A DNA stretch of 59,206 nucleotides, taken from positions 1 through 59,206 of the forward strand of contig CALMJG010000006.1 in the NCBI GenBank assembly GCA_937864195.1, in the 5' to 3' direction. A program made the translations under genes and the position numbers. A model generated the notes under the pieces. It searched no databases. It was given only the letters and a program-made list of their open reading frames with translations, and was not told the origin of the DNA. Source of the stretch: an uncultured Novosphingobium sp. Lineage in GTDB: Bacteria > Pseudomonadota > Alphaproteobacteria > Sphingomonadales > Sphingomonadaceae. Positions within the stretch are counted from its first letter, which is position 1; each line of letters opens with the position of its first letter. Positions 1 through 59,206 of the stretch are shown here, one piece after another.

Positions 1-889
1 CATGGCTGGCGGCGAATTCGATGAATTCGACCCCGCCGGTCGTCACGCGCGGCGGCAGGGCGGCGGCGGGGACTGCAGGCCGGTCGATCCCGCCTTCGAG
101 CAGGCGCAGCGAGCGATAGCCATCGAGCGCGACGCTGCTGGCCGATCCGGCGCGGAAGCGGTCGTTGAAGATTTCGAGGCTCCAGTAGCCGTCATACCCG
201 ATCCGCCGGATCGCCTCGGCCCAGTCGCCCAGCGGGAACTCACCCTGCCCCGGCATGCAGCGGAAATGACGGCTCCAGCCGAGGTGATCCATCTGCAGGA
301 TCGGCGCATCGGCGACCTGGACGATAAACAGCTTGTCGGCACGGATGTCGCCGATGGAGCTGGAAGGAATGCCGCGGGCGAGCGAGTGGAAGCTGTCGAG
401 TACCAGCCCCAGCGCGGGGTGATCGACATCGCGCACCAGCGCCCAGGCTTCGCGGTGGTCATTGACATGACGCCCCCAGGCCAGCGCTTCGTAACCGATG
501 CGCAGGCCCCGGCGCGCGGCGCGTTCCCCGGCTTCAGCGAGATCCGCCAGCATCCGCCCCCGGTCGGCATCGGCCTGCGGGGAACAGCTGGAGCAGACCA
601 GCAGCAGGTCCGCGCCGAGTTCCTGCATCGTGTCGAACTTGCGCTCCAGCCGGTCGAAAGCGCGGCTGCGCTGGGCGTCCGGCAGGCCTTCCAGATCGCG
701 GAACGGCTGGAACATCGTGCAGGCAAGGCCCAGGTCGGCCATCAGCGCGGCCACCTCGCGGGTGGAAAGATGGGTGGAAAGCAGGTCGTTCTCGAAGATT
801 TCCGCGCCGTCGTAGCCCGCCGCGGCGATCGCCCGCAGCTTCGCGTCCAGCGCGCCGCTGATCGATACCGTGGCGATCGAGGTCTTCAC
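1..889 (-). CDS. quiC: 3-dehydroshikimate dehydratase (QuiC type, fused to HPPD-like VOC domain), partial
   Basis: Converts 3-dehydroshikimate to protocatechuate in quinate/shikimate catabolism. The reading frame runs off the left edge, so only about 296 N-terminal residues are seen. They form a xylose-isomerase-like TIM barrel that opens KTSIATVSISGALDAKL and keeps the metal-site segments IGYEALAWGRH, VLDSFHSL, VQVADAPILQMD and SLEIFND. The last visible residues, VTTGGVEFIEFAAS, look like the start of the C-terminal 4-hydroxyphenylpyruvate-dioxygenase-like domain of Pseudomonas-type QuiC, so this should be the two-domain form of about 600 residues. The GTG at 889 follows GGGAG; an in-frame GTG at 916 is possible. 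It is divergent from tetR and near a permease and a shikimate dehydrogenase, which supports the role. A plain sugar-phosphate isomerase/epimerase is the alternative. Confidence 0.82.
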   Translation of the reverse strand, partial: MKTSIATVSISGALDAKLRAIAAAGYDGAEIFENDLLSTHLSTREVAALMADLGLACTMFQPFRDLEGLPDAQRSRAFDRLERKFDTMQELGADLLLVCSSCSPQADADRGRMLADLAEAGERAARRGLRIGYEALAWGRHVNDHREAWALVRDVDHPALGLVLDSFHSLARGIPSSSIGDIRADKLFIVQVADAPILQMDHLGWSRHFRCMPGQGEFPLGDWAEAIRRIGYDGYWSLEIFNDRFRAGSASSVALDGYRSLRLLEGGIDRPAVPAAALPPRVTTGGVEFIEFAASH

Positions 890-974
890 GTTCCGCAGCT
901 CCCAGTCCGCTTTCACGCCTGATCCGGCGTCTGGCCGAAGAGCTATCACGGCCTTGCGCTTGACAAAAGCAGAA

Positions 975-1001
975 ATGACAGGAACTAGTTCGTAACATAA
1001 A
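975..1001 (+). promoter_or_regulatory. putative promoter with TetR operator, copy 1
   Basis: A 25-bp stretch at 976-1000 recurs exactly at 3098-3122. Its core is the perfect palindrome GAACTAGTTC (982-991). The core lies between ATGACA (975-980, -35-like) and an AT-rich -10 candidate at 996-1003, the usual place for a repressor site. It sits in the gap between divergent quiC and tetR. Inferred operator of the adjacent TetR protein. Confidence 0.65.
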
Positions 1002-1028
1002 AAAGGCGGCGAAAAAGAGGACCCTTCT

Positions 1029-1778
1029 GTGCAGACGGCAGCGGCAAAGCGCGGTAACGCAAGGGGCAATACGCGCCCCGCGCCGACGCGCGCCGTGCAG
1101 CACGGAGATGCCAGCTTGTCCGATTCCGCCGTTACCGCTTCCGCAAAGCCCCCCCGCCGCAGCCACGCCCAGGCGCGCGAAGAAGCAATCAACCAGATCA
1201 TCGACGTCGCCACGCAGGAATTTGTCGAAAAGGGCCTGGCCGGCGCCCGGATCGACGAGATCGCGGGGCGCGCCACCAAGCGCAAGATCTACTACTACTT
1301 CGACGGCAAGGACGAGCTTTACCGCGCCGTGCTGGAACGCGCCTATCGCCGGGTCCGCGAAAGCGAGGACGCGGTCGATACGGGCAGCGGCACCGCGCTG
1401 GAAGCGCTGCGCCGCCTGATCGAGCACGACGTTCGCTATCACTCGCAGCACCCCGAACTGGTTCGACTGGTGATGAACGAGAACATCCACCGCGCCGAAC
1501 ACCTCAAGCAGATCGAGGGCCTGCCGCAGGGCAACCGCAAGGTCATCGAGCTACTGGGAAAGCTGATCGCGCGCGGAGTGGCCGAAGGGTCGATGCGCGC
1601 CGACATCGATCCGGTCGACCTGCACCTCAACATGACCGCGCTGAGTTTCTACAACGTCTCCAACCAGTTCACCTTCGCGCACAACTTCGGGGTCGACATG
1701 ACCAGCCCGGAAGCGGTCGAGCGGCGCGCGCGGCAGGTGGCCGACATCATAATCGCCTGGGTGACGCGCAGGGATTGA
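1029..1778 (+). CDS. TetR/AcrR family transcriptional regulator
   Basis: One-component repressor of 249 residues with an extended N-terminal tail of about 48 residues. The helix-turn-helix follows (about 50-100): INQIIDVATQEFVEKG, then the recognition part ATKRKIYYYFDGKDELY, typical of TetR. The C-terminal half is a ligand-binding helical domain. The GTG start at 1029 is chosen because AGAGG lies 8 nt upstream; a TTG near 1116 would remove the tail. The gene lies between quiC and the AAHS permease, and the operator before it recurs before the receptor gene at 3172. Autoregulation plus control of shikimate/quinate uptake is therefore inferred. The ligand is unknown, with shikimate, 3-dehydroshikimate or protocatechuate as candidates. 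Confidence 0.88.
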   Translation: MQTAAAKRGNARGNTRPAPTRAVQHGDASLSDSAVTASAKPPRRSHAQAREEAINQIIDVATQEFVEKGLAGARIDEIAGRATKRKIYYYFDGKDELYRAVLERAYRRVRESEDAVDTGSGTALEALRRLIEHDVRYHSQHPELVRLVMNENIHRAEHLKQIEGLPQGNRKVIELLGKLIARGVAEGSMRADIDPVDLHLNMTALSFYNVSNQFTFAHNFGVDMTSPEAVERRARQVADIIIAWVTRRD

Positions 1779-1856
1779 CCGCGCAGCACGGGCGCAGCAC
1801 GCGCCCGGCGGCCGATCCTTCGCGTGAACGCCCCGGCCAACACGGGAAGAAGGATC

Positions 1857-3095
1857 ATGGCCGTTTCCACTCCAGCCGCCAGCGGGGCGGCCCCCGCCGC
1901 GTGGACCACCCGCGCCATTGCGGTCGTCGCGCTGTGCTTCGCGATCAACATGGCCGACGGGATCGACGTGACGATCCTGTCGTTCATCGCCCCGCGCATC
2001 CAGTCCGACTGGGGCATCGGCGCCGCGACCATGGGCACGCTGTTCAGCGCGGGCCTGCTGGGCATGGCGATCGGCGGCATGTTCATCGCCCCGCTGGCTG
2101 ACCGGTTCGGACGGCGCAGGATCATCCTGACCGCACTGGCGCTGATGTCCTGCGGCATGCTGGCGAGCGGCTTCGTGGAGACGGTGGGCCAGCTGTTCAT
2201 GCTTCGGGTGCTGGTCGGCGCCGGGATCGGCACGGTCCTCGCGGCGATGGCCGCGCTCGCATCCGAAAGCGCGCCCGACCGGCACCGCAACCTTGCGGTG
2301 GGCCTGGTTCAGGCCGGCTATCCCTTTGCCGCCGTATTCACCGGGCTGATCGTCGCGCGGCTGCTGCCGGTTCATGGCTGGCACGCGCTGCTGGTCGGCG
2401 CGGGCGCGATCACCGTGGTGCTGTTCCCGCTCGCCTGGCTCCTGCTGAGCGATGCCGTGCCGCAAGGGCATGACGGCGAAGTGAAGCAGGCGGGTGTCGG
2501 CGCGCTGTTCTCGCCCCTGCTGCGCGGGCGCACCATGGCGCTGTGGGGCGCGGTGTTCTTCGGGCTGATGGTGCTCTATTTCATCGTCAGCTGGATCACC
2601 AAGCTGGCGATCGAGGCAGGCCTGTCCGAGACTGACGGAATCTACGCCGGGGCGCTCTACAATCTGGGCGCATTCACCGGCACGGTGGCCATGAGCCTGC
2701 TGGCCGTGCGCGTGCCGCTGGGCAAGCTGGTGCCGGCCATGCTGTGCGGCGCGGCCGCCGCGATGCTGTGGTTCGGCAGCGTGCCCATGGGCGTGGCCGC
2801 GACGATGGCATGCGCGTTCCTGATCGGCGTGCTGCTGCAGGGCGGCTACAACGGGGTCTGGCCGCTGGCGGCGGGGACCTATCCCTCGGCTGTGCGCGCC
2901 ACGGGTATCGGCTGGGCCATCGGCATCGGCCGCAGCGGCGCGATCGTCGGCCCCTGGGCGGGCGGGCAGCTGATGGCCGCCCATGCCCCGCTGCCCCTGC
3001 TGTTCGCCGCCTACTGCGTGCCGCTGCTGGCCTGCGCCGCCTGCGCCTTCGCTGTCCAGCGCCTGTCGGGCGGCGCCTCCGCCGCTCATGAATAA
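1857..3095 (+). CDS. MFS transporter, AAHS (aromatic acid:H+ symporter) family
   Basis: Inner-membrane permease of 412 residues with about 12 membrane segments. The first helix carries NMADGIDVTILSFIAP, the Asp-rich TM1 signature of the PcaK/VanK/ShiA group. The loop after TM2 has the MFS motif ADRFGRRR. ATG 1857 is chosen over the upstream GTG 1824 because GGAAGAAGG ends 4 nt before it. It follows tetR by 78 nt and precedes the TonB receptor gene. With the dehydrogenase and dehydratase around it, the cargo is probably shikimate or quinate, or another aromatic or alicyclic acid. The substrate assignment is inference from context. Confidence 0.85.
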   Translation: MAVSTPAASGAAPAAWTTRAIAVVALCFAINMADGIDVTILSFIAPRIQSDWGIGAATMGTLFSAGLLGMAIGGMFIAPLADRFGRRRIILTALALMSCGMLASGFVETVGQLFMLRVLVGAGIGTVLAAMAALASESAPDRHRNLAVGLVQAGYPFAAVFTGLIVARLLPVHGWHALLVGAGAITVVLFPLAWLLLSDAVPQGHDGEVKQAGVGALFSPLLRGRTMALWGAVFFGLMVLYFIVSWITKLAIEAGLSETDGIYAGALYNLGAFTGTVAMSLLAVRVPLGKLVPAMLCGAAAAMLWFGSVPMGVAATMACAFLIGVLLQGGYNGVWPLAAGTYPSAVRATGIGWAIGIGRSGAIVGPWAGGQLMAAHAPLPLLFAAYCVPLLACAACAFAVQRLSGGASAAHE

Positions 3096-3096
3096 A

Positions 3097-3125
3097 TTGA
3101 CAGGAACTAGTTCGTAACATAAATG
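3097..3125 (+). promoter_or_regulatory. putative promoter with TetR operator, copy 2
   Basis: A consensus -35 TTGACA at 3097-3102 is followed by the palindrome GAACTAGTTC (3104-3113) and a -10 candidate TAAATG at 3120-3125 (17-bp spacer). The 25 bp at 3098-3122 are identical to 976-1000. It precedes the TonB receptor gene at 3172 and begins two bases after the permease stop codon. Confidence 0.7.
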
Positions 3126-3171
3126 AAGCAAGGAAGCCGGGCCCCCAGGGCCGGCAAGGGAGGATTGTTTC

Positions 3172-6147
3172 ATGCGTCTAAGTGGCTCGCGCCTTGCGTT
3201 TTCCGCCTCTGCACTGTCCTGCGCGATCGCGCTGGCGACTCCGGCCTTCGGCCAGGATCAGGCCGCCGACGAATCGGGCAGCGCCGAGGACATCGTCGTC
3301 ACCGGATCACTGATCCAGCGCGCCAACAACACCTCGGTCAGCCCGATCATCTCGGTCAGCGACGCGGCAATCAAGGAAGCCGGCACCGCGACCCTGCAGG
3401 ACGCGCTGAACCAGGTTCCCAGCTTCACCGTGGGCGGCAACGCCGCGACCGGCGGCCAGGGCACCGGCGGGCGCGCCTCGATCAACCTTCACGGGCTTGG
3501 CACCAACCGCAACCTCGTGCTGCTGGATGGCCGCCGCCTGCCCGCATCGGACATTGCCGGCAACGTCGACATCAACATCCTGCCCGATGCGATCATCGGC
3601 GGGATCGACGTGATCACCGGCGGCGCTTCGGCAATCTACGGCTCCGACGCGATGTCGGGCGTGGTCAACTTCAAGACCGTGCGCGATTTCCAGGGCGTGA
3701 AGATCGACCTGATGAATTCGATCAGCGAACGCGGTGACGGGTTCAAGTTCAACGGCTCGCTGGCGATGGGCACCAAGTTCGCCGAAGGGCGCGGCAGCGT
3801 CGTCGCGGCCTTCAGCTATGCCAAGCAGGACGCCATCAACGGCGACGCGCGCAGCTTCTTCTTCGACAAGACCCCGTCCTCGTTCATCGGCACCGGCACC
3901 TTCCTGCCATCCGCCACCAACGCGCCCAGCGCGGCGGTCGTCCAGGGCGTGTTCAACGGCTACGGCGTGACCACCCTGCCGAACAACTTCCAGCTTTCCA
4001 ACCTGGGCTTCAACAATGACGGGTCGCTGTTCTTCCAGAACGGCGCGCAGAACTACAAGGGCCCCAACGGCACCGCGGGCTACATGGTGATCGGCAACAA
4101 CGTCCGCATGCCGGTGGGCCAGCAGATCCAGTTCATGAACGCGCTGGAACGCAAGACCGCCTTCGTGAAGGCCGACTATGAGCTGACCCCGGCGCTGACC
4201 GCCTATGGCCAGTTCATGTTCGTCGACCTGACCGTCAACACCGAAAGCGGCGGCAGCCTCACCCAGTTCCCGGCGCTGACCACCATTCCGGTGACCAACC
4301 CGTTCATCCCGGCGGACCTGCGCACCATCCTCGCCTCGCGCCCCAACCCGACCGCCGCGTTCAACTGGAACGCGCGCTATGTCGGCGTGCCCGACAAGAA
4401 CTGGGACGAGAACTATCAGGTCCAGCAGTACCTTGCCGGCCTGAAGGGCGACATCACCGACGGCTGGAGCTTCGACCTGTTCGCCTCCTACGACCAGTCG
4501 GTCCACAACCAGACGATGAACAACGCCGTGCTGAAGAGCCAGGTCCAGCGCCTGCTGAGCGCGGCCGACGGCGGCGCCTCGCTGTGCGCCGGGGGCTTCA
4601 ATCCGTTTGGCGATGCCAATGCGCACAAGCTTTCGCCGGCCTGCATCGCCTTCATCACCAAGTCGGCAATCAGCCGCGAGCGCCTCGGCCAGACCCAGGT
4701 CCAGGCGCAGGTCAACGGCAAGCTGTTCGATCTGGGAGCGGGTCCGGTGCAGCTGGCGCTGCTCGCCGGCTACCGCAAGAACTCCTACGAGTTCACGCCG
4801 GACGCCGACTTCGTTTCGCCCAACGCCTTCAACCTCGTCGTCGCCAGCAATCCGGGCGGCAACATCGAGGGCGTGGTGAACACCCTGCCGGTTCCCAAGA
4901 AGTCGATCTCGGTCAAGGAATTCGCGGCGCAGATCGATATCCCGCTGCTGTCGGGCAAGCCCTTTGCCGAGGAATTCGGCGTTGGCGGCGCGGTCCGTTA
5001 TTCCGACTATTCGGTGACCGGTTCGGTGACCAGCTACGAGGCGGACGCGCGCTGGCGGCCGATCGACTCGCTGCTGATCCGCGGCAGCTATCAGCGCGCG
5101 GTGCGTGCGCCCAACATCGGCGAGCTGTTCAGCCCGCCACAGGGCGCGCAGCTGGTGATCGGCACTCCGCCGGCCTCGCTGGGCGATCCGTGCGACACCC
5201 GCTCCACCGCCCGCAGCGGGGCCAATGCCGCGCAGGTTTCGGCACTGTGCGTCACCCAGGGCGTGCCTTCGGCGGCAATCGGTTCCTACCAGTTCCCGAC
5301 CACCGCCACCGGACAGCTGGTTTCGGGCAACACTGGCCTGACCCCGGAACGCGCCACCACCTGGAACATGGGCTTCGTGTTCAACGCGCCGCAGAATGAC
5401 GGGATCCTGGGCGACTTCTCGTTCTCGGTCGATTACTACAACATCAAGATCAAGAGCGTGATCTCGACCGTGCCGGGCCTGACGGTGCTGACCAAGTGCT
5501 TCAACCTCGACGGATCGAACCCGACCTACTCGAACGCCAACGAGTATTGCGGCCTGATCAGCCGCGACACCACCTCGGGCCAGATCCTCAACGTGCGCAC
5601 CCCGTTCCTCAACCTCGGCCAGCTTGAGACCGATGGCTTCGAGGCGCAGGTCCACTGGGGCGTTCCGGCCCGCTTCCTGGGCGACAGCGGCAAGCTCTAT
5701 GTCGACTCCGCGATCGGCCTGCTGAACAAGTACAAGGTCCAGCTGCTGCCGGGCGCGGCCTTCTCCGACTACACCGGCGTCAGCGTCGGCGGTTCGAACC
5801 CCGGTTCGGTCCCGCCGCGCGCCGCGCCGAAGTGGAAGGCGCTGACCACCTTCGGCTACAAGTCGGACACGATGGGCATGGGCCTGCGCTGGCGCTACCA
5901 GAGCTCGCTCAAGGACGTCAGCTCGGTGCTGACCCCCAACAACACGCAGGTCGGCGTGCCCGCCTATGCGCTGTGGGATCTGTTCGGATCGGTCAAGGTC
6001 GGCAAGCAGTTCGAACTGCGCGCGGGCGTCAACAACCTGTTCGACAAGGGCCTGCCCTTCGTCGCCAGCTCGCAGAACGGCACCGACACCGCGCTTTACG
6101 ACGCGGTTGGCCGCTCGTTCTACGTCGGCGCAAAGATCGCGTTCTGA
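3172..6147 (+). CDS. TonB-dependent receptor 1
   Basis: Outer-membrane active transporter of 991 residues. A signal peptide ends near LATPAFGQ (about residue 28). The TonB box EDIVVTG follows, then the plug domain with LHGLGTNRNLVLLDGRRL and GGASAIYGSDAMSGVVNFKT. A long beta-barrel ends in the C-terminal pattern YVGAKIAF with a terminal Phe. This is a large sphingomonad-type receptor, not a classical siderophore receptor. ATG 3172 has GGGAGG 8 nt upstream. It has its own operator-bearing promoter and is followed by a hairpin and then the shikimate dehydrogenase. Outer-membrane uptake of the shikimate/quinate-type substrate is inferred. Confidence 0.9.
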   Translation: MRLSGSRLAFSASALSCAIALATPAFGQDQAADESGSAEDIVVTGSLIQRANNTSVSPIISVSDAAIKEAGTATLQDALNQVPSFTVGGNAATGGQGTGGRASINLHGLGTNRNLVLLDGRRLPASDIAGNVDINILPDAIIGGIDVITGGASAIYGSDAMSGVVNFKTVRDFQGVKIDLMNSISERGDGFKFNGSLAMGTKFAEGRGSVVAAFSYAKQDAINGDARSFFFDKTPSSFIGTGTFLPSATNAPSAAVVQGVFNGYGVTTLPNNFQLSNLGFNNDGSLFFQNGAQNYKGPNGTAGYMVIGNNVRMPVGQQIQFMNALERKTAFVKADYELTPALTAYGQFMFVDLTVNTESGGSLTQFPALTTIPVTNPFIPADLRTILASRPNPTAAFNWNARYVGVPDKNWDENYQVQQYLAGLKGDITDGWSFDLFASYDQSVHNQTMNNAVLKSQVQRLLSAADGGASLCAGGFNPFGDANAHKLSPACIAFITKSAISRERLGQTQVQAQVNGKLFDLGAGPVQLALLAGYRKNSYEFTPDADFVSPNAFNLVVASNPGGNIEGVVNTLPVPKKSISVKEFAAQIDIPLLSGKPFAEEFGVGGAVRYSDYSVTGSVTSYEADARWRPIDSLLIRGSYQRAVRAPNIGELFSPPQGAQLVIGTPPASLGDPCDTRSTARSGANAAQVSALCVTQGVPSAAIGSYQFPTTATGQLVSGNTGLTPERATTWNMGFVFNAPQNDGILGDFSFSVDYYNIKIKSVISTVPGLTVLTKCFNLDGSNPTYSNANEYCGLISRDTTSGQILNVRTPFLNLGQLETDGFEAQVHWGVPARFLGDSGKLYVDSAIGLLNKYKVQLLPGAAFSDYTGVSVGGSNPGSVPPRAAPKWKALTTFGYKSDTMGMGLRWRYQSSLKDVSSVLTPNNTQVGVPAYALWDLFGSVKVGKQFELRAGVNNLFDKGLPFVASSQNGTDTALYDAVGRSFYVGAKIAF

Positions 6148-6165
6148 AACCCTTCACCCTGACTG

Positions 6166-6198
6166 CCGGGGCTGCCGAAATGGCGGCCCCGGACTTTT
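6166..6198 (+). terminator. hairpin with T run after TonB receptor 1
   Basis: CCGGGGC-T-GCC pairs with GGC-G-GCCCCGG around a GAAAT loop and is followed shortly by TTTT. It lies in the 67-nt gap before the shikimate dehydrogenase, so it may terminate or attenuate the receptor transcript. Confidence 0.6.
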
Positions 6199-6214
6199 CC
6201 GATTGAAGGCAACC

Positions 6215-7051
6215 ATGCTGCGCACCGGGCTCATCGGCCGATCCATCCTCGCCTCGCGATCACCTTGGCTGCACGAACAGGAAGCGCGCGCGCAGGGGCT
6301 GGACCTGACCTACACCCTGTTCGATTTCACCGCCGAAGGCCGCCCCGACAGCGACCTTGGCCCGCTGCTGCAGGATCTGGCCGCGCAGGGGTTCAGCGGC
6401 GTCAACATCACCTACCCGTTCAAGCAGGCGGTCATCCCGCTGCTCGATGAACTGGCGGACAGCGCCGAGATGGTCGGCGCGGTCAACACGGTCGAGATGC
6501 GCGGCGGCCGGCTGATCGGCCACAACACCGACATGACCGGATTCAAGGGCAGCCTGGCCGAAGGCCTGCCAGGTGCGGCGATGGACCGCGTGCTGCAACT
6601 GGGTGCCGGCGGCGCGGGCACGGCGGTCGGCACCGCGCTGCTCCTGCTCGGCACCGGCACCCTCGAAATCACCGATATCGACCCGGCGCGCGCGCAGGAA
6701 CTGGCCGCGCGCCTTTGCGCCCGCTTTGGCGAGGGCCGCGCGGTGGCGGTGGAATCCGCCGCGCTCGACACCTCCCGGATCGACGGGATCGTCAATTCCA
6801 CGCCGATGGGCATGGCCGCCAATCCCGCCCCGGCGATCGACCCGGCGCTGATCCTGCCGCGCCACTGGGTTTCGGACATCGTCTACTTTCCGCTCGAAAC
6901 AACCCTGCTGCGCATGGCCCGCGAACGCGGCTGCCGGGTGCTGGATGGCAGCGGGATGGTGGTTGGCCAGGCGGCGCTCGCCTTCACGATCTTCACCGGC
7001 TGCACGGCCGACAAGGCGCGGATGCAGGCGAGCTTCCTGGCCGCCGCCTGA
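6215..7051 (+). CDS. shikimate/quinate 5-dehydrogenase family protein
   Basis: Oxidoreductase of 278 residues in the AroE/YdiB/QuiB family, predicted to oxidise shikimate or quinate to the 3-dehydro acid. The substrate-site serines are S14 and S16 (LASRSPW), the catalytic lysine is K70 (NITYPFK), and the conserved aspartate is D106 (GHNTDMTGF). The Rossmann loop is GAGGAG (130-135). The second strand ends in ITDID, acidic rather than the basic NRT of NADP-dependent AroE, which suggests NAD preference and a catabolic role. ATG 6215 has GAAGG upstream. Together with QuiC it forms a complete shikimate-to-protocatechuate route. Quinate would also need a dehydroquinate dehydratase, which is not in the window. 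Confidence 0.85.
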   Translation: MLRTGLIGRSILASRSPWLHEQEARAQGLDLTYTLFDFTAEGRPDSDLGPLLQDLAAQGFSGVNITYPFKQAVIPLLDELADSAEMVGAVNTVEMRGGRLIGHNTDMTGFKGSLAEGLPGAAMDRVLQLGAGGAGTAVGTALLLLGTGTLEITDIDPARAQELAARLCARFGEGRAVAVESAALDTSRIDGIVNSTPMGMAANPAPAIDPALILPRHWVSDIVYFPLETTLLRMARERGCRVLDGSGMVVGQAALAFTIFTGCTADKARMQASFLAAA

Positions 7052-7140
7052 GAGGCACCGGCGGACACCGGAAATTCGTCAAGCAAACTGACCAGGTAAT
7101 TCGGGTCGAGGGTCGGTCCCGCAGATTTCGGACCGCGCCA

Positions 7141-7176
7141 GGTGCCGCTTGGTGCCGCTTGGTGCCGCTTGGTGCC
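7141..7176. repeat. 10-bp tandem repeat GGTGCCGCTT
   Basis: Three exact copies of GGTGCCGCTT (7141-7170) are followed by a partial fourth (GGTGCC). They lie in the gap between the convergent dehydrogenase and DUF3237 genes. It looks like slippage of a short unit, and no function is assigned. Confidence 0.8.
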
Positions 7177-7188
7177 TTTGTGCCGCCG

Positions 7189-7692
7189 TTAGAGTATTTC
7201 GTGCACCACGTGGCGTACGCCAAAGTCGGTCCGCTCGCCCACCCCGATCGCCAGCACTCCGTTCAGCCAGGCCAGTTCCGGGCTGGCCGTCTCGAACACC
7301 GGGGCGATCCGCAGGTAATAGCGCGAAGGGTCGACCGGCGGCGCGGCCGGATCGGCAAATTGGGCGCGAACCTCGTCCGGGATCACGCTGCGCCCGCCAT
7401 AGGTGACGTAGATCAGCGCGCCCGCATCGGTTTTCCACACCGCGCGGGCATCGAATGTGCCCACCGCCGCGCCCTGGCCCAGCCGCCCGCTGCGCGACCA
7501 GTTGCCGCCGCCCGGCAGGACCGTTCCCTGCAGCCGCTCGCCCCGGAACCGCCCACCAGTGACATAGCCCAGGCGCTGGTCCCCGAACGGAGAGGGCCCG
7601 ATCCCGATCAGCCCCCCGGCCACTTCGAATTCCACCGTGCACAGGATCCTGCTGCGCAACGGGACGGGCGCCGGATCAGCCTTGTTCAACAT
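7189..7692 (-). CDS. DUF3237 domain-containing protein
   Basis: Small protein of 167 residues without signal peptide or membrane segments. The C-terminal half has the DUF3237 signature YYLRIAPVFETASPELAWL followed by NGVLAIGVGERTDFGVRHVV. The N-terminal part (LCTVEFEVAGGLIGIGPSPFG) also fits the family. Its biochemical role is not established; members are often found in aromatic catabolic clusters. ATG 7692 is chosen because AAGGTGGAG lies about 8 nt upstream; the frame stays open to 7731. It is divergent from TonB receptor 2, and a palindromic MarR-type motif lies in the shared promoter gap. Confidence 0.8.
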   Translation of the reverse strand: MLNKADPAPVPLRSRILCTVEFEVAGGLIGIGPSPFGDQRLGYVTGGRFRGERLQGTVLPGGGNWSRSGRLGQGAAVGTFDARAVWKTDAGALIYVTYGGRSVIPDEVRAQFADPAAPPVDPSRYYLRIAPVFETASPELAWLNGVLAIGVGERTDFGVRHVVHEIL

Positions 7693-7734
7693 CGCGATTT
7701 CTCCACCTTTGTTGGTCTGGACAGGGTCCAAACC

Positions 7735-7747
7735 ATAGTATACTAAG
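7735..7747. promoter_or_regulatory. putative MarR-regulon operator 1 (ATAGTATACTAAG)
   Basis: ATAGTATACTAAG contains the perfect palindrome TAGTATACTA (7736-7745). It lies between the divergent DUF3237 and TonB receptor 2 genes. Closely related 13-mers occur at 15604, 21916, 22546 and 23187, all in promoter gaps of the same island. Confidence 0.65.
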
Positions 7748-7828
7748 CATCAACGCATTTGACAGTTTTTGCAATTTCATTGCTGAAACTGCCAGATTGG
7801 CAGAACAAATATTCGTGGGAGGGTGACT

Positions 7829-10183
7829 ATGAAGGCATTGAATCACAAGCTGCTATCCGGTGCCGCCGCCATTGCGGTGCTCGTCGTGGCACAGCCGGCC
7901 CTGGCTCAGGCGACCGACGCGGGGGCCGGAACGCGGGTCGATGACGGCGAAATCGTCGTCACCGCACGCTTCAAGGAAGAGACGCTCCAGGACGTGCCGC
8001 AGGCAATCTCCGCCTTCGACGAACGCACCCTGATCAAGAGCGCCGCGCGCGACCTGACCGACCTTGCGCCGACCACGCCCAACGTTTCGATCCAGCCGGT
8101 CGCGACCTTCTCGAACTCGGCGGCGATCTACATTCGCGGGCTGGGCGCGCAGGGCATCGAATCGACCGAGGAAAGCCCGGTCGGCGTGTCCATCGACGGC
8201 GTCTATGTCACCCGCCCGGTCGCCACCATGCTCGACACCTTCGACATGGAGCGGGTCGAAGTGCTGCGCGGGCCGCAGGGCACCTCGTTCGGCAAGAACT
8301 CGCTGGCCGGCGGTATCGCCACCTATTCCAAGAACCCTTCGGGCAGCTTCGGCGTCGAGGCCCAGGCCACGGCCGGCAACTACGGCCGGCTCGACGCGCG
8401 GGTCGCGATCGACGTGCCGCTGATCCAGGACCAGCTGGCGCTGCGCGTGGTGGCGGGGCAGGAATCGCTCGGCGGCTATTTCCGCAATCGCTACAACGGC
8501 CAGCGCGTCGGCGGCCAGGACCGCTTCTCGGTGCGCGGCACCCTGCTGTTCACGCCGAGCGAGAACCTGTCGGTCAACATCAAGGGCTGGTGGCTCAACG
8601 ATCGCTCCAGCGCGCCGGGCGGCGATTCTGCGCCCGACCGGACCAAGCTGCACTATATCGTGTTCCGCTTCGAGGAACCGAACGACGGCGCCTTCACCAT
8701 CGGCCGCGACTTCCCGGCCAACCATGACACCGACCAGTACGGCCTGATCGGCACGGTCAAGGCCGACATGGGCGCGGTTAACCTCACCTCGATCACCGGC
8801 TACATCAAGACCGACGATTTCAACGACAGCGATTTCGACGGATCGGAAATCTTCTTCTTCCCGACCTTCCGCCTCCAGTCGCACCGCCAGTTCAGCCAGG
8901 AACTGCGCCTGGCGACCAACTTCTCGGAGATGGACGGCGCGCTGTCGCGGGTGAACCTGGTCGTCGGCGGCTACTACATGAAGCAGAGCTTCGAGATGAC
9001 CCAGGCCTTCCCGACGCTGCCGGTGCTGCTGGCCCCGTCGCTGCAGTTCGGCAGCCAGGACTTCGTGACCCAGGACAACACGGCCAAGGCCCTGTTCGCG
9101 CAAGGGATCTTCGGCCTGACGGACAAGCTCAACGTCACCCTGGGCGTGCGCCAGTCGTGGGAGGAAAAGAACTATTTCCGCGATCCCACCGGCACCCTGC
9201 TGTCGCCGGCGTTCTTCAGTTCGCGCAGCGTGGTCAAGCCGCTGGATTTCATGGAGAACCTGGCCAACACCAACTTCGCCGCGGGCAAGGCCTTCAAGGA
9301 CAGCTACTCGCGCAGCCGCGCCACCTTCAAGGCCGGGGTCGACTACAAGGTCAACGAAGACCTGATGGTCTATGCCGGGTGGAGCCAGGGCTACAAGGGC
9401 GGCGGCTATGGCGCGCGCTCGGCCAGCATGGTCACCGCCGGGCCGACCGACGACAATACCTCGGAACTGTTCGAGGCCGGCATGAAGGGCGATTTCCTCG
9501 ACGGGAAGCTCCGCCTGAACCTCACCGGCTTCGTTACCAAGTTCAAGGGGCTTGAATTCGGCGTGTTCATTCCGAACCCGGCCGTCGCCTCGGGCCAGGA
9601 AACCGCGCAGATCAACGTCGGCGCGGCGACCACCAAGGGGATCGAGTTCGAAGCCTCGCTCAAGGCGACCGACAACCTGCGGCTCAATGCCAACATCGGT
9701 TACCTGGACAGCAAGTACACCGACTTCTGCACCGACCTCAACGGTCCCTCTGCCTCGACGACGGTCCCCACCTCGACCTGCGGCAGCGTGACCAAGCTGG
9801 TCAACGGCACCTATCTGGTGGACGAGGACTTCACCCACCTCAAGCTGGTGCGCGCACCCAAGTGGACCGCGCAGGTCGGCGCCGAATATACCGTGCCGCT
9901 GGGCCAGGCGGGCGACATCACCGCGCGCGTCTCGATGCTCTATCGCAGCGCCTGGTATTCGACCGTGCTCAACGACGCGGCGGGCAAGACCGGCGATTTC
10001 GCGCTGGTTGACGGCTCGCTGGGCTGGGAAAGCGCGGACGGTCGTTTCCGGGCGATGATCTGGGGCAAGAACCTGACCAACCACACCTGGGTCTCGGCCC
10101 TGACGCCGACCGCGCAGTTCTTCATTCAGCGCTTCTACGGCCCGCCCCGCACCTTCGGGATGACCGTCGGCGCGAAGTTCTGA
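7829..10183 (+). CDS. TonB-dependent receptor 2
   Basis: Outer-membrane receptor of 784 residues. The signal peptide ends around QPALAQA. The TonB box region is DGEIVVTARFKEETLQDVP, typical of the sphingomonad catabolic receptor group. The plug has VEVLRGPQGTSFGKNSLAGG, and the barrel ends GMTVGAKF. ATG 7829 is preferred to GTG 7823 because GGGAGG ends 5 nt before it. The gene leads a probable operon with the MFS, SnoaL-like and CMD-family genes, under the operator at 7735. Cargo is unknown, presumably the primary substrate of the island. Confidence 0.9.
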   Translation: MKALNHKLLSGAAAIAVLVVAQPALAQATDAGAGTRVDDGEIVVTARFKEETLQDVPQAISAFDERTLIKSAARDLTDLAPTTPNVSIQPVATFSNSAAIYIRGLGAQGIESTEESPVGVSIDGVYVTRPVATMLDTFDMERVEVLRGPQGTSFGKNSLAGGIATYSKNPSGSFGVEAQATAGNYGRLDARVAIDVPLIQDQLALRVVAGQESLGGYFRNRYNGQRVGGQDRFSVRGTLLFTPSENLSVNIKGWWLNDRSSAPGGDSAPDRTKLHYIVFRFEEPNDGAFTIGRDFPANHDTDQYGLIGTVKADMGAVNLTSITGYIKTDDFNDSDFDGSEIFFFPTFRLQSHRQFSQELRLATNFSEMDGALSRVNLVVGGYYMKQSFEMTQAFPTLPVLLAPSLQFGSQDFVTQDNTAKALFAQGIFGLTDKLNVTLGVRQSWEEKNYFRDPTGTLLSPAFFSSRSVVKPLDFMENLANTNFAAGKAFKDSYSRSRATFKAGVDYKVNEDLMVYAGWSQGYKGGGYGARSASMVTAGPTDDNTSELFEAGMKGDFLDGKLRLNLTGFVTKFKGLEFGVFIPNPAVASGQETAQINVGAATTKGIEFEASLKATDNLRLNANIGYLDSKYTDFCTDLNGPSASTTVPTSTCGSVTKLVNGTYLVDEDFTHLKLVRAPKWTAQVGAEYTVPLGQAGDITARVSMLYRSAWYSTVLNDAAGKTGDFALVDGSLGWESADGRFRAMIWGKNLTNHTWVSALTPTAQFFIQRFYGPPRTFGMTVGAKF

Positions 10184-10190
10184 TGCCATG

Positions 10191-10243
10191 AAGGGCGCGG
10201 CGGGGAGCATTCGGCAATGACCTGCTCCCCGCCGCCTGCCCTT
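10191..10243 (+). terminator. strong hairpin between TonB receptor 2 and MFS 2
   Basis: GCGGCGGGGAGC (10197-10208) pairs perfectly with GCTCCCCGCCGC (10224-10235). Outer arms AAGGGC/GCCCTT extend the stem. There is no clear T run, so it may be an attenuator or an RNA-stability hairpin that favours receptor mRNA over the downstream genes. Confidence 0.5.
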
Positions 10244-10263
10244 CGCTGCCACAGGCACCCCAG

Positions 10264-11547
10264 ATGACCGAGGCCGCCGCCCTTCCGCGCGCCGCGCAGG
10301 GCCTTGCCCTCCAGCGCTCGCTTGCGCTGACCATGCTGTTCGTGGTCGGCACGATCAACTTCGTCGACCGCCAGCTGCTGTCGGTGCTGGTCGAACCGAT
10401 CCGGGCCGAAATGGGCCTCAGCGATACCCAGTTCGGCCTGCTGACGGGACTGGCCTTTGCGCTGTTCTACGCCGGGATGGGCGTGCCGGTGGCGATCCTG
10501 GCCGATCGCTGGAACCGGGTCAGGCTGATCGCCCTGTCGTGCCTGGTGTGGAGCGCGTTCACCGCGCTGACCGGCAAGGTTTCGAGCTTTACCCAGCTTG
10601 CACTGGTCCGCTTTGGCGTGGGCGCGGGCGAGGCGGGCGGAACGGCGCCATCGCTGTCGCTGGTATCCGACCTGTTCCCGCCGCACCGCCGCCCTCTCGC
10701 CGTCGCGATCTACCAGCTGAACGGGCCGTTCGGAGTCTTCGTGGGGGCCGCCTTCGGCGCCTGGGCGGCGGCCAACATCGGCTGGCGCGGGGCCTTCCTG
10801 GTCATGGGCCTGGTCGGGGTAGCGATTGCCCCCCTGCTGATCTGGGCGGTCAGGGAACCGCCGCGCGGGCAGATGGATGCTGCCGGCGCCAGCGAAGAGC
10901 CCGTGCCGCTGCGCGATACCCTGGCGCTGTTCCTGCGCAGCCCTTCGCTGCGGCTGGTCCTGCTGGGCAACGGCCTCTCGGCCTTTGTCAGCTACGGCAT
11001 TCTCAACTGGGTTCCGGCCTTCCTGATGCGCTCGCAGGGGATGTCGCTTCCCGCCATGGGCCAGTGGTTCGGACCCGCCGCCGGCATCACTTTCGGCATC
11101 GGAATCCTGGGCAGCGGCTGGCTGGTCAGCCGGATCGCACAGAGCGACCGGCGTGCCTATGGCTATGTTCCGGGCATTGCCTCGCTGCTGATCGCGCCGG
11201 GCCTCGCCGCCGCGCTGCTGATGCAGGGATGGGAGGCCTCGCTGGCGGTCATGCTGCTGCCGCTGACCGCCTGCACGGTCTACATCGCGCCGGGGCTGGC
11301 ACTGGTCCAGAACCTCACCCCGCCCCGTTCGCGCGCGACCGCCTCTGCCATCCTGCTGCTGATGTACAACATCGTCGGACTGGGCCTGGGGCCGCTGTTC
11401 GTGGGCATGCTGAGCGACTTCCTGCGCCCCGCGCTGGGCGACGACAGCCTGCGCTGGGGCCTGATGGGGATCATTCCCTTCGCCCTCGCCGCTGCGGCGA
11501 CCCAGTTCGCCATGACCCGCCACCTCAACCGGGAGCTTGCCGAATGA
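10264..11547 (+). CDS. MFS transporter (Spinster-like)
   Basis: Inner-membrane permease of 427 residues with about 12 membrane segments. The opening helix region INFVDRQLLSVLVEPIRAE and the ADRWNRVR loop are typical of the Spinster-like MFS subgroup common in sphingomonad catabolic clusters. It differs from the AAHS permease at 1857, so the two uptake systems probably serve different substrates. Its stop overlaps the next start (ATGA at 11544), so it is translationally coupled to the SnoaL-like gene. The substrate is not predictable from sequence. Confidence 0.87.
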   Translation: MTEAAALPRAAQGLALQRSLALTMLFVVGTINFVDRQLLSVLVEPIRAEMGLSDTQFGLLTGLAFALFYAGMGVPVAILADRWNRVRLIALSCLVWSAFTALTGKVSSFTQLALVRFGVGAGEAGGTAPSLSLVSDLFPPHRRPLAVAIYQLNGPFGVFVGAAFGAWAAANIGWRGAFLVMGLVGVAIAPLLIWAVREPPRGQMDAAGASEEPVPLRDTLALFLRSPSLRLVLLGNGLSAFVSYGILNWVPAFLMRSQGMSLPAMGQWFGPAAGITFGIGILGSGWLVSRIAQSDRRAYGYVPGIASLLIAPGLAAALLMQGWEASLAVMLLPLTACTVYIAPGLALVQNLTPPRSRATASAILLLMYNIVGLGLGPLFVGMLSDFLRPALGDDSLRWGLMGIIPFALAAAATQFAMTRHLNRELAE

Positions 11548-11942
11548 GCGCCGAAGACCAGTCGATCCGCGATCTCGCCACCCGCTTCTTCGATGCGATC
11601 GAAGCGGGCGACATCGCCGCCATGCACGCCAGCTTCGCCCCCGATGCGGAAATCTGGCACAACACCGACGAACTGGTCGGCACACCCGACCAGACCGCCC
11701 AGGTCCTGACCGGCATGGTCGCGCGCATCACCGACCGCAAATATGCCGACCGGCGGCTCAACGTGTTCCCCGGCGGCTTCGTCCAGCAGCACACCCTGAC
11801 CGGCAGGCGCAAGCACGACGGCGAGGCGGTGCGCCTGCCCTGCGCAATCGTCTGCCGGGTCGAGAACGGCCTGATCACGCGGCTGGACGAGTACTTCGAT
11901 TCCGCCCACGTTGCCACTTTCCGCAAATTCGCGAACAGCTGA
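11544..11942 (+). CDS. SnoaL-like / nuclear transport factor 2 family protein
   Basis: Small cone-fold protein of 132 residues. It shows IRDLATRFFDAIEAGDIAAMHASFAPDAEIWHN at the start and VENGLITRLDEYFDSAHVATF near the end, both typical of SnoaL-like folds. Family members include isomerases, dehydratases and hydrolases as well as non-catalytic proteins, so no reaction is assigned. The conserved acidic Asp-Glu pair in the last strand (RLDEYFD) is seen. It overlaps the MFS stop by 4 nt (ATGA) and is followed after 11 nt by the CMD-family gene. A role in processing the imported compound is inferred. Confidence 0.78.
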   Translation: MSAEDQSIRDLATRFFDAIEAGDIAAMHASFAPDAEIWHNTDELVGTPDQTAQVLTGMVARITDRKYADRRLNVFPGGFVQQHTLTGRRKHDGEAVRLPCAIVCRVENGLITRLDEYFDSAHVATFRKFANS

Positions 11943-11953
11943 GGAGCCACACC

Positions 11954-12601
11954 ATGCCCGTCCTGCGCCAGGTTTCCAAAGACGAAGCCACCGACGAAAC
12001 CGTCCTGGCCTATTACAAGCGCCTGTTCGGCGACCGCGATCCCGTGGCCGAACCCGGCACCGCCACCGGCACCCCGGGCGACTGGTGGACCGTCTTCGCC
12101 CTCGCCCCCGACATCTTCAAGCACGCGGTCGATGGCTTCGCGGTCTATCGCCACCCCGCGCGCAAGATCGACCCGGTCCTGCGCGAACTGGGCCAGACCC
12201 GCGCCGGCTGGGTCAAGGGCAGCCAGTTCGTGTTCTCGCAGCACTGCAAGTCGCTGCGCGGCCTCGGCGTGAGCGAGGAGAAGATCGCCTCGATCGCCTA
12301 CTGGGCCGTGGCCGATTGCTACAACGAACAGGAACGCGCCGTCCTCGCCTACACCGACTGCCTCAGCGCCCAGAACGGCCGGGTGCCGCTGCAGGTGTTC
12401 GACAAGCTGCGCACCTTCTGGAACGACGAGCAGATCTTCGAGTTCACCTACATAACCTGCCTCTACGACATGCACGCAGTGATCACCCGCGCGCTGCGGA
12501 TGGAATACGATGCGCGCGAGGATCCGATTGTCGAGGTGGCCGCCCCCGAAGGCTTCCGCGCCGCCGACTTCCTCAGCGCGCCGCGTCCGGCCGGCAGCTA
12601 G
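11954..12601 (+). CDS. carboxymuconolactone decarboxylase (CMD/AhpD-like) family protein
   Basis: Protein of 215 residues with the all-helical CMD/AhpD fold. The core is LGQTRAGWVKGSQFVFSQHCKSLRGLGVSEEKI, with one cysteine in SQHCKSLR instead of the CxxC of AhpD. The helix YWAVADCYNEQERAVLAYTDCLS is also characteristic. Single-domain members of this size are often in aromatic or steroid-type clusters, and their reactions are mostly unknown. The ATG has GAGGAG upstream. It ends the probable TonB receptor 2 - MFS - SnoaL - CMD operon. A gamma-lactone decarboxylase role is possible but cannot be claimed. Confidence 0.78.
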   Translation: MPVLRQVSKDEATDETVLAYYKRLFGDRDPVAEPGTATGTPGDWWTVFALAPDIFKHAVDGFAVYRHPARKIDPVLRELGQTRAGWVKGSQFVFSQHCKSLRGLGVSEEKIASIAYWAVADCYNEQERAVLAYTDCLSAQNGRVPLQVFDKLRTFWNDEQIFEFTYITCLYDMHAVITRALRMEYDAREDPIVEVAAPEGFRAADFLSAPRPAGS

Positions 12602-12608
12602 GCAAATG

Positions 12609-12648
12609 CGTCAACTTGTTTGACGATAATGTTGGATTGCGGTATTTA
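12609..12648 (+). promoter_or_regulatory. promoter with inverted repeat before GST
   Basis: TTGACG (12620-12625) and TATTTA (12643-12648) are separated by 17 bp and form a good sigma-70-type promoter. The -35 is also the right arm of the inverted repeat CGTCAA-N5-TTGACG (12609-12625), suggesting an operator. It drives the GST-VOC pair. Confidence 0.6.
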
Positions 12649-12666
12649 GAGCAAGAGAGGATTGCG

Positions 12667-13284
12667 ATGAAGTTCTACACCAGCGCCGGCCCGAACCCGC
12701 GCGTCGTGAAACTGTTCATGGCGGAGAAGGGGATCACCCTGCCCGAGGTCGAGGTTGACCTGCGCGGCGGCGAGAACCGCCGTGAGCCCTATGCCAGCCA
12801 GGTCAACCCGGCGGGGCAGACCCCGGCGCTGGAACTGGATGACGGCTCGGTCCTGACCGAGATCACCGCGATCTGCGAATACCTGGACGAGCTTTATCCC
12901 GAACCGCCGCTGGTCGGCACCACGGCGGACGAGCGCGCCAAGACCCGGATGTGGACCCGCCGGGTCGACCTCAAGATCTGCGAACCGCTGACCAACGGGT
13001 TCCGCTGGGCCGAGGGCCTGCCCCTGTTCGAGCCGCGGATGCGCTGCCTGCCGGAAGCTGCCGCCGGACTGAAGGCCGTGGCGCAGGACGGGCTCAAGTG
13101 GCTCGATCCGCTGCTCGAGGGCAAGAGCTTCATCGCCGGGGAGCGGATCACTCTGGCCGACATCCTGCTTTACGCCTTCCTTGAATTCGGGGCCGCGGTC
13201 GGACAGCCGCTCGATCCCGCCAATGCCAATGTCCAGCGCTGGTTCGCCGCCATGCAGGCCCGTCCCAGCGTGACTTCCGCCTGA
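12667..13284 (+). CDS. glutathione S-transferase family protein
   Basis: Cytosolic GST of 205 residues. The N-terminal thioredoxin-like domain (1-80) starts MKFYTSAGPNPRVVKLFMAE, and the glutathione-binding segment is VNPAGQTPALELDDGSVLTE. The C-terminal helical domain carries the N-capping region GERITLADILLYAFLE. The usual ES(x)AI motif reads TEITAIC. ATG 12667 has AGAGAGG about 6 nt upstream. It has its own promoter and is followed 32 nt later by a VOC protein. In sphingomonads such GSTs can cleave beta-aryl ethers (Lig type), isomerise ring-cleavage products or detoxify electrophiles; sequence alone does not decide. Confidence 0.87.
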   Translation: MKFYTSAGPNPRVVKLFMAEKGITLPEVEVDLRGGENRREPYASQVNPAGQTPALELDDGSVLTEITAICEYLDELYPEPPLVGTTADERAKTRMWTRRVDLKICEPLTNGFRWAEGLPLFEPRMRCLPEAAAGLKAVAQDGLKWLDPLLEGKSFIAGERITLADILLYAFLEFGAAVGQPLDPANANVQRWFAAMQARPSVTSA

Positions 13285-13316
13285 TACCCCGCATTCCTGC
13301 CCCAAGGAGACTGACC

Positions 13317-13907
13317 ATGACCGCGACCGAGAAGGAATTCGAAATCCAGGGCGTCCACCATCTGGCGCTCGTCTGCAAGGATATGGCCAAGACGGTGGAA
13401 TTCTACCGTGACGTGCTGGGCATGCCGCTGATCAAGACGCTCGACCTGCCCGATGGCACCAGCCAGCACTTCTTCTTCGACATGGGCGGCGGCAACAGCC
13501 TGGCCTTCTTCTGGTTCGCCGATGCGCCGGAAGCCGCGCCGGGGATCGCCGCTCCCACTGCCCTGCCCTCGCGCGGCAGCTTCAAGTCGGCGCACGGTTC
13601 GATGAACCACATCGCCTTCACCGTGCCCGCCGACAAGTTCGAGGAATATTTCGAGCGTCTGAAGGCCAAGGGCATCGAAGTGGCAGGGATTTCCAACCAC
13701 GACAATTCGCCCACCCAGAATTCGCCGACCGTCACTGACGATGTCTATGTGCGTTCGATGTATTTCTTCGATCCGGACGGCATCTGCCTGGAATTCGCGT
13801 GCTGGAACCTGCCGCCCGAGGGCTTCAAGCCCAAGGATGTCGCCCACGAACCGCGCCGCGCCGATGGCAGCAAGGCCGAGGGCATGCTGCTCGCCGCCGC
13901 GCACTGA
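13317..13907 (+). CDS. VOC family protein (glyoxalase/extradiol dioxygenase fold)
   Basis: Metalloenzyme-like protein of 196 residues with two beta-alpha-beta-beta-beta units. Likely metal ligands are in GVHHLALVCKDMAKTVEFY (His), SMNHIAFTVP (His) and ICLEFACW (Glu). The single-chain layout fits a glyoxalase, an extradiol-type dioxygenase or a related isomerase. The C-terminal tail after residue 165 is charged and probably flexible. Start ATG with AAGGAGA upstream. It is co-transcribed with the GST. Ring-opening or glutathione-adduct processing are both plausible. Confidence 0.8.
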   Translation: MTATEKEFEIQGVHHLALVCKDMAKTVEFYRDVLGMPLIKTLDLPDGTSQHFFFDMGGGNSLAFFWFADAPEAAPGIAAPTALPSRGSFKSAHGSMNHIAFTVPADKFEEYFERLKAKGIEVAGISNHDNSPTQNSPTVTDDVYVRSMYFFDPDGICLEFACWNLPPEGFKPKDVAHEPRRADGSKAEGMLLAAAH

Positions 13908-13961
13908 GACCGGGAGCGGGCGGGGCAACTCCTCCCGCTCTCCCTCGCCCGCAGCAACAGG

Positions 13962-13987
13962 ATGGCCCGGCTGCCTTGCCGGGCCAT
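13962..13987. terminator. bidirectional hairpin between VOC and acyl-CoA synthetase 1
   Basis: ATGGCCCGG (13962-13970) and CCGGGCCAT (13979-13987) form a perfect 9-bp stem with an 8-nt loop between the convergent genes ending at 13907 and 14007. TTCGCTTT follows on the plus strand. Confidence 0.6.
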
Positions 13988-14006
13988 TCGCTTTCCGCGA
14001 TGGGCG

Positions 14007-15569
14007 TCAGACTGCCCGGTCGCGGCCTTCCCAATAGGGCGCGCGCAGTTCGCGCCGAAGCACCTTGCCCGACGGGTTGCGCGGCAGGACCGCGATGAAA
14101 TCCACGCTCTTGGGCGCCTTGAAATGGGCGATCCGGTCCCGCGCCCAGGCGATGATTCCGGCGGGATCGGGCTGCTCACCCGGCGCGGGCACGACCAGCG
14201 CCTTCACCGCCTCCCCCCACTTGTCATCCGGCACGCCGATCACCGCGACATCGGCAACGCCGGGGCAACCCATGATCGCGCTCTCGACCTCAGCCGGGTA
14301 GACGTTCTCCCCGCCCGAGACGATCATGTCCTTGATCCGGTCATGGACGAAATAGAACCCGTCCGCATCGCGGTAGCCGACATCGCCGGTGTGGAGCCAC
14401 CCCCCGGCCACGGTCTCCGCCGTGGCGTCCGGGCGGTTCCAGTATTCGCGCATCACCGTGCCGCCACGGATCGCGATCTCGCCGATCTCGCCATCGCCCA
14501 GTTCGCGCCCTTCCGCGTCGAGGATCGCCAGTTCGGTCGCGGGCCACGGCTCGCCGCAGGAGGTCAGCTTGCCGGGCAGATCGTGCGCCCGGGGCGAGAG
14601 ATAGGTTCCGCCACCGGTCGATTCCGTCATCCCGTAAAACTGGACGAAGCCGCAGCCGAAAGTCGCGCGGGCACGGCGCAGCACGTCCTCGGCAATCGGC
14701 GAAGCGCCATAGGCAATCGTCAGCAGGCTGGAAAAGTCGGCGCCCGTCGAAGCTGGATCCTGCAACATCATCTGGATCATCGCCGGCGCCAGGAACGAGT
14801 GGGCGACGCGTTCCGCCTCGACCATCCGGATCGCATCGGCCGGCACGAAATCCTTCACCACCACCAGCCGCGCGCCTTGCGCAAGGCCGGAAAAGCTCAC
14901 GTTCGTGCCCGCCACATGGAACAGCGGCATGACGATCATCACGGTCTCGCCCTCGCCATAGGCGAAGCCATCGACCGCCGAGGCCATCTCGAGGAAGCTG
15001 CGGTAATTGGTGTTGTCCAGCACCACACCCTTGGGCCGGCCGGTGGTGCCGCTGGTGTAGAGCTGGAGCACATGGTCGCTCAGCTGCGGCGGATCGGCGG
15101 GCGGCGTTTCAGCCGCATGGCCCAGCCAGCTGTCGAGCGGCTCGAACGCGGGATGCGCACCGCACAGGGCAACCAGGTGGGGCGGATGTGCGAGGCCTGC
15201 CACGGCATCCTGTGCCAGGGGGAAGAAGTCGTCGCTCACGAACAAGACCCGGGGGGCGGCATCCTCAAGGATGAAGGCGATCTCGCCCGCCGCCAGCCGG
15301 CAGTTGATCGGCGCGAAACAGGCGCGGGCGCGGGCCGTGCCGAAGAACAGCGGGAACCAGGCGTCGTGGTTCTTGGCCAGCACGGAAACCCGGTCCCCCG
15401 GATGCACCCCGTGCGCTGCGAGGGCATTGGCCACCCGGTTGGTCTGGGCATCGAGCGCGGCGAAGGTCGTTTCGCGATCCCCGAACTTGATCGCCACGGC
15501 CTCACCCTGCCGCCGCGCCTGTGCGGCAGGAATGTCGGCAAGCGTTCGGATGGCGTCCAGATCGATCAT
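14007..15569 (-). CDS. AMP-dependent acyl-CoA synthetase/ligase 1
   Basis: Class I adenylate-forming enzyme of 520 residues that activates a carboxylic acid to its CoA thioester. The P-loop is LYTSGTTGRPKGVVL, the A5 motif YGMTESTGG, the A7 motif LHTGDVGY, the hinge DRIKDMIVSGGENVYP, and the catalytic lysine lies in RNPSGKVLRREL near the end. The substrate is unknown, with medium-chain or aromatic acids possible. It is transcribed divergently from the MetE-like gene, and a MarR-type motif lies in the 97-bp gap. GGGAGAG precedes the ATG. It is one of three such ligases in the window, each with different neighbours. Confidence 0.88.
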   Translation of the reverse strand: MIDLDAIRTLADIPAAQARRQGEAVAIKFGDRETTFAALDAQTNRVANALAAHGVHPGDRVSVLAKNHDAWFPLFFGTARARACFAPINCRLAAGEIAFILEDAAPRVLFVSDDFFPLAQDAVAGLAHPPHLVALCGAHPAFEPLDSWLGHAAETPPADPPQLSDHVLQLYTSGTTGRPKGVVLDNTNYRSFLEMASAVDGFAYGEGETVMIVMPLFHVAGTNVSFSGLAQGARLVVVKDFVPADAIRMVEAERVAHSFLAPAMIQMMLQDPASTGADFSSLLTIAYGASPIAEDVLRRARATFGCGFVQFYGMTESTGGGTYLSPRAHDLPGKLTSCGEPWPATELAILDAEGRELGDGEIGEIAIRGGTVMREYWNRPDATAETVAGGWLHTGDVGYRDADGFYFVHDRIKDMIVSGGENVYPAEVESAIMGCPGVADVAVIGVPDDKWGEAVKALVVPAPGEQPDPAGIIAWARDRIAHFKAPKSVDFIAVLPRNPSGKVLRRELRAPYWEGRDRAV

Positions 15570-15603
15570 TCTACTCTCCCGCGTCAGTTTGTTCTTGAAT
15601 TGG

Positions 15604-15616
15604 ATAGAATACTAAG
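15604..15616. promoter_or_regulatory. putative MarR-regulon operator 2 (ATAGAATACTAAG)
   Basis: ATAGAATACTAAG differs from the 7735 site at one position (A for T). It lies in the divergent promoter gap between acyl-CoA synthetase 1 and the MetE-like gene. Confidence 0.6.
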
Positions 15617-15666
15617 CAATCCCTTGGCCAGCCCATTTTACAGCCCAGTCTACAGGGGAATCCGCC

Positions 15667-16713
15667 TTGCTCCAGCTGCCTCTTCTGCCGACGACCATCG
15701 TCGGAAGCTACCCGCAACCGGACTGGCTGATCGACCGTGAGCGGCTGAAGGCCAGCCTGCCCCCGCGCGTGCGGGCAGAGACGCTGTGGCGCGTGCCCGC
15801 GGCCTGGCTGGCCGACGCGCAGGAAGCCGCGACGCTGATGGCGATCCGCGATCAGGAAGAGCTGGGGATCGACATCGTCGGCGATGGCGAGATGCGCCGC
15901 GAAAGCTATTCCAACCGGCTCGCCACCGCGCTTTCCGGCATCGATCCCGAACGCCACGGCACCGCGATCGACCGCACCGGCAACGCCAATCCGGTGCCGC
16001 TGGTGTCCGGCCCGATCCGCCGCCTGGGGCCAATCGAGGCGCAGGACGCGGCCTTCCTTCGGCGCCATTCCACGCGCCCGGTCAAGCTGACCCTGCCCGG
16101 CCCCTTCACCATGACCCAGCAGGCCGAGAACGGCTATTACCCGGACGACCGGGCGCTGGCGATGGACTATGCCGATGCGGTAAATGCCGAAATCCGCGAC
16201 CTTTTCGCCGCCGGGGTGGACGTGGTCCAGCTCGACGAACCCTATCTCCAGGCCCGCGCCGACGCCGCGCAGGACTATGCGCTTGAGGCCATCGACCGCG
16301 CGCTGGACGGAGTGGAGGGATGCACGGCGCTGCACATCTGCTTTGGCTATGCACTGGTCCATCAGGGCGCGGGGAGCACCAAGCCCAAGGCCTATGACTT
16401 CCTCGCCGAACTCGACGCCTCAAGGATCGACGTGATCTCGATCGAGGCGGCGCAGCCGGGGCTAGACCCGTCGATCCTGGAGGAATTGCCCAGCAAGACC
16501 ATCATGTACGGCGTGCTCGATCTGTCGACGCCGGAAGTTGAAACGCCCGAGGTGGTGGCCTCCCGGATCGAGCAGGCCTTGCGCCATGTCGATGCGAAGC
16601 GGCTTTGGATCGCGCCCGACTGCGGGATGAAGTACCACAGCCGCGAGCTGGCGCAGGCCAAGCTCAAGGCGATGGTCGACGGGACCGCGCTGGCCCGGGC
16701 AAGGCTGCGCTAA
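15667..16713 (+). CDS. core MetE-like zinc-dependent methyl/alkyltransferase
   Basis: Protein of 348 residues corresponding only to the C-terminal catalytic barrel of cobalamin-independent methionine synthase; the N-terminal folate-binding half is absent. It opens TTIVGSYPQPDWL. All zinc ligands are visible: His and Cys in LHICFGY, Glu in DVISIEAAQPG, and Cys in IAPDCGMKYHS. Such enzymes activate a thiol for alkylation; relatives include core-MetE methionine synthases and epoxyalkane:CoM transferase. The TTG start is chosen because AGGGGAA lies about 8 nt upstream. It is divergent from an acyl-CoA synthetase and carries a MarR-type operator. That fits catabolic transfer of a methyl or alkyl group better than methionine synthesis, but donor and thiol acceptor are unknown. 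Confidence 0.8.
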   Translation: MLQLPLLPTTIVGSYPQPDWLIDRERLKASLPPRVRAETLWRVPAAWLADAQEAATLMAIRDQEELGIDIVGDGEMRRESYSNRLATALSGIDPERHGTAIDRTGNANPVPLVSGPIRRLGPIEAQDAAFLRRHSTRPVKLTLPGPFTMTQQAENGYYPDDRALAMDYADAVNAEIRDLFAAGVDVVQLDEPYLQARADAAQDYALEAIDRALDGVEGCTALHICFGYALVHQGAGSTKPKAYDFLAELDASRIDVISIEAAQPGLDPSILEELPSKTIMYGVLDLSTPEVETPEVVASRIEQALRHVDAKRLWIAPDCGMKYHSRELAQAKLKAMVDGTALARARLR

Positions 16714-16735
16714 AGTGCTGAAATGATGCCATACC

Positions 16736-16803
16736 TCCGTTCGTGTCGAGCTTGTCGAGACACGTCTGCGCGAACGTGTCTCGACAAGCTCGACACGAAC
16801 GGA
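16736..16803. repeat. dispersed palindromic repeat, copy A
   Basis: A perfect 30-bp inverted repeat with an 8-nt loop (16766-16773). The arms begin TCCGTTCGTGTCGAGC and contain GTCGAGACACGT. Related copies lie at 45687 and 56109. It sits between the convergent MetE-like and hydrolase genes and could act as a bidirectional terminator or REP-type element. Confidence 0.9.
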
Positions 16804-16854
16804 AGCTGGTTTTCAAAAAGGCTCTCAAAGGCACCTGACGGCACCTAGAGGCTC

Positions 16855-17547
16855 TCAAGCGTCGAGGAACGCGTCCAGAAGGGGCACCACAACCTCGGGC
16901 GCCTCGATCGTGACAAGGTGTCCGGCACCGGGAATCACGGCCAGCCGAGAACCGTCAATAAGACTGACTATATCGTCCTGATGGGCGCGGCTGGTGATGC
17001 CGTCTTCCGCCCCCCACACCACCAGCGTCGGCACATCGATTTCACCCAGGCGGGGGCGGCTGTCCTCGCGGGCCATGATCGCGCGCTGCTGGGCGAGGAA
17101 CACTTCGGCCCCCGTGTCTGCTGCCATCTCGCGGGCTAGCCCAAGCAGGCGTTCGTCACTGCGCCGCGATTCGGGAAACAGGATCGGAATCCGTTCCTCC
17201 ACCACCTGGTCGAATTTGCCCGCCTCGACGAGATCGATGTAGCCCTGCCGCCGCGCGGTCTGGGCCGGGCCATCGGCGGATGCGAGGGTAGCGATCAGCA
17301 CCAGCTTCGCCACCCGCTCCGGCGCGCGGCGCATGACCTCGAAAGCGACGAAGCCGCCCATCGCGTGGCCGATCAGGACGAAGCGCGGCGGGGCGTTCTC
17401 CAGCAGCCGCGTGGCGATGCCGGCAATCGTATCGTCGCTGCGGTTGTCGGCGACGATCACCTCGCGGTCAGGCCAGCCATCGAGCAGCGGCTGCCACACC
17501 GCATCGGTGAGCAGCTGACCGGTGATCAGGACAATCGGCAGGCCCAT
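16855..17547 (-). CDS. alpha/beta-hydrolase fold protein lacking the nucleophile serine
   Basis: Alpha/beta-hydrolase of 230 residues, last gene of a five-gene coupled operon. The nucleophile elbow reads IGHAMGGFVAFE, so the catalytic Ser position is Ala62 (codon GCG). The acid D182 (WGAEDGITS) and the histidine H210 (GAGHLVTIE) remain. Without the serine, ordinary ester or C-C hydrolysis is unlikely. Members of the fold without a working nucleophile can be lyases, cofactor-free oxygenases or binding proteins. ATG 17547 overlaps the TGA of the dehydrogenase by one base. The frame is otherwise intact and shows no decay, so a selected function is inferred. Confidence 0.83.
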   Translation of the reverse strand: MGLPIVLITGQLLTDAVWQPLLDGWPDREVIVADNRSDDTIAGIATRLLENAPPRFVLIGHAMGGFVAFEVMRRAPERVAKLVLIATLASADGPAQTARRQGYIDLVEAGKFDQVVEERIPILFPESRRSDERLLGLAREMAADTGAEVFLAQQRAIMAREDSRPRLGEIDVPTLVVWGAEDGITSRAHQDDIVSLIDGSRLAVIPGAGHLVTIEAPEVVVPLLDAFLDA

Positions 17548-18467
17548 CACACCACCTGATGCAGCAGCGGCTCGCCAGCATTCAGGCGGCGGCAGTTTTC
17601 GTGCGCGACATCAAGGCTGCGGACCAGCGTTTCGGGAGTCAGCCAGGCGATATGCGGGGCCAGCACGACGCTTGGCAGGGCGAGCAGCGGATTGTCCGCC
17701 GGCACCGGTTCCGCCGCAAACACGTCCAGCCCCGCGCCGCGCAGGTGGCCGCTGCTCAGCGCCTGAACCAGCCGCGCCTCGTCCACCAGTTCGCCGCGCG
17801 CGGTGTTGACCAGAATGGCGCCCGGCTTCATCGCCAGCGGGTCGATGGAGGCGCGTGTTTCCTCGGTCAGCGGGATGTGGAGCGAAACCACGTCACTTTG
17901 CGCCAGCAGTTCATCCAGCGGCAGGTATTCATAAGGCAGGTCGCGCGGCGAACGCGCGGTGTAGACCACCCTTGCCCCGAGCGCCGCCAGGACCGGGGCC
18001 AGCCGCTGCGCCGAATTGCCGATCCCGACCAGGCCGACCGTGCGCCCCGCCACCTCGCCCACGGCGTCGAGTTCGGACGGGTCCGCGCTCCAGCCCTTGC
18101 CCGCGCGGGTGCGCGCGTCGAAAAAGCAGGTGCGGCGCAGCACGGCCATCATCAGCGACAGCGCCATTTCGGCGACGGCCTGGCTGTTGGTCCCCGGCAT
18201 GTTGCACACCGCCACGCCATGGGTCCGCGCGGCGTCGAGCGCGATCGTGTTGACCCCCACCCCCAGCTTCTGGATCAGCTTCAATTTGGGCGCCGAGGCA
18301 ATGAATTCCGGCGTCACCGGCGTCAGCACGTGAAGCAGCGCGGTGATCTCACCCGCCACGCCGTCCAGCGGCGCGGCCTCGTCGACATGAACCACCACGT
18401 CCTGGCCGAAAATGGCATCGACCGCGGCGCGGAACCCCGGGCTGGGGCGGGCATGGAGCACGATCAT
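17547..18467 (-). CDS. D-2-hydroxyacid dehydrogenase family protein
   Basis: NAD(P)-dependent oxidoreductase of 306 residues that interconverts a 2-hydroxy acid and a 2-keto acid. The substrate domain precedes the Rossmann segment GLVGIGNSAQRLAPVLAALG. The catalytic Arg lies in VNTARGELVDE, the Glu comes in AGLDVFAAEP, and the His is in LAPHIAWLTPE. The family includes phosphoglycerate, glyoxylate/hydroxypyruvate and D-lactate dehydrogenases. The ATG overlaps the enolase TGA (ATGA at 18464-18467) with GGGAGG upstream. The location between an enolase paralogue and a hydrolase suggests that it handles the keto acid released by the enolase-type step, or forms the hydroxy acid the kinase uses. 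Confidence 0.87.
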   Translation of the reverse strand: MIVLHARPSPGFRAAVDAIFGQDVVVHVDEAAPLDGVAGEITALLHVLTPVTPEFIASAPKLKLIQKLGVGVNTIALDAARTHGVAVCNMPGTNSQAVAEMALSLMMAVLRRTCFFDARTRAGKGWSADPSELDAVGEVAGRTVGLVGIGNSAQRLAPVLAALGARVVYTARSPRDLPYEYLPLDELLAQSDVVSLHIPLTEETRASIDPLAMKPGAILVNTARGELVDEARLVQALSSGHLRGAGLDVFAAEPVPADNPLLALPSVVLAPHIAWLTPETLVRSLDVAHENCRRLNAGEPLLHQVV

Positions 18468-19762
18468 GCCAGCGCCTCCCGGATCGGCGCGGCAAAGGCC
18501 GAGGCCCCGGCATAGACGGCGTCCGCCCCCATCGCTTCCTCGATCCGCAGCACCTCGTTCCACTTGGACATGCGTTCGGAGCGGGTGAAGCTGCCGACCT
18601 TCAGTTGCCCGGCGTCCCAGCCGGTCGAAAGATGGGCGATGGCGACATCCTCGCTCTCACCCGAGCGCGCGGAGACGATCGCCCCCCAGCCCTGTGCCAC
18701 AGCGGCATCGAGCGCGGCCTTGGCCTCGGTCACGGTCCCCACCTGGTTGACCTTGATCAGCGCCGCGTTGACCACCTTGCCCGCCGCAGCCCGTTCCACC
18801 CGCGCGGCATTGGTAACGAGCACGTCATCGCCGATGATCTGAACGCGGCCCCCGATGGCGGCGGTAACCCGCGCCACGCTTTCCCAGTCGTCCTGCCCAG
18901 CGGGGTCTTCAATCGAGAGGATCGGATAGCGATTGCACCACTCCACGATCCGTGCCGCCATTTCCTCGCCAGACAGCCGCCGGTCATCGAGCGCCAGCGT
19001 ATAGCCATCGGCATCGCCCAGTTCATTGGCGGCGATGTCGAGCGAGATCCACACGTCTTCGCCCGCACGGTGGCCGCTCGCCTCGATGGCCCTGGTCAGG
19101 ACGTCCAGCGCATCCTCGTTGGAAGCGAAGTCCGGCCACCAGCCGCCTTCGTCCGCCACGCCCGACAGCGGCCCGCGTGCTTCCATCAGGCGGCCCGCCG
19201 CGCGGTAGACATCGGCGGTGATTTCCAGCGCGCGGCGGAAGGTTCCCGCGTTCGGGCACATCACCATGAAGTCCTGCACGTCGGTGCGCCGCCCGGCATG
19301 GGCGCCGCCGCCGAAGATCTGGATTTCAGGCAGCGGCAGGCGCACTTTCGCCCCTCCCGCCAGCCAGCGCCAGACCGGTTCGCGCGCGTGGTCGGCGGCG
19401 GCGTGCAACACGGCGAGCGAGACCGCGACCACCGCGTTCGCCCCCAGCCGCGCCTTGTTGGGCGTGCCGTCAAGGTCGCACAGCACCCGGTCGATAGCGG
19501 CCTGCTCACGCGCGTCCAGGCCGATCAGCGCGGGCGCGATTTCCCGCCCGATGCCGGAGACCGCCTTGTTCACGCCGAACCCGCCGAAGGCCTCACCGCC
19601 ATCGCGCAGGTCGATGGCTTCATGGGCCCCGCGCGAGGCCCCGGCTGGAGCGATCGCACGGCCAATCGCGCCGCCTTGCAGCACGACCTCGGCCTCCACA
19701 GTGGGCCGCCCGCGCGAATCCCAGATCTGGCGGCCGGTGACGGAGACGATACGCGCAGTCAT
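18464..19762 (-). CDS. enolase (phosphopyruvate hydratase) paralogue with altered active site
   Basis: Enolase-superfamily protein of 432 residues, the usual enolase length. Canonical residues kept by comparison with E. coli and yeast enolase are S43 of the mobile loop, H155, E205 (ADEGG), metal ligands D242, E285 (SIEDPA) and D312 (GDDVLVTN), base K337, R366-S367 and K388. Changed positions are PSGAST to PAGASR (A40, R44), the Glu of the IQEFM motif to D164 (VQDFM), and the His of SHRSGETED to A365 (SARSGESED). It therefore probably acts on a 2-phospho-3-hydroxy acid other than 2-phosphoglycerate, or with changed kinetics. The start overlaps the kinase stop (TGATG). It is a second enolase inside a catabolic operon, not the usual glycolytic location. 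Confidence 0.86.
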   Translation of the reverse strand: MTARIVSVTGRQIWDSRGRPTVEAEVVLQGGAIGRAIAPAGASRGAHEAIDLRDGGEAFGGFGVNKAVSGIGREIAPALIGLDAREQAAIDRVLCDLDGTPNKARLGANAVVAVSLAVLHAAADHAREPVWRWLAGGAKVRLPLPEIQIFGGGAHAGRRTDVQDFMVMCPNAGTFRRALEITADVYRAAGRLMEARGPLSGVADEGGWWPDFASNEDALDVLTRAIEASGHRAGEDVWISLDIAANELGDADGYTLALDDRRLSGEEMAARIVEWCNRYPILSIEDPAGQDDWESVARVTAAIGGRVQIIGDDVLVTNAARVERAAAGKVVNAALIKVNQVGTVTEAKAALDAAVAQGWGAIVSARSGESEDVAIAHLSTGWDAGQLKVGSFTRSERMSKWNEVLRIEEAMGADAVYAGASAFAAPIREALA

Positions 19763-20742
19763 CAAAGGGTCCTTTGCCATTGCGCCACCAGCGCATCCAG
19801 CGGCCGCGGGCGCAGCAGCAGGGCGCGCGCCTGATGTCGCACGGTGGTCTTGTGGGTTTGAGCGATGAGATAGGGTGCGGGCGACTTGCCCTCGATCCGG
19901 GCGAGCAGCAGGCCGGCACAATAAGATCCGGCGCGGGCGAGGAAGTCGGCGGGCGGTTCCCAGTCGATCCCTGCCGCATAGGCGGCCACCATCGCGGCGG
20001 CGGCGTCGCGCAGCACTTCGCGGTCCAGCCAGACGGCTTTCAGCAACAGGTGCGCGGTGCAGAAGGCCAGGTCGAAGGCGGGATCGCCCCATGTCGCGCA
20101 TTCGGCATCGAGGAACACCGGCCCGTCGGCCGCGACAAGGATGTTCTTGGGGCTGACATCGCCGTGCACCACCGCGATTCCGTGGTCATGGAACTGCCCG
20201 GCCAGCGCCTGCAGCGCCGGGGCCAGTTCCGCGTCCTGCCGCGCGACATGGAGGAAGAACGGATCGAGCCGCAGCGCGTGGAACATCGCCTCGTTCGGGA
20301 AGGCGGCGGCGTCGCCCCGATTGAAGGCGGTTGCGGCATGGACCCGGGCGATCCCGCTGCCCACTGCCGCCGCGAACGCCGGATCGACGCGGCCCGCGAT
20401 CAGTTCGTCCTTCCACACCGGGCAGCCGGGCAGGAAGCGCAGGACGAAGGTGTGCAGATCGGGAAAGTCGGCCAGCACTTCGGGCGCGAGCGAAGGGGCG
20501 ACGCCGCGTGCGCGCCGCAGCCAGCGCACTTCGCTGGTGCCACGTTCGACCGGGGCCTCCCACAGCGCCGCCACGCGCAGCTGCGGCAGCGGGCGCTTGA
20601 CCACCACTGGGCCGGAAGGCGTTTCCACCCTCCACACGTCGCACGAAACGCCGCCGGTCAGCGGCACCAGCTCAGGCGTCTCGCCTCCAATCAGCCCGGC
20701 GCCGCGCAGGGCCTCGATGATCTGTGCGGCGCCTTCTTCCAT
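19762..20742 (-). CDS. aminoglycoside phosphotransferase (APH)-family kinase
   Basis: Small-molecule kinase of 326 residues with the protein-kinase-like APH fold. The nucleotide lysine is in GPVVVKRPLP, the catalytic loop is VVHGDVSPKNILV (HGDxxxxN), and the metal aspartate is in FLDAECATWGDP. Despite the family name, most members are not antibiotic-resistance enzymes; they phosphorylate sugars, choline, amino acids or metabolic hydroxyls. ATG 20742 overlaps the upstream TAA (TAATG). It lies directly before an enolase paralogue, so the inferred role is to make the phosphorylated hydroxy acid which that enzyme dehydrates. The substrate is unknown, with glycerate-like acids as the simplest guess. 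Confidence 0.86.
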   Translation of the reverse strand: MEEGAAQIIEALRGAGLIGGETPELVPLTGGVSCDVWRVETPSGPVVVKRPLPQLRVAALWEAPVERGTSEVRWLRRARGVAPSLAPEVLADFPDLHTFVLRFLPGCPVWKDELIAGRVDPAFAAAVGSGIARVHAATAFNRGDAAAFPNEAMFHALRLDPFFLHVARQDAELAPALQALAGQFHDHGIAVVHGDVSPKNILVAADGPVFLDAECATWGDPAFDLAFCTAHLLLKAVWLDREVLRDAAAAMVAAYAAGIDWEPPADFLARAGSYCAGLLLARIEGKSPAPYLIAQTHKTTVRHQARALLLRPRPLDALVAQWQRTL

Positions 20743-21869
20743 TACAGCTTCTCCCGGATCCACGCCGTGACGAGGTCGGCGGCGTTCTGCCGCTCGGCAA
20801 TCGAATCCTCGAAATAGTGCGCTCCGGTGATCAGTTCGAGCTTCTTGTCGCTGGTGCCAAGGAAATCGAAGATCTTGCGCGCATCGCTGGGGAACACGCC
20901 GGTATCGGCCGTGCCCTGCACCACCAGCGCCGGGGTATCATGCTTGGCGAGGTGCGGTTTGCCCTGGCACGGCGAGGTTTCGAGGCTCCACATGTTGAGC
21001 CAGGTCTTGAGCGTGTTGGCGCGGCCGATGCTGGGGGTGCGGTTGGCAATCGCCGGGTCGCCGCGATAGCACCAGTTGGGCTTGCGCTCCGACGGATCAA
21101 GCGCGGGATCGACGCAGCGGATATCGCCCCAGCAGCGGAACATCGGGAAGATCCGGTCGGGAATGCCCGCCGCGTTGAGCCGCGCCAGTTCCGCCTTAGC
21201 CCAGTCGGTGATGCGCTGGTTGCGCGCGCGCTGCGCGGCGCGGTAGCGGGTGACGAATTCTGCCGAATAGGGCGGGCCGTTATCCGGGTTGAACGGATCG
21301 AGCGCGGGGTCGGTCGCCACCGGATCGTTCTCGTCCAGCACCGAGGCGTCCATCCAGTCGGTCAGCACTTCGGGGCGGCCCTGGTGCGCGTTGAACGAGA
21401 TGTAGAGATCGCCCTTGATGATCCGGGCGAGCGCGTCCTGCCCGACGGAAGGCAGCCGATCGGTCAGCGTGGGCGCGATGGCTTCGGCCTGATAGGCGCC
21501 CATCAGCGAGCCGCCGCCCGAATTGCCCAGGATCACCACGGCCTCCACTCCGGCCTCTTCTTTCAGCCAGCGCACGCCCACCCCGATGTCGAGCACTGCG
21601 TGTTCCAGCATGAACGTGTCTTCGAACCCCCGGTAGCGGGTGTTCCACCCCAGGAAGCCGAAGCCCGCGCGGGCGAAATAGGGCGCGATGTAATGCTCGG
21701 AAAAGTCGACGTTATAGTGCGTGGCGATGATCGCGACCTTGGGGCGCTTGCCGGCCTGGGTATAGTAGATGCCCTGGCACGGATGCCCGCCCGCCTGGAT
21801 GCGCGGCGCGGTGGGCGATGTGCGCCCGATGAATGTCGCGTCCAGCCCTTCAAGCCCGTTGGGGTCCAT
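20742..21869 (-). CDS. alpha/beta-hydrolase (esterase-like), first gene of the kinase/enolase operon
   Basis: Alpha/beta-hydrolase of 375 residues with an intact triad: Ser in VVILGNSGGGSLMG, Asp in QGTADTGVFPSDA and His in GAHYFED. A long insertion (about residues 160-270) with WGDIRCVDPALDP and several Trp forms a lid. No signal peptide is seen, so it acts in the cytoplasm. AGGAGAG lies 8 nt before the ATG. A MarR-type motif lies 47 bp upstream. Ester, thioester or lactone hydrolysis releasing the hydroxy acid used by the next four enzymes is the natural guess; the substrate is not known. Confidence 0.83.
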   Translation of the reverse strand: MDPNGLEGLDATFIGRTSPTAPRIQAGGHPCQGIYYTQAGKRPKVAIIATHYNVDFSEHYIAPYFARAGFGFLGWNTRYRGFEDTFMLEHAVLDIGVGVRWLKEEAGVEAVVILGNSGGGSLMGAYQAEAIAPTLTDRLPSVGQDALARIIKGDLYISFNAHQGRPEVLTDWMDASVLDENDPVATDPALDPFNPDNGPPYSAEFVTRYRAAQRARNQRITDWAKAELARLNAAGIPDRIFPMFRCWGDIRCVDPALDPSERKPNWCYRGDPAIANRTPSIGRANTLKTWLNMWSLETSPCQGKPHLAKHDTPALVVQGTADTGVFPSDARKIFDFLGTSDKKLELITGAHYFEDSIAERQNAADLVTAWIREKL

Positions 21870-21915
21870 CGTCGTCTCTCCTGTCCTTGCGGCGTTTGTC
21901 CGCCGTCCGATATAG

Positions 21916-21928
21916 ATAGAAAGCTAAG
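21916..21928. promoter_or_regulatory. putative MarR-regulon operator 3 (ATAGAAAGCTAAG)
   Basis: A member of the 13-bp motif family (WTAGNANRCTAAS) in the 64-bp gap upstream of the five-gene kinase/enolase operon (minus strand). Confidence 0.55.
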
Positions 21929-21933
21929 TATCG

Positions 21934-22518
21934 TCAGGAGCCGGGTGGCGCAAGGGCGGTGGCAACGCGCACCAGGCTGGCAGCGGTCAGGTCCACCAGA
22001 CCTGCGACCATGGCGTCTTTCAGCGCGCCCTGTTCGTCGAAGGCCAGGTGCGCGGCGGGCAGCTGGACCTGTTCGGGGATCACCAGCATCTGCACGGTGG
22101 AGAGGATCTGGCGCAGGTGCGTCACGGCGCGCATCCCGCCGAACGGGCTGAGCGAAGCGCCCATAACCGCCGCCGCCTTGCCGCGATAGGCGCTCAGCGC
22201 CAGCATCGCCTCGCCATCGGTGGGGCGCGAGGCCCAGTCGATCGCGTTCTTGAGCAGCGGCGGGATCGAGCCGTTGTATTCCGGCGTCACCACCAGCAGC
22301 CCCGCCTGCTGGCTCAGCACCTGCTTGAGCCGCAGCGCGTGCGCCGGAAAGGCGTTCGCCTCCAGCGCGGCGGAATAGAGCGGGAGGTCATATGCGGCGA
22401 GGTCGAGCGTCGTGACCTCTGCCCCGCGCGCTTCCAGCGCCCGCGCCGCAACGGCGGCCAGCGCCCGGTTCCACGAACCCTCGCGCGTGCTGCCTGCAAG
22501 AACTGCGATTCTGGTCAC
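21934..22518 (-). CDS. NADPH-dependent FMN reductase family protein
   Basis: Flavodoxin-like oxidoreductase of 194 residues. The FMN phosphate loop is LAGSTREGSWNRAL, and the conserved VVTPEYNGSIPPLLKNAIDW motif is complete. Members supply reduced FMN to monooxygenases or reduce quinones and chromate. It is the only obvious electron-transfer protein in the island, but it is not a ferredoxin reductase and is unlikely to be the direct partner of the Rieske oxygenase. The GTG start at 22518 has a GGGGGG ribosome site. A MarR-type motif lies 28 bp upstream and marR1 is the next gene upstream. Confidence 0.87.
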   Translation of the reverse strand: MTRIAVLAGSTREGSWNRALAAVAARALEARGAEVTTLDLAAYDLPLYSAALEANAFPAHALRLKQVLSQQAGLLVVTPEYNGSIPPLLKNAIDWASRPTDGEAMLALSAYRGKAAAVMGASLSPFGGMRAVTHLRQILSTVQMLVIPEQVQLPAAHLAFDEQGALKDAMVAGLVDLTAASLVRVATALAPPGS

Positions 22519-22545
22519 CTTGCCCCCCGATTCCCGTGGAAATGA

Positions 22546-22558
22546 TTAGAAGGCTAAC
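22546..22558. promoter_or_regulatory. putative MarR-regulon operator 4 (TTAGAAGGCTAAC)
   Basis: TTAG-N4-CTAA symmetry lies between the end of marR1 (22588) and the start of the flavin reductase gene (22518). It fits the same 13-bp consensus. Confidence 0.55.
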
Positions 22559-22587
22559 CTTTCCGCTCGGGACGGGCAAGCAGAGCG

Positions 22588-23094
22588 TCAGGCCTGGAGG
22601 TCGCTTTCCAGTTCCAACTTGGCGTTTTCTTCCGCCAGGTTGGCGATCACCCGGCGCATCAGCACCTGCATGGTCTCCACCTCCTCCTCGGTCATTCCGC
22701 GCGTCGCGATCTCGTGGATCTCGGCATTGAAGGGCGCCAGCACCAGTTCGAGATCGCGGCCGTGGGGCGTGAGGTGGATGAAGGTCTTGCGGCGATCGTC
22801 AGCAGTCTTGCTGCGGGTGATCAGACCCGCCTTTTCCAGCCCCTTGACCGCCACTACCGTGGTCGGCTCGCGCATTCCCACCCGTTCGCTGAGTTCGCGC
22901 TGGGTGATCCCGTCCTCGCGCCACAGCTGGCGCAGGAACCGCCACTGGCCGGCGGAGACATTGTGCGTCAGCGTACCACGCTCCAGCAACCGCGAGAACG
23001 AGCGGAACACGATCCGCGCGAGATAGCCGATGCTGTTTTCCGGATCGGTGTAATATTCGGCCGGATGCCGCACGCCGGACTGACTTTCTGCCAC
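22588..23094 (-). CDS. MarR family transcriptional regulator 1
   Basis: Winged-helix regulator of 168 residues. The DNA-binding part is DGITQRELSERVGMREPTTVVAVKGLEKAGLITRSKTADDRRKTFIHLTPHG, with the typical MarR wing DDRRK. Flanking helices form the dimer and ligand pocket. The start is uncertain: GTG 23094 with an AGGG-type site is chosen, and an ATG at 23160 is in frame but would add an Arg-rich tail. A perfect 14-bp palindrome (23186-23199) lies upstream, as expected for autoregulation. The same motif occurs before other operons of the island, making this protein or marR2 the likely regulon controller. Confidence 0.87.
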   Translation of the reverse strand: MAESQSGVRHPAEYYTDPENSIGYLARIVFRSFSRLLERGTLTHNVSAGQWRFLRQLWREDGITQRELSERVGMREPTTVVAVKGLEKAGLITRSKTADDRRKTFIHLTPHGRDLELVLAPFNAEIHEIATRGMTEEEVETMQVLMRRVIANLAEENAKLELESDLQA

Positions 23095-23185
23095 TGCCTT
23101 ACCCTTTCGCGCCGCCTTCCAGCGCCCGCGCGGCCTTAAGCCAAGTCGCGCCGATGGCAATGGACAAGGGGCGAAGCCGCGATTG

Positions 23186-23199
23186 CTTAGTATACTAAG
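23186..23199. promoter_or_regulatory. putative MarR operator 5, perfect palindrome CTTAGTATACTAAG
   Basis: A 14-bp perfect palindrome upstream of marR1, the most symmetrical member of the motif family, consistent with the autoregulatory site of a MarR dimer. Confidence 0.68.
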
Positions 23200-23259
23200 A
23201 CTCGCCCTGCGGCGCCATGCGGATTCTTCGCACCGGTCGCGGGGCGCTGGCCCCGGCGG

Positions 23260-23724
23260 TCAGGCGCCCTCGCCCTCGGGTTCATCGGCCAGCAGATTCG
23301 CGGTCATCTTGGCGATCGCGGCAAGGAAGCGGGCCTGTTCGCCAGGTTCCAGCCCCGTCCCGGCCAGCGCGTTGACCTGCTGCGCCAGCGGCAGCAGGTC
23401 AACGCGCAAGCCGCGCGCGCGCGCGGTCAGCGCGATCACCTGCCGCCGCTTGTCCTCGCTGGAACGGGTGCGGGTAACCAGGCCGTCGCGGACCATCGAT
23501 GCGACGGTGACCGTGATCGTGTTTTCGGCCACCCCGGTCGCGCGGGAGAGCTGGCGCTGGGTCAGGCCATCCTCTTCCCACAGCGCGCGCAGGCAGTACC
23601 ACTGGCTGGGGGAAATGCCGTGGGGCGCGATGCGGCGCTGCAGCGCGCGATCGAAAGCGCGGTGGGCCAGCCGGACGGCAAAGCCCAGGCTCTGCGCGGT
23701 CAGGTCAGATGCGGAATTCTTCAA
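23260..23724 (-). CDS. MarR family transcriptional regulator 2
   Basis: Winged-helix regulator of 154 residues. The DNA-binding region is DGLTQRQLSRATGVAENTITVTVASMVRDGLVTRTRSSEDKRRQVIALT, with the MarR wing EDKRRQ. It is a clear paralogue of marR1 (both have SxGQW/SPSQWxxLRxLWxEDGxTQRxLS-like stretches). The TTG start at 23724 is chosen because AAGGA lies 5 nt upstream; it overlaps the end of the decarboxylase gene by 20 nt. It is thus coupled to the phthalate-like genes, which it may regulate. Two adjacent MarR paralogues suggest that substrate and intermediate are sensed separately. Confidence 0.83.
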   Translation of the reverse strand: MKNSASDLTAQSLGFAVRLAHRAFDRALQRRIAPHGISPSQWYCLRALWEEDGLTQRQLSRATGVAENTITVTVASMVRDGLVTRTRSSEDKRRQVIALTARARGLRVDLLPLAQQVNALAGTGLEPGEQARFLAAIAKMTANLLADEPEGEGA

Positions 23725-24697
23725 GGCATTCCTTCGCGAACAGGTCTTCAGGCTGCAACCGGCGCGGCGACAGGCCCTGCTCATGGTGATAGCGCAGGAA
23801 AGTGTCCAGCACCGCCCGGTTGCGCTCCAGCCCATAAGGCCACCAGTCATCGCCCAGCAGGCCGCGCGCCTGCTCCACCGCCGCGACCTGCCAGGGCAGC
23901 ATGGTCTTGAGCGATGCGGTGACCAGCAGTTCCTCCGCGACCCGTGCCTTGGCCTCGACGAAGGCCTTGTACAGCGCGCGGGCGGCCCAGCGGTTGGCCT
24001 CGTAGACATCGCGGCGCATCGCCACCACGTGCATGATCGGGAACAGGCCGGTGCGGCGGTAATAGTCCTGCTCCACGCCGACGAAATCGGGGAACAGGCG
24101 GCGTACGTCATCGGGGCGGGTATAGAAGGTGCTGGGAATGCGCGCGGTGTGGAGTGCGTCGATCTCGCCATCGGCCAGCATCTGCGACAGGGTCTGGTCC
24201 GGCCCGATCGGCACGACCCTGAACTGCGCGGGCAGGTCCAGCTTCAGCTTCTCCTCGCGCCCGGTCTGCTCCTCGCCGCCGGTGTAATAAGTGACGCTGG
24301 CGGGATCGACGCCGTATTCGTCGGCCAGCACGCCCCTGATCCAGACCGGCGCGGTCATCTGGTACTCGGGCACGCCAATCCGCTTGCCGACCAGGTCCTG
24401 CGGGCGTTCGATTCCGCTCTTGGCCGAGACGAAGATGCAGCCGTGGCGGAACATCCGGCTGGGGAACACGGGCAACGCGACGAAGGTCGGATCGGGCCGC
24501 GAGAGGGAAACGCAGTAGGATGACAGCGACATTTCCGCCGCGTCGAATTCCCGGTGGCGCAGCATCCGGAAGAAGGTTTCCTCCACCTCCAGCACCTGCA
24601 GGTTGAGGTCGATCCCGTCGGGCCGCACCGTGCCATCGGCCAGCGCCTGGGTGCGATCGTAGTTCCAGCAGGCAAGGGAAAGCGGCAGACGGGTCAA
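23705..24697 (-). CDS. 4,5-dihydroxyphthalate decarboxylase-like protein (Pht5 type)
   Basis: Protein of 330 residues with the periplasmic-binding-protein fold but no signal peptide, as in Pht5/OphC. It matches the remembered Pht5 pattern closely: LPLSLACWNYDRTQALADG, VEETFFRMLRHREFDAAEMS, GKRIGVPEYQMTAPVWIRG, YYTGGEEQTGR, VPIGPDQTLSQMLADGEID and DDWWPYGLERNRAVLDTFLRY. Pht5 decarboxylates 4,5-dihydroxyphthalate to protocatechuate. The TTG start has AAGGA 7 nt upstream. It sits 11 nt after the dehydrogenase and overlaps marR2. Automatic annotation often calls such proteins ABC substrate-binding proteins, which the missing signal peptide argues against. The true substrate could be another ortho-dihydroxy aromatic acid. 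Confidence 0.82.
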   Translation of the reverse strand: MTRLPLSLACWNYDRTQALADGTVRPDGIDLNLQVLEVEETFFRMLRHREFDAAEMSLSSYCVSLSRPDPTFVALPVFPSRMFRHGCIFVSAKSGIERPQDLVGKRIGVPEYQMTAPVWIRGVLADEYGVDPASVTYYTGGEEQTGREEKLKLDLPAQFRVVPIGPDQTLSQMLADGEIDALHTARIPSTFYTRPDDVRRLFPDFVGVEQDYYRRTGLFPIMHVVAMRRDVYEANRWAARALYKAFVEAKARVAEELLVTASLKTMLPWQVAAVEQARGLLGDDWWPYGLERNRAVLDTFLRYHHEQGLSPRRLQPEDLFAKECLEEFRI

Positions 24698-24708
24698 GGG
24701 CAGGTCCT

Positions 24709-25854
24709 TCAGATAAGGTCGGTCAGGAGATCGGCGGGGGCGACATCATGCCCCTCGCGCGCGGAGAGCAGGATCGCGTGGCACACGGCGAGCGTTTCCA
24801 GCCCCCAGCGGCCATCGAGCAGGGGCGGCGCGACGCCCTCCACCGCGCGGACGAAGGCCTCGGCCACGTTCCAGCGCTGCACTGGAGGCAGCGACGCGGG
24901 CATGGCGCGCGCGCCGTCGTTACTATGGACGATCACCCCGTCGGGGGTCAGTTCCAGATCGGCCTGCTCGCACAGCGCAACCAGCGAGCCGAGATGTTCA
25001 TGGTGCTTCGGGCGCGGCACCTCAGGCCAGCCGGCGGCGAAGGTCCGCGCGGCCTTGGCCCCTGCCTCGTCGCCCCGGCCCAGCGCGGCGCGGGTGCGCG
25101 CATGAGCAGTCAGCGGCTTGACCGCGCCCAGTTCCCCCACCCATCCGGCCAGGGCGTCGCTGTCATACCGGGCCATGCCCGAATAGGTGAGCGAGGCCGC
25201 AGCGCCGCTGGCGAAGGTCAGCAGCGCGGTAAAGGCGCCCTCGCTCCCGCGCCCGCCCCAGCCGCCGGTCCAGGCGCTGACCGAGGCGACCGGGCTCAGC
25301 GCAAGGCGCCGTGCCATGTCGATCTGGTGAGTCGCCTGGCTGAACACCACGCCCCCGCCCTGTGCCGTGTCCAGCTCTGCCGCGCGGCGCGGGCGGTAGA
25401 GGAAATCGGTGAAGGCAAAGCCGTGAATCAGGCGCAGCGGCCCGGCCTCACCGCCCTCGATCAGGCTGGCAGCCAGTTCGACCGGCGGATCGTAACCGTG
25501 GCTTGGCCCGACCATCAGGACGGTCCCCGCCGCTTCCGCCGCGCGGACCATCGCCGCCGCATGGGCCAGCGAGACGGCCATCGGCTTTTCGACCAGCACG
25601 TGTTTGCCCGCGCGCGCGGCCATCACGGCATGGTCGGCGTGGAATTCATGCGGAGAGGCGACATAGACGGCATCGAACGCGCCCCAGTCCAGCAGGGTCT
25701 CGACCGAATCGAAACACAGCCCGCCAAACCCGGCCCGCGCCGCCGCTTGCGGATCGCAGCCCGCGACGATCTCCACGCCGGGATGCGTAGCAAAGGCAGG
25801 CACGGTCAGCATCGCCCCGCGCCCCAATCCCAGCACTGCCAGCCGCACGCTCAT
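24709..25854 (-). CDS. Gfo/Idh/MocA family oxidoreductase (phthalate dihydrodiol dehydrogenase-like, Pht4 type)
   Basis: NAD(P)-dependent dehydrogenase of 381 residues. The N-terminal Rossmann domain starts VRLAVLGLGRGAMLTVPAF, the family motif EKPMAV lies near residue 90, and the catalytic region is VVFSQATHQIDMAR. The C-terminal end LLDGRWGLETLAVCHAILLSAREG resembles Pht4. In phthalate catabolism Pht4 oxidises the cis-4,5-dihydrodiol to 4,5-dihydroxyphthalate. The order here (oxygenase divergent, then dehydrogenase, then decarboxylase) preserves the three consecutive steps. The start is ATG 25854. Inositol-type or sugar oxidation is the generic alternative, but the neighbours argue against it. 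Confidence 0.83.
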   Translation of the reverse strand: MSVRLAVLGLGRGAMLTVPAFATHPGVEIVAGCDPQAAARAGFGGLCFDSVETLLDWGAFDAVYVASPHEFHADHAVMAARAGKHVLVEKPMAVSLAHAAAMVRAAEAAGTVLMVGPSHGYDPPVELAASLIEGGEAGPLRLIHGFAFTDFLYRPRRAAELDTAQGGGVVFSQATHQIDMARRLALSPVASVSAWTGGWGGRGSEGAFTALLTFASGAAASLTYSGMARYDSDALAGWVGELGAVKPLTAHARTRAALGRGDEAGAKAARTFAAGWPEVPRPKHHEHLGSLVALCEQADLELTPDGVIVHSNDGARAMPASLPPVQRWNVAEAFVRAVEGVAPPLLDGRWGLETLAVCHAILLSAREGHDVAPADLLTDLI

Positions 25855-25902
25855 CCGCCTCTCCCGGCCTGCACCATAGCGCAGGGCGCTTGCGATGCAA
25901 AT

Positions 25903-25920
25903 TACTTCGCATTAGAAGTA
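25903..25920. promoter_or_regulatory. inverted repeat in the oxygenase/dehydrogenase divergent promoter
   Basis: TACTTC-N6-GAAGTA lies in the 94-bp gap between the divergent Gfo/Idh and Rieske genes. It contains TTAGAAG, half of the MarR-type motif, but is not a full match. Candidate operator only. Confidence 0.45.
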
Positions 25921-25948
25921 TTGCAGATCACCACGGAGTCCCGCTGCC

Positions 25949-27211
25949 ATGACCCCTCGCCAGAACGATCTCCTCTGCCGCGTCGAAGGCGATGCACCGA
26001 TGGGCAAGGTCATGCGCCGCCACTGGCTGCCGGTCTGCATGAGCGAGGAAGTGGCAGAGCCCGACGGCACCCCGCGCCGCGCCCGCCTGCTGGGCGAGGA
26101 CATGGTGGTGTTCCGCGACACGCAAGGCCGCGTCGGCGTGCTGGATGAACGCTGCCCCCACCGCCGCGCCTCGCTGGTCTATGGCCGCAACGAGGAATGC
26201 GGGCTGCGCTGCCTTTACCACGGCTGGAAGTTCGACGTGGAGGGCAAGGCGGTCGACCTCTCGTCCGAACCGGCGGACGCGAAATTGCAGCACACCATGC
26301 GCACCCGCGCCTATCCGGTGCGGGAAGCGGGCGGCTTCGTCTGGGCGTGGCTGGGCGATCCCGAAAATCCCGCTCCGTTCGACCCGCCGGTCTGGGCCAA
26401 GGCCCCGGCAGACAAGATCGCGATCATGAAGATCCACGGCGCCTGCAACTGGGCGCAGGTGCTGGAAGGGGCGATCGATTCGGCCCATTCCAGCAGCCTC
26501 CATTCCACCAACATGCCCACCGCGCCGGATGTCAGCAGCTCGACCGCGACCGACAGCGCCTGGCTGCGCCCCTCTGCCGACAAGTCGCCCCGGCTGGAGG
26601 TGGAGCGCACCCCCTACGGCTTCCGCTATGCCGCGATCCGCAAGCCGATCCACAATCCCGAAAGCCAGGACTACGTGCGCACCACCCTGTTCGCCGCACC
26701 GTTTTCGGTGATGATCCCCCCGACCGACCGCTATCGGCTCAACCAGATGCTGGTGCCGGTCGATGATACCAACTGCATGTTCTACTGGATCGCCTGGCAC
26801 GAGACCAAGGGCATCACGGCCCAGGCCTGGCGCAGCTTCTGCGATGCCGTGCCGGGGGTGGACGTGGACCCGGTGACCTACCGCAAGGTTCGCAACCTCG
26901 AAAACGATTACCTGCAGGACCGCGCGAAGATGAAGGCCGGGGATTTCACCGGGATCACCGGCATTCCCACGCAGGACATGGCGATGTGGGAATCGATGGG
27001 GCCAATCGCGGACCGCAGCCATGACAAGCTGGGATCGAGCGACCGGGCTATTGTCGAATTCCGCAAGATCATGCTTCAGCAGGCGATGGAGGCAGACAGC
27101 GAACCGCCGGCGAAGACCTGGCGCAACGCCGATCTGTTCACTTTCGAAGGCATGGTCGCCAAACAGGACGACTGGCGCGAGGTGCGCCCGGAGGCACCCG
27201 TGCCCGCCTGA
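25949..27211 (+). CDS. Rieske aromatic ring-hydroxylating oxygenase, large subunit (phthalate 4,5-dioxygenase / O-demethylase group)
   Basis: Oxygenase of 420 residues. The Rieske [2Fe-2S] ligands are C69 and H71 (ERCPHRR) and C88 and H91 (CLYHGW). The mononuclear iron site is D177-x2-H180-x4-H185 in EGAIDSAHSSSLHS. The opening TPRQNDLLCRVEGDAPMGKV is typical of the group with phthalate 4,5-dioxygenase and LigX-type O-demethylases, which work as homo-oligomers without a beta subunit. It is divergent from dehydrogenase and decarboxylase genes matching the next two phthalate steps. No ferredoxin or reductase gene is in the window, so electrons must come from elsewhere. Phthalate, an isomer or a methoxylated diacid are candidate substrates. 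Confidence 0.88.
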   Translation: MTPRQNDLLCRVEGDAPMGKVMRRHWLPVCMSEEVAEPDGTPRRARLLGEDMVVFRDTQGRVGVLDERCPHRRASLVYGRNEECGLRCLYHGWKFDVEGKAVDLSSEPADAKLQHTMRTRAYPVREAGGFVWAWLGDPENPAPFDPPVWAKAPADKIAIMKIHGACNWAQVLEGAIDSAHSSSLHSTNMPTAPDVSSSTATDSAWLRPSADKSPRLEVERTPYGFRYAAIRKPIHNPESQDYVRTTLFAAPFSVMIPPTDRYRLNQMLVPVDDTNCMFYWIAWHETKGITAQAWRSFCDAVPGVDVDPVTYRKVRNLENDYLQDRAKMKAGDFTGITGIPTQDMAMWESMGPIADRSHDKLGSSDRAIVEFRKIMLQQAMEADSEPPAKTWRNADLFTFEGMVAKQDDWREVRPEAPVPA

Positions 27212-27341
27212 AACACTTGCGAACAGCCCGTCCCCTCATGGGATGGACTGGGGTGGGGGCCGCGCCGTTTGCAAGCAACCCGGAGGCGGCGCGCGTCCCC
27301 ACCCAACTTCCCGGCCCCGCCCTACCCTGTCACACTCGCCA

Positions 27342-27374
27342 GCTAGGCCGCCGCGCCGCTTGGCGGCACCTAGC
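27342..27374. other. imperfect inverted repeat before acyl-CoA synthetase 2
   Basis: GCTAGG-CCGCC pairs with GGCGG-CA-CCTAGC (2-nt bulge) just upstream of the ribosome site of the gene at 27392. It lies in a 180-nt gap that is otherwise G/C tracts with no ORF of interest. It may be an operator or an mRNA leader hairpin. Confidence 0.4.
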
Positions 27375-27391
27375 GTGCAGGGAGACGTGCC

Positions 27392-28975
27392 ATGGAACCG
27401 GACTGGAAGAACCTGCCTGCGCCCACTTTCGGCGAAGTGATCCGCGAACACGCGCGTGAGCGCGGCCAAGCCATCGCCCTGCGCTATGGCGACCGCACCA
27501 CCACCTATGCCCAGTTCGACGCGCTGACCGACCGGATCGCCCATGCCCTGCTGCGCGAAGGCCAGCCGGGGGACCGGATCGCCTATCTCGGAAAGAATTC
27601 CGACGTGGCTGTGGCGCTGATCCTTGGCGCGGCCAAGGCTGGCATGGTGCTGGTGCCGGTGATCTGGCGGCTCGCCCCGCCCGAGATCGCCTATATCCTG
27701 TCCGACAGCACTGCCGGCCTGCTGTTCGTGGACCATGAACTCGCCGATCAGGCCGCCGCGATCGAAGGCCTGACCGCCCGCGTGATCCAGACCGAGGGCG
27801 AAGTGGCACAGCCCGGCTGGACCGGGTTCGATGCCTGGCTGGGCGATGCGCCCGGCAGCCCGCCCGCGCTTGAGGTCGATGCCGACCAGGCGCTGCTGCA
27901 GATTTACACCTCCGGCACCACCGGGCGGCCCAAGGGCGCGGTGTTGAGCCATGCCAACGCCACCCGCTACCGCAAGGTCATCAAGGATTCCGGCATTGAA
28001 TGGCTCAGCTCCGATCCGGGCGAGACGGCGTTGCTCGCCATGCCCTTCGGCCATATCGCCGGGGCGGGCCAGGCGCTGCTGATCCTGCAATCGGGCGGAG
28101 AGATGATCATCCACCGCGAATTCGATCCCGGCGCGACGCTGGAAGCGATCGAGGCGCATGGCCTGCGCCGCCTGTTCCTCGTCCCCGCCGCGCTGCAGAT
28201 CATGCTGGCGCACCCGAAGGCGGCGACCACCGATTTCTCCAGCCTCGGCTATTTCTCCTACGGCGCGAGTCCCATTCCCGTGCCGCTGCTGGAGGCCGGG
28301 ATCGCGCGACTGGGCTGCCAGTTCATGCAGGTCTACGGCATGACCGAGACCTGGGGCGGCGTCGTCGCCCTGCCGCCCGAGGATCACGACCCCGCCCGCC
28401 GCCACCTCCTCTCCTCTGCCGGCAAGGCGATGCCGGGGGTGGAACTGCGCATTCGCGGGACGGACGGGCAGCTGCTCGGCCCCGGCGAGACCGGCGAGGT
28501 GGAGGTGCGCTCGCCCTCGAACCTGCTCGGCTACTGGCAGCTGCCGGAAGCAACCCGCGCGGTCCTGTCGGACGATGGCTGGCTCAAGACCGGCGATGCC
28601 GGGATGCTGGACGCAGAGGGCTATCTCTACATCCAGGACCGCATCAAGGACATGATCATCACCGGCGCGGAAAACGTCTATCCGGCCGAGGTCGAAAGCG
28701 TGATCTATGGCCACCCGCAGGTGGCCGACGTCGCGGTGATCGGCGTGCCGGATGCCAGGTGGGGCGAGGCGGTGAAGGCCATCGTCGTCCCCGCCCCCGG
28801 CACCCAGCCCGATCCGGCGGAAATCATCGCCTGGGCGAAGGAGCGGCTTGCGGGCTTCAAATGCCCCAAGTCAATCGACTTTATCGACGTCTTGCCCCGC
28901 AATCCTTCGGGCAAGATCCTGCGGCGCGAATTGCGTGAGCCCTTCTGGGCCGGATACGAGCGGAGAGTGAACTGA
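27392..28975 (+). CDS. AMP-dependent acyl-CoA synthetase/ligase 2
   Basis: Adenylate-forming CoA ligase of 527 residues. The P-loop is IYTSGTTGRPKGAVL, then YGMTETWGG, LKTGDAGML, the hinge DRIKDMIITGAENVYP and the catalytic lysine in NPSGKILRRELREPF. GGGAGA precedes the ATG. The small acyl-CoA dehydrogenase starts one base after its stop codon (29-kb region), so the two proteins probably act in sequence: activation of a carboxylic acid, then alpha,beta-dehydrogenation. It follows the Rieske gene on the same strand after 180 nt. It is clearly paralogous to ligases 1 and 3 of this window. Substrate unknown. Confidence 0.88.
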   Translation: MEPDWKNLPAPTFGEVIREHARERGQAIALRYGDRTTTYAQFDALTDRIAHALLREGQPGDRIAYLGKNSDVAVALILGAAKAGMVLVPVIWRLAPPEIAYILSDSTAGLLFVDHELADQAAAIEGLTARVIQTEGEVAQPGWTGFDAWLGDAPGSPPALEVDADQALLQIYTSGTTGRPKGAVLSHANATRYRKVIKDSGIEWLSSDPGETALLAMPFGHIAGAGQALLILQSGGEMIIHREFDPGATLEAIEAHGLRRLFLVPAALQIMLAHPKAATTDFSSLGYFSYGASPIPVPLLEAGIARLGCQFMQVYGMTETWGGVVALPPEDHDPARRHLLSSAGKAMPGVELRIRGTDGQLLGPGETGEVEVRSPSNLLGYWQLPEATRAVLSDDGWLKTGDAGMLDAEGYLYIQDRIKDMIITGAENVYPAEVESVIYGHPQVADVAVIGVPDARWGEAVKAIVVPAPGTQPDPAEIIAWAKERLAGFKCPKSIDFIDVLPRNPSGKILRRELREPFWAGYERRVN

Positions 28976-28976
28976 C

Positions 28977-29972
28977 ATGGCCTCGCTGGACCTTGAACTG
29001 ACCGAGGCGCAGCAGATGCTGCTGGATGCGGTGCAGCGCTTGCTGGCCGACGTGGAGCAGCCGGACTGGCAGGCGCTCACCGCGCAGCTGGGCCTTGGCG
29101 CCCTGACCCTGCCGGAAGCAGCGGGCGGCTTTGGCGGCGGAGCGGCGGAAGTGGCGCTGGTGATGGCCGAACTCGGCCCGGCACTGGCCGGTGCCGACTG
29201 GCTGAGCCACGCGGCGGCCTGCGCCGCGCTGGGAGGAATCGCGCCGGACTTCGCCCTGCTGGACGATCTAGCCAGCGGCACGGCCCGCGCGGCGCTGGTC
29301 TGCGCCGCGACGGCGCAGGGCGCGCCCGAACTGGTGGCCGGCACGCGGCTGGAAGGCACCGCGCGGCTGGTCGCGGGCGCCGCCGGGGCCGATGTCTACG
29401 TGATTGCTTCAGGCGCTAGCCTCGCCGTGGTCCGCGCGGCCGCACCGGGCCTGACCCGCGAGGACCGCGCGCTGCATGATGGCACCCTTGCAGCCGATCT
29501 CCACTTCGCGGGCGTGGTGCCCGAAGTGGTGGCGAGCGGCGCGGCCCCGCTCGACCTCGTTCGGGCCGGACGCTGCGTCGAGGCGGTCGGCCTGATGCAG
29601 CGGATGCTGGCCGACACGGCGGACTACCTCACTCAGCGCCGCCAGTTCGGCGCCCCCATCGCCAGCTTCCAGGCCCTGCGCCACCGGCTGGCCGACATGC
29701 AGCTCTCCGCCCTTCAGGCCCAGGCGCTGACCGAACAGGCGGTCACCACGCTGGCCAGCGGGGACAACGACAGCGCGGTATCGCTCGCCGCTGCCTGCGT
29801 GGCGGTCCGCGACGCCGCCCGCGTGGTTGGTGAAGGCGCGGTCCAGCTCCACGGCGCGATGGGCCTGACCGAGGAACTGCGCCTCGGCGCGCGGTTCAAG
29901 CGGGTGCTGGCAATTGCGGCCGGGCTGGGCAGCGAAGCACAGGTGCTGGAGCGGTACGCGGCAGCGGCCTGA
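28977..29972 (+). CDS. acyl-CoA dehydrogenase family protein, short subunit
   Basis: Flavoprotein-fold subunit of 331 residues, shorter than the usual 380-400. It has the ACAD N-terminal helices (LTEAQQMLLDAVQRLLAD), a middle sheet domain and the C-terminal bundle with YLTQRRQFGAPIASFQALRHRLADM and VQLHGAMGLTEELRLG. It lacks the terminal YAGSNEIQ-type segment of its neighbour, so it probably acts as one half of a heteromeric dehydrogenase, as in steroid-type FadE pairs. ATG 28977 is one base after the ligase stop. The full-length partner candidate faces it at 30034-31164. Confidence 0.85.
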   Translation: MASLDLELTEAQQMLLDAVQRLLADVEQPDWQALTAQLGLGALTLPEAAGGFGGGAAEVALVMAELGPALAGADWLSHAAACAALGGIAPDFALLDDLASGTARAALVCAATAQGAPELVAGTRLEGTARLVAGAAGADVYVIASGASLAVVRAAAPGLTREDRALHDGTLAADLHFAGVVPEVVASGAAPLDLVRAGRCVEAVGLMQRMLADTADYLTQRRQFGAPIASFQALRHRLADMQLSALQAQALTEQAVTTLASGDNDSAVSLAAACVAVRDAARVVGEGAVQLHGAMGLTEELRLGARFKRVLAIAAGLGSEAQVLERYAAAA

Positions 29973-29992
29973 ACCTTCCTGCCTCTGCAAAG

Positions 29993-30013
29993 CCCCTCCC
30001 CGGCGGGGAGGGG
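29993..30013. terminator. hairpin between convergent acyl-CoA dehydrogenase genes
   Basis: CCCCTCCCC and GGGGAGGGG form a perfect 9-bp stem around GGC between genes ending at 29972 and 30034. No T run is seen. Possible bidirectional terminator. Confidence 0.5.
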
Positions 30014-30033
30014 TTCGGGTGGGGGCTTGGGGC

Positions 30034-31164
30034 CTAACCCAGCACCAGCCGCGAGATCAGGTCGCGCTGGATTTCGTTCGATCCGGCATAGATGCTGGCC
30101 GCGCGATCATTGAGGTAACGCGGCACCGCGACCGCCAGATCGGCGCGGGTCTGGCCATCGCCCCTCGCCCAGCCTTCCGGTCCCTCGATCTCGCAGGCCA
30201 GCACATCGAGCCGCTGCATCGCCTCGGTCCCCAGCACTTTCAGCACCGAGGCGTAGAGCGCGGGGCTGCCACCCGCGCCGCGCATCGCCTTCATTTCCAG
30301 CGCCTGGAGCGCGCGCAGGCTGACCGCCTCGCGGGTCAGGCGGGCGCTGAGCACCGCGTCCAGCCCGTCGCTGCGGCGCAGCTTGTCCAGCTTTTCGAGC
30401 AGCGGCGGCGCATACTTGCCGCCGCGCTCGAAGGTCAGGAGGTGCTTGGCGACCGACCAGCCCTCGTTCTCCGCGCCCAGCCGGTTCGCCTGCGGCACGC
30501 GCACGTCGTCGAAAAACACCTGGTTGAACTCGTGATCCCCGCCCAGCGTGCGGATCGGCTTCACGGTGATGCCGGGGCTGGCCATGTCGAGCAGCAGGAA
30601 GCTGATCCCGGCCTGCGGCTTGCCCTCGCTGGAGGTGCGCACCAGGCAGAACATGCGGTTGGCGAAATGGGCGTGGGTGGTCCAGATCTTGGAGCCGTTC
30701 AGCACATAATCATCGCCGTCCGGCACCGCGCGCAATTGCAGCGAGGCAAGGTCGGACCCGGCGCCGGGTTCGGAAAAGCCCTGACACCAGTAATCCTCGC
30801 CCGACAGGATGCGCGGCAGGTAGTGCGCCTTCTGCTCGGGCGTGCCGTAATGCATGATGACGGGCGCGACCATCTTCAGCCCCATCGGGGCGAGGCTGGG
30901 CGCCCCGGCGCGCGCGCATTCGGCGGCGAAGATGTAGCGCTGCATGTCGTCCCAGCCGGGGCCGCCATGCTCTGCGGGCCAGTCCGGCGCGGCCCAGCCG
31001 CGCGCGTGGAGGATCGCCTGCCACGGCAGCGTGACCGATGGATCGACGAACACGCTGGTCGCCCGCGCCGCGCCATCGCGCAGCTCGCCCGTCAGGTTGG
31101 CATCCAGGAAGTCGCGCACTTCGGCGCGGAATTCGGCAAGCGCGGTGTCGTTCAGCGTGTCCAT
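30034..31164 (-). CDS. acyl-CoA dehydrogenase family protein, full-length subunit
   Basis: FAD-dependent acyl-CoA dehydrogenase of 376 residues. It has the substrate/FAD motif YWCQGFSEPGAGSDLASLQ, the strand region YVLNGSKIWTTHAHFAN and the C-terminal DRAASIYAGSNEIQRDLISRLVLG. The start MDTLNDTALAEFRAEVRDFLD at 31164 is chosen because upstream codons encode unrelated Arg-rich sequence. It introduces a double bond next to a CoA thioester. It faces the short subunit gene across a hairpin, and a heteromer is possible even though the genes are convergent. A LuxR-type regulator gene lies upstream on the same strand. Confidence 0.88.
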   Translation of the reverse strand: MDTLNDTALAEFRAEVRDFLDANLTGELRDGAARATSVFVDPSVTLPWQAILHARGWAAPDWPAEHGGPGWDDMQRYIFAAECARAGAPSLAPMGLKMVAPVIMHYGTPEQKAHYLPRILSGEDYWCQGFSEPGAGSDLASLQLRAVPDGDDYVLNGSKIWTTHAHFANRMFCLVRTSSEGKPQAGISFLLLDMASPGITVKPIRTLGGDHEFNQVFFDDVRVPQANRLGAENEGWSVAKHLLTFERGGKYAPPLLEKLDKLRRSDGLDAVLSARLTREAVSLRALQALEMKAMRGAGGSPALYASVLKVLGTEAMQRLDVLACEIEGPEGWARGDGQTRADLAVAVPRYLNDRAASIYAGSNEIQRDLISRLVLG

Positions 31165-31213
31165 GCCTGCGATCCTGCCGCAGCATGGCTGCGGCGAAAA
31201 GCTGTCGTTTCCA

Positions 31214-31978
31214 TCAGGCCGCCCCGGCCCCGACATAGCCCAGCCCCGCTGCCAGCTGGATCGACTGCGCGCGGCCCGTCGCCCCCAGCTTGCCGGCCGC
31301 ATTGCGCAGGTGGAAGCGCACGGTGGAGACCGACAGGTCGAGGATCATGCCGATTTCCGCATCGGTCTTGCCCGACGCCGCCCAGCGCAGGCTCTGCACT
31401 TCGCGCCGGGTCAGGGTCTGCGGGATGGCGGCGTGGCGCGGGCGCCCGCGCGCCTCGTTGTGCGCCGCGATCAGCCGCAGCGCCAGCGCCTGAAGCCTGC
31501 CCGCGTGCTGCTCGAACACCCGCTCGATCCCGATTGGCTGGCTGGAACACCAGACGATCGCGCCGACCAGCCCGCGCGGCTGGTGGACCGGGGTGATGAT
31601 CGCGTCGCCAAGGTTGGGCGAGAGCAGTTCCGGCCGGCAATCGATCCCGTCCAGCAGCGCCGTCCTGCGCCAGGTGCCCAGCCGCCCCTGCGTGTAATAG
31701 AACGGATCGGCCACCAGCCGCGCGGCGGTGAGGAACGACACGTGCAGCGCCAGCCGCCGGTCGCGCCAGTAAGCATGGTCGGGATCGATCCAGCGGAACG
31801 TGGTTTCGGCATAGGGCCGCCCCTCTTCGTCCCCCATCGGCTCGGGATCGCCAAGATCGGCCTGGGCGGCGATGAAGGGCAGCCCCACTTCCTCGCCCGC
31901 CGCCTGCACAGCTGCGACCATGGCCGGAATCTCGGCCCAGCATTGCTGTCTGTTCTCGTTCACCCTCGCCCGTCCCAA
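31214..31978 (-). CDS. LuxR family transcriptional regulator
   Basis: Regulator of 254 residues. The C-terminal LuxR helix-turn-helix is LTRREVQSLRWAASGKTDAEIGMI followed by LDLSVSTVRFHLRNAAGKLGATGRAQSIQLA. The N-terminal 180 residues form an alpha/beta sensor domain resembling autoinducer-binding or GAF-like folds; no acyl-homoserine-lactone synthase gene is nearby, so it may be a solo receptor or sense a catabolite. The start is uncertain between TTG 31978 and GTG 31963. It is divergent from TonB receptor 3, with a long inverted repeat in the gap, and 49 nt upstream of the dehydrogenase gene. Control of both is inferred. Confidence 0.82.
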   Translation of the reverse strand: MGRARVNENRQQCWAEIPAMVAAVQAAGEEVGLPFIAAQADLGDPEPMGDEEGRPYAETTFRWIDPDHAYWRDRRLALHVSFLTAARLVADPFYYTQGRLGTWRRTALLDGIDCRPELLSPNLGDAIITPVHQPRGLVGAIVWCSSQPIGIERVFEQHAGRLQALALRLIAAHNEARGRPRHAAIPQTLTRREVQSLRWAASGKTDAEIGMILDLSVSTVRFHLRNAAGKLGATGRAQSIQLAAGLGYVGAGAA

Positions 31979-32043
31979 CCCTACCTGCCACGGATGACAG
32001 CTTTTTCCCGCGCGGCCCCGGATGTTTCCTCCGCCACGCTATT

Positions 32044-32083
32044 CTTGTTGCAAGGTTCGCACGAAGACGGGCTCTGCAACAAG
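32044..32083. promoter_or_regulatory. inverted repeat CTTGTTGCA-N22-TGCAACAAG before TonB receptor 3
   Basis: Perfect 9-bp arms at 32044-32052 and 32075-32083 are followed by GGGAGG and the ATG at 32106. It is either a regulator site (the divergent LuxR-type protein is the obvious candidate) or a leader-RNA hairpin upstream of the ribosome site. Confidence 0.55.
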
Positions 32084-32105
32084 CCTTTAGGGAGGATGGA
32101 GAGAG

Positions 32106-34550
32106 ATGAAGGCAATTCGCACCGCAATGCTGCTTGGCAGCGCTGCCGGCCTCGTGCTGGCCACGCCGGCGTTCGCCGCCGGGCAGGCTGCCGAAACCGA
32201 GGCTGCACCCGGCGAGATCATCGTTACCGCGCAGCGCCGCGCGGAATCGCTCAACGATGTCGCCATGGCCGTCCAGGCGGTCGATGCCGATACCCTGCAG
32301 GCGCTGCGCGTTACCGACGTGCGCGACCTGACCGCCGTCGCCCCCAGCTTCACCGTCTCGCAGAGCTATCAGGGGGTGCCGACCTACACCCTGCGCGGCA
32401 TCGGCTTCAACACCATCAACCTTTCGGCCACCTCGACTGTCGGCACCTATGTCGATGAAGTCGCCTATGCCTATCCGATCATGAACACCGGCCCGGTGAT
32501 GGATCTTGAGCGCGTTGAAGTGCTGAAGGGCCCGCAGGGCACGCTTTATGGCCGCAACACCACGGCGGGCCTGATCAACTTCATCACCGCCAAGCCGACC
32601 GACAAGTTCGAGGGCGGCCTGTCGGTCGATCTCGGCAATTACGACACCTACAACATCGGCGGCCACATCTCCGGCCCGCTGGGCGAAGGCATCGCCGCGC
32701 GCATCGCCGTGCGCAGCGAGAATTCGGACAAGGGCTGGCAGGTCAGCAACAGCCGCGGCGACCGGCTGGGCAAGGTCGACAAGCTGGGCGTGCGCGGCAG
32801 CCTGGCGCTCGATCCGGCCGAGGGCACCCACATCGACATGTCGGTGTTCTGGTGGCAGAACAAGTCGGACACGGTGGCCGGACAGGGCATCGGCTTCACC
32901 CCCGCCACCAACCCGGTGACCGGCACCAGCAATTCCCGCCTGTTCAACGCCCCGGGCCTGGCCAACTATCTGGCCGCCAACTTCCCGACCAAGGCCACCC
33001 AGGCCGACTGGGCGCCGGAAGCCGCGCGCTCGGCCGACATCGGCACCGGGCTTGGCCTGAAAGGGCCGCTGGCAGAGAACAACCGCTTCTGGGGCCTGAA
33101 GCTGCGGATCGACCAGGATCTGGGCCCGGACATGAAGCTCGTCTCGCTGACCAGCTACAACGACTTCAAGCGCGACGCCCTGTCCGACTGGAGCGGCGCG
33201 CCCTATGAAGTCCTGCTCCAGAAGACCGACGGGCGGATCAAGAGCTTCGCGCAGGAACTGCACGTCGAGGGCAAGTCCGGCCCGGTCAACTGGCTGCTGG
33301 GCGGCTACTATGCCAACGACCGGATCGTCGATGCCAATCGCACCATGCTGGGCCAGAACGCCAACGTCGGGCTGATCCGCTATGCCGGTTCCGGCCTGCT
33401 GACCTCGCCGTTCAACTCGGGCGGCTACACCGCCACGCAGATGGCCCAGGCCTTCCGCACCTATGAGGACATCGGCCGCATCCGCACCCGCACCTGGAGC
33501 CTGTTCGGCAATGCCGACTGGCAGCTGACCGACCAGTTCAAGGCCAGCGTCGGCCTGCGCTATACCGAGGACCGCCAGCGCTACAACGGGTGCAGCCGCG
33601 ACTTCAACGGCAACATGCTGCCCAACGTCAACGTGGTGAACCGCGCGCTCTACTTCCAGACCTATGGCGTGGTGGCGGCCCCGATCACCCAGGGCCAGTG
33701 CAACACCTTCAATCCCACGACCGGCACCTTCGGCGAAGTCGCATCGGTGCTGGAAGAAAACAACCTGGCCTGGCGCGTCGCGCTGGACTGGCAGCCGAAC
33801 AACGACACGCTGGTCTATGCCTCGGTCAGCCGTGGCTACAAGTCGGGCACCACGCCGATCAACGCGGCGAACCTGGCCCGCCAGAACGCGCCGGTGGTGC
33901 AGGAAAAGCTGACCGCCTACGAACTGGGCCTGAAGGCGACCCTGGCCGACCGCAAGGTCCAGGCCAATGTCTCGGTGTTCTACTATGACTACGCGGACAA
34001 GCAGATCAGCACCTATTTCGCCGATCCGATCTACACCGCCCTAGCGCGCCTGGACAACGTACCCAAGTCCGAAGCCTACGGGCTTGAGGCCGAGCTGACG
34101 GTGCGCCCGATGCGCGGCGTGGCGCTGACCGGCAACGCGCTGTGGCTGCACACCCGGATCAACAGCTACAACGGCACCAATGCCGGCGGTCTCCCGCAGA
34201 ACTTCGACGGCAGCGAGTTCATTTATTCGCCCAAGTTCCAGGGCAGCGTCACGCTGACCTATGACACGCCGATCAGCGATGGCCTCAACCTCAACGGGGC
34301 GATCGCGGCGCGCTACCAGTCGGAATCGAACACGATCTTCGAGGATCTGGCGCTCTACAAGATCAAGCCCTACGCAGTGGTCAACGCCAGCCTGGGCGTG
34401 AAGAGCGAAAGCGGCTGGTCGGCCTCGATCTGGGCCAAGAACCTGTTCGACAAGTATTACTGGTCGGCCGTGGCCAGCAATGCCAACGTCGTGGTCCGCT
34501 TCCCCAACCCGCCCCGCACCTTCGGGGTGAGCCTGGGTTACGACTTCTGA
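32106..34550 (+). CDS. TonB-dependent receptor 3
   Basis: Outer-membrane receptor of 814 residues. The signal peptide ends near LATPAFAAG, followed by the TonB-box region PGEIIVTAQRRAESLNDVAMA. The plug contains VEVLKGPQGTLYGRNTTAGLINF, and the barrel ends RTFGVSLGYDF with a terminal Phe. It belongs to the same sphingomonad catabolic subgroup as receptor 2. The ATG follows GGAGAG. A MpaB-type oxygenase gene follows after 28 nt on the same strand. Expression is probably set by the divergent LuxR-type regulator. Cargo is unknown. Confidence 0.9.
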   Translation: MKAIRTAMLLGSAAGLVLATPAFAAGQAAETEAAPGEIIVTAQRRAESLNDVAMAVQAVDADTLQALRVTDVRDLTAVAPSFTVSQSYQGVPTYTLRGIGFNTINLSATSTVGTYVDEVAYAYPIMNTGPVMDLERVEVLKGPQGTLYGRNTTAGLINFITAKPTDKFEGGLSVDLGNYDTYNIGGHISGPLGEGIAARIAVRSENSDKGWQVSNSRGDRLGKVDKLGVRGSLALDPAEGTHIDMSVFWWQNKSDTVAGQGIGFTPATNPVTGTSNSRLFNAPGLANYLAANFPTKATQADWAPEAARSADIGTGLGLKGPLAENNRFWGLKLRIDQDLGPDMKLVSLTSYNDFKRDALSDWSGAPYEVLLQKTDGRIKSFAQELHVEGKSGPVNWLLGGYYANDRIVDANRTMLGQNANVGLIRYAGSGLLTSPFNSGGYTATQMAQAFRTYEDIGRIRTRTWSLFGNADWQLTDQFKASVGLRYTEDRQRYNGCSRDFNGNMLPNVNVVNRALYFQTYGVVAAPITQGQCNTFNPTTGTFGEVASVLEENNLAWRVALDWQPNNDTLVYASVSRGYKSGTTPINAANLARQNAPVVQEKLTAYELGLKATLADRKVQANVSVFYYDYADKQISTYFADPIYTALARLDNVPKSEAYGLEAELTVRPMRGVALTGNALWLHTRINSYNGTNAGGLPQNFDGSEFIYSPKFQGSVTLTYDTPISDGLNLNGAIAARYQSESNTIFEDLALYKIKPYAVVNASLGVKSESGWSASIWAKNLFDKYYWSAVASNANVVVRFPNPPRTFGVSLGYDF

Positions 34551-34578
34551 GCTGAGTGACCGAAGAAGGAGCGCGGCA

Positions 34579-35475
34579 GTGCAGGAAACCTACCTTGGCA
34601 AAGCGATAAATTTCGCGGGTCCGGCAGGCGAACCTGCGCTGCTCGCTCCGGATTCGGTGCAGTGGCGCATCTACAAGAACCAGATCGCGCTGGGGATCGG
34701 CGGGATCGCCGCCGTCCTGCTGGAATTTGCCGAACCCCGCATCCGCAGCGGGGTGTGGGACCATTCGACCTACAAGGCCGACCCGATCGGCCGCTCACGC
34801 CGCACCGGCACGGTCGCGCTGCTCGCCTGCTATGGCCCGGCCAGCCTTGCGAAACAGGTGATCGGCGGGGTCACCCGGATGCACGCCAAGGTCAAGGGCG
34901 AGACGCCCGCCGGCGAGGCTTACGAGGCGCTCGATCCGGTGCTGCTCGATTGGGTGGCGGCAACGGCGGCTTATGGCTTCCTCACCGCCTATGACCGCTT
35001 CGTCAGCCCGCTATCGCGCGCCGACAAGGACCGTTTCCTGCGCGACAGCGAAGCCGTGGGCAGCCAGTTCGGCGCGCGCCGCACGCCGCAGTCGGTCGAC
35101 GATTTCATGGCCATGCTGGAAGAGCTGGAACCCCGGTTCGAGGCCCATCCGATCATTTTCGAGTTTCTCGACATCATCGAATCCGGCACCGCCGCGCCCT
35201 CCATCCCGCGCTTCCTTCACCGCGCGGTGGCGCGCGCCGCCGTTTCCCTGCTGCCGCCGCGCGTGCGCGCACGGCTGCAACTGGGCAGACATTACGACCT
35301 CAAGCTGCGCGACCGCTGGGCGCTGAAGCTCGCGGGCCGGATGGCCGACCGCAAGTTTGATCCGGTCTCTCCGCCCGCGCAGGCCTGCGAGCGGCTGGGC
35401 CTGCCCGCCGACTTCCTCTATCGCCCCCAGGCCGAGCAGCAGCGGCTGCTCTCGGAGATCAGGCAGGCGGCCTGA
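34579..35475 (+). CDS. oxygenase MpaB family protein (DUF2236)
   Basis: All-helical protein of 298 residues of the DUF2236/MpaB/latex-clearing-protein group, whose characterised members are b-type heme oxygenases cleaving C=C bonds (rubber, mycophenolic acid side chain). The diagnostic stretch is EFAEPRIRSGVWDHSTYKADPIGRS; VAATAAYGFLTAYDRFVSPLS follows. No signal peptide is seen, so it is cytoplasmic, unlike secreted Lcp. The GTG start has AAGGAG 8 nt upstream. It follows TonB receptor 3 and overlaps the convergent HlyD gene by 17 bp. A role in oxidising an unsaturated side chain of the imported compound is plausible but unproven. Confidence 0.8.
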   Translation: MQETYLGKAINFAGPAGEPALLAPDSVQWRIYKNQIALGIGGIAAVLLEFAEPRIRSGVWDHSTYKADPIGRSRRTGTVALLACYGPASLAKQVIGGVTRMHAKVKGETPAGEAYEALDPVLLDWVAATAAYGFLTAYDRFVSPLSRADKDRFLRDSEAVGSQFGARRTPQSVDDFMAMLEELEPRFEAHPIIFEFLDIIESGTAAPSIPRFLHRAVARAAVSLLPPRVRARLQLGRHYDLKLRDRWALKLAGRMADRKFDPVSPPAQACERLGLPADFLYRPQAEQQRLLSEIRQAA

Positions 35476-36664
35476 CCTTCACCCCGTCGGCGACTTTCTC
35501 GCCGGGATGCAGCACGACCATGTCGCCTGCCGACAGACCGCCCAGCACTTCGGCGCTCTCGTCGTTGAGGTGGCCGACCCTGACCGCAACCTTGCGCGCG
35601 CGGCCATCGCTGCCGACCGCGAAGACCGCCCAGCCCTCGCCCTGCCGGAACAGCGCGCCGAGCGGCACTCGCAGCACATCCGGCGCGGACCACAGCGCGA
35701 CCCGCACGATCACCCGGTAGCCATGCCCCAGCCGCGCGCTAGCGGCGGCGGGATCGGTCAGGTCGATCACCACGTTGACCCGCTGCTCTTCCACGCCCAG
35801 CGCGGAAATCTTGGTGAAGCCATAGGGTTCGACCAGCCGCACCCTGCCCTTCAGCGGCACTTCGCCGCCCCATGCGTCGATCTCCACCGGCGCTCCGGGC
35901 GTGACCTTCACCGCGTCGGCGGAAAGCATGTCGGACACGATCTCGATGGCCGAGGGATCGCCAATCTCCAGCAGCGCGGTGCCCGCCGCCACCGGTCCGG
36001 CGCTTTCGTGCAGCACCCGCATCACCGCGCCCGAAACCGGAGCCTTCACCCGGACCACCTGTCCCGATGGAACGCCCGCACCGCCGCGCAGCGAGGCGCG
36101 CGCCGCCTGCAGCGCGTGGAGCGCGGCGTCCTCGCCCTGCCGCGCGGCGGCAGAGGCGGCGCGGGTCTGGTCGCGCGCGGCGCGCGCCGCATCGGCCTGG
36201 GCGCGGCTGACAAAGCCCTTCGCGCTCAGCGCGGCAATGCGCGCATGATCCGCCTCGGCCAGCCGCTGCGCCGCGCCGGCCTGCTGGACCTGCGCGCGGG
36301 TGGCGGCAAGCTGGGCCTCCAGTCCGGAGATCCGCGCGGCGGTCTCCGCATAGCTGCGGCTGTCGACCGGGCTGGGCGCGACCGGCTGGATTTCCGCCAG
36401 CACGCTGCTCCCCGCAGTCACCCGCGCGCCCGGCTTGAAGGGAATGCGCAGCACCTCGCCCGTCACCGGCGAGGATACGGTGTACAAATCGCGCACCCGC
36501 GTTTCGCCAAGGTCGCCGACGCTGACCTGCATGGGGCCGCGCGTCACTTCGGCCATGTCCACTTCCAGCGCGGGCTTGCGCAGCAGGAACCACACCGCCA
36601 GCGCGAGGGCGACGATCACCAGCGCGGCGGTAATTCTGGGTCCGGTCAGGGCCTTGGGCGTCAT
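35459..36664 (-). CDS. HlyD-like periplasmic adaptor of an ABC exporter
   Basis: Membrane-fusion protein of 401 residues. One N-terminal membrane segment (ITAALVIVALALAVWFLL) anchors it. The lipoyl half-motifs are VSSPVTGEVLRIPFKPGARVTAGSSVLAEIQP and VKAPVSGAVMRVLHESAGPVAAGTALLEIG, flanking a coiled-coil hairpin rich in Ala, Gln and Arg (about 110-205). A beta-barrel and membrane-proximal domain follow. It starts 2 nt after the permease stop and belongs to the four-gene run from 41341. It bridges an inner-membrane FtsX-type permease to the outer membrane or periplasm. Cargo is unknown; MacAB-like export of lipids, peptides or drugs is typical. Confidence 0.87.
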   Translation of the reverse strand: MTPKALTGPRITAALVIVALALAVWFLLRKPALEVDMAEVTRGPMQVSVGDLGETRVRDLYTVSSPVTGEVLRIPFKPGARVTAGSSVLAEIQPVAPSPVDSRSYAETAARISGLEAQLAATRAQVQQAGAAQRLAEADHARIAALSAKGFVSRAQADAARAARDQTRAASAAARQGEDAALHALQAARASLRGGAGVPSGQVVRVKAPVSGAVMRVLHESAGPVAAGTALLEIGDPSAIEIVSDMLSADAVKVTPGAPVEIDAWGGEVPLKGRVRLVEPYGFTKISALGVEEQRVNVVIDLTDPAAASARLGHGYRVIVRVALWSAPDVLRVPLGALFRQGEGWAVFAVGSDGRARKVAVRVGHLNDESAEVLGGLSAGDMVVLHPGEKVADGVKVRPPA

Positions 36665-36666
36665 GC

Positions 36667-39027
36667 TTACTCCCGAGTCTTGAGCGCTCTTACCAGATCG
36701 AGCCGGTCGGCGCTGCGGCGGATCAGCCAGGCGGTCGCCCCTGCCGAAAGCGCCACCACGAAGACCCCCTGCGCCAGCGTTTTCGCGCTGACGGCGGCGG
36801 GGATCAGGAACAGGTCACTGGAAAAGCTGGCCGCGATATAGCGCGAGATCGCCACCCCCAGCATCAGCCCCAGCGGCAGCGAGGCGAGCGCGGTAAGCGC
36901 CAGTTCGCCCACCAGCACGAACCCCGCCTCGCCCTTGCGGAAGCCCAGCACCCGCATCGAGGCGAGGTCGCGGGCGCGCTCCGACAGGCTGATCCGCGCG
37001 GCGGTGTAGGTGACGCCAACCACGATCAGCACGGAAAACACCGTGTTGAACAGGGTAACGATCCCCATCGACTGGGCAATCGTCTCGCGGATACCGCGCA
37101 GCGCCGCCGAGGCCACGGTGACGCCCGCCACCATCGGCGTCTGCTTGAGCGCGGCGTAAAGCACGTCGAGCTTGCCAGGCTCGGCCATGACATAGGCCCC
37201 GCTCGCCACATCGCCCTCGCGCAACAGGCGGGCAAGTTCGCCGCGCTCCACCACCACCGAGGCGCCGAGCGGCACGTCGATCACCTGCGCGATCGGCAGG
37301 GTAAAGCTCTGCCGATCGCCCTCGGTCACGCGCACCGCGATGCTGTCTCCCGCCCCGACCCCGAGCTTGCGGGCGAGCTGGCCGGAAATCAGCGCGCCGC
37401 GCGGCGGCGGCTCGATCACCGCGCCGTCCAGCGTTACCAGCCGCATCAGCGTGGCCCCGCGCGGCAGCCCAAGCACGCTCTCGCGCGAGCGGTAGGGGCC
37501 GTTCTCCAGCTCGGCGGGAACCCCGCGCCACAGTTCCACCCGCTGCACGCCGGGCAAGGTCAGCAGCTCGCGCTGCACCCGCGCGTCCCTTGGCTCGGCG
37601 AAGGTCAGCGACAGGTCGGCGCGCTGCCCGCGCACGAAGGTCAGGTCGATCATCCGCTCGACATTGTCGGTCGAACTGGCCGAGGCGACGTAAAGCCCCA
37701 GCGCCGCTGCCAGCCCCGCCACGCTGGCCATGGTGCGCCACGGCCGGCGAAACAGGCCGCGCAGGATCATCCGTGATGGCTCGTCCGGCAGGGCGCGCAC
37801 GATCCGGTCGGTCAGGCCGGTGCGCGAATAGGCGGCAGGCGCGGGTGGGCGCATCGCCTCCGCCGGGGTCAGCCGCTGCGCGCGCCAGACCGATCCCGCC
37901 GCGCCAAGCACGACCGAGAGCAGCGCCAGCCCGCCCGCGCCCAGATAGATGTCCGCGCCGCCAACGAAGTTGAGGAAGGGGAAGGTGTAGAATTCCTGGT
38001 ACATCCCCGCGACCCCGCGCCCCATCCACGCCCCCAGCCCCCAGCCAAGCAGCACGCCGCCAACCGACAGCAGCACGGCCAGCATCGCGTAATGGCGCAC
38101 GATCGCGGCGCTGCGATAGCCGAAGGCCTTGAGCAGGCCGATCACCTCGCGCTCGGTATCGACCAGCCGGGCGAGCAGGATGTTGAGCAGGAAGGCCGCG
38201 ACGCCAAGGAAGATCGGCGGCAGGATTTCGACGATTGTGCGCAGCTGGTCGATCTCGCTGGTGACGAACCGGTCGGACACCAGCAGGTCGCGCCCGAAGG
38301 CCCCGCTCGCGCCATAGGGGGCGGTGAGGAGGTCGATGCGGCGGATCGTCTCCGCCGCGAGCGCGCCGGGAGCCAGCCGCACCAGCGCCTCGTTGAACCC
38401 GTCCCGCATGTCGAGTGCGGCGCTGAGCGGTTCGCGCGCCATCCACAGCACCCCGAAGCGGCGATTGTCCGGGAAGATCTGCCCCGGCGCGACCGAATAG
38501 ACGTATTCGGGCGAAAGCGCGGTGCCGACCAGCCGCAGCTCGATCCGCTTGCCGTGGACCAGCGCGGGCAGCCGGTCCCCCAGCGAAAGGCGCGCAGCCT
38601 TCACGAACAGTTCGCTCGCCACCACCTCGTCGGCGCGGCCCTCGCGCGGCAGGCGGCCCGAGCGCAGCACCAGCCGGTTGAGATCGGCCGGCAGCGAGTG
38701 AATCCGCGCCGAGACCGGCTCCGCCACCCCGGCAATGTCTAGCGTCGCATGGGCCGAAACGCGGCTTTCCACCCCCGCCACGCCCGGCACCTGCCGCAGT
38801 TCGCGCGTCAGGCTGTCCGGCGCGCGGCGCAGCGGCGCCCACAGGTCAGCGAGGGCGTAGCGGGCGTAATAGGCCTCGCGCGTCGCCTCAAGGCTGCGGA
38901 TCATGCCGTAGGACATGACGACCATGCCGACCCCGGCAGCCATGACCAGCGCGATGGCGACTGCCTGGGCACGCAGCCGCCACAGGTCGCGCAGCAGTTT
39001 GACAGTCAGGGGCCGCGAAGGCCTCAC
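36667..39027 (-). CDS. ABC transporter permease, FtsX/MacB-like, two-domain
   Basis: Inner-membrane permease of 786 residues with two FtsX repeats. N-terminal membrane segment [18 protein letters not shown] is followed by a large periplasmic domain, then a three-helix block around [33 protein letters not shown] second membrane start [17 protein letters not shown], a second periplasmic domain and a second three-helix block ([37 protein letters not shown]) complete it. The GTG start overlaps the ATPase stop (GTGA). Permeases of this type work mechanically with an adaptor rather than by a classical pore. The partners are the genes on either side. Confidence 0.87.
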
Positions 39028-39737
39028 CAGGCGAGCTCGACAGGCGACTTGCGCACTGCGTTCCGGCTGTGCGAGGCGATCCCGCCATCGGCAAAGCGGA
39101 TCACCTCGTCCGCCATGTCCGCGATCACCGCGTTATGGGTGATGATGAACACGGTGGTCCCGACCTCGCGGTTGATCGTGTCGAGCGCGGCGAGCACCCG
39201 CGCGCCGGTTTTGGAATCGAGCGCGCCGGTCGGCTCGTCGCACAGCAGCACCTCCGGGCGCTTGGCGATGGCGCGGGCGATGGCGACGCGCTGTTGCTCG
39301 CCGCCCGAAAGCTGAGCGGGGAAATGGTCGAGCCGGTCCTCCAGCCCGACCAGCGCCAGCGCCTCTTCGGGTGTCATCGGGCTTTCGGCGATGTCGGTGA
39401 TCAGCTGCACGTTCTCGCGCGCGGTAAGCGAGGCGATCAGGTTGTAGAACTGGAACACGAAGCCGATCGAGCGGCGGCGGTATTCGGTGAGGCCATCGCT
39501 GTCGAGCGCGGTGATTTCCAGATCGCGAAACCACGCCTGCCCGCTGGTCGCGCTGTCCAGCCCGCCCAGGATGTTGAGCAAGGTCGATTTGCCCGATCCC
39601 GAAGGGCCGAGCAGCACCAGCATCTCACCCTCGTGCACGGTCAGGTCCACCCCGCGCAGCGCGTGGACCGCCGCCGCGCCTTCGCCATAGCTCTTGGTCA
39701 GGCCCAGGGTGCGGTAGATTGCCGCGCCCTCGGCCAT
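39024..39737 (-). CDS. ABC transporter ATP-binding protein (LolD/MacB type)
   Basis: ATPase of 237 residues. Walker A is [13 protein letters not shown], the Q-loop is [19 protein letters not shown], the signature is [16 protein letters not shown], Walker B is [15 protein letters not shown], and the H-loop is FIITHN. This profile is that of the LolD/MacB/FtsE group that drives FtsX-type permeases. Its ATG overlaps the stop of the upstream nuclease gene, and its stop overlaps the permease start, so the three are translationally coupled. Confidence 0.9.
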
Positions 39738-41341
39738 CAGTGGCGGCCTTTCCGGCTCTTTTCCTCGCGGTGGCGGGTGTAGCTGTCCAGCACTTCGCGC
39801 ATCGCCGCGATGGCCTGCTGGCGCTGGCGCTCGTCCCTGATCTCGGCAAGATCGCGCTTCAGGCCGGTGACGAACTGGGCGTAGGAGTTCTGCCAGTCAT
39901 GCCCCAGCGCGGCGGTCAGGTCGGTGCGGCCCGTCTGGGTGCGGCGCGCGGGCGCGCCCGGCGGCAGTTCATAGACCTCGCCGATTTCGGGCAGGACCAC
40001 TTGCGTCCGCTCCAGCCGCTGGACGGACAGCTGGCGCAGCGCCTCCAGCGCCTCCTGCTCGCCGTGGATCAGGAACAGGCTGCCCGCGATCGGCGCGCGC
40101 GCGGCGATCCAGTTCGCCAGTTCACCCTGATCGGCATGGGCTGAATAGGAATCGAGCCGCCGGATCGCGGCGCGCACGATCACGTCCTCGCCGGAAATGC
40201 GCACCCGCTGCGCGCCTTCCATGATGACCCGGCCCAGCGTGCCGGCCGCCTGGAAGCCGACGAACAGCACCGTGGATTCGCGGCGGTGGAGGTTGTGGAT
40301 CAGGTGGTGGCGGATGCGCCCCGCCTCGCACATGCCGGATGCGGCCATGATGATCGCGCCCGACACAGAATTGAGCCGGATCGATTCCTGCACATTTTCG
40401 GTGAAGTGAAAGTTCGGCGCCTTGAACGTGCAGGCGGGATCGACGTCCTCAAGCTCGCCCGCATGGCGCTGGAACACGGTGGTCGCGCGGCTGGCGAGCG
40501 GGCTGTCGATGAACACCGGCACATCGGGGATCGCCTTGGCGCGCACCAGCTCGGCAATGTCGAACAGCAATTCCTGGGTCCGTTCCAGCGCGAAGGTCGG
40601 GATGACGAGGTTGCCGCCCCGCACCAGCGCGCCCCGGATTTCCGCTTCCAGCAGCTTGCGCCGCGCCGGGATGGTCAGTTCCTCGCGCTCGCGGTCGCCA
40701 TAGGTGCTTTCGCAAAGCACGTGATCGAAGCCCGAGGGGGCATCGGGATCGGGGTGGAACACCTTGTTGTCCGGGCCGAGATCGCCCGAGCACAGCACCC
40801 GCGCGCCCCCCGCCTCCAGTTCGGCGGAGGCCGAACCAAGAATGTGGCCGGCATTCCACAGCCGCGCGCGGAACCCCGGCGCAGGCTCGAACCATTCGCC
40901 CAGTTCCACCGGGCTGCACTGGCCCCAAGCGGCCAGTGCGTCAGCCTCGGTATAGAGCGGTTCGAACTCCTTCTCGCCCGCGCGGTCGCGGCGGCGATTG
41001 CGGCGCATGGTGTCCGCTTCCTGGATCCGGCCCGCGTCGGCCAGCATGTATTCGAGCAGGTCGGCGGTCGGCTGGGTGCACCAGATCCGCCCGGTGAAGC
41101 CCTGCGCGACAAGGCGCGGCAGCAGGCCGGAATGGTCGATATGCGCGTGGGTCAGCACCACCGCATCGACCTTGCGCGGATCGAAGCCGAAGGCCCCGGC
41201 GTTCAGCCCTTCCAGCGTGCGCGATCCCTGGAACAGGCCGCAATCGACCAGCACCCGCGCGTCGCCGCAGGTAAATTCGTGGCAGGACCCTGTCACGGTG
41301 CGCGCCGCGCCGTGGAAGCGCAGTTTCAACGAGTTGCTCAT
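39737..41341 (-). CDS. MBL-fold metallo-hydrolase, beta-CASP RNA/DNA nuclease family
   Basis: Protein of 534 residues of the CPSF73/YsfA-like beta-CASP group, probable RNA exonuclease/endonuclease. The zinc motif is [15 protein letters not shown]; further metal residues are in [22 protein letters not shown] and [14 protein letters not shown]. The beta-CASP part includes [14 protein letters not shown] and [20 protein letters not shown]-terminal extension of about 60 residues ([27 protein letters not shown]) is helical and uncommon. The start is the second Met of the frame ([11 protein letters not shown]). It is the first gene of a coupled run with an ABC exporter, an unusual partnership. Confidence 0.88.
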
Positions 41342-41400
41342 GCGCGCACCCTGCCCCTCCCCCGGCCGCCTTACAAGGGCCGAGGTCAAATTTGGCGGCG

Positions 41401-42057
41401 CTAGTGAAACCGCACCGGCAGGGTGAAGACCAGGCGCTCGGACGCCATCCCCTGCGGCGGCGCGGGCATCGGGCTGGCGAGGCGCAGGGTGCGCAGCGCG
41501 ATCCGGTCGAGGTTGGCGCTGCCGCTGCTGCCCGCAATCTCGGCGGAAAGCAGCGCGCCCGCTGGCGACAGGCGAAACCGCACCGTGGCCTCCCCGCTCA
41601 GCCCCGCGCCCTGCGGTCGCCGCGCGGCGATATGGCGCCAGAGCTGCTGCTGGTAGGCGGCGAAGCCGTCCTCGGCCCGCTCCTGCCGCACGGGGGGCGG
41701 CGGCGGGGGCAGCGCCGGGGCTTGCCGGACCTGCGCGACAGGAGCCTCGGGCAAGGCGGGCGCCGGACCAGCCGCGAAGGACTGCTCCGGCGCCTGCGCA
41801 AGGATGGGGGGCGCGGCGGGCCGAGGCTCACCGCCCGCGCGGGGATGGACCGTCTCCTCCGGCTCTGGCGCAGGGGGGCGCGCCTCGGCCTTGAGGGTCA
41901 CCACGGTCAGCCGCGCGGGGCCGTGCGGGACGGAGGGGGGCTCCATTCCTGACACGGCCAGCACCCCCGCGGCGGCAAGCGCGTGCAGCGCGAGCGAGGC
42001 GAGGCCGGAAACCAGCCGTGCCTTTCCGCCCTGCCCCGTTCCTGCCGCCGATCCCAT
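41401..42057 (-). CDS. TonB-family energy transducer
   Basis: Protein of 218 residues. One N-terminal membrane anchor (LVSGLASLALHALAAAGVLAVSGM) is followed by a Pro-rich periplasmic linker (APEPEETVHPRAGG to PPPPPPVRQ) and a C-terminal TonB domain (YQQQLWRHIAARRPQGAGLSGEATVRFRLSPAGALLSAEI). The last segment ERLVFTLPVRFH fits the final strand. No exbB/exbD is adjacent. It starts 2 nt after the stop of the OprC-like receptor gene, so it is probably a dedicated transducer for that receptor. Confidence in the family is good; pairing with the receptor is inferred. Confidence 0.85.
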   Translation of the reverse strand: MGSAAGTGQGGKARLVSGLASLALHALAAAGVLAVSGMEPPSVPHGPARLTVVTLKAEARPPAPEPEETVHPRAGGEPRPAAPPILAQAPEQSFAAGPAPALPEAPVAQVRQAPALPPPPPPVRQERAEDGFAAYQQQLWRHIAARRPQGAGLSGEATVRFRLSPAGALLSAEIAGSSGSANLDRIALRTLRLASPMPAPPQGMASERLVFTLPVRFH

Positions 42058-42059
42058 GG

Positions 42060-44192
42060 TCAGAACCTCGTGCTCAAGCCAAGGTTGACCGAGCGGCCCC
42101 GCCCCGGCACCGGGCGCAGCAGGCCGGTCGCCTTGTGGTCGCCCAGCGAGACCCCGCCGAGCGGCAGGTCATAGGCCTTGTCGAGCAGGTTCAGCGCCTC
42201 GACGCTGAGCTGAACGGCGCCAAGATCATAGCCGAGCCGCAGGTTCAGCAGCGCATAGGCCGCAGTGACGGGTTCATTGCGGGTGGCATCGACGCGGGTC
42301 TTTTCCGAAACCCACTCCAGCTCCACCCCGGCCTCCAGCGGCCCCTGCCGGTGCTGCAGCGAGGCCCGGGCATTAAGCGGCATCTGCCGGTAGAGCGGCC
42401 CGCCGTCCGACAGGTTCTGCCCGCGCAGCCACGACAGCGAGGCGGAGAGCGTGGTGCCATCACGCCCCGCACCGCGCCGCAGCGCCACCTCGCCCGACAG
42501 GTCCACTCCGTAGAATTCGGCCTGCTGGTTGGCGAACTGCAGCTGCACCCACGGCGTGGGCATGCCCATCATGTTGGTGATCTTCTTCACGAAGACCGCG
42601 TCGATGTAGTCGTCGACATGGGTGTAGTACGGCGCGATCCGGAGCGACCAGCCCTCGCCCTTCGCGTCCAGCGCCGCGCTCAGCGTGTCGGCGCGCTCGG
42701 GCCTGAGGTTGAGATTGCCGACATAGCCGTTGCCATCGCCGTACCAGCCGATCATCCGGCTCGCCATGGCCCCGCGCCCCCACGAATAGCGCTCGTAGAG
42801 GTTGGGCGAACGGGCCTTGTGGGCATAACCGAGTTCGAGCGAGACTCCGTCCGCCAGGGCATAGCTGACGATCCCCGAGGCCGACCAGTTGACCTCCGCC
42901 CGCTCGCGGTCGGCCGCGTTGAATGCGGCAGCCGCCATGGCATCGTTCATGTTCATCATGCCGGTGCCATAGGGCTGGACCGTGCCGGAGTTCATGCTGA
43001 CCCGGTCGATCCGCACGCCGATCACACCGGTCAGCCGCTCGTTCCAGCGCGCTTCCCACTCGCCGAAAGTGCCCAGCCGGTTCCGGCGCGCCGCGTTGAG
43101 ATTCACGAAGGTATTCGGCCCCATCATCATGCTGCCGGGCACGGGCGGCCAATAGTCGTTGAGCCACTGGTGGTGGTATTCCCACCCGGTGCGCAGGGTG
43201 TCGCGCGCGCTCAGCGGCATATCCAGCTTCAGCGCGGCGCTGAAGGTGTGGACCTCGGTGTTCATCGGCATGGCGCCGGGCAGCTTGTCGGCCAGGAAGT
43301 TCATTTCATGGTCGGTGTCGCGGTAGTCGGCGGTGAAGCGCACCGATCCGAAATCGAACTCGCCCTCATAGCCCAGGTTCACGAACCACGAGCGGTTGTC
43401 GGTCATGTCCATCGCCTGGTTGGCGAAGCCTTCGTAGGGAGCGAAGTGGTAGCCGCCCTTGAGCCGGACCAGCCCGAAGCCGCCTTGCGCCGCCAGTTCC
43501 AGCGCGTGGTCGGTCTTGGCGAATTCGGTGGAGCGCACCACGCCGCGATTGCCGCCGCCGGAATAGTTCTCCGACTGGGTGTAGCTGCCGGTATAGGTCG
43601 CGCTGAGGTTCTCTCCCGCCACGGTGACACGGGCCGAGCCGCCGAAGCCGTCGCCGTTGGAGCGGTAGAAGGCGGACAATTCTCCGCTGATCGTGGAGCC
43701 TTGCCCCGAGAATTGCGGGCGCGCGCTGGTCACGTCGATGACGCCGCCGATGTTGTCGCCGCCCGCCGAAACCGGCGCAACGCCGGCCAGCACCCTGATC
43801 GCCTGGATCGTCTGGGGGTCGGTGTAGGACAGCGGCGAATTCATGTCGTTGGGGCAGGACAGGTCGATCGGGTGGCCGTCGACCGTCACGCGCAGCCGCT
43901 GTTCGGTCATGCCGCGGATCGCGGGCATCGAGGAAAAGCCCCCGCCCGTATTGGCGCTGACGCCCGGAACGGAGCGCAGCAGGTCGGCCGTGTCGCTGGT
44001 GCCCGCCTGGCGGCGGCGGATTTCATCGCGGCCCACCACCGCGCCGCCCAGCGGAGCGGCCTCGCCTGCGCCGCTTGTCGCGGATTCGACGTCGACCGGG
44101 GGCAGGCTGGTGGCGTCCTGCGCCAGGGCGGCGGCGGGAAGCAGGCAGGAGGTGGCAAGCAGCGAGGCGCAAAGCGCGCGCGAAAAAGTCAT
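42060..44192 (-). CDS. TonB-dependent copper receptor (OprC-like)
   Basis: Outer-membrane receptor of 710 residues. Signal peptide ends at LPAAALAQD. The plug has SSMPAIRGMTEQRLRVTVDG, then the CPNDMNSPLSYTDP segment characteristic of the OprC group. Met-rich loops (GSMMMGPNTFV, GTGMMNMNDAMAA, NMMGMPTPW) are consistent with copper binding. The barrel ends SVNLGLSTRF. Start is MTFSRALCASLLATSCLLP at 44192, with AGGACC upstream. The order DUF2946 - receptor - TonB is a recurrent arrangement for copper uptake in Proteobacteria. Copper is therefore the likely cargo; iron chelates are an alternative. Confidence 0.86.
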   Translation of the reverse strand: MTFSRALCASLLATSCLLPAAALAQDATSLPPVDVESATSGAGEAAPLGGAVVGRDEIRRRQAGTSDTADLLRSVPGVSANTGGGFSSMPAIRGMTEQRLRVTVDGHPIDLSCPNDMNSPLSYTDPQTIQAIRVLAGVAPVSAGGDNIGGVIDVTSARPQFSGQGSTISGELSAFYRSNGDGFGGSARVTVAGENLSATYTGSYTQSENYSGGGNRGVVRSTEFAKTDHALELAAQGGFGLVRLKGGYHFAPYEGFANQAMDMTDNRSWFVNLGYEGEFDFGSVRFTADYRDTDHEMNFLADKLPGAMPMNTEVHTFSAALKLDMPLSARDTLRTGWEYHHQWLNDYWPPVPGSMMMGPNTFVNLNAARRNRLGTFGEWEARWNERLTGVIGVRIDRVSMNSGTVQPYGTGMMNMNDAMAAAAFNAADRERAEVNWSASGIVSYALADGVSLELGYAHKARSPNLYERYSWGRGAMASRMIGWYGDGNGYVGNLNLRPERADTLSAALDAKGEGWSLRIAPYYTHVDDYIDAVFVKKITNMMGMPTPWVQLQFANQQAEFYGVDLSGEVALRRGAGRDGTTLSASLSWLRGQNLSDGGPLYRQMPLNARASLQHRQGPLEAGVELEWVSEKTRVDATRNEPVTAAYALLNLRLGYDLGAVQLSVEALNLLDKAYDLPLGGVSLGDHKATGLLRPVPGRGRSVNLGLSTRF

Positions 44193-44277
44193 GGGAAATG
44201 GTCCTGAACACATGAGGGTAGGTCGCCCGCGCCGGTTGGCGGCGCGAGGCGTCAGGCTCGGGCAGAGCCGGTTTGGT

Positions 44278-44730
44278 TCAGGCGGTCAGCGGGGGGCCGC
44301 GCAAGGGGGGGCGCAGCCACACCGCGCGGCGCGGGCGCGGGCGCGGCGCGGTCGCAGGGGCGAAACCCAGCGCAAGGATGAAGGCCAGCGCGGCGGCCAG
44401 CAGCAGCGCATCGGCTCCCGCCAGCGAGGCCATGCCAAGCGAGGACCAGGCGCAGGCCTTGCCCGCTTCGGCGTGCCTGGCGGCCTCGCCAGCGGGCGAG
44501 CCCTTCATCGGGACGACGATGTCGCGGGTCACAGTGTGGCCCGAGCTGTCCATGCAGACCGCAACGGTCAGCACCTTGTGCCCGGCTTCCAGCATGTAGC
44601 CCGCAGGCACCAGAGCCTTGAGGCACAGCGCCGCCGCCACCATCAGGATGGCGAGTGCGCGGTGGCGCAGCAGCAGGGCGCGCAGGCGGGTCACGGCTGC
44701 GCCCTTAGGCCCGGTGCGCGCGCTTGTCAT
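44278..44730 (-). CDS. DUF2946 family protein
   Basis: Small membrane protein of 150 residues from ATG 44730; a GTG at 44694 is the other start. Two hydrophobic segments are seen: RALAILMVAAALCLKALVPAGYML and a second one around ADALLLAAALAFILALGF. Between them are a single Cys pair region (VAVCMDSSGHT, GKACAWSSLG) and short charged stretches. DUF2946 genes accompany TonB copper receptors, as here, and a role in periplasmic copper handling is suspected but not established. It is 85 nt upstream of the OprC-like gene on the same strand. Confidence 0.77.
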   Translation of the reverse strand: MTSARTGPKGAAVTRLRALLLRHRALAILMVAAALCLKALVPAGYMLEAGHKVLTVAVCMDSSGHTVTRDIVVPMKGSPAGEAARHAEAGKACAWSSLGMASLAGADALLLAAALAFILALGFAPATAPRPRPRRAVWLRPPLRGPPLTA

Positions 44731-44792
44731 CCGCGAACCGCTCGCAAGCAGCGCCCCTTGGCAAGCGGGCAGCGGGCTGGCAGGTCAAGGCC

Positions 44793-45674
44793 ATGGAGCA
44801 GCGGCTGATCGGGGCGATAGAGGCAGGCGGCACGAAATTCGTGCTGGCGCTGGCGCGCGAGGATGGCGAAGTGCTGGCGCGCGGGCGGATCGATAGCGTT
44901 TCCGGCGAAGTCACCTTTCCGCAGATGTGCGCCTTTTTCCGGCAGGCGAGCGCCGAACACGGGCCGATTGCGGCCTTCGGCGTCGGCAGCTTCGGCCCGT
45001 TCGACAACGATCCCGCCTCGCCCGGCTATGGCACCATCACCACCACGCCCAAGACCGGCTGGCCGGGCGCGAACTTCATCGCCGCGCTGGCGGAATTCGG
45101 CGTGCCGGTGGTCTGCGACACCGACGTCAACGCGGCGGCCATCGGCGAATGGCAGGCGGGCGCGGGGCGCGGCTGCGGCCTGATCGCCTATGCCACGGTC
45201 GGCACCGGGATCGGAGTGGGGCTGGTGCGCGATGGCGCGGTGCTGGGCGGCTTCGGCCACTACGAGGCGGGTCACGTGCCTGTCGCGCGAGCGCCGGGAG
45301 ACACGTTCGCGGGCGCCTGCCGCGTCCACCACGATTGCGTGGAAGGCATGGCCAGCGGCACCGCGATCCGCGCGCGCTGGGGCGGGGAACTGGCCGGAAA
45401 AGAACAGATCGAATTGATCGCCCACTACCTCGCCCAACTCGCCGCCGTGCTGCTGCTGACCCATATGCCCGAGCGGTTGATCTTCGGCGGCGGGGTGATG
45501 CAGGTGCCCGGCCTGATCGAGGCCCTGCGCCGCGCGGCGGAAGCAAGGTTCGCGAACTACATCCACTCCCCTCATCTCGATCCGGGGCTGGAGCGCTACA
45601 TCGTGACGCCAGGGCTGGGCAATGATGCCGGGATCACGGGTGCAATCGCGCTGGGGCGCAAAGCCCTGACCTAG
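44793..45674 (+). CDS. ROK family fructokinase
   Basis: Sugar kinase of 293 residues that phosphorylates fructose (or mannose) with ATP. The phosphate motif is IEAGGTKF, the substrate region GSFGPFDNDP then TPKTGWPGANF, the catalytic aspartate is in VCDTDVNAAAIGEW, and the second ATP motif is YATVGTGIGVG. The zinc-binding site reads GACRVHHDCVEGMASGTA (Cys-x2-His-x2-Cys like). The start MEQRLIGAIEAGG at 44793 is chosen because upstream codons are not family-like. It stands alone, divergent from the copper locus, and is closed by a palindromic repeat. Confidence 0.88.
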   Translation: MEQRLIGAIEAGGTKFVLALAREDGEVLARGRIDSVSGEVTFPQMCAFFRQASAEHGPIAAFGVGSFGPFDNDPASPGYGTITTTPKTGWPGANFIAALAEFGVPVVCDTDVNAAAIGEWQAGAGRGCGLIAYATVGTGIGVGLVRDGAVLGGFGHYEAGHVPVARAPGDTFAGACRVHHDCVEGMASGTAIRARWGGELAGKEQIELIAHYLAQLAAVLLLTHMPERLIFGGGVMQVPGLIEALRRAAEARFANYIHSPHLDPGLERYIVTPGLGNDAGITGAIALGRKALT

Positions 45675-45686
45675 AATCCAAACCTC

Positions 45687-45754
45687 CCGTTCGTGTCGAG
45701 CGTAGTCGAGACACGCTGGCGCCCACGTGTCTCGACTACGCTCGACACGAACGG
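45687..45754. repeat. dispersed palindromic repeat, copy B
   Basis: A perfect 29-bp inverted repeat with a 10-nt loop (45716-45725). It has the same outer arms as copy A, but the inner triplet differs and is compensated on the other arm (GCGTAGTCGAG / CTCGACTACGC). It lies between the convergent fructokinase and DUF2891 genes. Confidence 0.9.
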
Positions 45755-45760
45755 ATGTGG

Positions 45761-46753
45761 TTAGCCGATCTCCAGCGCCAGCAGGGCGAAGCTCGCCAGC
45801 CAGTGCTCACCCATGTAGTCGCCCGCGACGTGGGGCAGTGCGGCGGCAAGGTGCATGTTTGCCGTCTCCCTTGCCCGCACCGCAACCGGATGCCCCTCTC
45901 CCAGCGCGCGGGCAATCGCCCGCCAGCACCAGGCACGGCTGAGGTTCAGCCCGTCAAGGTGGGCGATCTTGCCGTCGCTGCGGTCGCTGACCGTGGCGGG
46001 GGTGAACAGCGTTTCGGGCAGTCCCTCCGCCGCGTCGGGCAGGAACAGGTCGAACCAGCCGGAGAACTCCGCGCCGAGCACCCGGCTCATCACCAGCGCC
46101 TCGCACAGCGCGGAGGAGAGGAACTCGTCCCCGCCCGGCTCCCACGCCTGGCAGCCGCGATCAGCCCCGAACCAGTTTTGTGCGCGCGCGTCAATCAGGT
46201 GAACGAGCGAGGCATCGTGCTCCATCGCCCAGTCTCGCGCGAGGGTCATGGCAAAGGCCGAATTGTAGTGGGTGCCGACCCGGATCGGATAGGTCTGGAG
46301 CGGCAGGAAATCATGGAACCGCCTGGCGAACGCCGCCGCGAAGGCCTCCGCATGGCCCGCCCATGCCGCATCGTGCCGCCGCATCTCGGCGTGCAGCGCC
46401 AGCGCCCAGGCCCAGCCATAGGGCCGCTCGAAACCGCGCGCCGACGGCCGGGCGAGATAGGCAGTTTCCGCCGCGAAGTTGTCCGCCGTCAACATCCGCG
46501 CGGCAAGCTGGCGCACGGCCTCCGCTTCGGGCAGGTCGGGGAACAACCGCGCGAGGCGGAGTACCTGCCACCAGCCGTGGACGCAGGAGTGCCAGTCGAA
46601 ACTGCCGTGGAAGATCGGGTGGAGCTGGCTTGGCGTAGCCGCGTCCTCCGGCCCGTCCAGCACATGGTCGAGCTTGTGCGGATATTCGCGGGTCAGGTGG
46701 CCGCTGGTCAGCGCCATGAAGCGCGCGGCGATGTCGGGGGTGAGAGTGCTCAT
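45761..46753 (-). CDS. DUF2891 domain-containing protein
   Basis: Cytosolic protein of 330 residues with no signal peptide. It is rich in Trp and His. Characteristic stretches are LHPIFHGSFDWHSCVHGWWQVLRLARLFPD, ERPYGWAWALALHAEMRRHD and LNLSRAWCWRAIARALGEGHP. The repeated alpha-helical pattern suggests an alpha/alpha-toroid. The function of DUF2891 is not known. Its ATG overlaps the stop of the DUF979 gene (ATGA), so it is the last gene of the 5-oxoprolinase operon. A role in 5-oxoproline or amino-acid metabolism is inferred only from this context. Confidence 0.84.
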   Translation of the reverse strand: MSTLTPDIAARFMALTSGHLTREYPHKLDHVLDGPEDAATPSQLHPIFHGSFDWHSCVHGWWQVLRLARLFPDLPEAEAVRQLAARMLTADNFAAETAYLARPSARGFERPYGWAWALALHAEMRRHDAAWAGHAEAFAAAFARRFHDFLPLQTYPIRVGTHYNSAFAMTLARDWAMEHDASLVHLIDARAQNWFGADRGCQAWEPGGDEFLSSALCEALVMSRVLGAEFSGWFDLFLPDAAEGLPETLFTPATVSDRSDGKIAHLDGLNLSRAWCWRAIARALGEGHPVAVRARETANMHLAAALPHVAGDYMGEHWLASFALLALEIG

Positions 46754-47685
46754 CGGAAGGCCAGGAACCAGATCAGCGCGATGTTGATCGCCAGGAGGGG
46801 GAGCGCCGTGCCGACCTGCGCCTTGACCACGGCGTTGCGGTCCTTGAGGTCGAGGAGCGCGGCGGGGACGACGTTGAAATTGGCGGCCATCGGCGTCATC
46901 AGCGTGCCGCAGAAGCCAGCCAGCATCCCGATGGCGGCGACGATCGCCGGATCGCCGTGGTACTGGTGGATCAGCAGCGGCAGGCCAATCGCGGCGGTCA
47001 TCACCGGGAAAGCGGCAAAGGCGTTGCCCATGACCATGGTGAACAGCGCCATGCCCAGGCCATAGGCAATCACGGCGGCGAGCAGGCTTCCCTCGGGGAT
47101 CACTCCGCTCATCAGACCGCCGACCACTTCGCCCACCCCGGCGAGCGCGAAGACCGCGCCCAGGCTGGCGAGCATCTGCGGCAGTATCGCCGCCCAGCCG
47201 ACCGCATCCATCAGCCGCCGTCCGTCTTCCAGCGGCGCGAGGGCGCGCGGGCGCAGCCAGACCATTCCGATGGCCAGCGCGAGGAGCACGCCGAGCGACA
47301 GGCTGACCAGCGTCACCTGCTTGGGATCGACCAGCGCGGGCAGGTGCTTGAAGCCGAGCGTCCCGGCCAGTGCGGCGAGCGGGATCACCAGCGCGAGGAG
47401 GAACAGGCGATTGCCATGCCGCGCGGCACCCTCGCCGCGCTCCTCCGCGCTCGATCCGCCGCTGCCCTTGCCCAGCCCCAGCGCGGCAAGGCCAACGAGG
47501 GCCAGCACCAGCAGCCCGTTACCGAAATCGCCCAGCCGATCGCCCGCCAGCATCGACAGCGCCAGCAGCCCCCAGAATGCGGCGTTGATCCACCGCCGGG
47601 GATTGCCCGCATCGCGCGCCGAAAGCAGCGCGAAGGCGGCAAAGCACAGCCCGGCGACGAGGTAGACCTGAGCGAGGCCAATCAT
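46750..47685 (-). CDS. DUF979 family membrane protein
   Basis: Polytopic inner-membrane protein of 311 residues with about eight to nine membrane segments, for example VYLVAGLCFAAFALLSA, LVIPLAALAGTLGF, VTLVSLSLGVLLALAIGMVWL and ALPLLAINIALIWFLAF. A conserved loop MAANFNVVPAALLDLKDRNAVVKAQVG is seen near the end. It overlaps the DUF969 stop by 4 nt. DUF969 and DUF979 proteins occur as pairs and are thought to make a two-component permease; association with 5-oxoprolinase suggests 5-oxoproline (pyroglutamate) transport. That substrate is inference. Confidence 0.84.
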   Translation of the reverse strand: MIGLAQVYLVAGLCFAAFALLSARDAGNPRRWINAAFWGLLALSMLAGDRLGDFGNGLLVLALVGLAALGLGKGSGGSSAEERGEGAARHGNRLFLLALVIPLAALAGTLGFKHLPALVDPKQVTLVSLSLGVLLALAIGMVWLRPRALAPLEDGRRLMDAVGWAAILPQMLASLGAVFALAGVGEVVGGLMSGVIPEGSLLAAVIAYGLGMALFTMVMGNAFAAFPVMTAAIGLPLLIHQYHGDPAIVAAIGMLAGFCGTLMTPMAANFNVVPAALLDLKDRNAVVKAQVGTALPLLAINIALIWFLAFR

Positions 47686-48347
47686 CGCCGCAGCCTCCGC
47701 CGCTCGAACCGCCACAGCCGGAAGGCGTGGATCGCAAAGGCGAACAGCGCGGTCGGGATTGCCCAGACCGACAGCTCGAACGGCGCCAGTTCGATCCCCT
47801 GCTGGGCCATGAAGCCCTTCATCAGCAGGATCGAGCCGATGGCGATGAACACGTCCTCGCCAAAGAACAGCCCGACATTGTCGGTCGCGGCGGCCAGCGC
47901 CCTGACCTCCTCGCGCGTCGCCTCGTCCTGCGGATCGGCTGCCGCCTCGGCCATCGGCGCGACCAGCGGGCGCACGGTCTGGGCGTGGCCGGCGATCGAG
48001 GTCAGCCCCAGCGCGGCGGTCAACTGGCGCAGCAGCAGGTAGCCGGTGAGCAGACGGGCAAAAGTCGCGCCCTTCATGCCCTCGATCAGCACGCGGGCGC
48101 GTTCCTGCAGGCCGTGGCGTTCCAGCAGCGCGATCACCGGCAGTACGATCCACACCACGCTGACATAGCGGGTATCGTTGAACGCCTTGCCGAAGGCCGA
48201 GATGATCGCGACCGGATCGAGGCCAGCGGCAAGGCCGGTGGCTCCCGCAGCGGCGGCGACCACCAGCAGCGGATTGAAGCGCAGCGCGAAGCCCGCGATC
48301 ATCACCGCGATGCCGGAGAGGGCCCACAGGTTCATGGTCTGGCTCAT
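47682..48347 (-). CDS. DUF969 family membrane protein
   Basis: Inner-membrane protein of 221 residues with about five membrane segments (NLWALSGIAVMIAGFALRFNPLLVVAAAAG at the start, VSVVWIVLPVIALLE, and VFIAIGSILLMKGFMAQQG). It is always found next to DUF979, as here. The ATG overlaps the stop of the 5-oxoprolinase gene (ATGA at 48344-48347), indicating translational coupling. Together with DUF979 it probably forms the uptake system for the substrate of the oxoprolinase. Confidence 0.84.
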   Translation of the reverse strand: MSQTMNLWALSGIAVMIAGFALRFNPLLVVAAAAGATGLAAGLDPVAIISAFGKAFNDTRYVSVVWIVLPVIALLERHGLQERARVLIEGMKGATFARLLTGYLLLRQLTAALGLTSIAGHAQTVRPLVAPMAEAAADPQDEATREEVRALAAATDNVGLFFGEDVFIAIGSILLMKGFMAQQGIELAPFELSVWAIPTALFAFAIHAFRLWRFERRRLRR

Positions 48348-51300
48348 GCCGCTCCGTAGCCTCCCCCGCCCGGCGTCTCGATCACCATCACATCGCCCGG
48401 CGCCACATCGACGCTGGCGGTGGACTCCAGAACCTCAACCTCACCCGAGCTTTTCTCCAGGCGATTGATTCCCCTGGCTCCTTCCCCGCCGCCCGCCAGC
48501 CCGAACGGCGCGGTATGGCGTCGTCCCGAAAGAATGCCCGCCTGCATCGGCTCAAGGAAACGCAGCCGCCGCACTGCCCCGTCGCCGCCGCGCCACTGGC
48601 CAATGCCGCCCGAACCGCGCCGGATCGCGAACTCTTCCAGCAGCACCGGAAAGCGGGTTTCCAGCACTTCGGGATCGGTCAGGCGGCTGTTGGTCATGTG
48701 GGTCTGCACCGCGCTGGCGCCGTCGAACCCCGGCCCCGCGCCCGCCCCGCCGGCGATGGTCTCGTAATACTGGTAGCGCGCGTTGCCGAAGGTGAAGTTG
48801 TTCATCGTCCCCTGGCTGGCGGCGAGCGCGCCAAACGCGCCGAACAGCGCGTCGGTCACCGCCTGGCTGGTCTCGACATTGCCCGCGACCACGGCGGCGG
48901 GATAGCGGGGGTGCAGCATCGAGCCTTCGGGCACGCGGATCGTGACGGGCGCCAGGCAGCCCTCGTTCATCGGGATCGGATCGTCGATCATGGTGCGCAG
49001 GACATACATCGTCGCCGCGCGCACCACGCTGAAGGGCGCGTTGAAATTGCCCGGCAGCTGGGCGCTGGTGCCGGCGAAATCGATGGTGACGTGGCGCGCG
49101 GCGCGGTCCACGCCGACCGCCACAGCGATCACCGCGCCATTGTCCATCTCCAGCCGGAACCTGCCATCGGACAGCCGCGCGACCAGCCGCCGCACCGCTT
49201 CCTCGGCATTGGCGTGGACGTGGCCCATGTAGGCCTTGACCACCTGCGTCCCATGCTCGGCGCAGGCCGCCGACAGCCCCTTCGCCCCGCGCGCGCAGGC
49301 GGCAAGCTGGGCGGCCAGATCGGCCATGTTCTGATCGACATTGCGCGAGGGGTATTCGCCCGAGGAGAGCAGCGCGCGCAGCTCCGCCTCGCACAGCCGC
49401 CCTTCATCGAGCAGCAGGACATTGTCGAGCAGCACGCCTTCCTCGGCGATGGTCCGGCTGCCGGGCGGCATGGAGCCCGGCGCGATCCCGCCGACATCGG
49501 CGTGATGCCCCCGCGCCGCGACGAAGAAGTCCGGCTTATCACCCTGTTCGCTCACGAAAACCGGGGCGATCACCGTGATGTCCGGCAAGTGCGTTCCGCC
49601 CGCATAGGGGGCGTTGAGCACATAGGCATCGCCGCGCCGAATGCCGCGTCCATCGGCCCCGCCCGCACGCGCGCGCAGCACGGTCTGGACGCTTTCCCCC
49701 ATCGAGCCGAGGTGGACCGGCATATGCGGCGCATTGGCCACCAGCCGCCCCGCACCATCGAACAGCGCGCAGGAAAAATCGAGTCGTTCGCGGATGTTCA
49801 CGCTGGTCGCGCTGCGAGCGAGCGCGGTGCCCATTTCCTCGGCAATCGCCATGAACAGGCCGTTGAAGATTTCCAGCCGCACCGGGTCCGCCTCGGTCCC
49901 GCTGGCTTGGCCCAGGAGGCGCGGCGCGGTGCGGGTGAGGCGCAGAGTGCCATCGGGATCAACGCTCAGCGACCAGCCCGGTTCGACCACGGTGGTCGCC
50001 AGCGGATCGACGACGATCAGCGGGCCCGGAGCGGTAAAACCGGCGGCCAGTTCGGCGCGGTCGTACACCGGCACCTGCCGCGCCTTGCCCTCAATGTGGC
50101 ACAGGGCCTGCTCCAGCGGCGGGCCGCTGTTGTCCGCCAGCGGCCAGGCGAGCGCGGCGCTGTCGCCCTCTCCGGCGAGAGCCTCCACCCGCACCCGGTC
50201 GATCACCAGCGCGCCGCTGCCATCATAGCCGAACTGCGCGCGGTGAGCGGCGGTGAAGGCGGCGGCCAGCGCCTCGGGCGCATCAGGAGGCAATTCGATA
50301 GCGTTTTCCGAACCCTCGCGGCGCAGGAACAGGCGCACCTCGGTCCGCTCTGGCGCAAGGCCAAGCTGCTCCGCCGCTTCGGCCGAGAGGCGCGCGGTCG
50401 CCGCCTCGACCTCGGCCATGCTGACGGCGTCAAGCGGCAAGCCAAGGCTCGCCTCGCGCAGCACGGCACGCGCCGCAAGGCCCATGCCATAGGCGGAGAG
50501 CACCCCGGCGAGCGGGTGGATAAGCACCGTATCGATCGCCAGCTCGTCAGCCACCAGGCAGGCATGCTGGCCGCCCGCGCCGCCGAAGCAGGACAGGGCA
50601 TAGCCCGTCACGTCATGTCCGCGCGCCACGGAAATCTGCTTGATCGCGTGGGCCATCCCCGCAACCGCGATGCGGATGAAGCCTTCGGCCAGGTCTTCCG
50701 GCGCATGGCGCTGGCCGGTTTCGGCCTCGATTTCGTCCACCAGTTCGGCGAAGCGCTGTTCCACCACCGCGCGGTCGATCGGCTGGTCGCCGTCGGGGCC
50801 GAACAGGCTGGGGAAATGCGCCGGGATCAGCTTGCCCAGCATCACGTTGCAATCGGTCACCGTCAGCGGCCCGCCGCGCCGGTAACAAGCCGGTCCCGGA
50901 ACCGCGCCCGCGCTTTCGGGGCCGACCACCAGCCGCCCGGCATCGAACCGGCAGATCGACCCGCCGCCTGCCGCGACCGTGTGGATGCGCAGCATCGGGG
51001 TGCGGATCCGCGCGCCCGCCACGCGCGTCTCGCTGTCGCGTTCGAACTCGCCGGCATAGTGGCTGACATCGGTCGAAGTGCCGCCCATGTCGAAGCCGAT
51101 CACCCGGCTCGCGCCCGACCTTTCCGCCGTGCGGGCCATGCCGACGATCCCGCCGGCCGGACCGGACAGGACCGCGTCCTTGCCCTGGAACCGCCGGCCT
51201 TCCACCAGCCCGCCGCCGGACTGCATGAACAGCGCCTGCCCCTGCGGCCCCAGCGCATGGGTGAAGGCATCGACATAGCGCCGCAGCACCGGCGAGAGAT

Positions 51301-51934
51301 AGGCGTCGACCAGCGTCGTGTCCCCACGCCCGATCAGCTTGATCACCGGCGCGACCTGGTGGCTGACGGAGACCTGCGTGAACCCCGCAGCGCGGGCCAG
51401 CTCGGCCAGCGCCGCCTCGTGCGCCGGGTAGCGCCAACCGTGCATCAGGACGATGGAGATGGAGCGGTATCCCTGCGCAACCGATGCGGCAAAAGCGGCA
51501 GCCGCCGCATCCTCGTCCAGCGGACGCAGCACGTCTCCGCTTGCAGAGCAGCGCTCGTCGATCTCGATCACGGCATCGTGCAGCGGTTCTGGCAGGACGA
51601 TCCGCCGCACGAACAACTCCGGTCGTTCCTGCGTGCCGATCCGCAAGGCATCAGCAAAGCCGCGCGTGATCGCCAGCACGGTCGGTTCGCCCTTGCGTTC
51701 CAGCAGGGCATTGGTGGCGACCGTAGTGCCCATCCTGACCTCGCAGGCCGGCAGTTCGCCCCTGCCCGCGCCGCTCAGCTGGCGGATCGCGGCAATCGCG
51801 GCATCCTCGGCGCGGGCCGGGTCTTCGGACAGCAGCTTGGCAGTGCGGACCGCGCCATCAGGCGCGCGGGCCACCACATCGGTAAAGGTGCCGCCGCGAT
51901 CGATCCAGAACTGCCACTTGCCGTCTTCGCTCAT
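48344..51934 (-). CDS. 5-oxoprolinase (ATP-hydrolysing), HyuA-HyuB fusion
   Basis: Large cytosolic enzyme of 1196 residues opening 5-oxoproline to glutamate with ATP. The N-terminal hydantoinase A half starts [21 protein letters not shown], with the ATPase-type segment [16 protein letters not shown] and [18 protein letters not shown]. The C-terminal hydantoinase B half begins about residue 690 ([20 protein letters not shown]) and includes [34 protein letters not shown] and [15 protein letters not shown]. It ends in [11 protein letters not shown], typical of OPLAH. Full-length fusion matches eukaryotic and proteobacterial OPLAH rather than PxpABC. It is first in a 4-nt-overlap operon with DUF969, DUF979 and DUF2891. 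Confidence 0.9.
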
Positions 51935-51969
51935 CCCCGCCGTTCTAGTGGCTGGCCGCGCGCATGCAA

Positions 51970-52482
51970 TCAGCGCTTCACCCGGATCGCATCGCCCGGG
52001 GTGACTACGATCACGACCCGGCGGTTCTGCGCGCGCCCTTCCTCGGTATCGTTGGTCTCGATCGGATCGGTTTCCCCAAGGCCCTGGGCGCGGATCGCAT
52101 CGGCAGGCAGGCCGGCAGTCGCAAGCGCCGCCTTCACCGCCTCGGCGCGGCGGCGTGACAGGTCGAGGTTATAGTCGTCCGCCCCCAGGGCGTCGGTGTG
52201 GCCTTCCACGGTCGCCCCGTGGATACCCACGCTGGTCAGCGCCGCCGCGATCTTTCCGACCACCGCGCCGGTCTCTGGCGAAAGGTCGCTCCGGTCGAAA
52301 CCGAACAGCACCTTGTCGGCAATTCCCAGCTCATAGTTCTCGCCAACCGGGCGGAAACCCTGCTGGGCCAGAGCCGCAACCTGCTGTTTGCTGAAGGCCG
52401 CCCGAGCCGGAACAGTCTGGCAGGCGGCCAATAGCCCCGCTGCCAGCGTCACAAGGGCAAGTCGATTACGCATCGGCGCCAT
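51970..52482 (-). CDS. yfiB: OmpA-family lipoprotein (YfiB-like)
   Basis: Peptidoglycan-associated protein of 170 residues. The N-terminal lipoprotein signal is LVTLAAGLLAACQTV with lipobox LAAC. The OmpA domain runs from about 70 to the end: VLFGFDRSDLSPETGAVV, VEGHTDALGADDYNLDLSRRRAEAVKAAL and GRAQNRRVVIVV. ATG 52482 with AAGGAGAG upstream is chosen; it overlaps the end of the diguanylate cyclase gene by 17 nt. In the YfiBNR system this protein sequesters YfiR and so relieves repression of YfiN. The gene order YfiR-YfiN-YfiB supports this over a generic Pal-like protein. Confidence 0.84.
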   Translation of the reverse strand: MAPMRNRLALVTLAAGLLAACQTVPARAAFSKQQVAALAQQGFRPVGENYELGIADKVLFGFDRSDLSPETGAVVGKIAAALTSVGIHGATVEGHTDALGADDYNLDLSRRRAEAVKAALATAGLPADAIRAQGLGETDPIETNDTEEGRAQNRRVVIVVTPGDAIRVKR

Positions 52483-53707
52483 GGCCGGTCTCTCCTTCGT
52501 ATCGCGCATGGCGCTTCATCTGGTACATTTCGGCATCGGCGCGGCGCAGCAGGTCGCTGGGCGAGATTCCGTCGTCGGGATAGACGGCCACGCCGAGGCT
52601 GACCGTGGAGCGGGCGAACAGGCCGCTGGGCAGGCGGAAACTGCGCTCCATCGCCAGGTGAATCCGCGCGACGACCCCTTCGACGTGGGCGCGGTTGTGG
52701 AACGGGGCCAGCACAACCGCGAATTCATCCCCGCCCAGCCGGAACGCGCTGTCGACCTGGCGGATGCTGGAGCGCAGCCGCTCGGCCACCGCGATCAGCG
52801 CGGCATCACCGGAATCATGCCCGTGCCGGTCATTGATCGCCTTGAAGTCGTCGATGTCGAGATAGAGCACGGCAAAGGCCACGCCGCTGCGCACCGATGC
52901 GCAGATCGCCTCGCCCAGGGCCTGCTCGAACAGCGCACGGTTGCCCAGACCGGTCAGGCTGTCATGGGTGGCGCGCCGGGCAAGTTCCGCGTTTTCGGAG
53001 GTCAAGCCCGCGTGCCAGCCCTGAAGCTCTGCCAGCAACGCATTGAAATCCTGACCGAACCTGTCAATCTCCGCAATCCCGGAAGAGGGTATCCGCTTTT
53101 CAAACGCCCGGTCGGTCCGCACCGCGTGGGCGATCGCGGCGACATGGTCCAGCGGTTCGATAACGTCACGCTGAAGCCGCCGCGCAAGGATCCGGGTCGC
53201 TATCACTGTCAGCCCCAGGCACGACAGCGCGATGATCGCCCCGGACAGGGCATAGCGCAGCACCCCTTCCGAATTGCCATAGACCCTGACCTCCGCCAGC
53301 ACCCTGCCCCCGCGCACCACCGGGTGGAACGCAGGGCTGGCCCAGAGCAGGCGGTTGGCCAGATCCTCGAACCGGGAATGCAGGTCGCCGTGCGGATGAT
53401 TCCAGGCGGCCAGCACCGGCCCGCCCGGCTCGCGCACTTCCACCCGGTCGATCCCGCCGACCGCGGCAACCGAGACAATCGCTTCCAGCACAGCCGCGCG
53501 GTCACCAAAGACCACCGCGGGTTCAACCGTATAGGCCACCGTATGCGCCGTCAGCTGCAGGTTCCGCGAGGCATAGTTGCGGATCACGATCATCCCGCTC
53601 AACAGCAGGCTCGCCGTTGCCAGGGTCACGGTGAACAGGATCAGCCGCATGTGCACGCCCGCCAGCAACTGGCGCAGGGTGGGCAGCGATTGCCGGGGCG
53701 CGGCCAT
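52466..53707 (-). CDS. yfiN: diguanylate cyclase with periplasmic sensor and HAMP (YfiN/TpbB-like)
   Basis: Membrane enzyme of 413 residues making cyclic-di-GMP. TM1 is about 21-43 and TM2 about 151-173, with a periplasmic CHASE8-like domain between them (AYTVEPAVVFGDRAAVLEAI). HAMP is about 174-226. The catalytic domain starts at THDSLTGLGNRALFEQAL, with the active-site motif GGDEF at 325-329 and the inhibitory I-site RxxD at 316-319. It is therefore both catalytic and product-inhibited. ATG 53707 follows the yfiR stop directly. YfiR inhibits and YfiB activates the homologue in Pseudomonas and E. coli, which fits this order. Confidence 0.89.
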   Translation of the reverse strand: MAAPRQSLPTLRQLLAGVHMRLILFTVTLATASLLLSGMIVIRNYASRNLQLTAHTVAYTVEPAVVFGDRAAVLEAIVSVAAVGGIDRVEVREPGGPVLAAWNHPHGDLHSRFEDLANRLLWASPAFHPVVRGGRVLAEVRVYGNSEGVLRYALSGAIIALSCLGLTVIATRILARRLQRDVIEPLDHVAAIAHAVRTDRAFEKRIPSSGIAEIDRFGQDFNALLAELQGWHAGLTSENAELARRATHDSLTGLGNRALFEQALGEAICASVRSGVAFAVLYLDIDDFKAINDRHGHDSGDAALIAVAERLRSSIRQVDSAFRLGGDEFAVVLAPFHNRAHVEGVVARIHLAMERSFRLPSGLFARSTVSLGVAVYPDDGISPSDLLRRADAEMYQMKRHARYEGETGHGADA

Positions 53708-53709
53708 GG

Positions 53710-54267
53710 TCAGCGCCCTCCCTCGGCCAGGCGCAGGACGCGCGGATCGACCCGCAGGCCGGAGCGGGCAATCGCATCCAGGTTCATCCGAAAGCTGACT
53801 GCGCGCGGCTCGTAAACCATGCAGAACATCGCCTGGCTGCGGCAGGCCGGATCCGCCTCGGCAATGGTCAGCACCCCGTTTCCGCGCGCCGCCGCGACCA
53901 GCTGGCGCAGGACCAGCGGCTGGACATCGCCGATGTAGAGCACCTGGCAGCCGCCGATCGCGGAGGGCACGGGCCCCACCTCGCGGCGATGCACGGCGCG
54001 CCCGTCGGCCAGCCTGACCGCATCGAGCCGCCCGCCCCGCCGGGTTGGCCCGGCAGCGCACAGGGTCAGCGGCCCGGCCTGGGCCGGCCAGCGGGTATAT
54101 TCGATGATCCCCCCAACGATCCGCGCGGTTGCCGGCGCATAGGATTCGTCCCTGGCTCCTCCGCCCACGCCTTCTGCGGCGGCGGACACCAGTTCCGCCG
54201 CCCCGGCGGGTGCCGGGACTTCGCCTGCCAGGGCGGCCGTCAGGATCATCAAGCCGTGAAGCGCCAT
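53710..54267 (-). CDS. yfiR: YfiR family periplasmic regulator (DUF4154)
   Basis: Periplasmic protein of 185 residues that represses YfiN. The N-terminus (MALHGLMILTAALAGEVPAPAGAAE) is a signal peptide. The DUF4154 core is TARIVGGIIEYTRWPAQAGPLTLCAAGP and later GGCQVLYIGD, ACRSQAMFCMVYEPRAVSFRMNLDAIARSGLRVDPRVLRLAE. Four Cys residues (in TLCAAG, GGCQVLY, PACRSQ and MFCMVYE) match the two disulphides of the family, which link repression to periplasmic redox state. It begins the yfiR-yfiN-yfiB run; an uncharged promoter gap of 173 nt separates it from the divergent acyl-CoA synthetase 3. Confidence 0.86.
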   Translation of the reverse strand: MALHGLMILTAALAGEVPAPAGAAELVSAAAEGVGGGARDESYAPATARIVGGIIEYTRWPAQAGPLTLCAAGPTRRGGRLDAVRLADGRAVHRREVGPVPSAIGGCQVLYIGDVQPLVLRQLVAAARGNGVLTIAEADPACRSQAMFCMVYEPRAVSFRMNLDAIARSGLRVDPRVLRLAEGGR

Positions 54268-54406
54268 CTCGGCCCCGCCCTTAGATCAAACCGAACCATT
54301 GTAAAACAAGCATAATGCACGTTCCTTACACCGTTGTAACCAAGCGGCCCCACGCAGCCCTGCTCGCGGAGCAGCAAAAATTCGGCAAGCCGCTCTTGCG
54401 CTCGGT

Positions 54407-54422
54407 TTAAGCGCGCGCTTAA
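54407..54422. promoter_or_regulatory. 16-bp perfect palindrome TTAAGCGCGCGCTTAA
   Basis: The palindrome lies 19 bp upstream of the start of acyl-CoA synthetase 3, between it and the divergent yfiR gene. The symmetry and location suggest a repressor site, possibly for a fatty-acid-type TetR or GntR regulator elsewhere in the genome. Confidence 0.55.
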
Positions 54423-54440
54423 TTCGCCCCCAAGGAGAGC

Positions 54441-56033
54441 ATGATGGACGAGGCAACCTATGCCCGGCTGCTGGCCAAGGCCCAGCGGACGGCGGACCTG
54501 TTTACTTTTGACGAATTCCTGACCTTCTGGGGCAAGGACCGGCCCGAGCGCCTTGCGATCGAGGGCGACGACCTGCGCTATGACTATGCCGGCTTCGAGG
54601 ACGCGACTGCCAGGGTCGCCAGCGCGCTGCTGGCGATGGGCCTCGACAAGGGCGACCGGATCGCCTGGTTCGGCAAGAACAGCGCACTCTACTTCACCCT
54701 GTTCTTCGGCGCGGCGCGCGCCGGGATCGTGATGACCCCGGTCGGCTGGCGGCTGGCCGAACCGGAAGCCGCCTTCATCATCGACAATGCCGAAGCCAAG
54801 GTGCTGTTCCTGGGCGAAGGGTTCGAAGCCTGCCGCGAAACGCTGGGCCAGCGCCCCGGCCTGGTCCGCTGCCTCACCGCCGGGGAGGCGCAGCGCGAGG
54901 TGCTGGCCGCACCGCGCGCCGAGTTCGAGCCGTCGCTGGCCGACGATGCCGTGCTGCAACTCTACACCAGCGGCACCACCGGCAATCCCAAGGGCGCTGT
55001 CCTTTCGAACCGCAACCTGTTCGGGCTGCGCAAGGGCAACCTGGACAACCCGCCCAAGCACACCCTGTGGGACGAGGACGAGGCCGTGCTGGTCGCCATG
55101 CCCTGCGCCCACATCGGCGGCACGGGGCTGGGCGTCATGGCGCTTGCCGCCGGCCTGCCGGGCATTGTCCTTACCGAATTCGATCCGCCGCGCGTGTTCG
55201 ATGCGGTCGAAAACCGGGGCGTCACCCGCTTTTTCATCGTTCCCGCCGCGCTGCAGTTGCTGCTCAACCATCCCGACTGCGCGAAGACCGATTTCAGCCG
55301 GATCAAGTACATCCTCTATGGCGCCAGCCCGATCCCGCTGGAACTGCTGCGCCAGTGCATCGCCATGTTCGGGGCGGAGTTCGTCCAGAACTATGGCATG
55401 ACAGAAACCACCGGCACGATCTGCGTGCTCCCGCCCGAGGATCATTCGGTCGAAGGCAACGAGCGGATGCGCTCGGCCGGCAAGCCGCTCCCCGGCGTCG
55501 AGATGATCATTCGCGGGCCGAACGGAGAGGCCCTGCCCCCGCGCGAGATCGGCGAGATCTGCACCCGTTCGTCCAACAACATGCTGGGCTACTGGAAGCT
55601 GCCCGAAGCGACCGCCAGCACGATGGACGCGAACGGCTGGATCGCCACCGGCGACGTCGGCTACATGGACGAGGACGGCTATGTCTACATGTATGACCGC
55701 GCCAAGGACATGATCATCTCCGGCGGCGAGAACGTCTACCCGGCTGAAGTCGAAAGCGGCATCTACGGCCATCCGGACGTGCTGGAAGTCGCCGTGATCG
55801 GCGTGCCGGACGACAAGTGGGGAGAAGCGGTGAAAGCCGTCTGCGTGCCCAAGCCCGGCCACACCATCGATCCGGCCAGTATCATCGCCTGGGCGCGCGA
55901 ACGCCTCGCCAGCTTCAAGGTGCCCAAGAGCGTCGACGTGATCGAGGCCCTGCCCCGCAACCCCAGCGGCAAGATCCTGCGCCGCCAATTGCGCGAACCC
56001 TACTGGGCTGGCCGGGAACGGCAGATCAACTGA
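54441..56033 (+). CDS. AMP-dependent acyl-CoA synthetase/ligase 3
   Basis: Adenylate-forming CoA ligase of 530 residues. P-loop LYTSGTTGNPKGAVL, then YGMTETTGT, IATGDVGYMDEDG, the hinge DRAKDMIISGGENVYP and catalytic NPSGKILRRQLREPYWAG. The start is ATG 54441 or 54444; AAGGAGA fits the second slightly better. It is paralogous to ligases 1 and 2 and precedes a 3-hydroxyacyl-CoA dehydrogenase gene on the same strand (180 nt, with a palindromic repeat between). It probably starts a beta-oxidation-like route of a fatty or aromatic side-chain acid. Confidence 0.88.
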   Translation: MMDEATYARLLAKAQRTADLFTFDEFLTFWGKDRPERLAIEGDDLRYDYAGFEDATARVASALLAMGLDKGDRIAWFGKNSALYFTLFFGAARAGIVMTPVGWRLAEPEAAFIIDNAEAKVLFLGEGFEACRETLGQRPGLVRCLTAGEAQREVLAAPRAEFEPSLADDAVLQLYTSGTTGNPKGAVLSNRNLFGLRKGNLDNPPKHTLWDEDEAVLVAMPCAHIGGTGLGVMALAAGLPGIVLTEFDPPRVFDAVENRGVTRFFIVPAALQLLLNHPDCAKTDFSRIKYILYGASPIPLELLRQCIAMFGAEFVQNYGMTETTGTICVLPPEDHSVEGNERMRSAGKPLPGVEMIIRGPNGEALPPREIGEICTRSSNNMLGYWKLPEATASTMDANGWIATGDVGYMDEDGYVYMYDRAKDMIISGGENVYPAEVESGIYGHPDVLEVAVIGVPDDKWGEAVKAVCVPKPGHTIDPASIIAWARERLASFKVPKSVDVIEALPRNPSGKILRRQLREPYWAGRERQIN

Positions 56034-56108
56034 CAGGGATTGGTTAACGGCGCACCGGATTGGTTGACCTTCGGTCGCAATGACGAACCGGGGGGTATCG
56101 CCCCTCCC

Positions 56109-56176
56109 CCGTTCGTGTCGAGCGAAGTCGAGACATGCTGGCGCTGGCGTGTCTCGACTTCGCTCGACACGAGCGG
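56109..56176. repeat. dispersed palindromic repeat, copy C
   Basis: A 29-bp inverted repeat (two wobble positions) with a 10-nt loop at 56138-56147. It has the same outer sequence as copies A and B and a third compensated inner triplet (GCGAAGTCGAG / CTCGACTTCGC). It lies between tandem genes, not convergent ones. Confidence 0.88.
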
Positions 56177-56213
56177 CTAGGTTGTGGGGCACAAGACAAC
56201 AAGGAGAGAGCCC

Positions 56214-57476
56214 GTGTCCGATCCCCTGCCCGGCGCGAACGCGCATATCGCCGCCGCGCTCCAGCTGTGCGCAAAGATCGATGACCTGCCGTCTGACACG
56301 CCGTTGCTGACCATCGCCCTCGTCGGGGTGATCGGTGCCGGCACGATGGGCGGCGGGATCGCGATGAATTTCCTCTCCGCCGGCATTCCGGTGACCATGG
56401 TGGAGCGCGAGCAGGCCGCGCTCGATCGCGGGGTCGAGGTGATGGGCCGCAACTATGCCGCCAGCGTGAAACGCGGGCGGATCGACGCCGCAGAGGCCGA
56501 AGCGGCGATGGCGCGGCTGTCTCCCAGCCTGAACTTCGGCGCTCTGGCCGATTGCGACCTCGTGATCGAAGCCGTCTATGAATCGATGGAGGTCAAGAAG
56601 GACGTTTTCACCCGGCTCGACGGGATCGCGAAACCCGGCGCGATCCTCGCCAGCAACACCAGCTATCTGGACGTCAACGAGATCGCATCGGTCACGGCGC
56701 GGCCTGAAGCGGTGCTGGGCATGCACTTCTTCTCGCCCGCCAACGTGATGAAACTGCTCGAAGTGGTGCGCGGCGCCAAGACCGGCGCGAGCCAGCTCGC
56801 CACCGTGATGCAGCTTGCCTCCCTGATCCGCAAGGTGCCGGTCGTCTCGGGCGTTTGCCACGGCTTCATTGGCAACCGGATGCTGTCGAAGCGCCAGGAA
56901 CAGGCCAACGCCCTGATCCTGGAAGGCGCGGCCTATCACCAGGTCGACCAGGTCCTGCTCGATTTCGGCTTCCCGATGGGACCGTTCCAGATGGGTGACC
57001 TCGCCGGCCTCGACATCGGCTGGCACCGCGATCCCAGCATCGTCACCACCGTGCGCGAAGCGCTGTGCGCGGCCGGGCGCTGGGGCCAGAAGACCGGCAA
57101 AGGCTTTTACGATTACGACGCAAACCGCCAGCGCACTCCCTCCGCAGAGGTGGAGGCAATCATCGCCGATTTCGCCCGGAGGGAGGGCAAGGCCCAGCGT
57201 GAGGTCAGCCGCGAGGAGATCTTCGCCCGCCTGCTCTATCCGATGGTCAGCGAGGGCGCGCAGATCCTTGACGAAGGCATCGCCCAGCGCGCCGGCGACA
57301 TCGATCTGGTCTGGCTCAACGGCTATGGCTGGCCTGCCTGGACCGGCGGGATCATGTACTGGGCCGACCATGAAGGGCTGGCACGGATCGTTGCGGGGCT
57401 TGACCAATACGGCCTGCCTGTCGCCCCATTGCTGCGCCGCAAGGCGGAAGAAGGCGGGCAATTCAGCGCGGACTGA
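56214..57476 (+). CDS. 3-hydroxyacyl-CoA dehydrogenase without an enoyl-CoA hydratase domain
   Basis: NAD-dependent enzyme of 420 residues with only the dehydrogenase part of FadJ/FadB-type proteins. Rossmann motif [21 protein letters not shown]; catalytic region [21 protein letters not shown] with the active His; dimer/C-terminal regions [22 protein letters not shown] and a second C-terminal domain ([41 protein letters not shown]). The GTG 56214 start is chosen for its AAGGAGAG ribosome site; no hydratase domain precedes it, as only about 10 more codons are open. It follows acyl-CoA synthetase 3 across repeat C. Confidence 0.87.
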
Positions 57477-57482
57477 CCGGCC

Positions 57483-58598
57483 TCAGCGTGCGCGCGGGAT
57501 GCATTTCTCGCGCGGCAGGCCAGGGAAATGATCGCACGAAAACAGCGCGATTTCGGCACCGGCGGGATCGCGCGTGTAGCTGAAACGCAGTTCCCCTCTC
57601 GCCGAAGCCGGCATCGGGAAGGTCGCGGGAATGGCGGCGCGGTCGGCCCAGCCCAGCACCCGGCAGGTGCCCGATGGACCGCACAGCTTGCGCGCCAGTT
57701 CCATCGCTCCCGCCTCCCCCGTGCCCGGTGCCAGTTGCACGAAGTTCGCCCGCCCCGATGGGTCGCGCATCACCAGTTCGCCCCCGCTGATTGCAGGCGC
57801 GCCAGGTGCGACGGTCGGCGTGGCACTGGGCTCCACTGCCGGCGGTTCCTCGGTGGCCGATCCCGATAGACTGAGCGGATCGGGTTCGCCTCCGCTATAT
57901 ACCCGCGAAAAGGCCGTACGCGTGCCCCAGTATCCCGGCCAGCGCAGGAACAGGTGCGTCTCGACCTGCGCGATCTTGTCGAGTTTCGGGCTCCAATAGG
58001 GGAACACCCAGTCGGTATGGTAATGCGTGGCGGTGCCGACCGGGGCATAGACCCGCCCGCCCAGCGCCTCTTCCGCCCGGCGCCGCGAAGCAAGCCAGGC
58101 TGGCTCGCCATAGCGCCGCGCCAGCGATCCGTCACAGGTGAAGGAAAACTGGCAGCCCGTCTGCCGTTCGGCGCCTTCGAATACCACCCCGCAAACCGTA
58201 TCGGCAAAGGCAGGGTGGCGCACCCGGTTGAGCACGACCTGGATCACCGCGCGCTGGCCTTGGTCGCTCGGCCCCGCCTCGGCCATGGCGGCGAGCGCGA
58301 GGCATTCGGTGGCGCGAGCGCGATCCTCCTCAGTCCCGCGAAACCGGAAAGGGGCCGCAGCCGGATGCGGCCCCGGCACGAAAGGTATGGCGGCATTGGC
58401 AGCCCTCGCCTGATCCTCCGGCAAGCCCGGCGAAGCCAGCACCGGCGCTTCGCCCGGAAGGCCGGGCAAAGTTGCAAGCGGCTCCACCCGAGGAGCTTCG
58501 TCCCCGATTGACGCCGCCAGCGCTGCCGCCACAGCCAGCAGAACCGCGATCGTGCAGGCAACCAGCGTGCCGGGCTGTAGTCGCCGCTTCCTTCGCAT
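57483..58598 (-). CDS. cell wall hydrolase (SleB-like)
   Basis: Exported protein of 371 residues with one N-terminal membrane segment (LVACTIAVLLAVAAALAASIG). The SleB/hydrolase_2 domain is about 92-225: CLALAAMAEAGPSDQGQRAVIQVVLNRVRHPAFADTVCGVVFEG, QFSFTCDGSL and TATHYHTDWVFPYWSPKLDKIAQVETHLFLRW. The Glu in AMAEA is the probable catalytic acid. A Pro-rich linker (about 252-270) leads to a C-terminal domain with paired Cys (LCGPSGTC). It probably cuts peptidoglycan during growth or division. Convergent with the upstream dehydrogenase (6-nt gap). Confidence 0.86.
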   Translation of the reverse strand: MRRKRRLQPGTLVACTIAVLLAVAAALAASIGDEAPRVEPLATLPGLPGEAPVLASPGLPEDQARAANAAIPFVPGPHPAAAPFRFRGTEEDRARATECLALAAMAEAGPSDQGQRAVIQVVLNRVRHPAFADTVCGVVFEGAERQTGCQFSFTCDGSLARRYGEPAWLASRRRAEEALGGRVYAPVGTATHYHTDWVFPYWSPKLDKIAQVETHLFLRWPGYWGTRTAFSRVYSGGEPDPLSLSGSATEEPPAVEPSATPTVAPGAPAISGGELVMRDPSGRANFVQLAPGTGEAGAMELARKLCGPSGTCRVLGWADRAAIPATFPMPASARGELRFSYTRDPAGAEIALFSCDHFPGLPREKCIPRAR

Positions 58599-58686
58599 CG
58601 CCGTTTTCCTAGACCAAAGCCATCATTGGGCCAATCCCGCAGGCGCAAGTGCGCGGCTGCAGAGCGGTTTCGGGAGGCTGAACGCA

Positions 58687-58712
58687 AAAAACCCCGCGTG
58701 GGCGGGGTTTTT
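58687..58712 (-). terminator. rho-independent terminator after tRNA-fMet
   Basis: On the minus strand a stem of AAAAACCCCGC-type arms around a short loop is followed by a T run (TTTTTT). It lies just downstream of the tRNA and its arms are symmetrical enough to work in both directions. Confidence 0.7.
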
Positions 58713-58713
58713 G

Positions 58714-58791
<78 letters not shown>

Positions 58792-58844
58792 TCACCATAT
58801 TTCCGCCTGATGGGCGGTTTGGGGAGACTATCCCCGACACGCAA

Positions 58845-58866
58845 AAAGGGCCCGTTGGGGCCCTTT
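58845..58866 (-). terminator. rRNA operon terminator between 5S and tRNA-fMet
   Basis: AAAGGGCCC pairs with GGGCCCTTT around a 4-nt loop, followed on the minus strand by TTTTT. Also seen just before the tRNA is a smaller GGGGA-ACTA-TCCCC hairpin near 58821-58835. Confidence 0.7.
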
Positions 58867-58926
58867 GAGCGGGGCCATGGGCCCTGACAAGTGAATGGGT
58901 TATTTCCTGTATCCGTCTGCTTTAAT

Positions 58927-59041
58927 GCCTGGCGACGTCCTACTCTTCCAACGCTTGAGCGGTAGTACCATCGGCGCTGTCAGGTTTCACGGCCGAGTTC
59001 GAGATGGGATCGAGTGGGTCACTGACGCTATGGCCACCAAG
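58927..59041 (-). rRNA. 5S ribosomal RNA
   Basis: About 115 nt on the minus strand. Diagnostic stretches: GGTGGCCATAGC at the 5' end, ACCCACTCGATCCCATCTCG, GAACTCGGCCGTGAAAC, and the 3' end GTAGGACGTCGCCAGGC. Ends are approximate by a few bases. Confidence 0.95.
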
Positions 59042-59170
59042 CAATAAAGCAGGCGGATACGGGTTTTAATCGATGCATTGTATGCTGTTTTTCAGGCGTA
59101 TCTGGCTGATATCGTCCGACTATCGCAGACAGCAGGGCTGTCATTGATGGTGGGATTCATCAAGCATGAT

Positions 59171-59206
59171 CAGAGTTATTAGGACCGGTTAGCTCCACAC
59201 ATTACT
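59171..59206 (-). rRNA. 23S ribosomal RNA, 3' end (partial)
   Basis: The minus strand at the window edge reads GTGGAGCTAACCGGTCCTAA, a conserved 3'-terminal 23S segment. The gene continues past the edge. The exact 3' boundary is uncertain. 59042-59170 is the spacer between 23S and 5S, where no gene was seen. Confidence 0.7.

Follow-up and report, generated by a model that had tools for sequence, protein, structure and literature searches.

Several described systems lie close to the gene set considered here. In the serine-cycle or glycerate route, hydroxypyruvate reductase, glycerate 2-kinase and enolase carry out the same three types of reaction that a single operon would encode here; the operon differs, however, in that its enolase is an altered paralogue and its kinase lies outside the three glycerate kinase classes set out in the available part of Kehrer et al. 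(PMC2063504), where APH is not among them. In non-phosphorylative aldonate routes, an IlvD or MR/MLE dehydratase, an SDR and a FAH hydrolase act together, and some of the loci discussed below carry such genes beside the kinase-enolase pair; the ordinary dehydratases use the free acid, whereas in the present case phosphorylation of the acid would come first. The LxmK/LxmY lanthipeptide dehydratase likewise joins a kinase to a lyase, but there the phosphate leaves the peptide side chain, whereas here it would stay and water would leave. A description of the kinase-enolase-dehydrogenase gene set was not found in a search of the open-licence literature, and neither enolase nor glycerate occurs in the available part of a paper on the L-glucose pathway (PMC12632266).

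The window, by which we mean the whole 59,206-nt contig stretch that was analysed, holds the operon at 16855..21869. Its ORFs include five on the minus strand in the order EST, APH-family kinase, enolase paralogue, D-2-hydroxyacid dehydrogenase and an alpha/beta-hydrolase-fold protein, the order that a preliminary description of this DNA had given, and the four stop-start overlaps which that description listed were read at the junctions (Table 1). The overlaps suggest that the five proteins may be made in step, and the FMN-reductase-family and MarR genes upstream on the same strand may extend the transcription unit to seven genes. The original family calls held for the kinase, the enolase, the dehydrogenase and the last gene; the call of an esterase is weaker, EST giving only sub-threshold alpha/beta-hydrolase matches in Pfam, namely PF12146 (23.8 vs 27) and PF00326 (22.1 vs 22.6).

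Table 1. Operon genes, junctions and neighbouring genes in the window. Locus counts refer to a set of 83 loci, which counts two genomes twice (L054 = L033, L081 = L035).
Feature	Position	Strand	Evidence and remarks
EST, alpha/beta-hydrolase-fold protein, 375 aa	20742..21869	-	sub-threshold Pfam matches only; putative nucleophile S117 in GNSGG, D322, H351
APH-family small-molecule kinase, 326 aa	19762..20742	-	PF01636; motifs HGDxSPKN and DAE
Enolase paralogue, 432 aa	18464..19762	-	PF03952, PF00113, TIGR01060; D164 (yeast E168), A365 (yeast H373)
D-2-hydroxyacid dehydrogenase, 306 aa	17547..18467	-	PF02826, PF00389; R224, E253, H272 kept
Last gene, alpha/beta-hydrolase fold, 230 aa	16855..17547	-	PF00561; Ala62 at nucleophile site, D182 and H210 kept
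EST/kinase stop-start overlap	20740..20744	-	sequence, TAATG
Kinase/enolase stop-start overlap	19760..19764	-	sequence, TGATG
Enolase/dehydrogenase stop-start overlap	18464..18467	-	sequence, ATGA
Dehydrogenase/last gene stop-start overlap	17545..17549	-	sequence, TGATG
NADPH-dependent FMN reductase family protein	21934..22518	-	PF03358; in 44/83 loci; 64 bases upstream of EST
MarR-family regulator, possible regulator of the unit	22588..23160	-	PF01047; in 60/83 loci; 69 bases further upstream
Short MetE-like methionine-synthase-family protein	15667..16713	+	NF006589, below its cut-off; in 48/83 loci
Acyl-CoA ligase	14007..15569	-	NF004837, above cut-off; in 35/83 loci
MFS transporter	10264..11547	+	best NCBIfam match D-galactonate transporter, below its cut-off; in 41/83 loci

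The neighbourhood is widely conserved beyond this strain: in 102 of 111 loci the APH kinase gene directly precedes that of the enolase paralogue on the same strand, and the two genes meet in an ATGA or TGATG stop-start overlap in 88 of these 102 same-strand pairs. Because the block recurs in other genomes and the overlap is kept in so many pairs, its arrangement is not due to chance. The 111 loci comprise 79 found by peptide patterns, two others (L033 and L034) and 30 that a whole-protein search picked out by score at E 1e-124, the last being the fairer test (30 fetched of 39 matching genomes besides the window's); L035 and L054 were left out, the window itself is not counted, and L088 and L177, whose contigs are of equal length, may come from a single genome. 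Of 385 genomes sampled evenly across the host's class, 33 carry the paralogue. Co-evolution turned out to be weak as proof of coupling: every one of the ten gene pairs within the block co-varies (r 0.85-0.93), and in diverse loci the kinase and enolase correlate at r 0.67 (39 loci), whereas the correlation between dehydrogenase and enolase is gone (r -0.11, 14 loci).

The paralogue resembles enolase (phosphopyruvate hydratase, EC 4.2.1.11) in both Pfam domains (PF03952 and PF00113), metal ligands, base, acid and phosphate ligands, and differs from it by the changes E168D and H373A, a partner kinase and a clade of its own. In a profile search it scored 470 bits against TIGR01060 (cut-off 300), and the corresponding NCBIfam rule names it phosphopyruvate hydratase. 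A housekeeping enolase, 44% identical to the paralogue, is also present in the window's genome, and the paralogue forms a separate clade in the enolase tree (SH-aLRT 100), which, with the changed active site, bears out its designation as a paralogue. Residues are given in what we take to be yeast enolase numbering, mapped onto the paralogue by motif. The position of E168 is Asp in 111/111 paralogue loci vs Glu in 31/31 other enolases, that of H373 (in the HRS motif) is Ala in 111/111 vs His in 31/31, and Trp209 replaces Ala in 110/111, counts that include the 79 loci picked by the peptides TDVQDFM or ADEGGWW and hence biased towards D164 and the Trp. Further, Pro287 in place of Gly and Val389 (mostly Thr in the others) are found in 111/111, and Arg159 is kept in 109/111. 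Arg44 was set aside as a universal substrate-binding Arg, since no more than 12 of the 30 whole-protein-score loci have it. Ten residues, namely S39, H159, E211, D246, E295, D320, K345, R374, S375 and K396, are kept in all 111 paralogues and all 31 other enolases. E168 and H373 presumably lie near the leaving hydroxyl in enolase; because these two residues are changed and the phosphate, carboxylate and metal residues are not, 2-phospho-D-glycerate is most likely not the substrate. The catalytic residues of 7ENL are E168, E211, K345 and K396, according to the CSA as quoted in the available part of PMC4922564. The second enolases of four genomes (G002, G006, G021 and G030) represent a different paralogue, 41-45% identical and with no kinase homologue seen nearby, the gene in G006 lying 490 bases from a contig end.

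The kinase scored 63.4 bits against PF01636 (cut-off 23.2) in a Pfam scan, and its HGD...N and DxE motifs are present in 104/104 homologues. Its fold is nearest to methylthioribose kinase, a sugar kinase; however, it is only 16-20% identical to 5-methylthioribose kinase (MtnK), and its TIGR01767 score of 58.6 bits is far below the cut-off of 275. None of MOFRL, PF02595 and PF00485 was among the three Pfam families that it matched at E 0.001.

Dehydrogenases of this family form D-2-hydroxy acids. The Arg-Glu-His set of the operon's enzyme is kept in most homologues (R224 in 76/80, E253 in 75/80 and H272 in 74/80, the rest being unaligned except for one Pro at 272), and Arg172 after beta-2, by a rule that we assume to hold, suggests NADPH. 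The protein matches 21 NCBIfam models, every one below its cut-off, and its best PDB sequence match is 2cuk, a glycerate dehydrogenase/glyoxylate reductase. Of the 111 loci, 70 have the gene directly downstream of the pair and 8 more have it at another place within 2.5 kb. The 30 whole-protein-score loci were compared with 20 control loci around an ordinary glycerate kinase in genomes carrying the paralogue (control loci average 16.4 kb vs 18.0 kb for 43 test loci; G392 and G470 carry a paralogue outside the 30, and some of the 30 are without a control): a D-2-hydroxyacid dehydrogenase homologue occurs in 14/30 vs 0/20, LacI regulators in 7/30 vs 0/20, and FAH-family hydrolases in 6/30 vs 1/20. 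Two of these 14 dehydrogenases (L157 and L181) lie over 6 kb away and share only 33-34% identity. A D-2-hydroxyacid dehydrogenase often appears to serve the same route as the kinase-enolase pair. Among the points against the module proposed below are that the dehydrogenase is not universal (14/30) and that the TIGR01060 score exceeds the phosphopyruvate-hydratase cut-off.

The cluster probably dehydrates some hydroxy acid after first attaching phosphate. What was observed is gene order, pairing, conserved residues and distribution; the reactions, the order in which they occur and the class of substrate are inferred. Specifically, we propose, at a probability of about 0.5, a phosphorylate-then-dehydrate module whose substrate is a 2,3-dihydroxy acid but not 2-phospho-D-glycerate, such as a sugar acid (an aldonic acid, for instance). 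In such a module, (i) the dehydrogenase would reduce a 2-keto-3-hydroxy acid to a D-2,3-dihydroxy acid, or act on the keto-acid product; (ii) the APH kinase would place phosphate on the 2-hydroxyl; (iii) the paralogue would take the C2 proton and expel the C3 hydroxyl, giving an enol phosphate; and (iv) the enol phosphate would yield a 2-keto acid. Of the reaction order in the preliminary description, the part that best agrees with the strict pairing is a phosphorylation step with an enolase-type elimination after it, whereas the release of a hydroxy acid by EST is a guess. More tentatively, an APH-type 2-kinase and a re-tooled true enolase may carry out ATP-driven dehydration of sugar acids or other 2,3-dihydroxy acids in many Alphaproteobacteria and some Burkholderiales, replacing free-acid dehydratases and giving the enolase family a new job. 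If the paralogue uses another acid, the annotations of many genomes misname a conserved step of several catabolic islands, and a second job would fall to the enolase family proper, which is usually taken as single-function.

An enol phosphate other than PEP requires a phosphatase or a pyruvate-kinase-like step. By eye, no gene of either kind was seen among 39 recurrent ORF families, which come mostly from sphingomonad and Caulobacteraceae loci and include some spurious antisense ORFs; PEP is therefore favoured as the product, against the sugar-acid reading. A PEP product would need no extra phosphatase and would fit pairs that, by eye, seem to stand alone (L113 and L117). The alternative that survives best, which we nevertheless consider rather unlikely, is a conversion of hydroxypyruvate to PEP by an NADPH hydroxypyruvate reductase, a further, APH-type class of glycerate 2-kinase and a specialised 2-phosphoglycerate enolase, in the reaction sequence of the serine cycle. 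The match of the dehydrogenase to 2cuk agrees with this route, as do the SDR and FAH loci (L166 and L178), where hexonate cleavage would give glycerate. Against it, catalytic Glu168 and His373 are replaced at every one of the 111 loci, a housekeeping enolase is already there, and the kinase matches none of the three glycerate kinase classes in the available part of PMC2063504, to which APH does not belong. An ordinary glycerate kinase serving an ordinary 2-phosphoglycerate enolase is less likely, given the active-site changes.

The redundancy of glycerate kinases bears on the hydroxypyruvate route in both directions. MOFRL glycerate kinase is already present in 28/32 sampled class genomes with the paralogue vs 164/352 without it, genome size not being controlled. 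When 11 paralogue-bearing sphingomonad genomes were examined, counting the window's own, 10 proved to be without the class II enzyme (PF05161, MOFRL) and 11/11 without class I (PF02595); because MOFRL is thus found in one and PF02595 in none, the redundancy argument fails in sphingomonads, and judging from gene content the operon's APH kinase could be their glycerate kinase.

Alternatively, an L-glycerate 2-kinase may supply the paralogue with the mirror-image substrate, 2-phospho-L-glycerate, which the D-specific ordinary enzymes could neither make nor use. This would account for a dedicated kinase and enolase, would give PEP without a phosphatase, and would suit the L-sugar-type FAH neighbour in L178; we regard it as very improbable, since neither the base Lys345 nor the acid Glu211 has changed and the dehydrogenase family yields D-2-hydroxy acids. 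That the paralogue has lost this kind of catalysis and serves the kinase in a structural or regulatory role deserves hardly any weight, for although one of the four catalytic residues in the CSA listing is changed, the metal ligands, Lys345, Glu211, Lys396 and the phosphate ligands, needless without catalysis, are kept in 111/111.

Returning to the proposed sugar-acid module, its surroundings vary among loci. In the window's lineage it belongs to a catabolic island that also includes TonB receptors and acyl-CoA ligases, together with an MFS carrier and two alpha/beta-hydrolase proteins. Elsewhere, sugar- or organic-acid-type importers adjoin several pairs by eye, among which a TRAP DctM and an ABC permease were confirmed, and the FAH copy of L178 best matches L-2,4-diketo-3-deoxyrhamnonate hydrolase (8gsr, E 1.6e-82). 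Both loci with a pair-FAH-SDR cassette also hold an ordinary type of sugar-acid dehydratase (IlvD/EDD in L166/L186; galactonate-dehydratase-like MR/MLE, below its cut-off, in L178), so the kinase-enolase pair is not needed as the sole dehydratase there. LeuC was rejected as a housekeeping gene, G015, G024 and G027 each having a further LeuC-like aconitase-family gene elsewhere; an aconitase match is absent from the window's contig, and LeuCD is therefore placed outside the mechanism. The neighbour at 23705-24697 looked like a 4,5-dihydroxyphthalate decarboxylase by eye only and was dropped, as neither Pfam nor NCBIfam gave a match at E 1e-5.

The two alpha/beta-hydrolase proteins differ at the nucleophile. 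The putative Ser-Asp-His triad of EST is kept in nearly all homologues (S117 in 56/57, D322 in 55/57 and H351 in 54/57, the rest being unaligned). The last gene, which has the alpha/beta-hydrolase fold, had been called serine-less, and indeed its nucleophile elbow reads G-H-A-M-G, with no Ser, Cys or Asp nucleophile; it differs in this from the Thermogutta esterase 4uhd and other alpha/beta hydrolases, A62, D182 and H210 each being present in 61/61 homologues.

In an alignment of 111 loci of the enolase paralogue with 31 other enolases (yeast numbering), neither set shows any variation at the metal ligands or at Lys345, Glu211, Lys396, His159, Arg374, Ser375, and Ser39. Throughout the 111 paralogues, Glu168 is replaced by Asp and His373 by Ala, and these changes are accompanied by Pro287 and Val389; of these loci, the 30 found by whole-protein score are free of pattern bias, and the replacements of Glu168 and His373 are each present in 30/30. 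In enolase, Glu168 and His373 lie by the leaving hydroxyl. Glu168 is named on the Catalytic Site Atlas list as quoted in PMC4922564. Further, a tree placed 75 thinned paralogues apart from 27 other enolases with a support of 100.

Of the two enolases in the window genome, one is the paralogue and the other, on contig 2, a housekeeping copy; the two are 44% identical. Close orthologues of the paralogue (70–84%) occur in three of 58 same-genus genomes, some of the 58 being incomplete (G015, G024, and G027). At E 1e-124, and with the window genome counted, matches were present in 33 of 385 genomes evenly sampled from the class and in 9 of 398 from the phylum, one of these nine falling outside the class. 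The best 80 of 522 confirmed candidate loci in a named-genome scan come from Sphingopyxis, Novosphingobium, Sphingomonas, Phenylobacterium and other Caulobacteraceae, Labrys, Metarhizobium, Caballeronia, Ramlibacter, and others. In the window's genus, a further group of second enolases (loci L036, L037, L038, and L039; 41–45% identical) had no kinase homologue seen nearby.

The kinase-enolase-dehydrogenase neighbourhood, for which the preliminary description proposed a genome search, recurs in many other genomes; searches of open-licence papers turned up none that describes these genes as a set. Across 83 loci, the genes occurring with the paralogue were the kinase (78 loci), the dehydrogenase (68), the Ser-less protein (62), MarR (60), and EST, the first gene of the operon (57). 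The kinase lies directly upstream in 102/111 loci, overlapping the enolase by ATGA in 81 of these pairs and by TGATG in 7, and the dehydrogenase follows the enolase directly and on its strand in 70/111 and lies elsewhere within 2.5 kb in 8/111. Sphingomonad and Caulobacteraceae islands (families profile-confirmed on single representatives, as for the other settings) also hold acyl-CoA ligases, a short MetE-like protein, VOC, CMD, GST, SMP-30, SnoaL, MFS, and TonB receptors; a second LeuCD is frequent there as well. In L070, the LeuC/LeuD-type set adjoining the cluster is accompanied by a family III CoA transferase and an HMGL-like gene. The window's MetE-like protein, kept in the catabolic island, has HxC and C zinc-site motifs (by eye). 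The phthalate-type set comprises a decarboxylase-like protein (named by eye, without a family match), a GFO/IDH dehydrogenase, and a LigXa-type Rieske oxygenase; the first two recur in 8/83 loci and the Rieske gene in 5/83.

Settings of the kinase-enolase pair in other bacteria, read mostly by eye, are quite different: ABC importers with an SDR or aldehyde dehydrogenase (L106, L115, and L164), LacI-pair-FAH-SDR cassettes (L166 and L178), TRAP carriers (L163 and L165), a branched-chain-type ABC importer with FAH and LacI and the kinase homologue 6–9 kb off (L172 and L181), or, in some, the pair alone.

Because the active site is changed, a housekeeping enolase is present, and a MOFRL glycerate kinase is common in paralogue genomes (28/32 class genomes with the paralogue vs 164/352 without, uncorrected for genome size or descent), we give roughly even odds (about 0.5) that the paralogue acts on an acid other than glycerate. 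That the pair handles glycerate is rather unlikely; in favour of this reading, no phosphatase was seen by eye among recurrent neighbours, some pairs seem to stand alone, and L166 and L178 already have dehydratases. In L182, a pyruvate-kinase-like gene lies ∼3 kb from the pair (by eye). Among 16 paralogue genomes checked for MOFRL and PF02595, two of the three known glycerate kinase classes, the third being of PF00485 type, MOFRL was found in 1/11 sphingomonads (the window genome, three of its genus, five Sphingopyxis, and two Sphingomonas) and 2/5 others, and PF02595 in 0/11 and 0/5. Since four same-family genomes with no paralogue match (G116, G249, G348, and G429) likewise lack MOFRL, its lack in sphingomonads is no evidence of replacement.

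Coordinates of features in the window and in two loci of other genomes
Feature	Sequence	Coordinates	Strand
Short MetE-like protein	window	15667-16713	
Inverted repeat, directly downstream of operon	window	16744-16795	
Five ORFs of operon	window	16855-21869	-
Ser-less protein	window	16855-17547	-
Enolase paralogue	window	18464-19762	-
Phthalate-type set	window	23705-27211	
MPAB/Lcp-type oxygenase domain (PF09995), adjoining TonB receptor	window	34579-35475	
Second LeuC/LeuD-type set, adjoining cluster	L033	1826-3838	
Second LeuC/LeuD-type set, adjoining cluster	L070	2649-7757	

The five overlapping genes of the preliminary description were recovered as ORFs filling the operon, and its four junctions (TAATG, TGATG, ATGA, and TGATG) read as described. 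Pfam and NCBIfam upheld its APH kinase, enolase, and D-2-hydroxyacid dehydrogenase calls and confirmed an α/β-hydrolase fold for the last gene; the first gene, called an esterase, matched α/β-hydrolase models only below cut-off. FMN-reductase-family and MarR-family genes, both on the minus strand, lie upstream, spaced by 64 and 69 bases; a consensus scan of 16600-22700 returned no sigma-70 promoters or simple terminators.

In the Ser-less protein, Ala62 occupies the nucleophile site in 61/61 sequences, Asp182 and His210 are kept in all 61, and an invariant GQL (61/61) stands at the place of HG, the usual oxyanion motif of the α/β-hydrolase fold. Modelling gives it the fold of an ordinary esterase; the protein is a conserved non-standard member of the α/β-hydrolase fold. 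The 18-base half-site of the inverted repeat has 28 genomic copies, 16 of them forward and 12 reverse (control 0), which often form inverted pairs; the repeat is a REP-like element.
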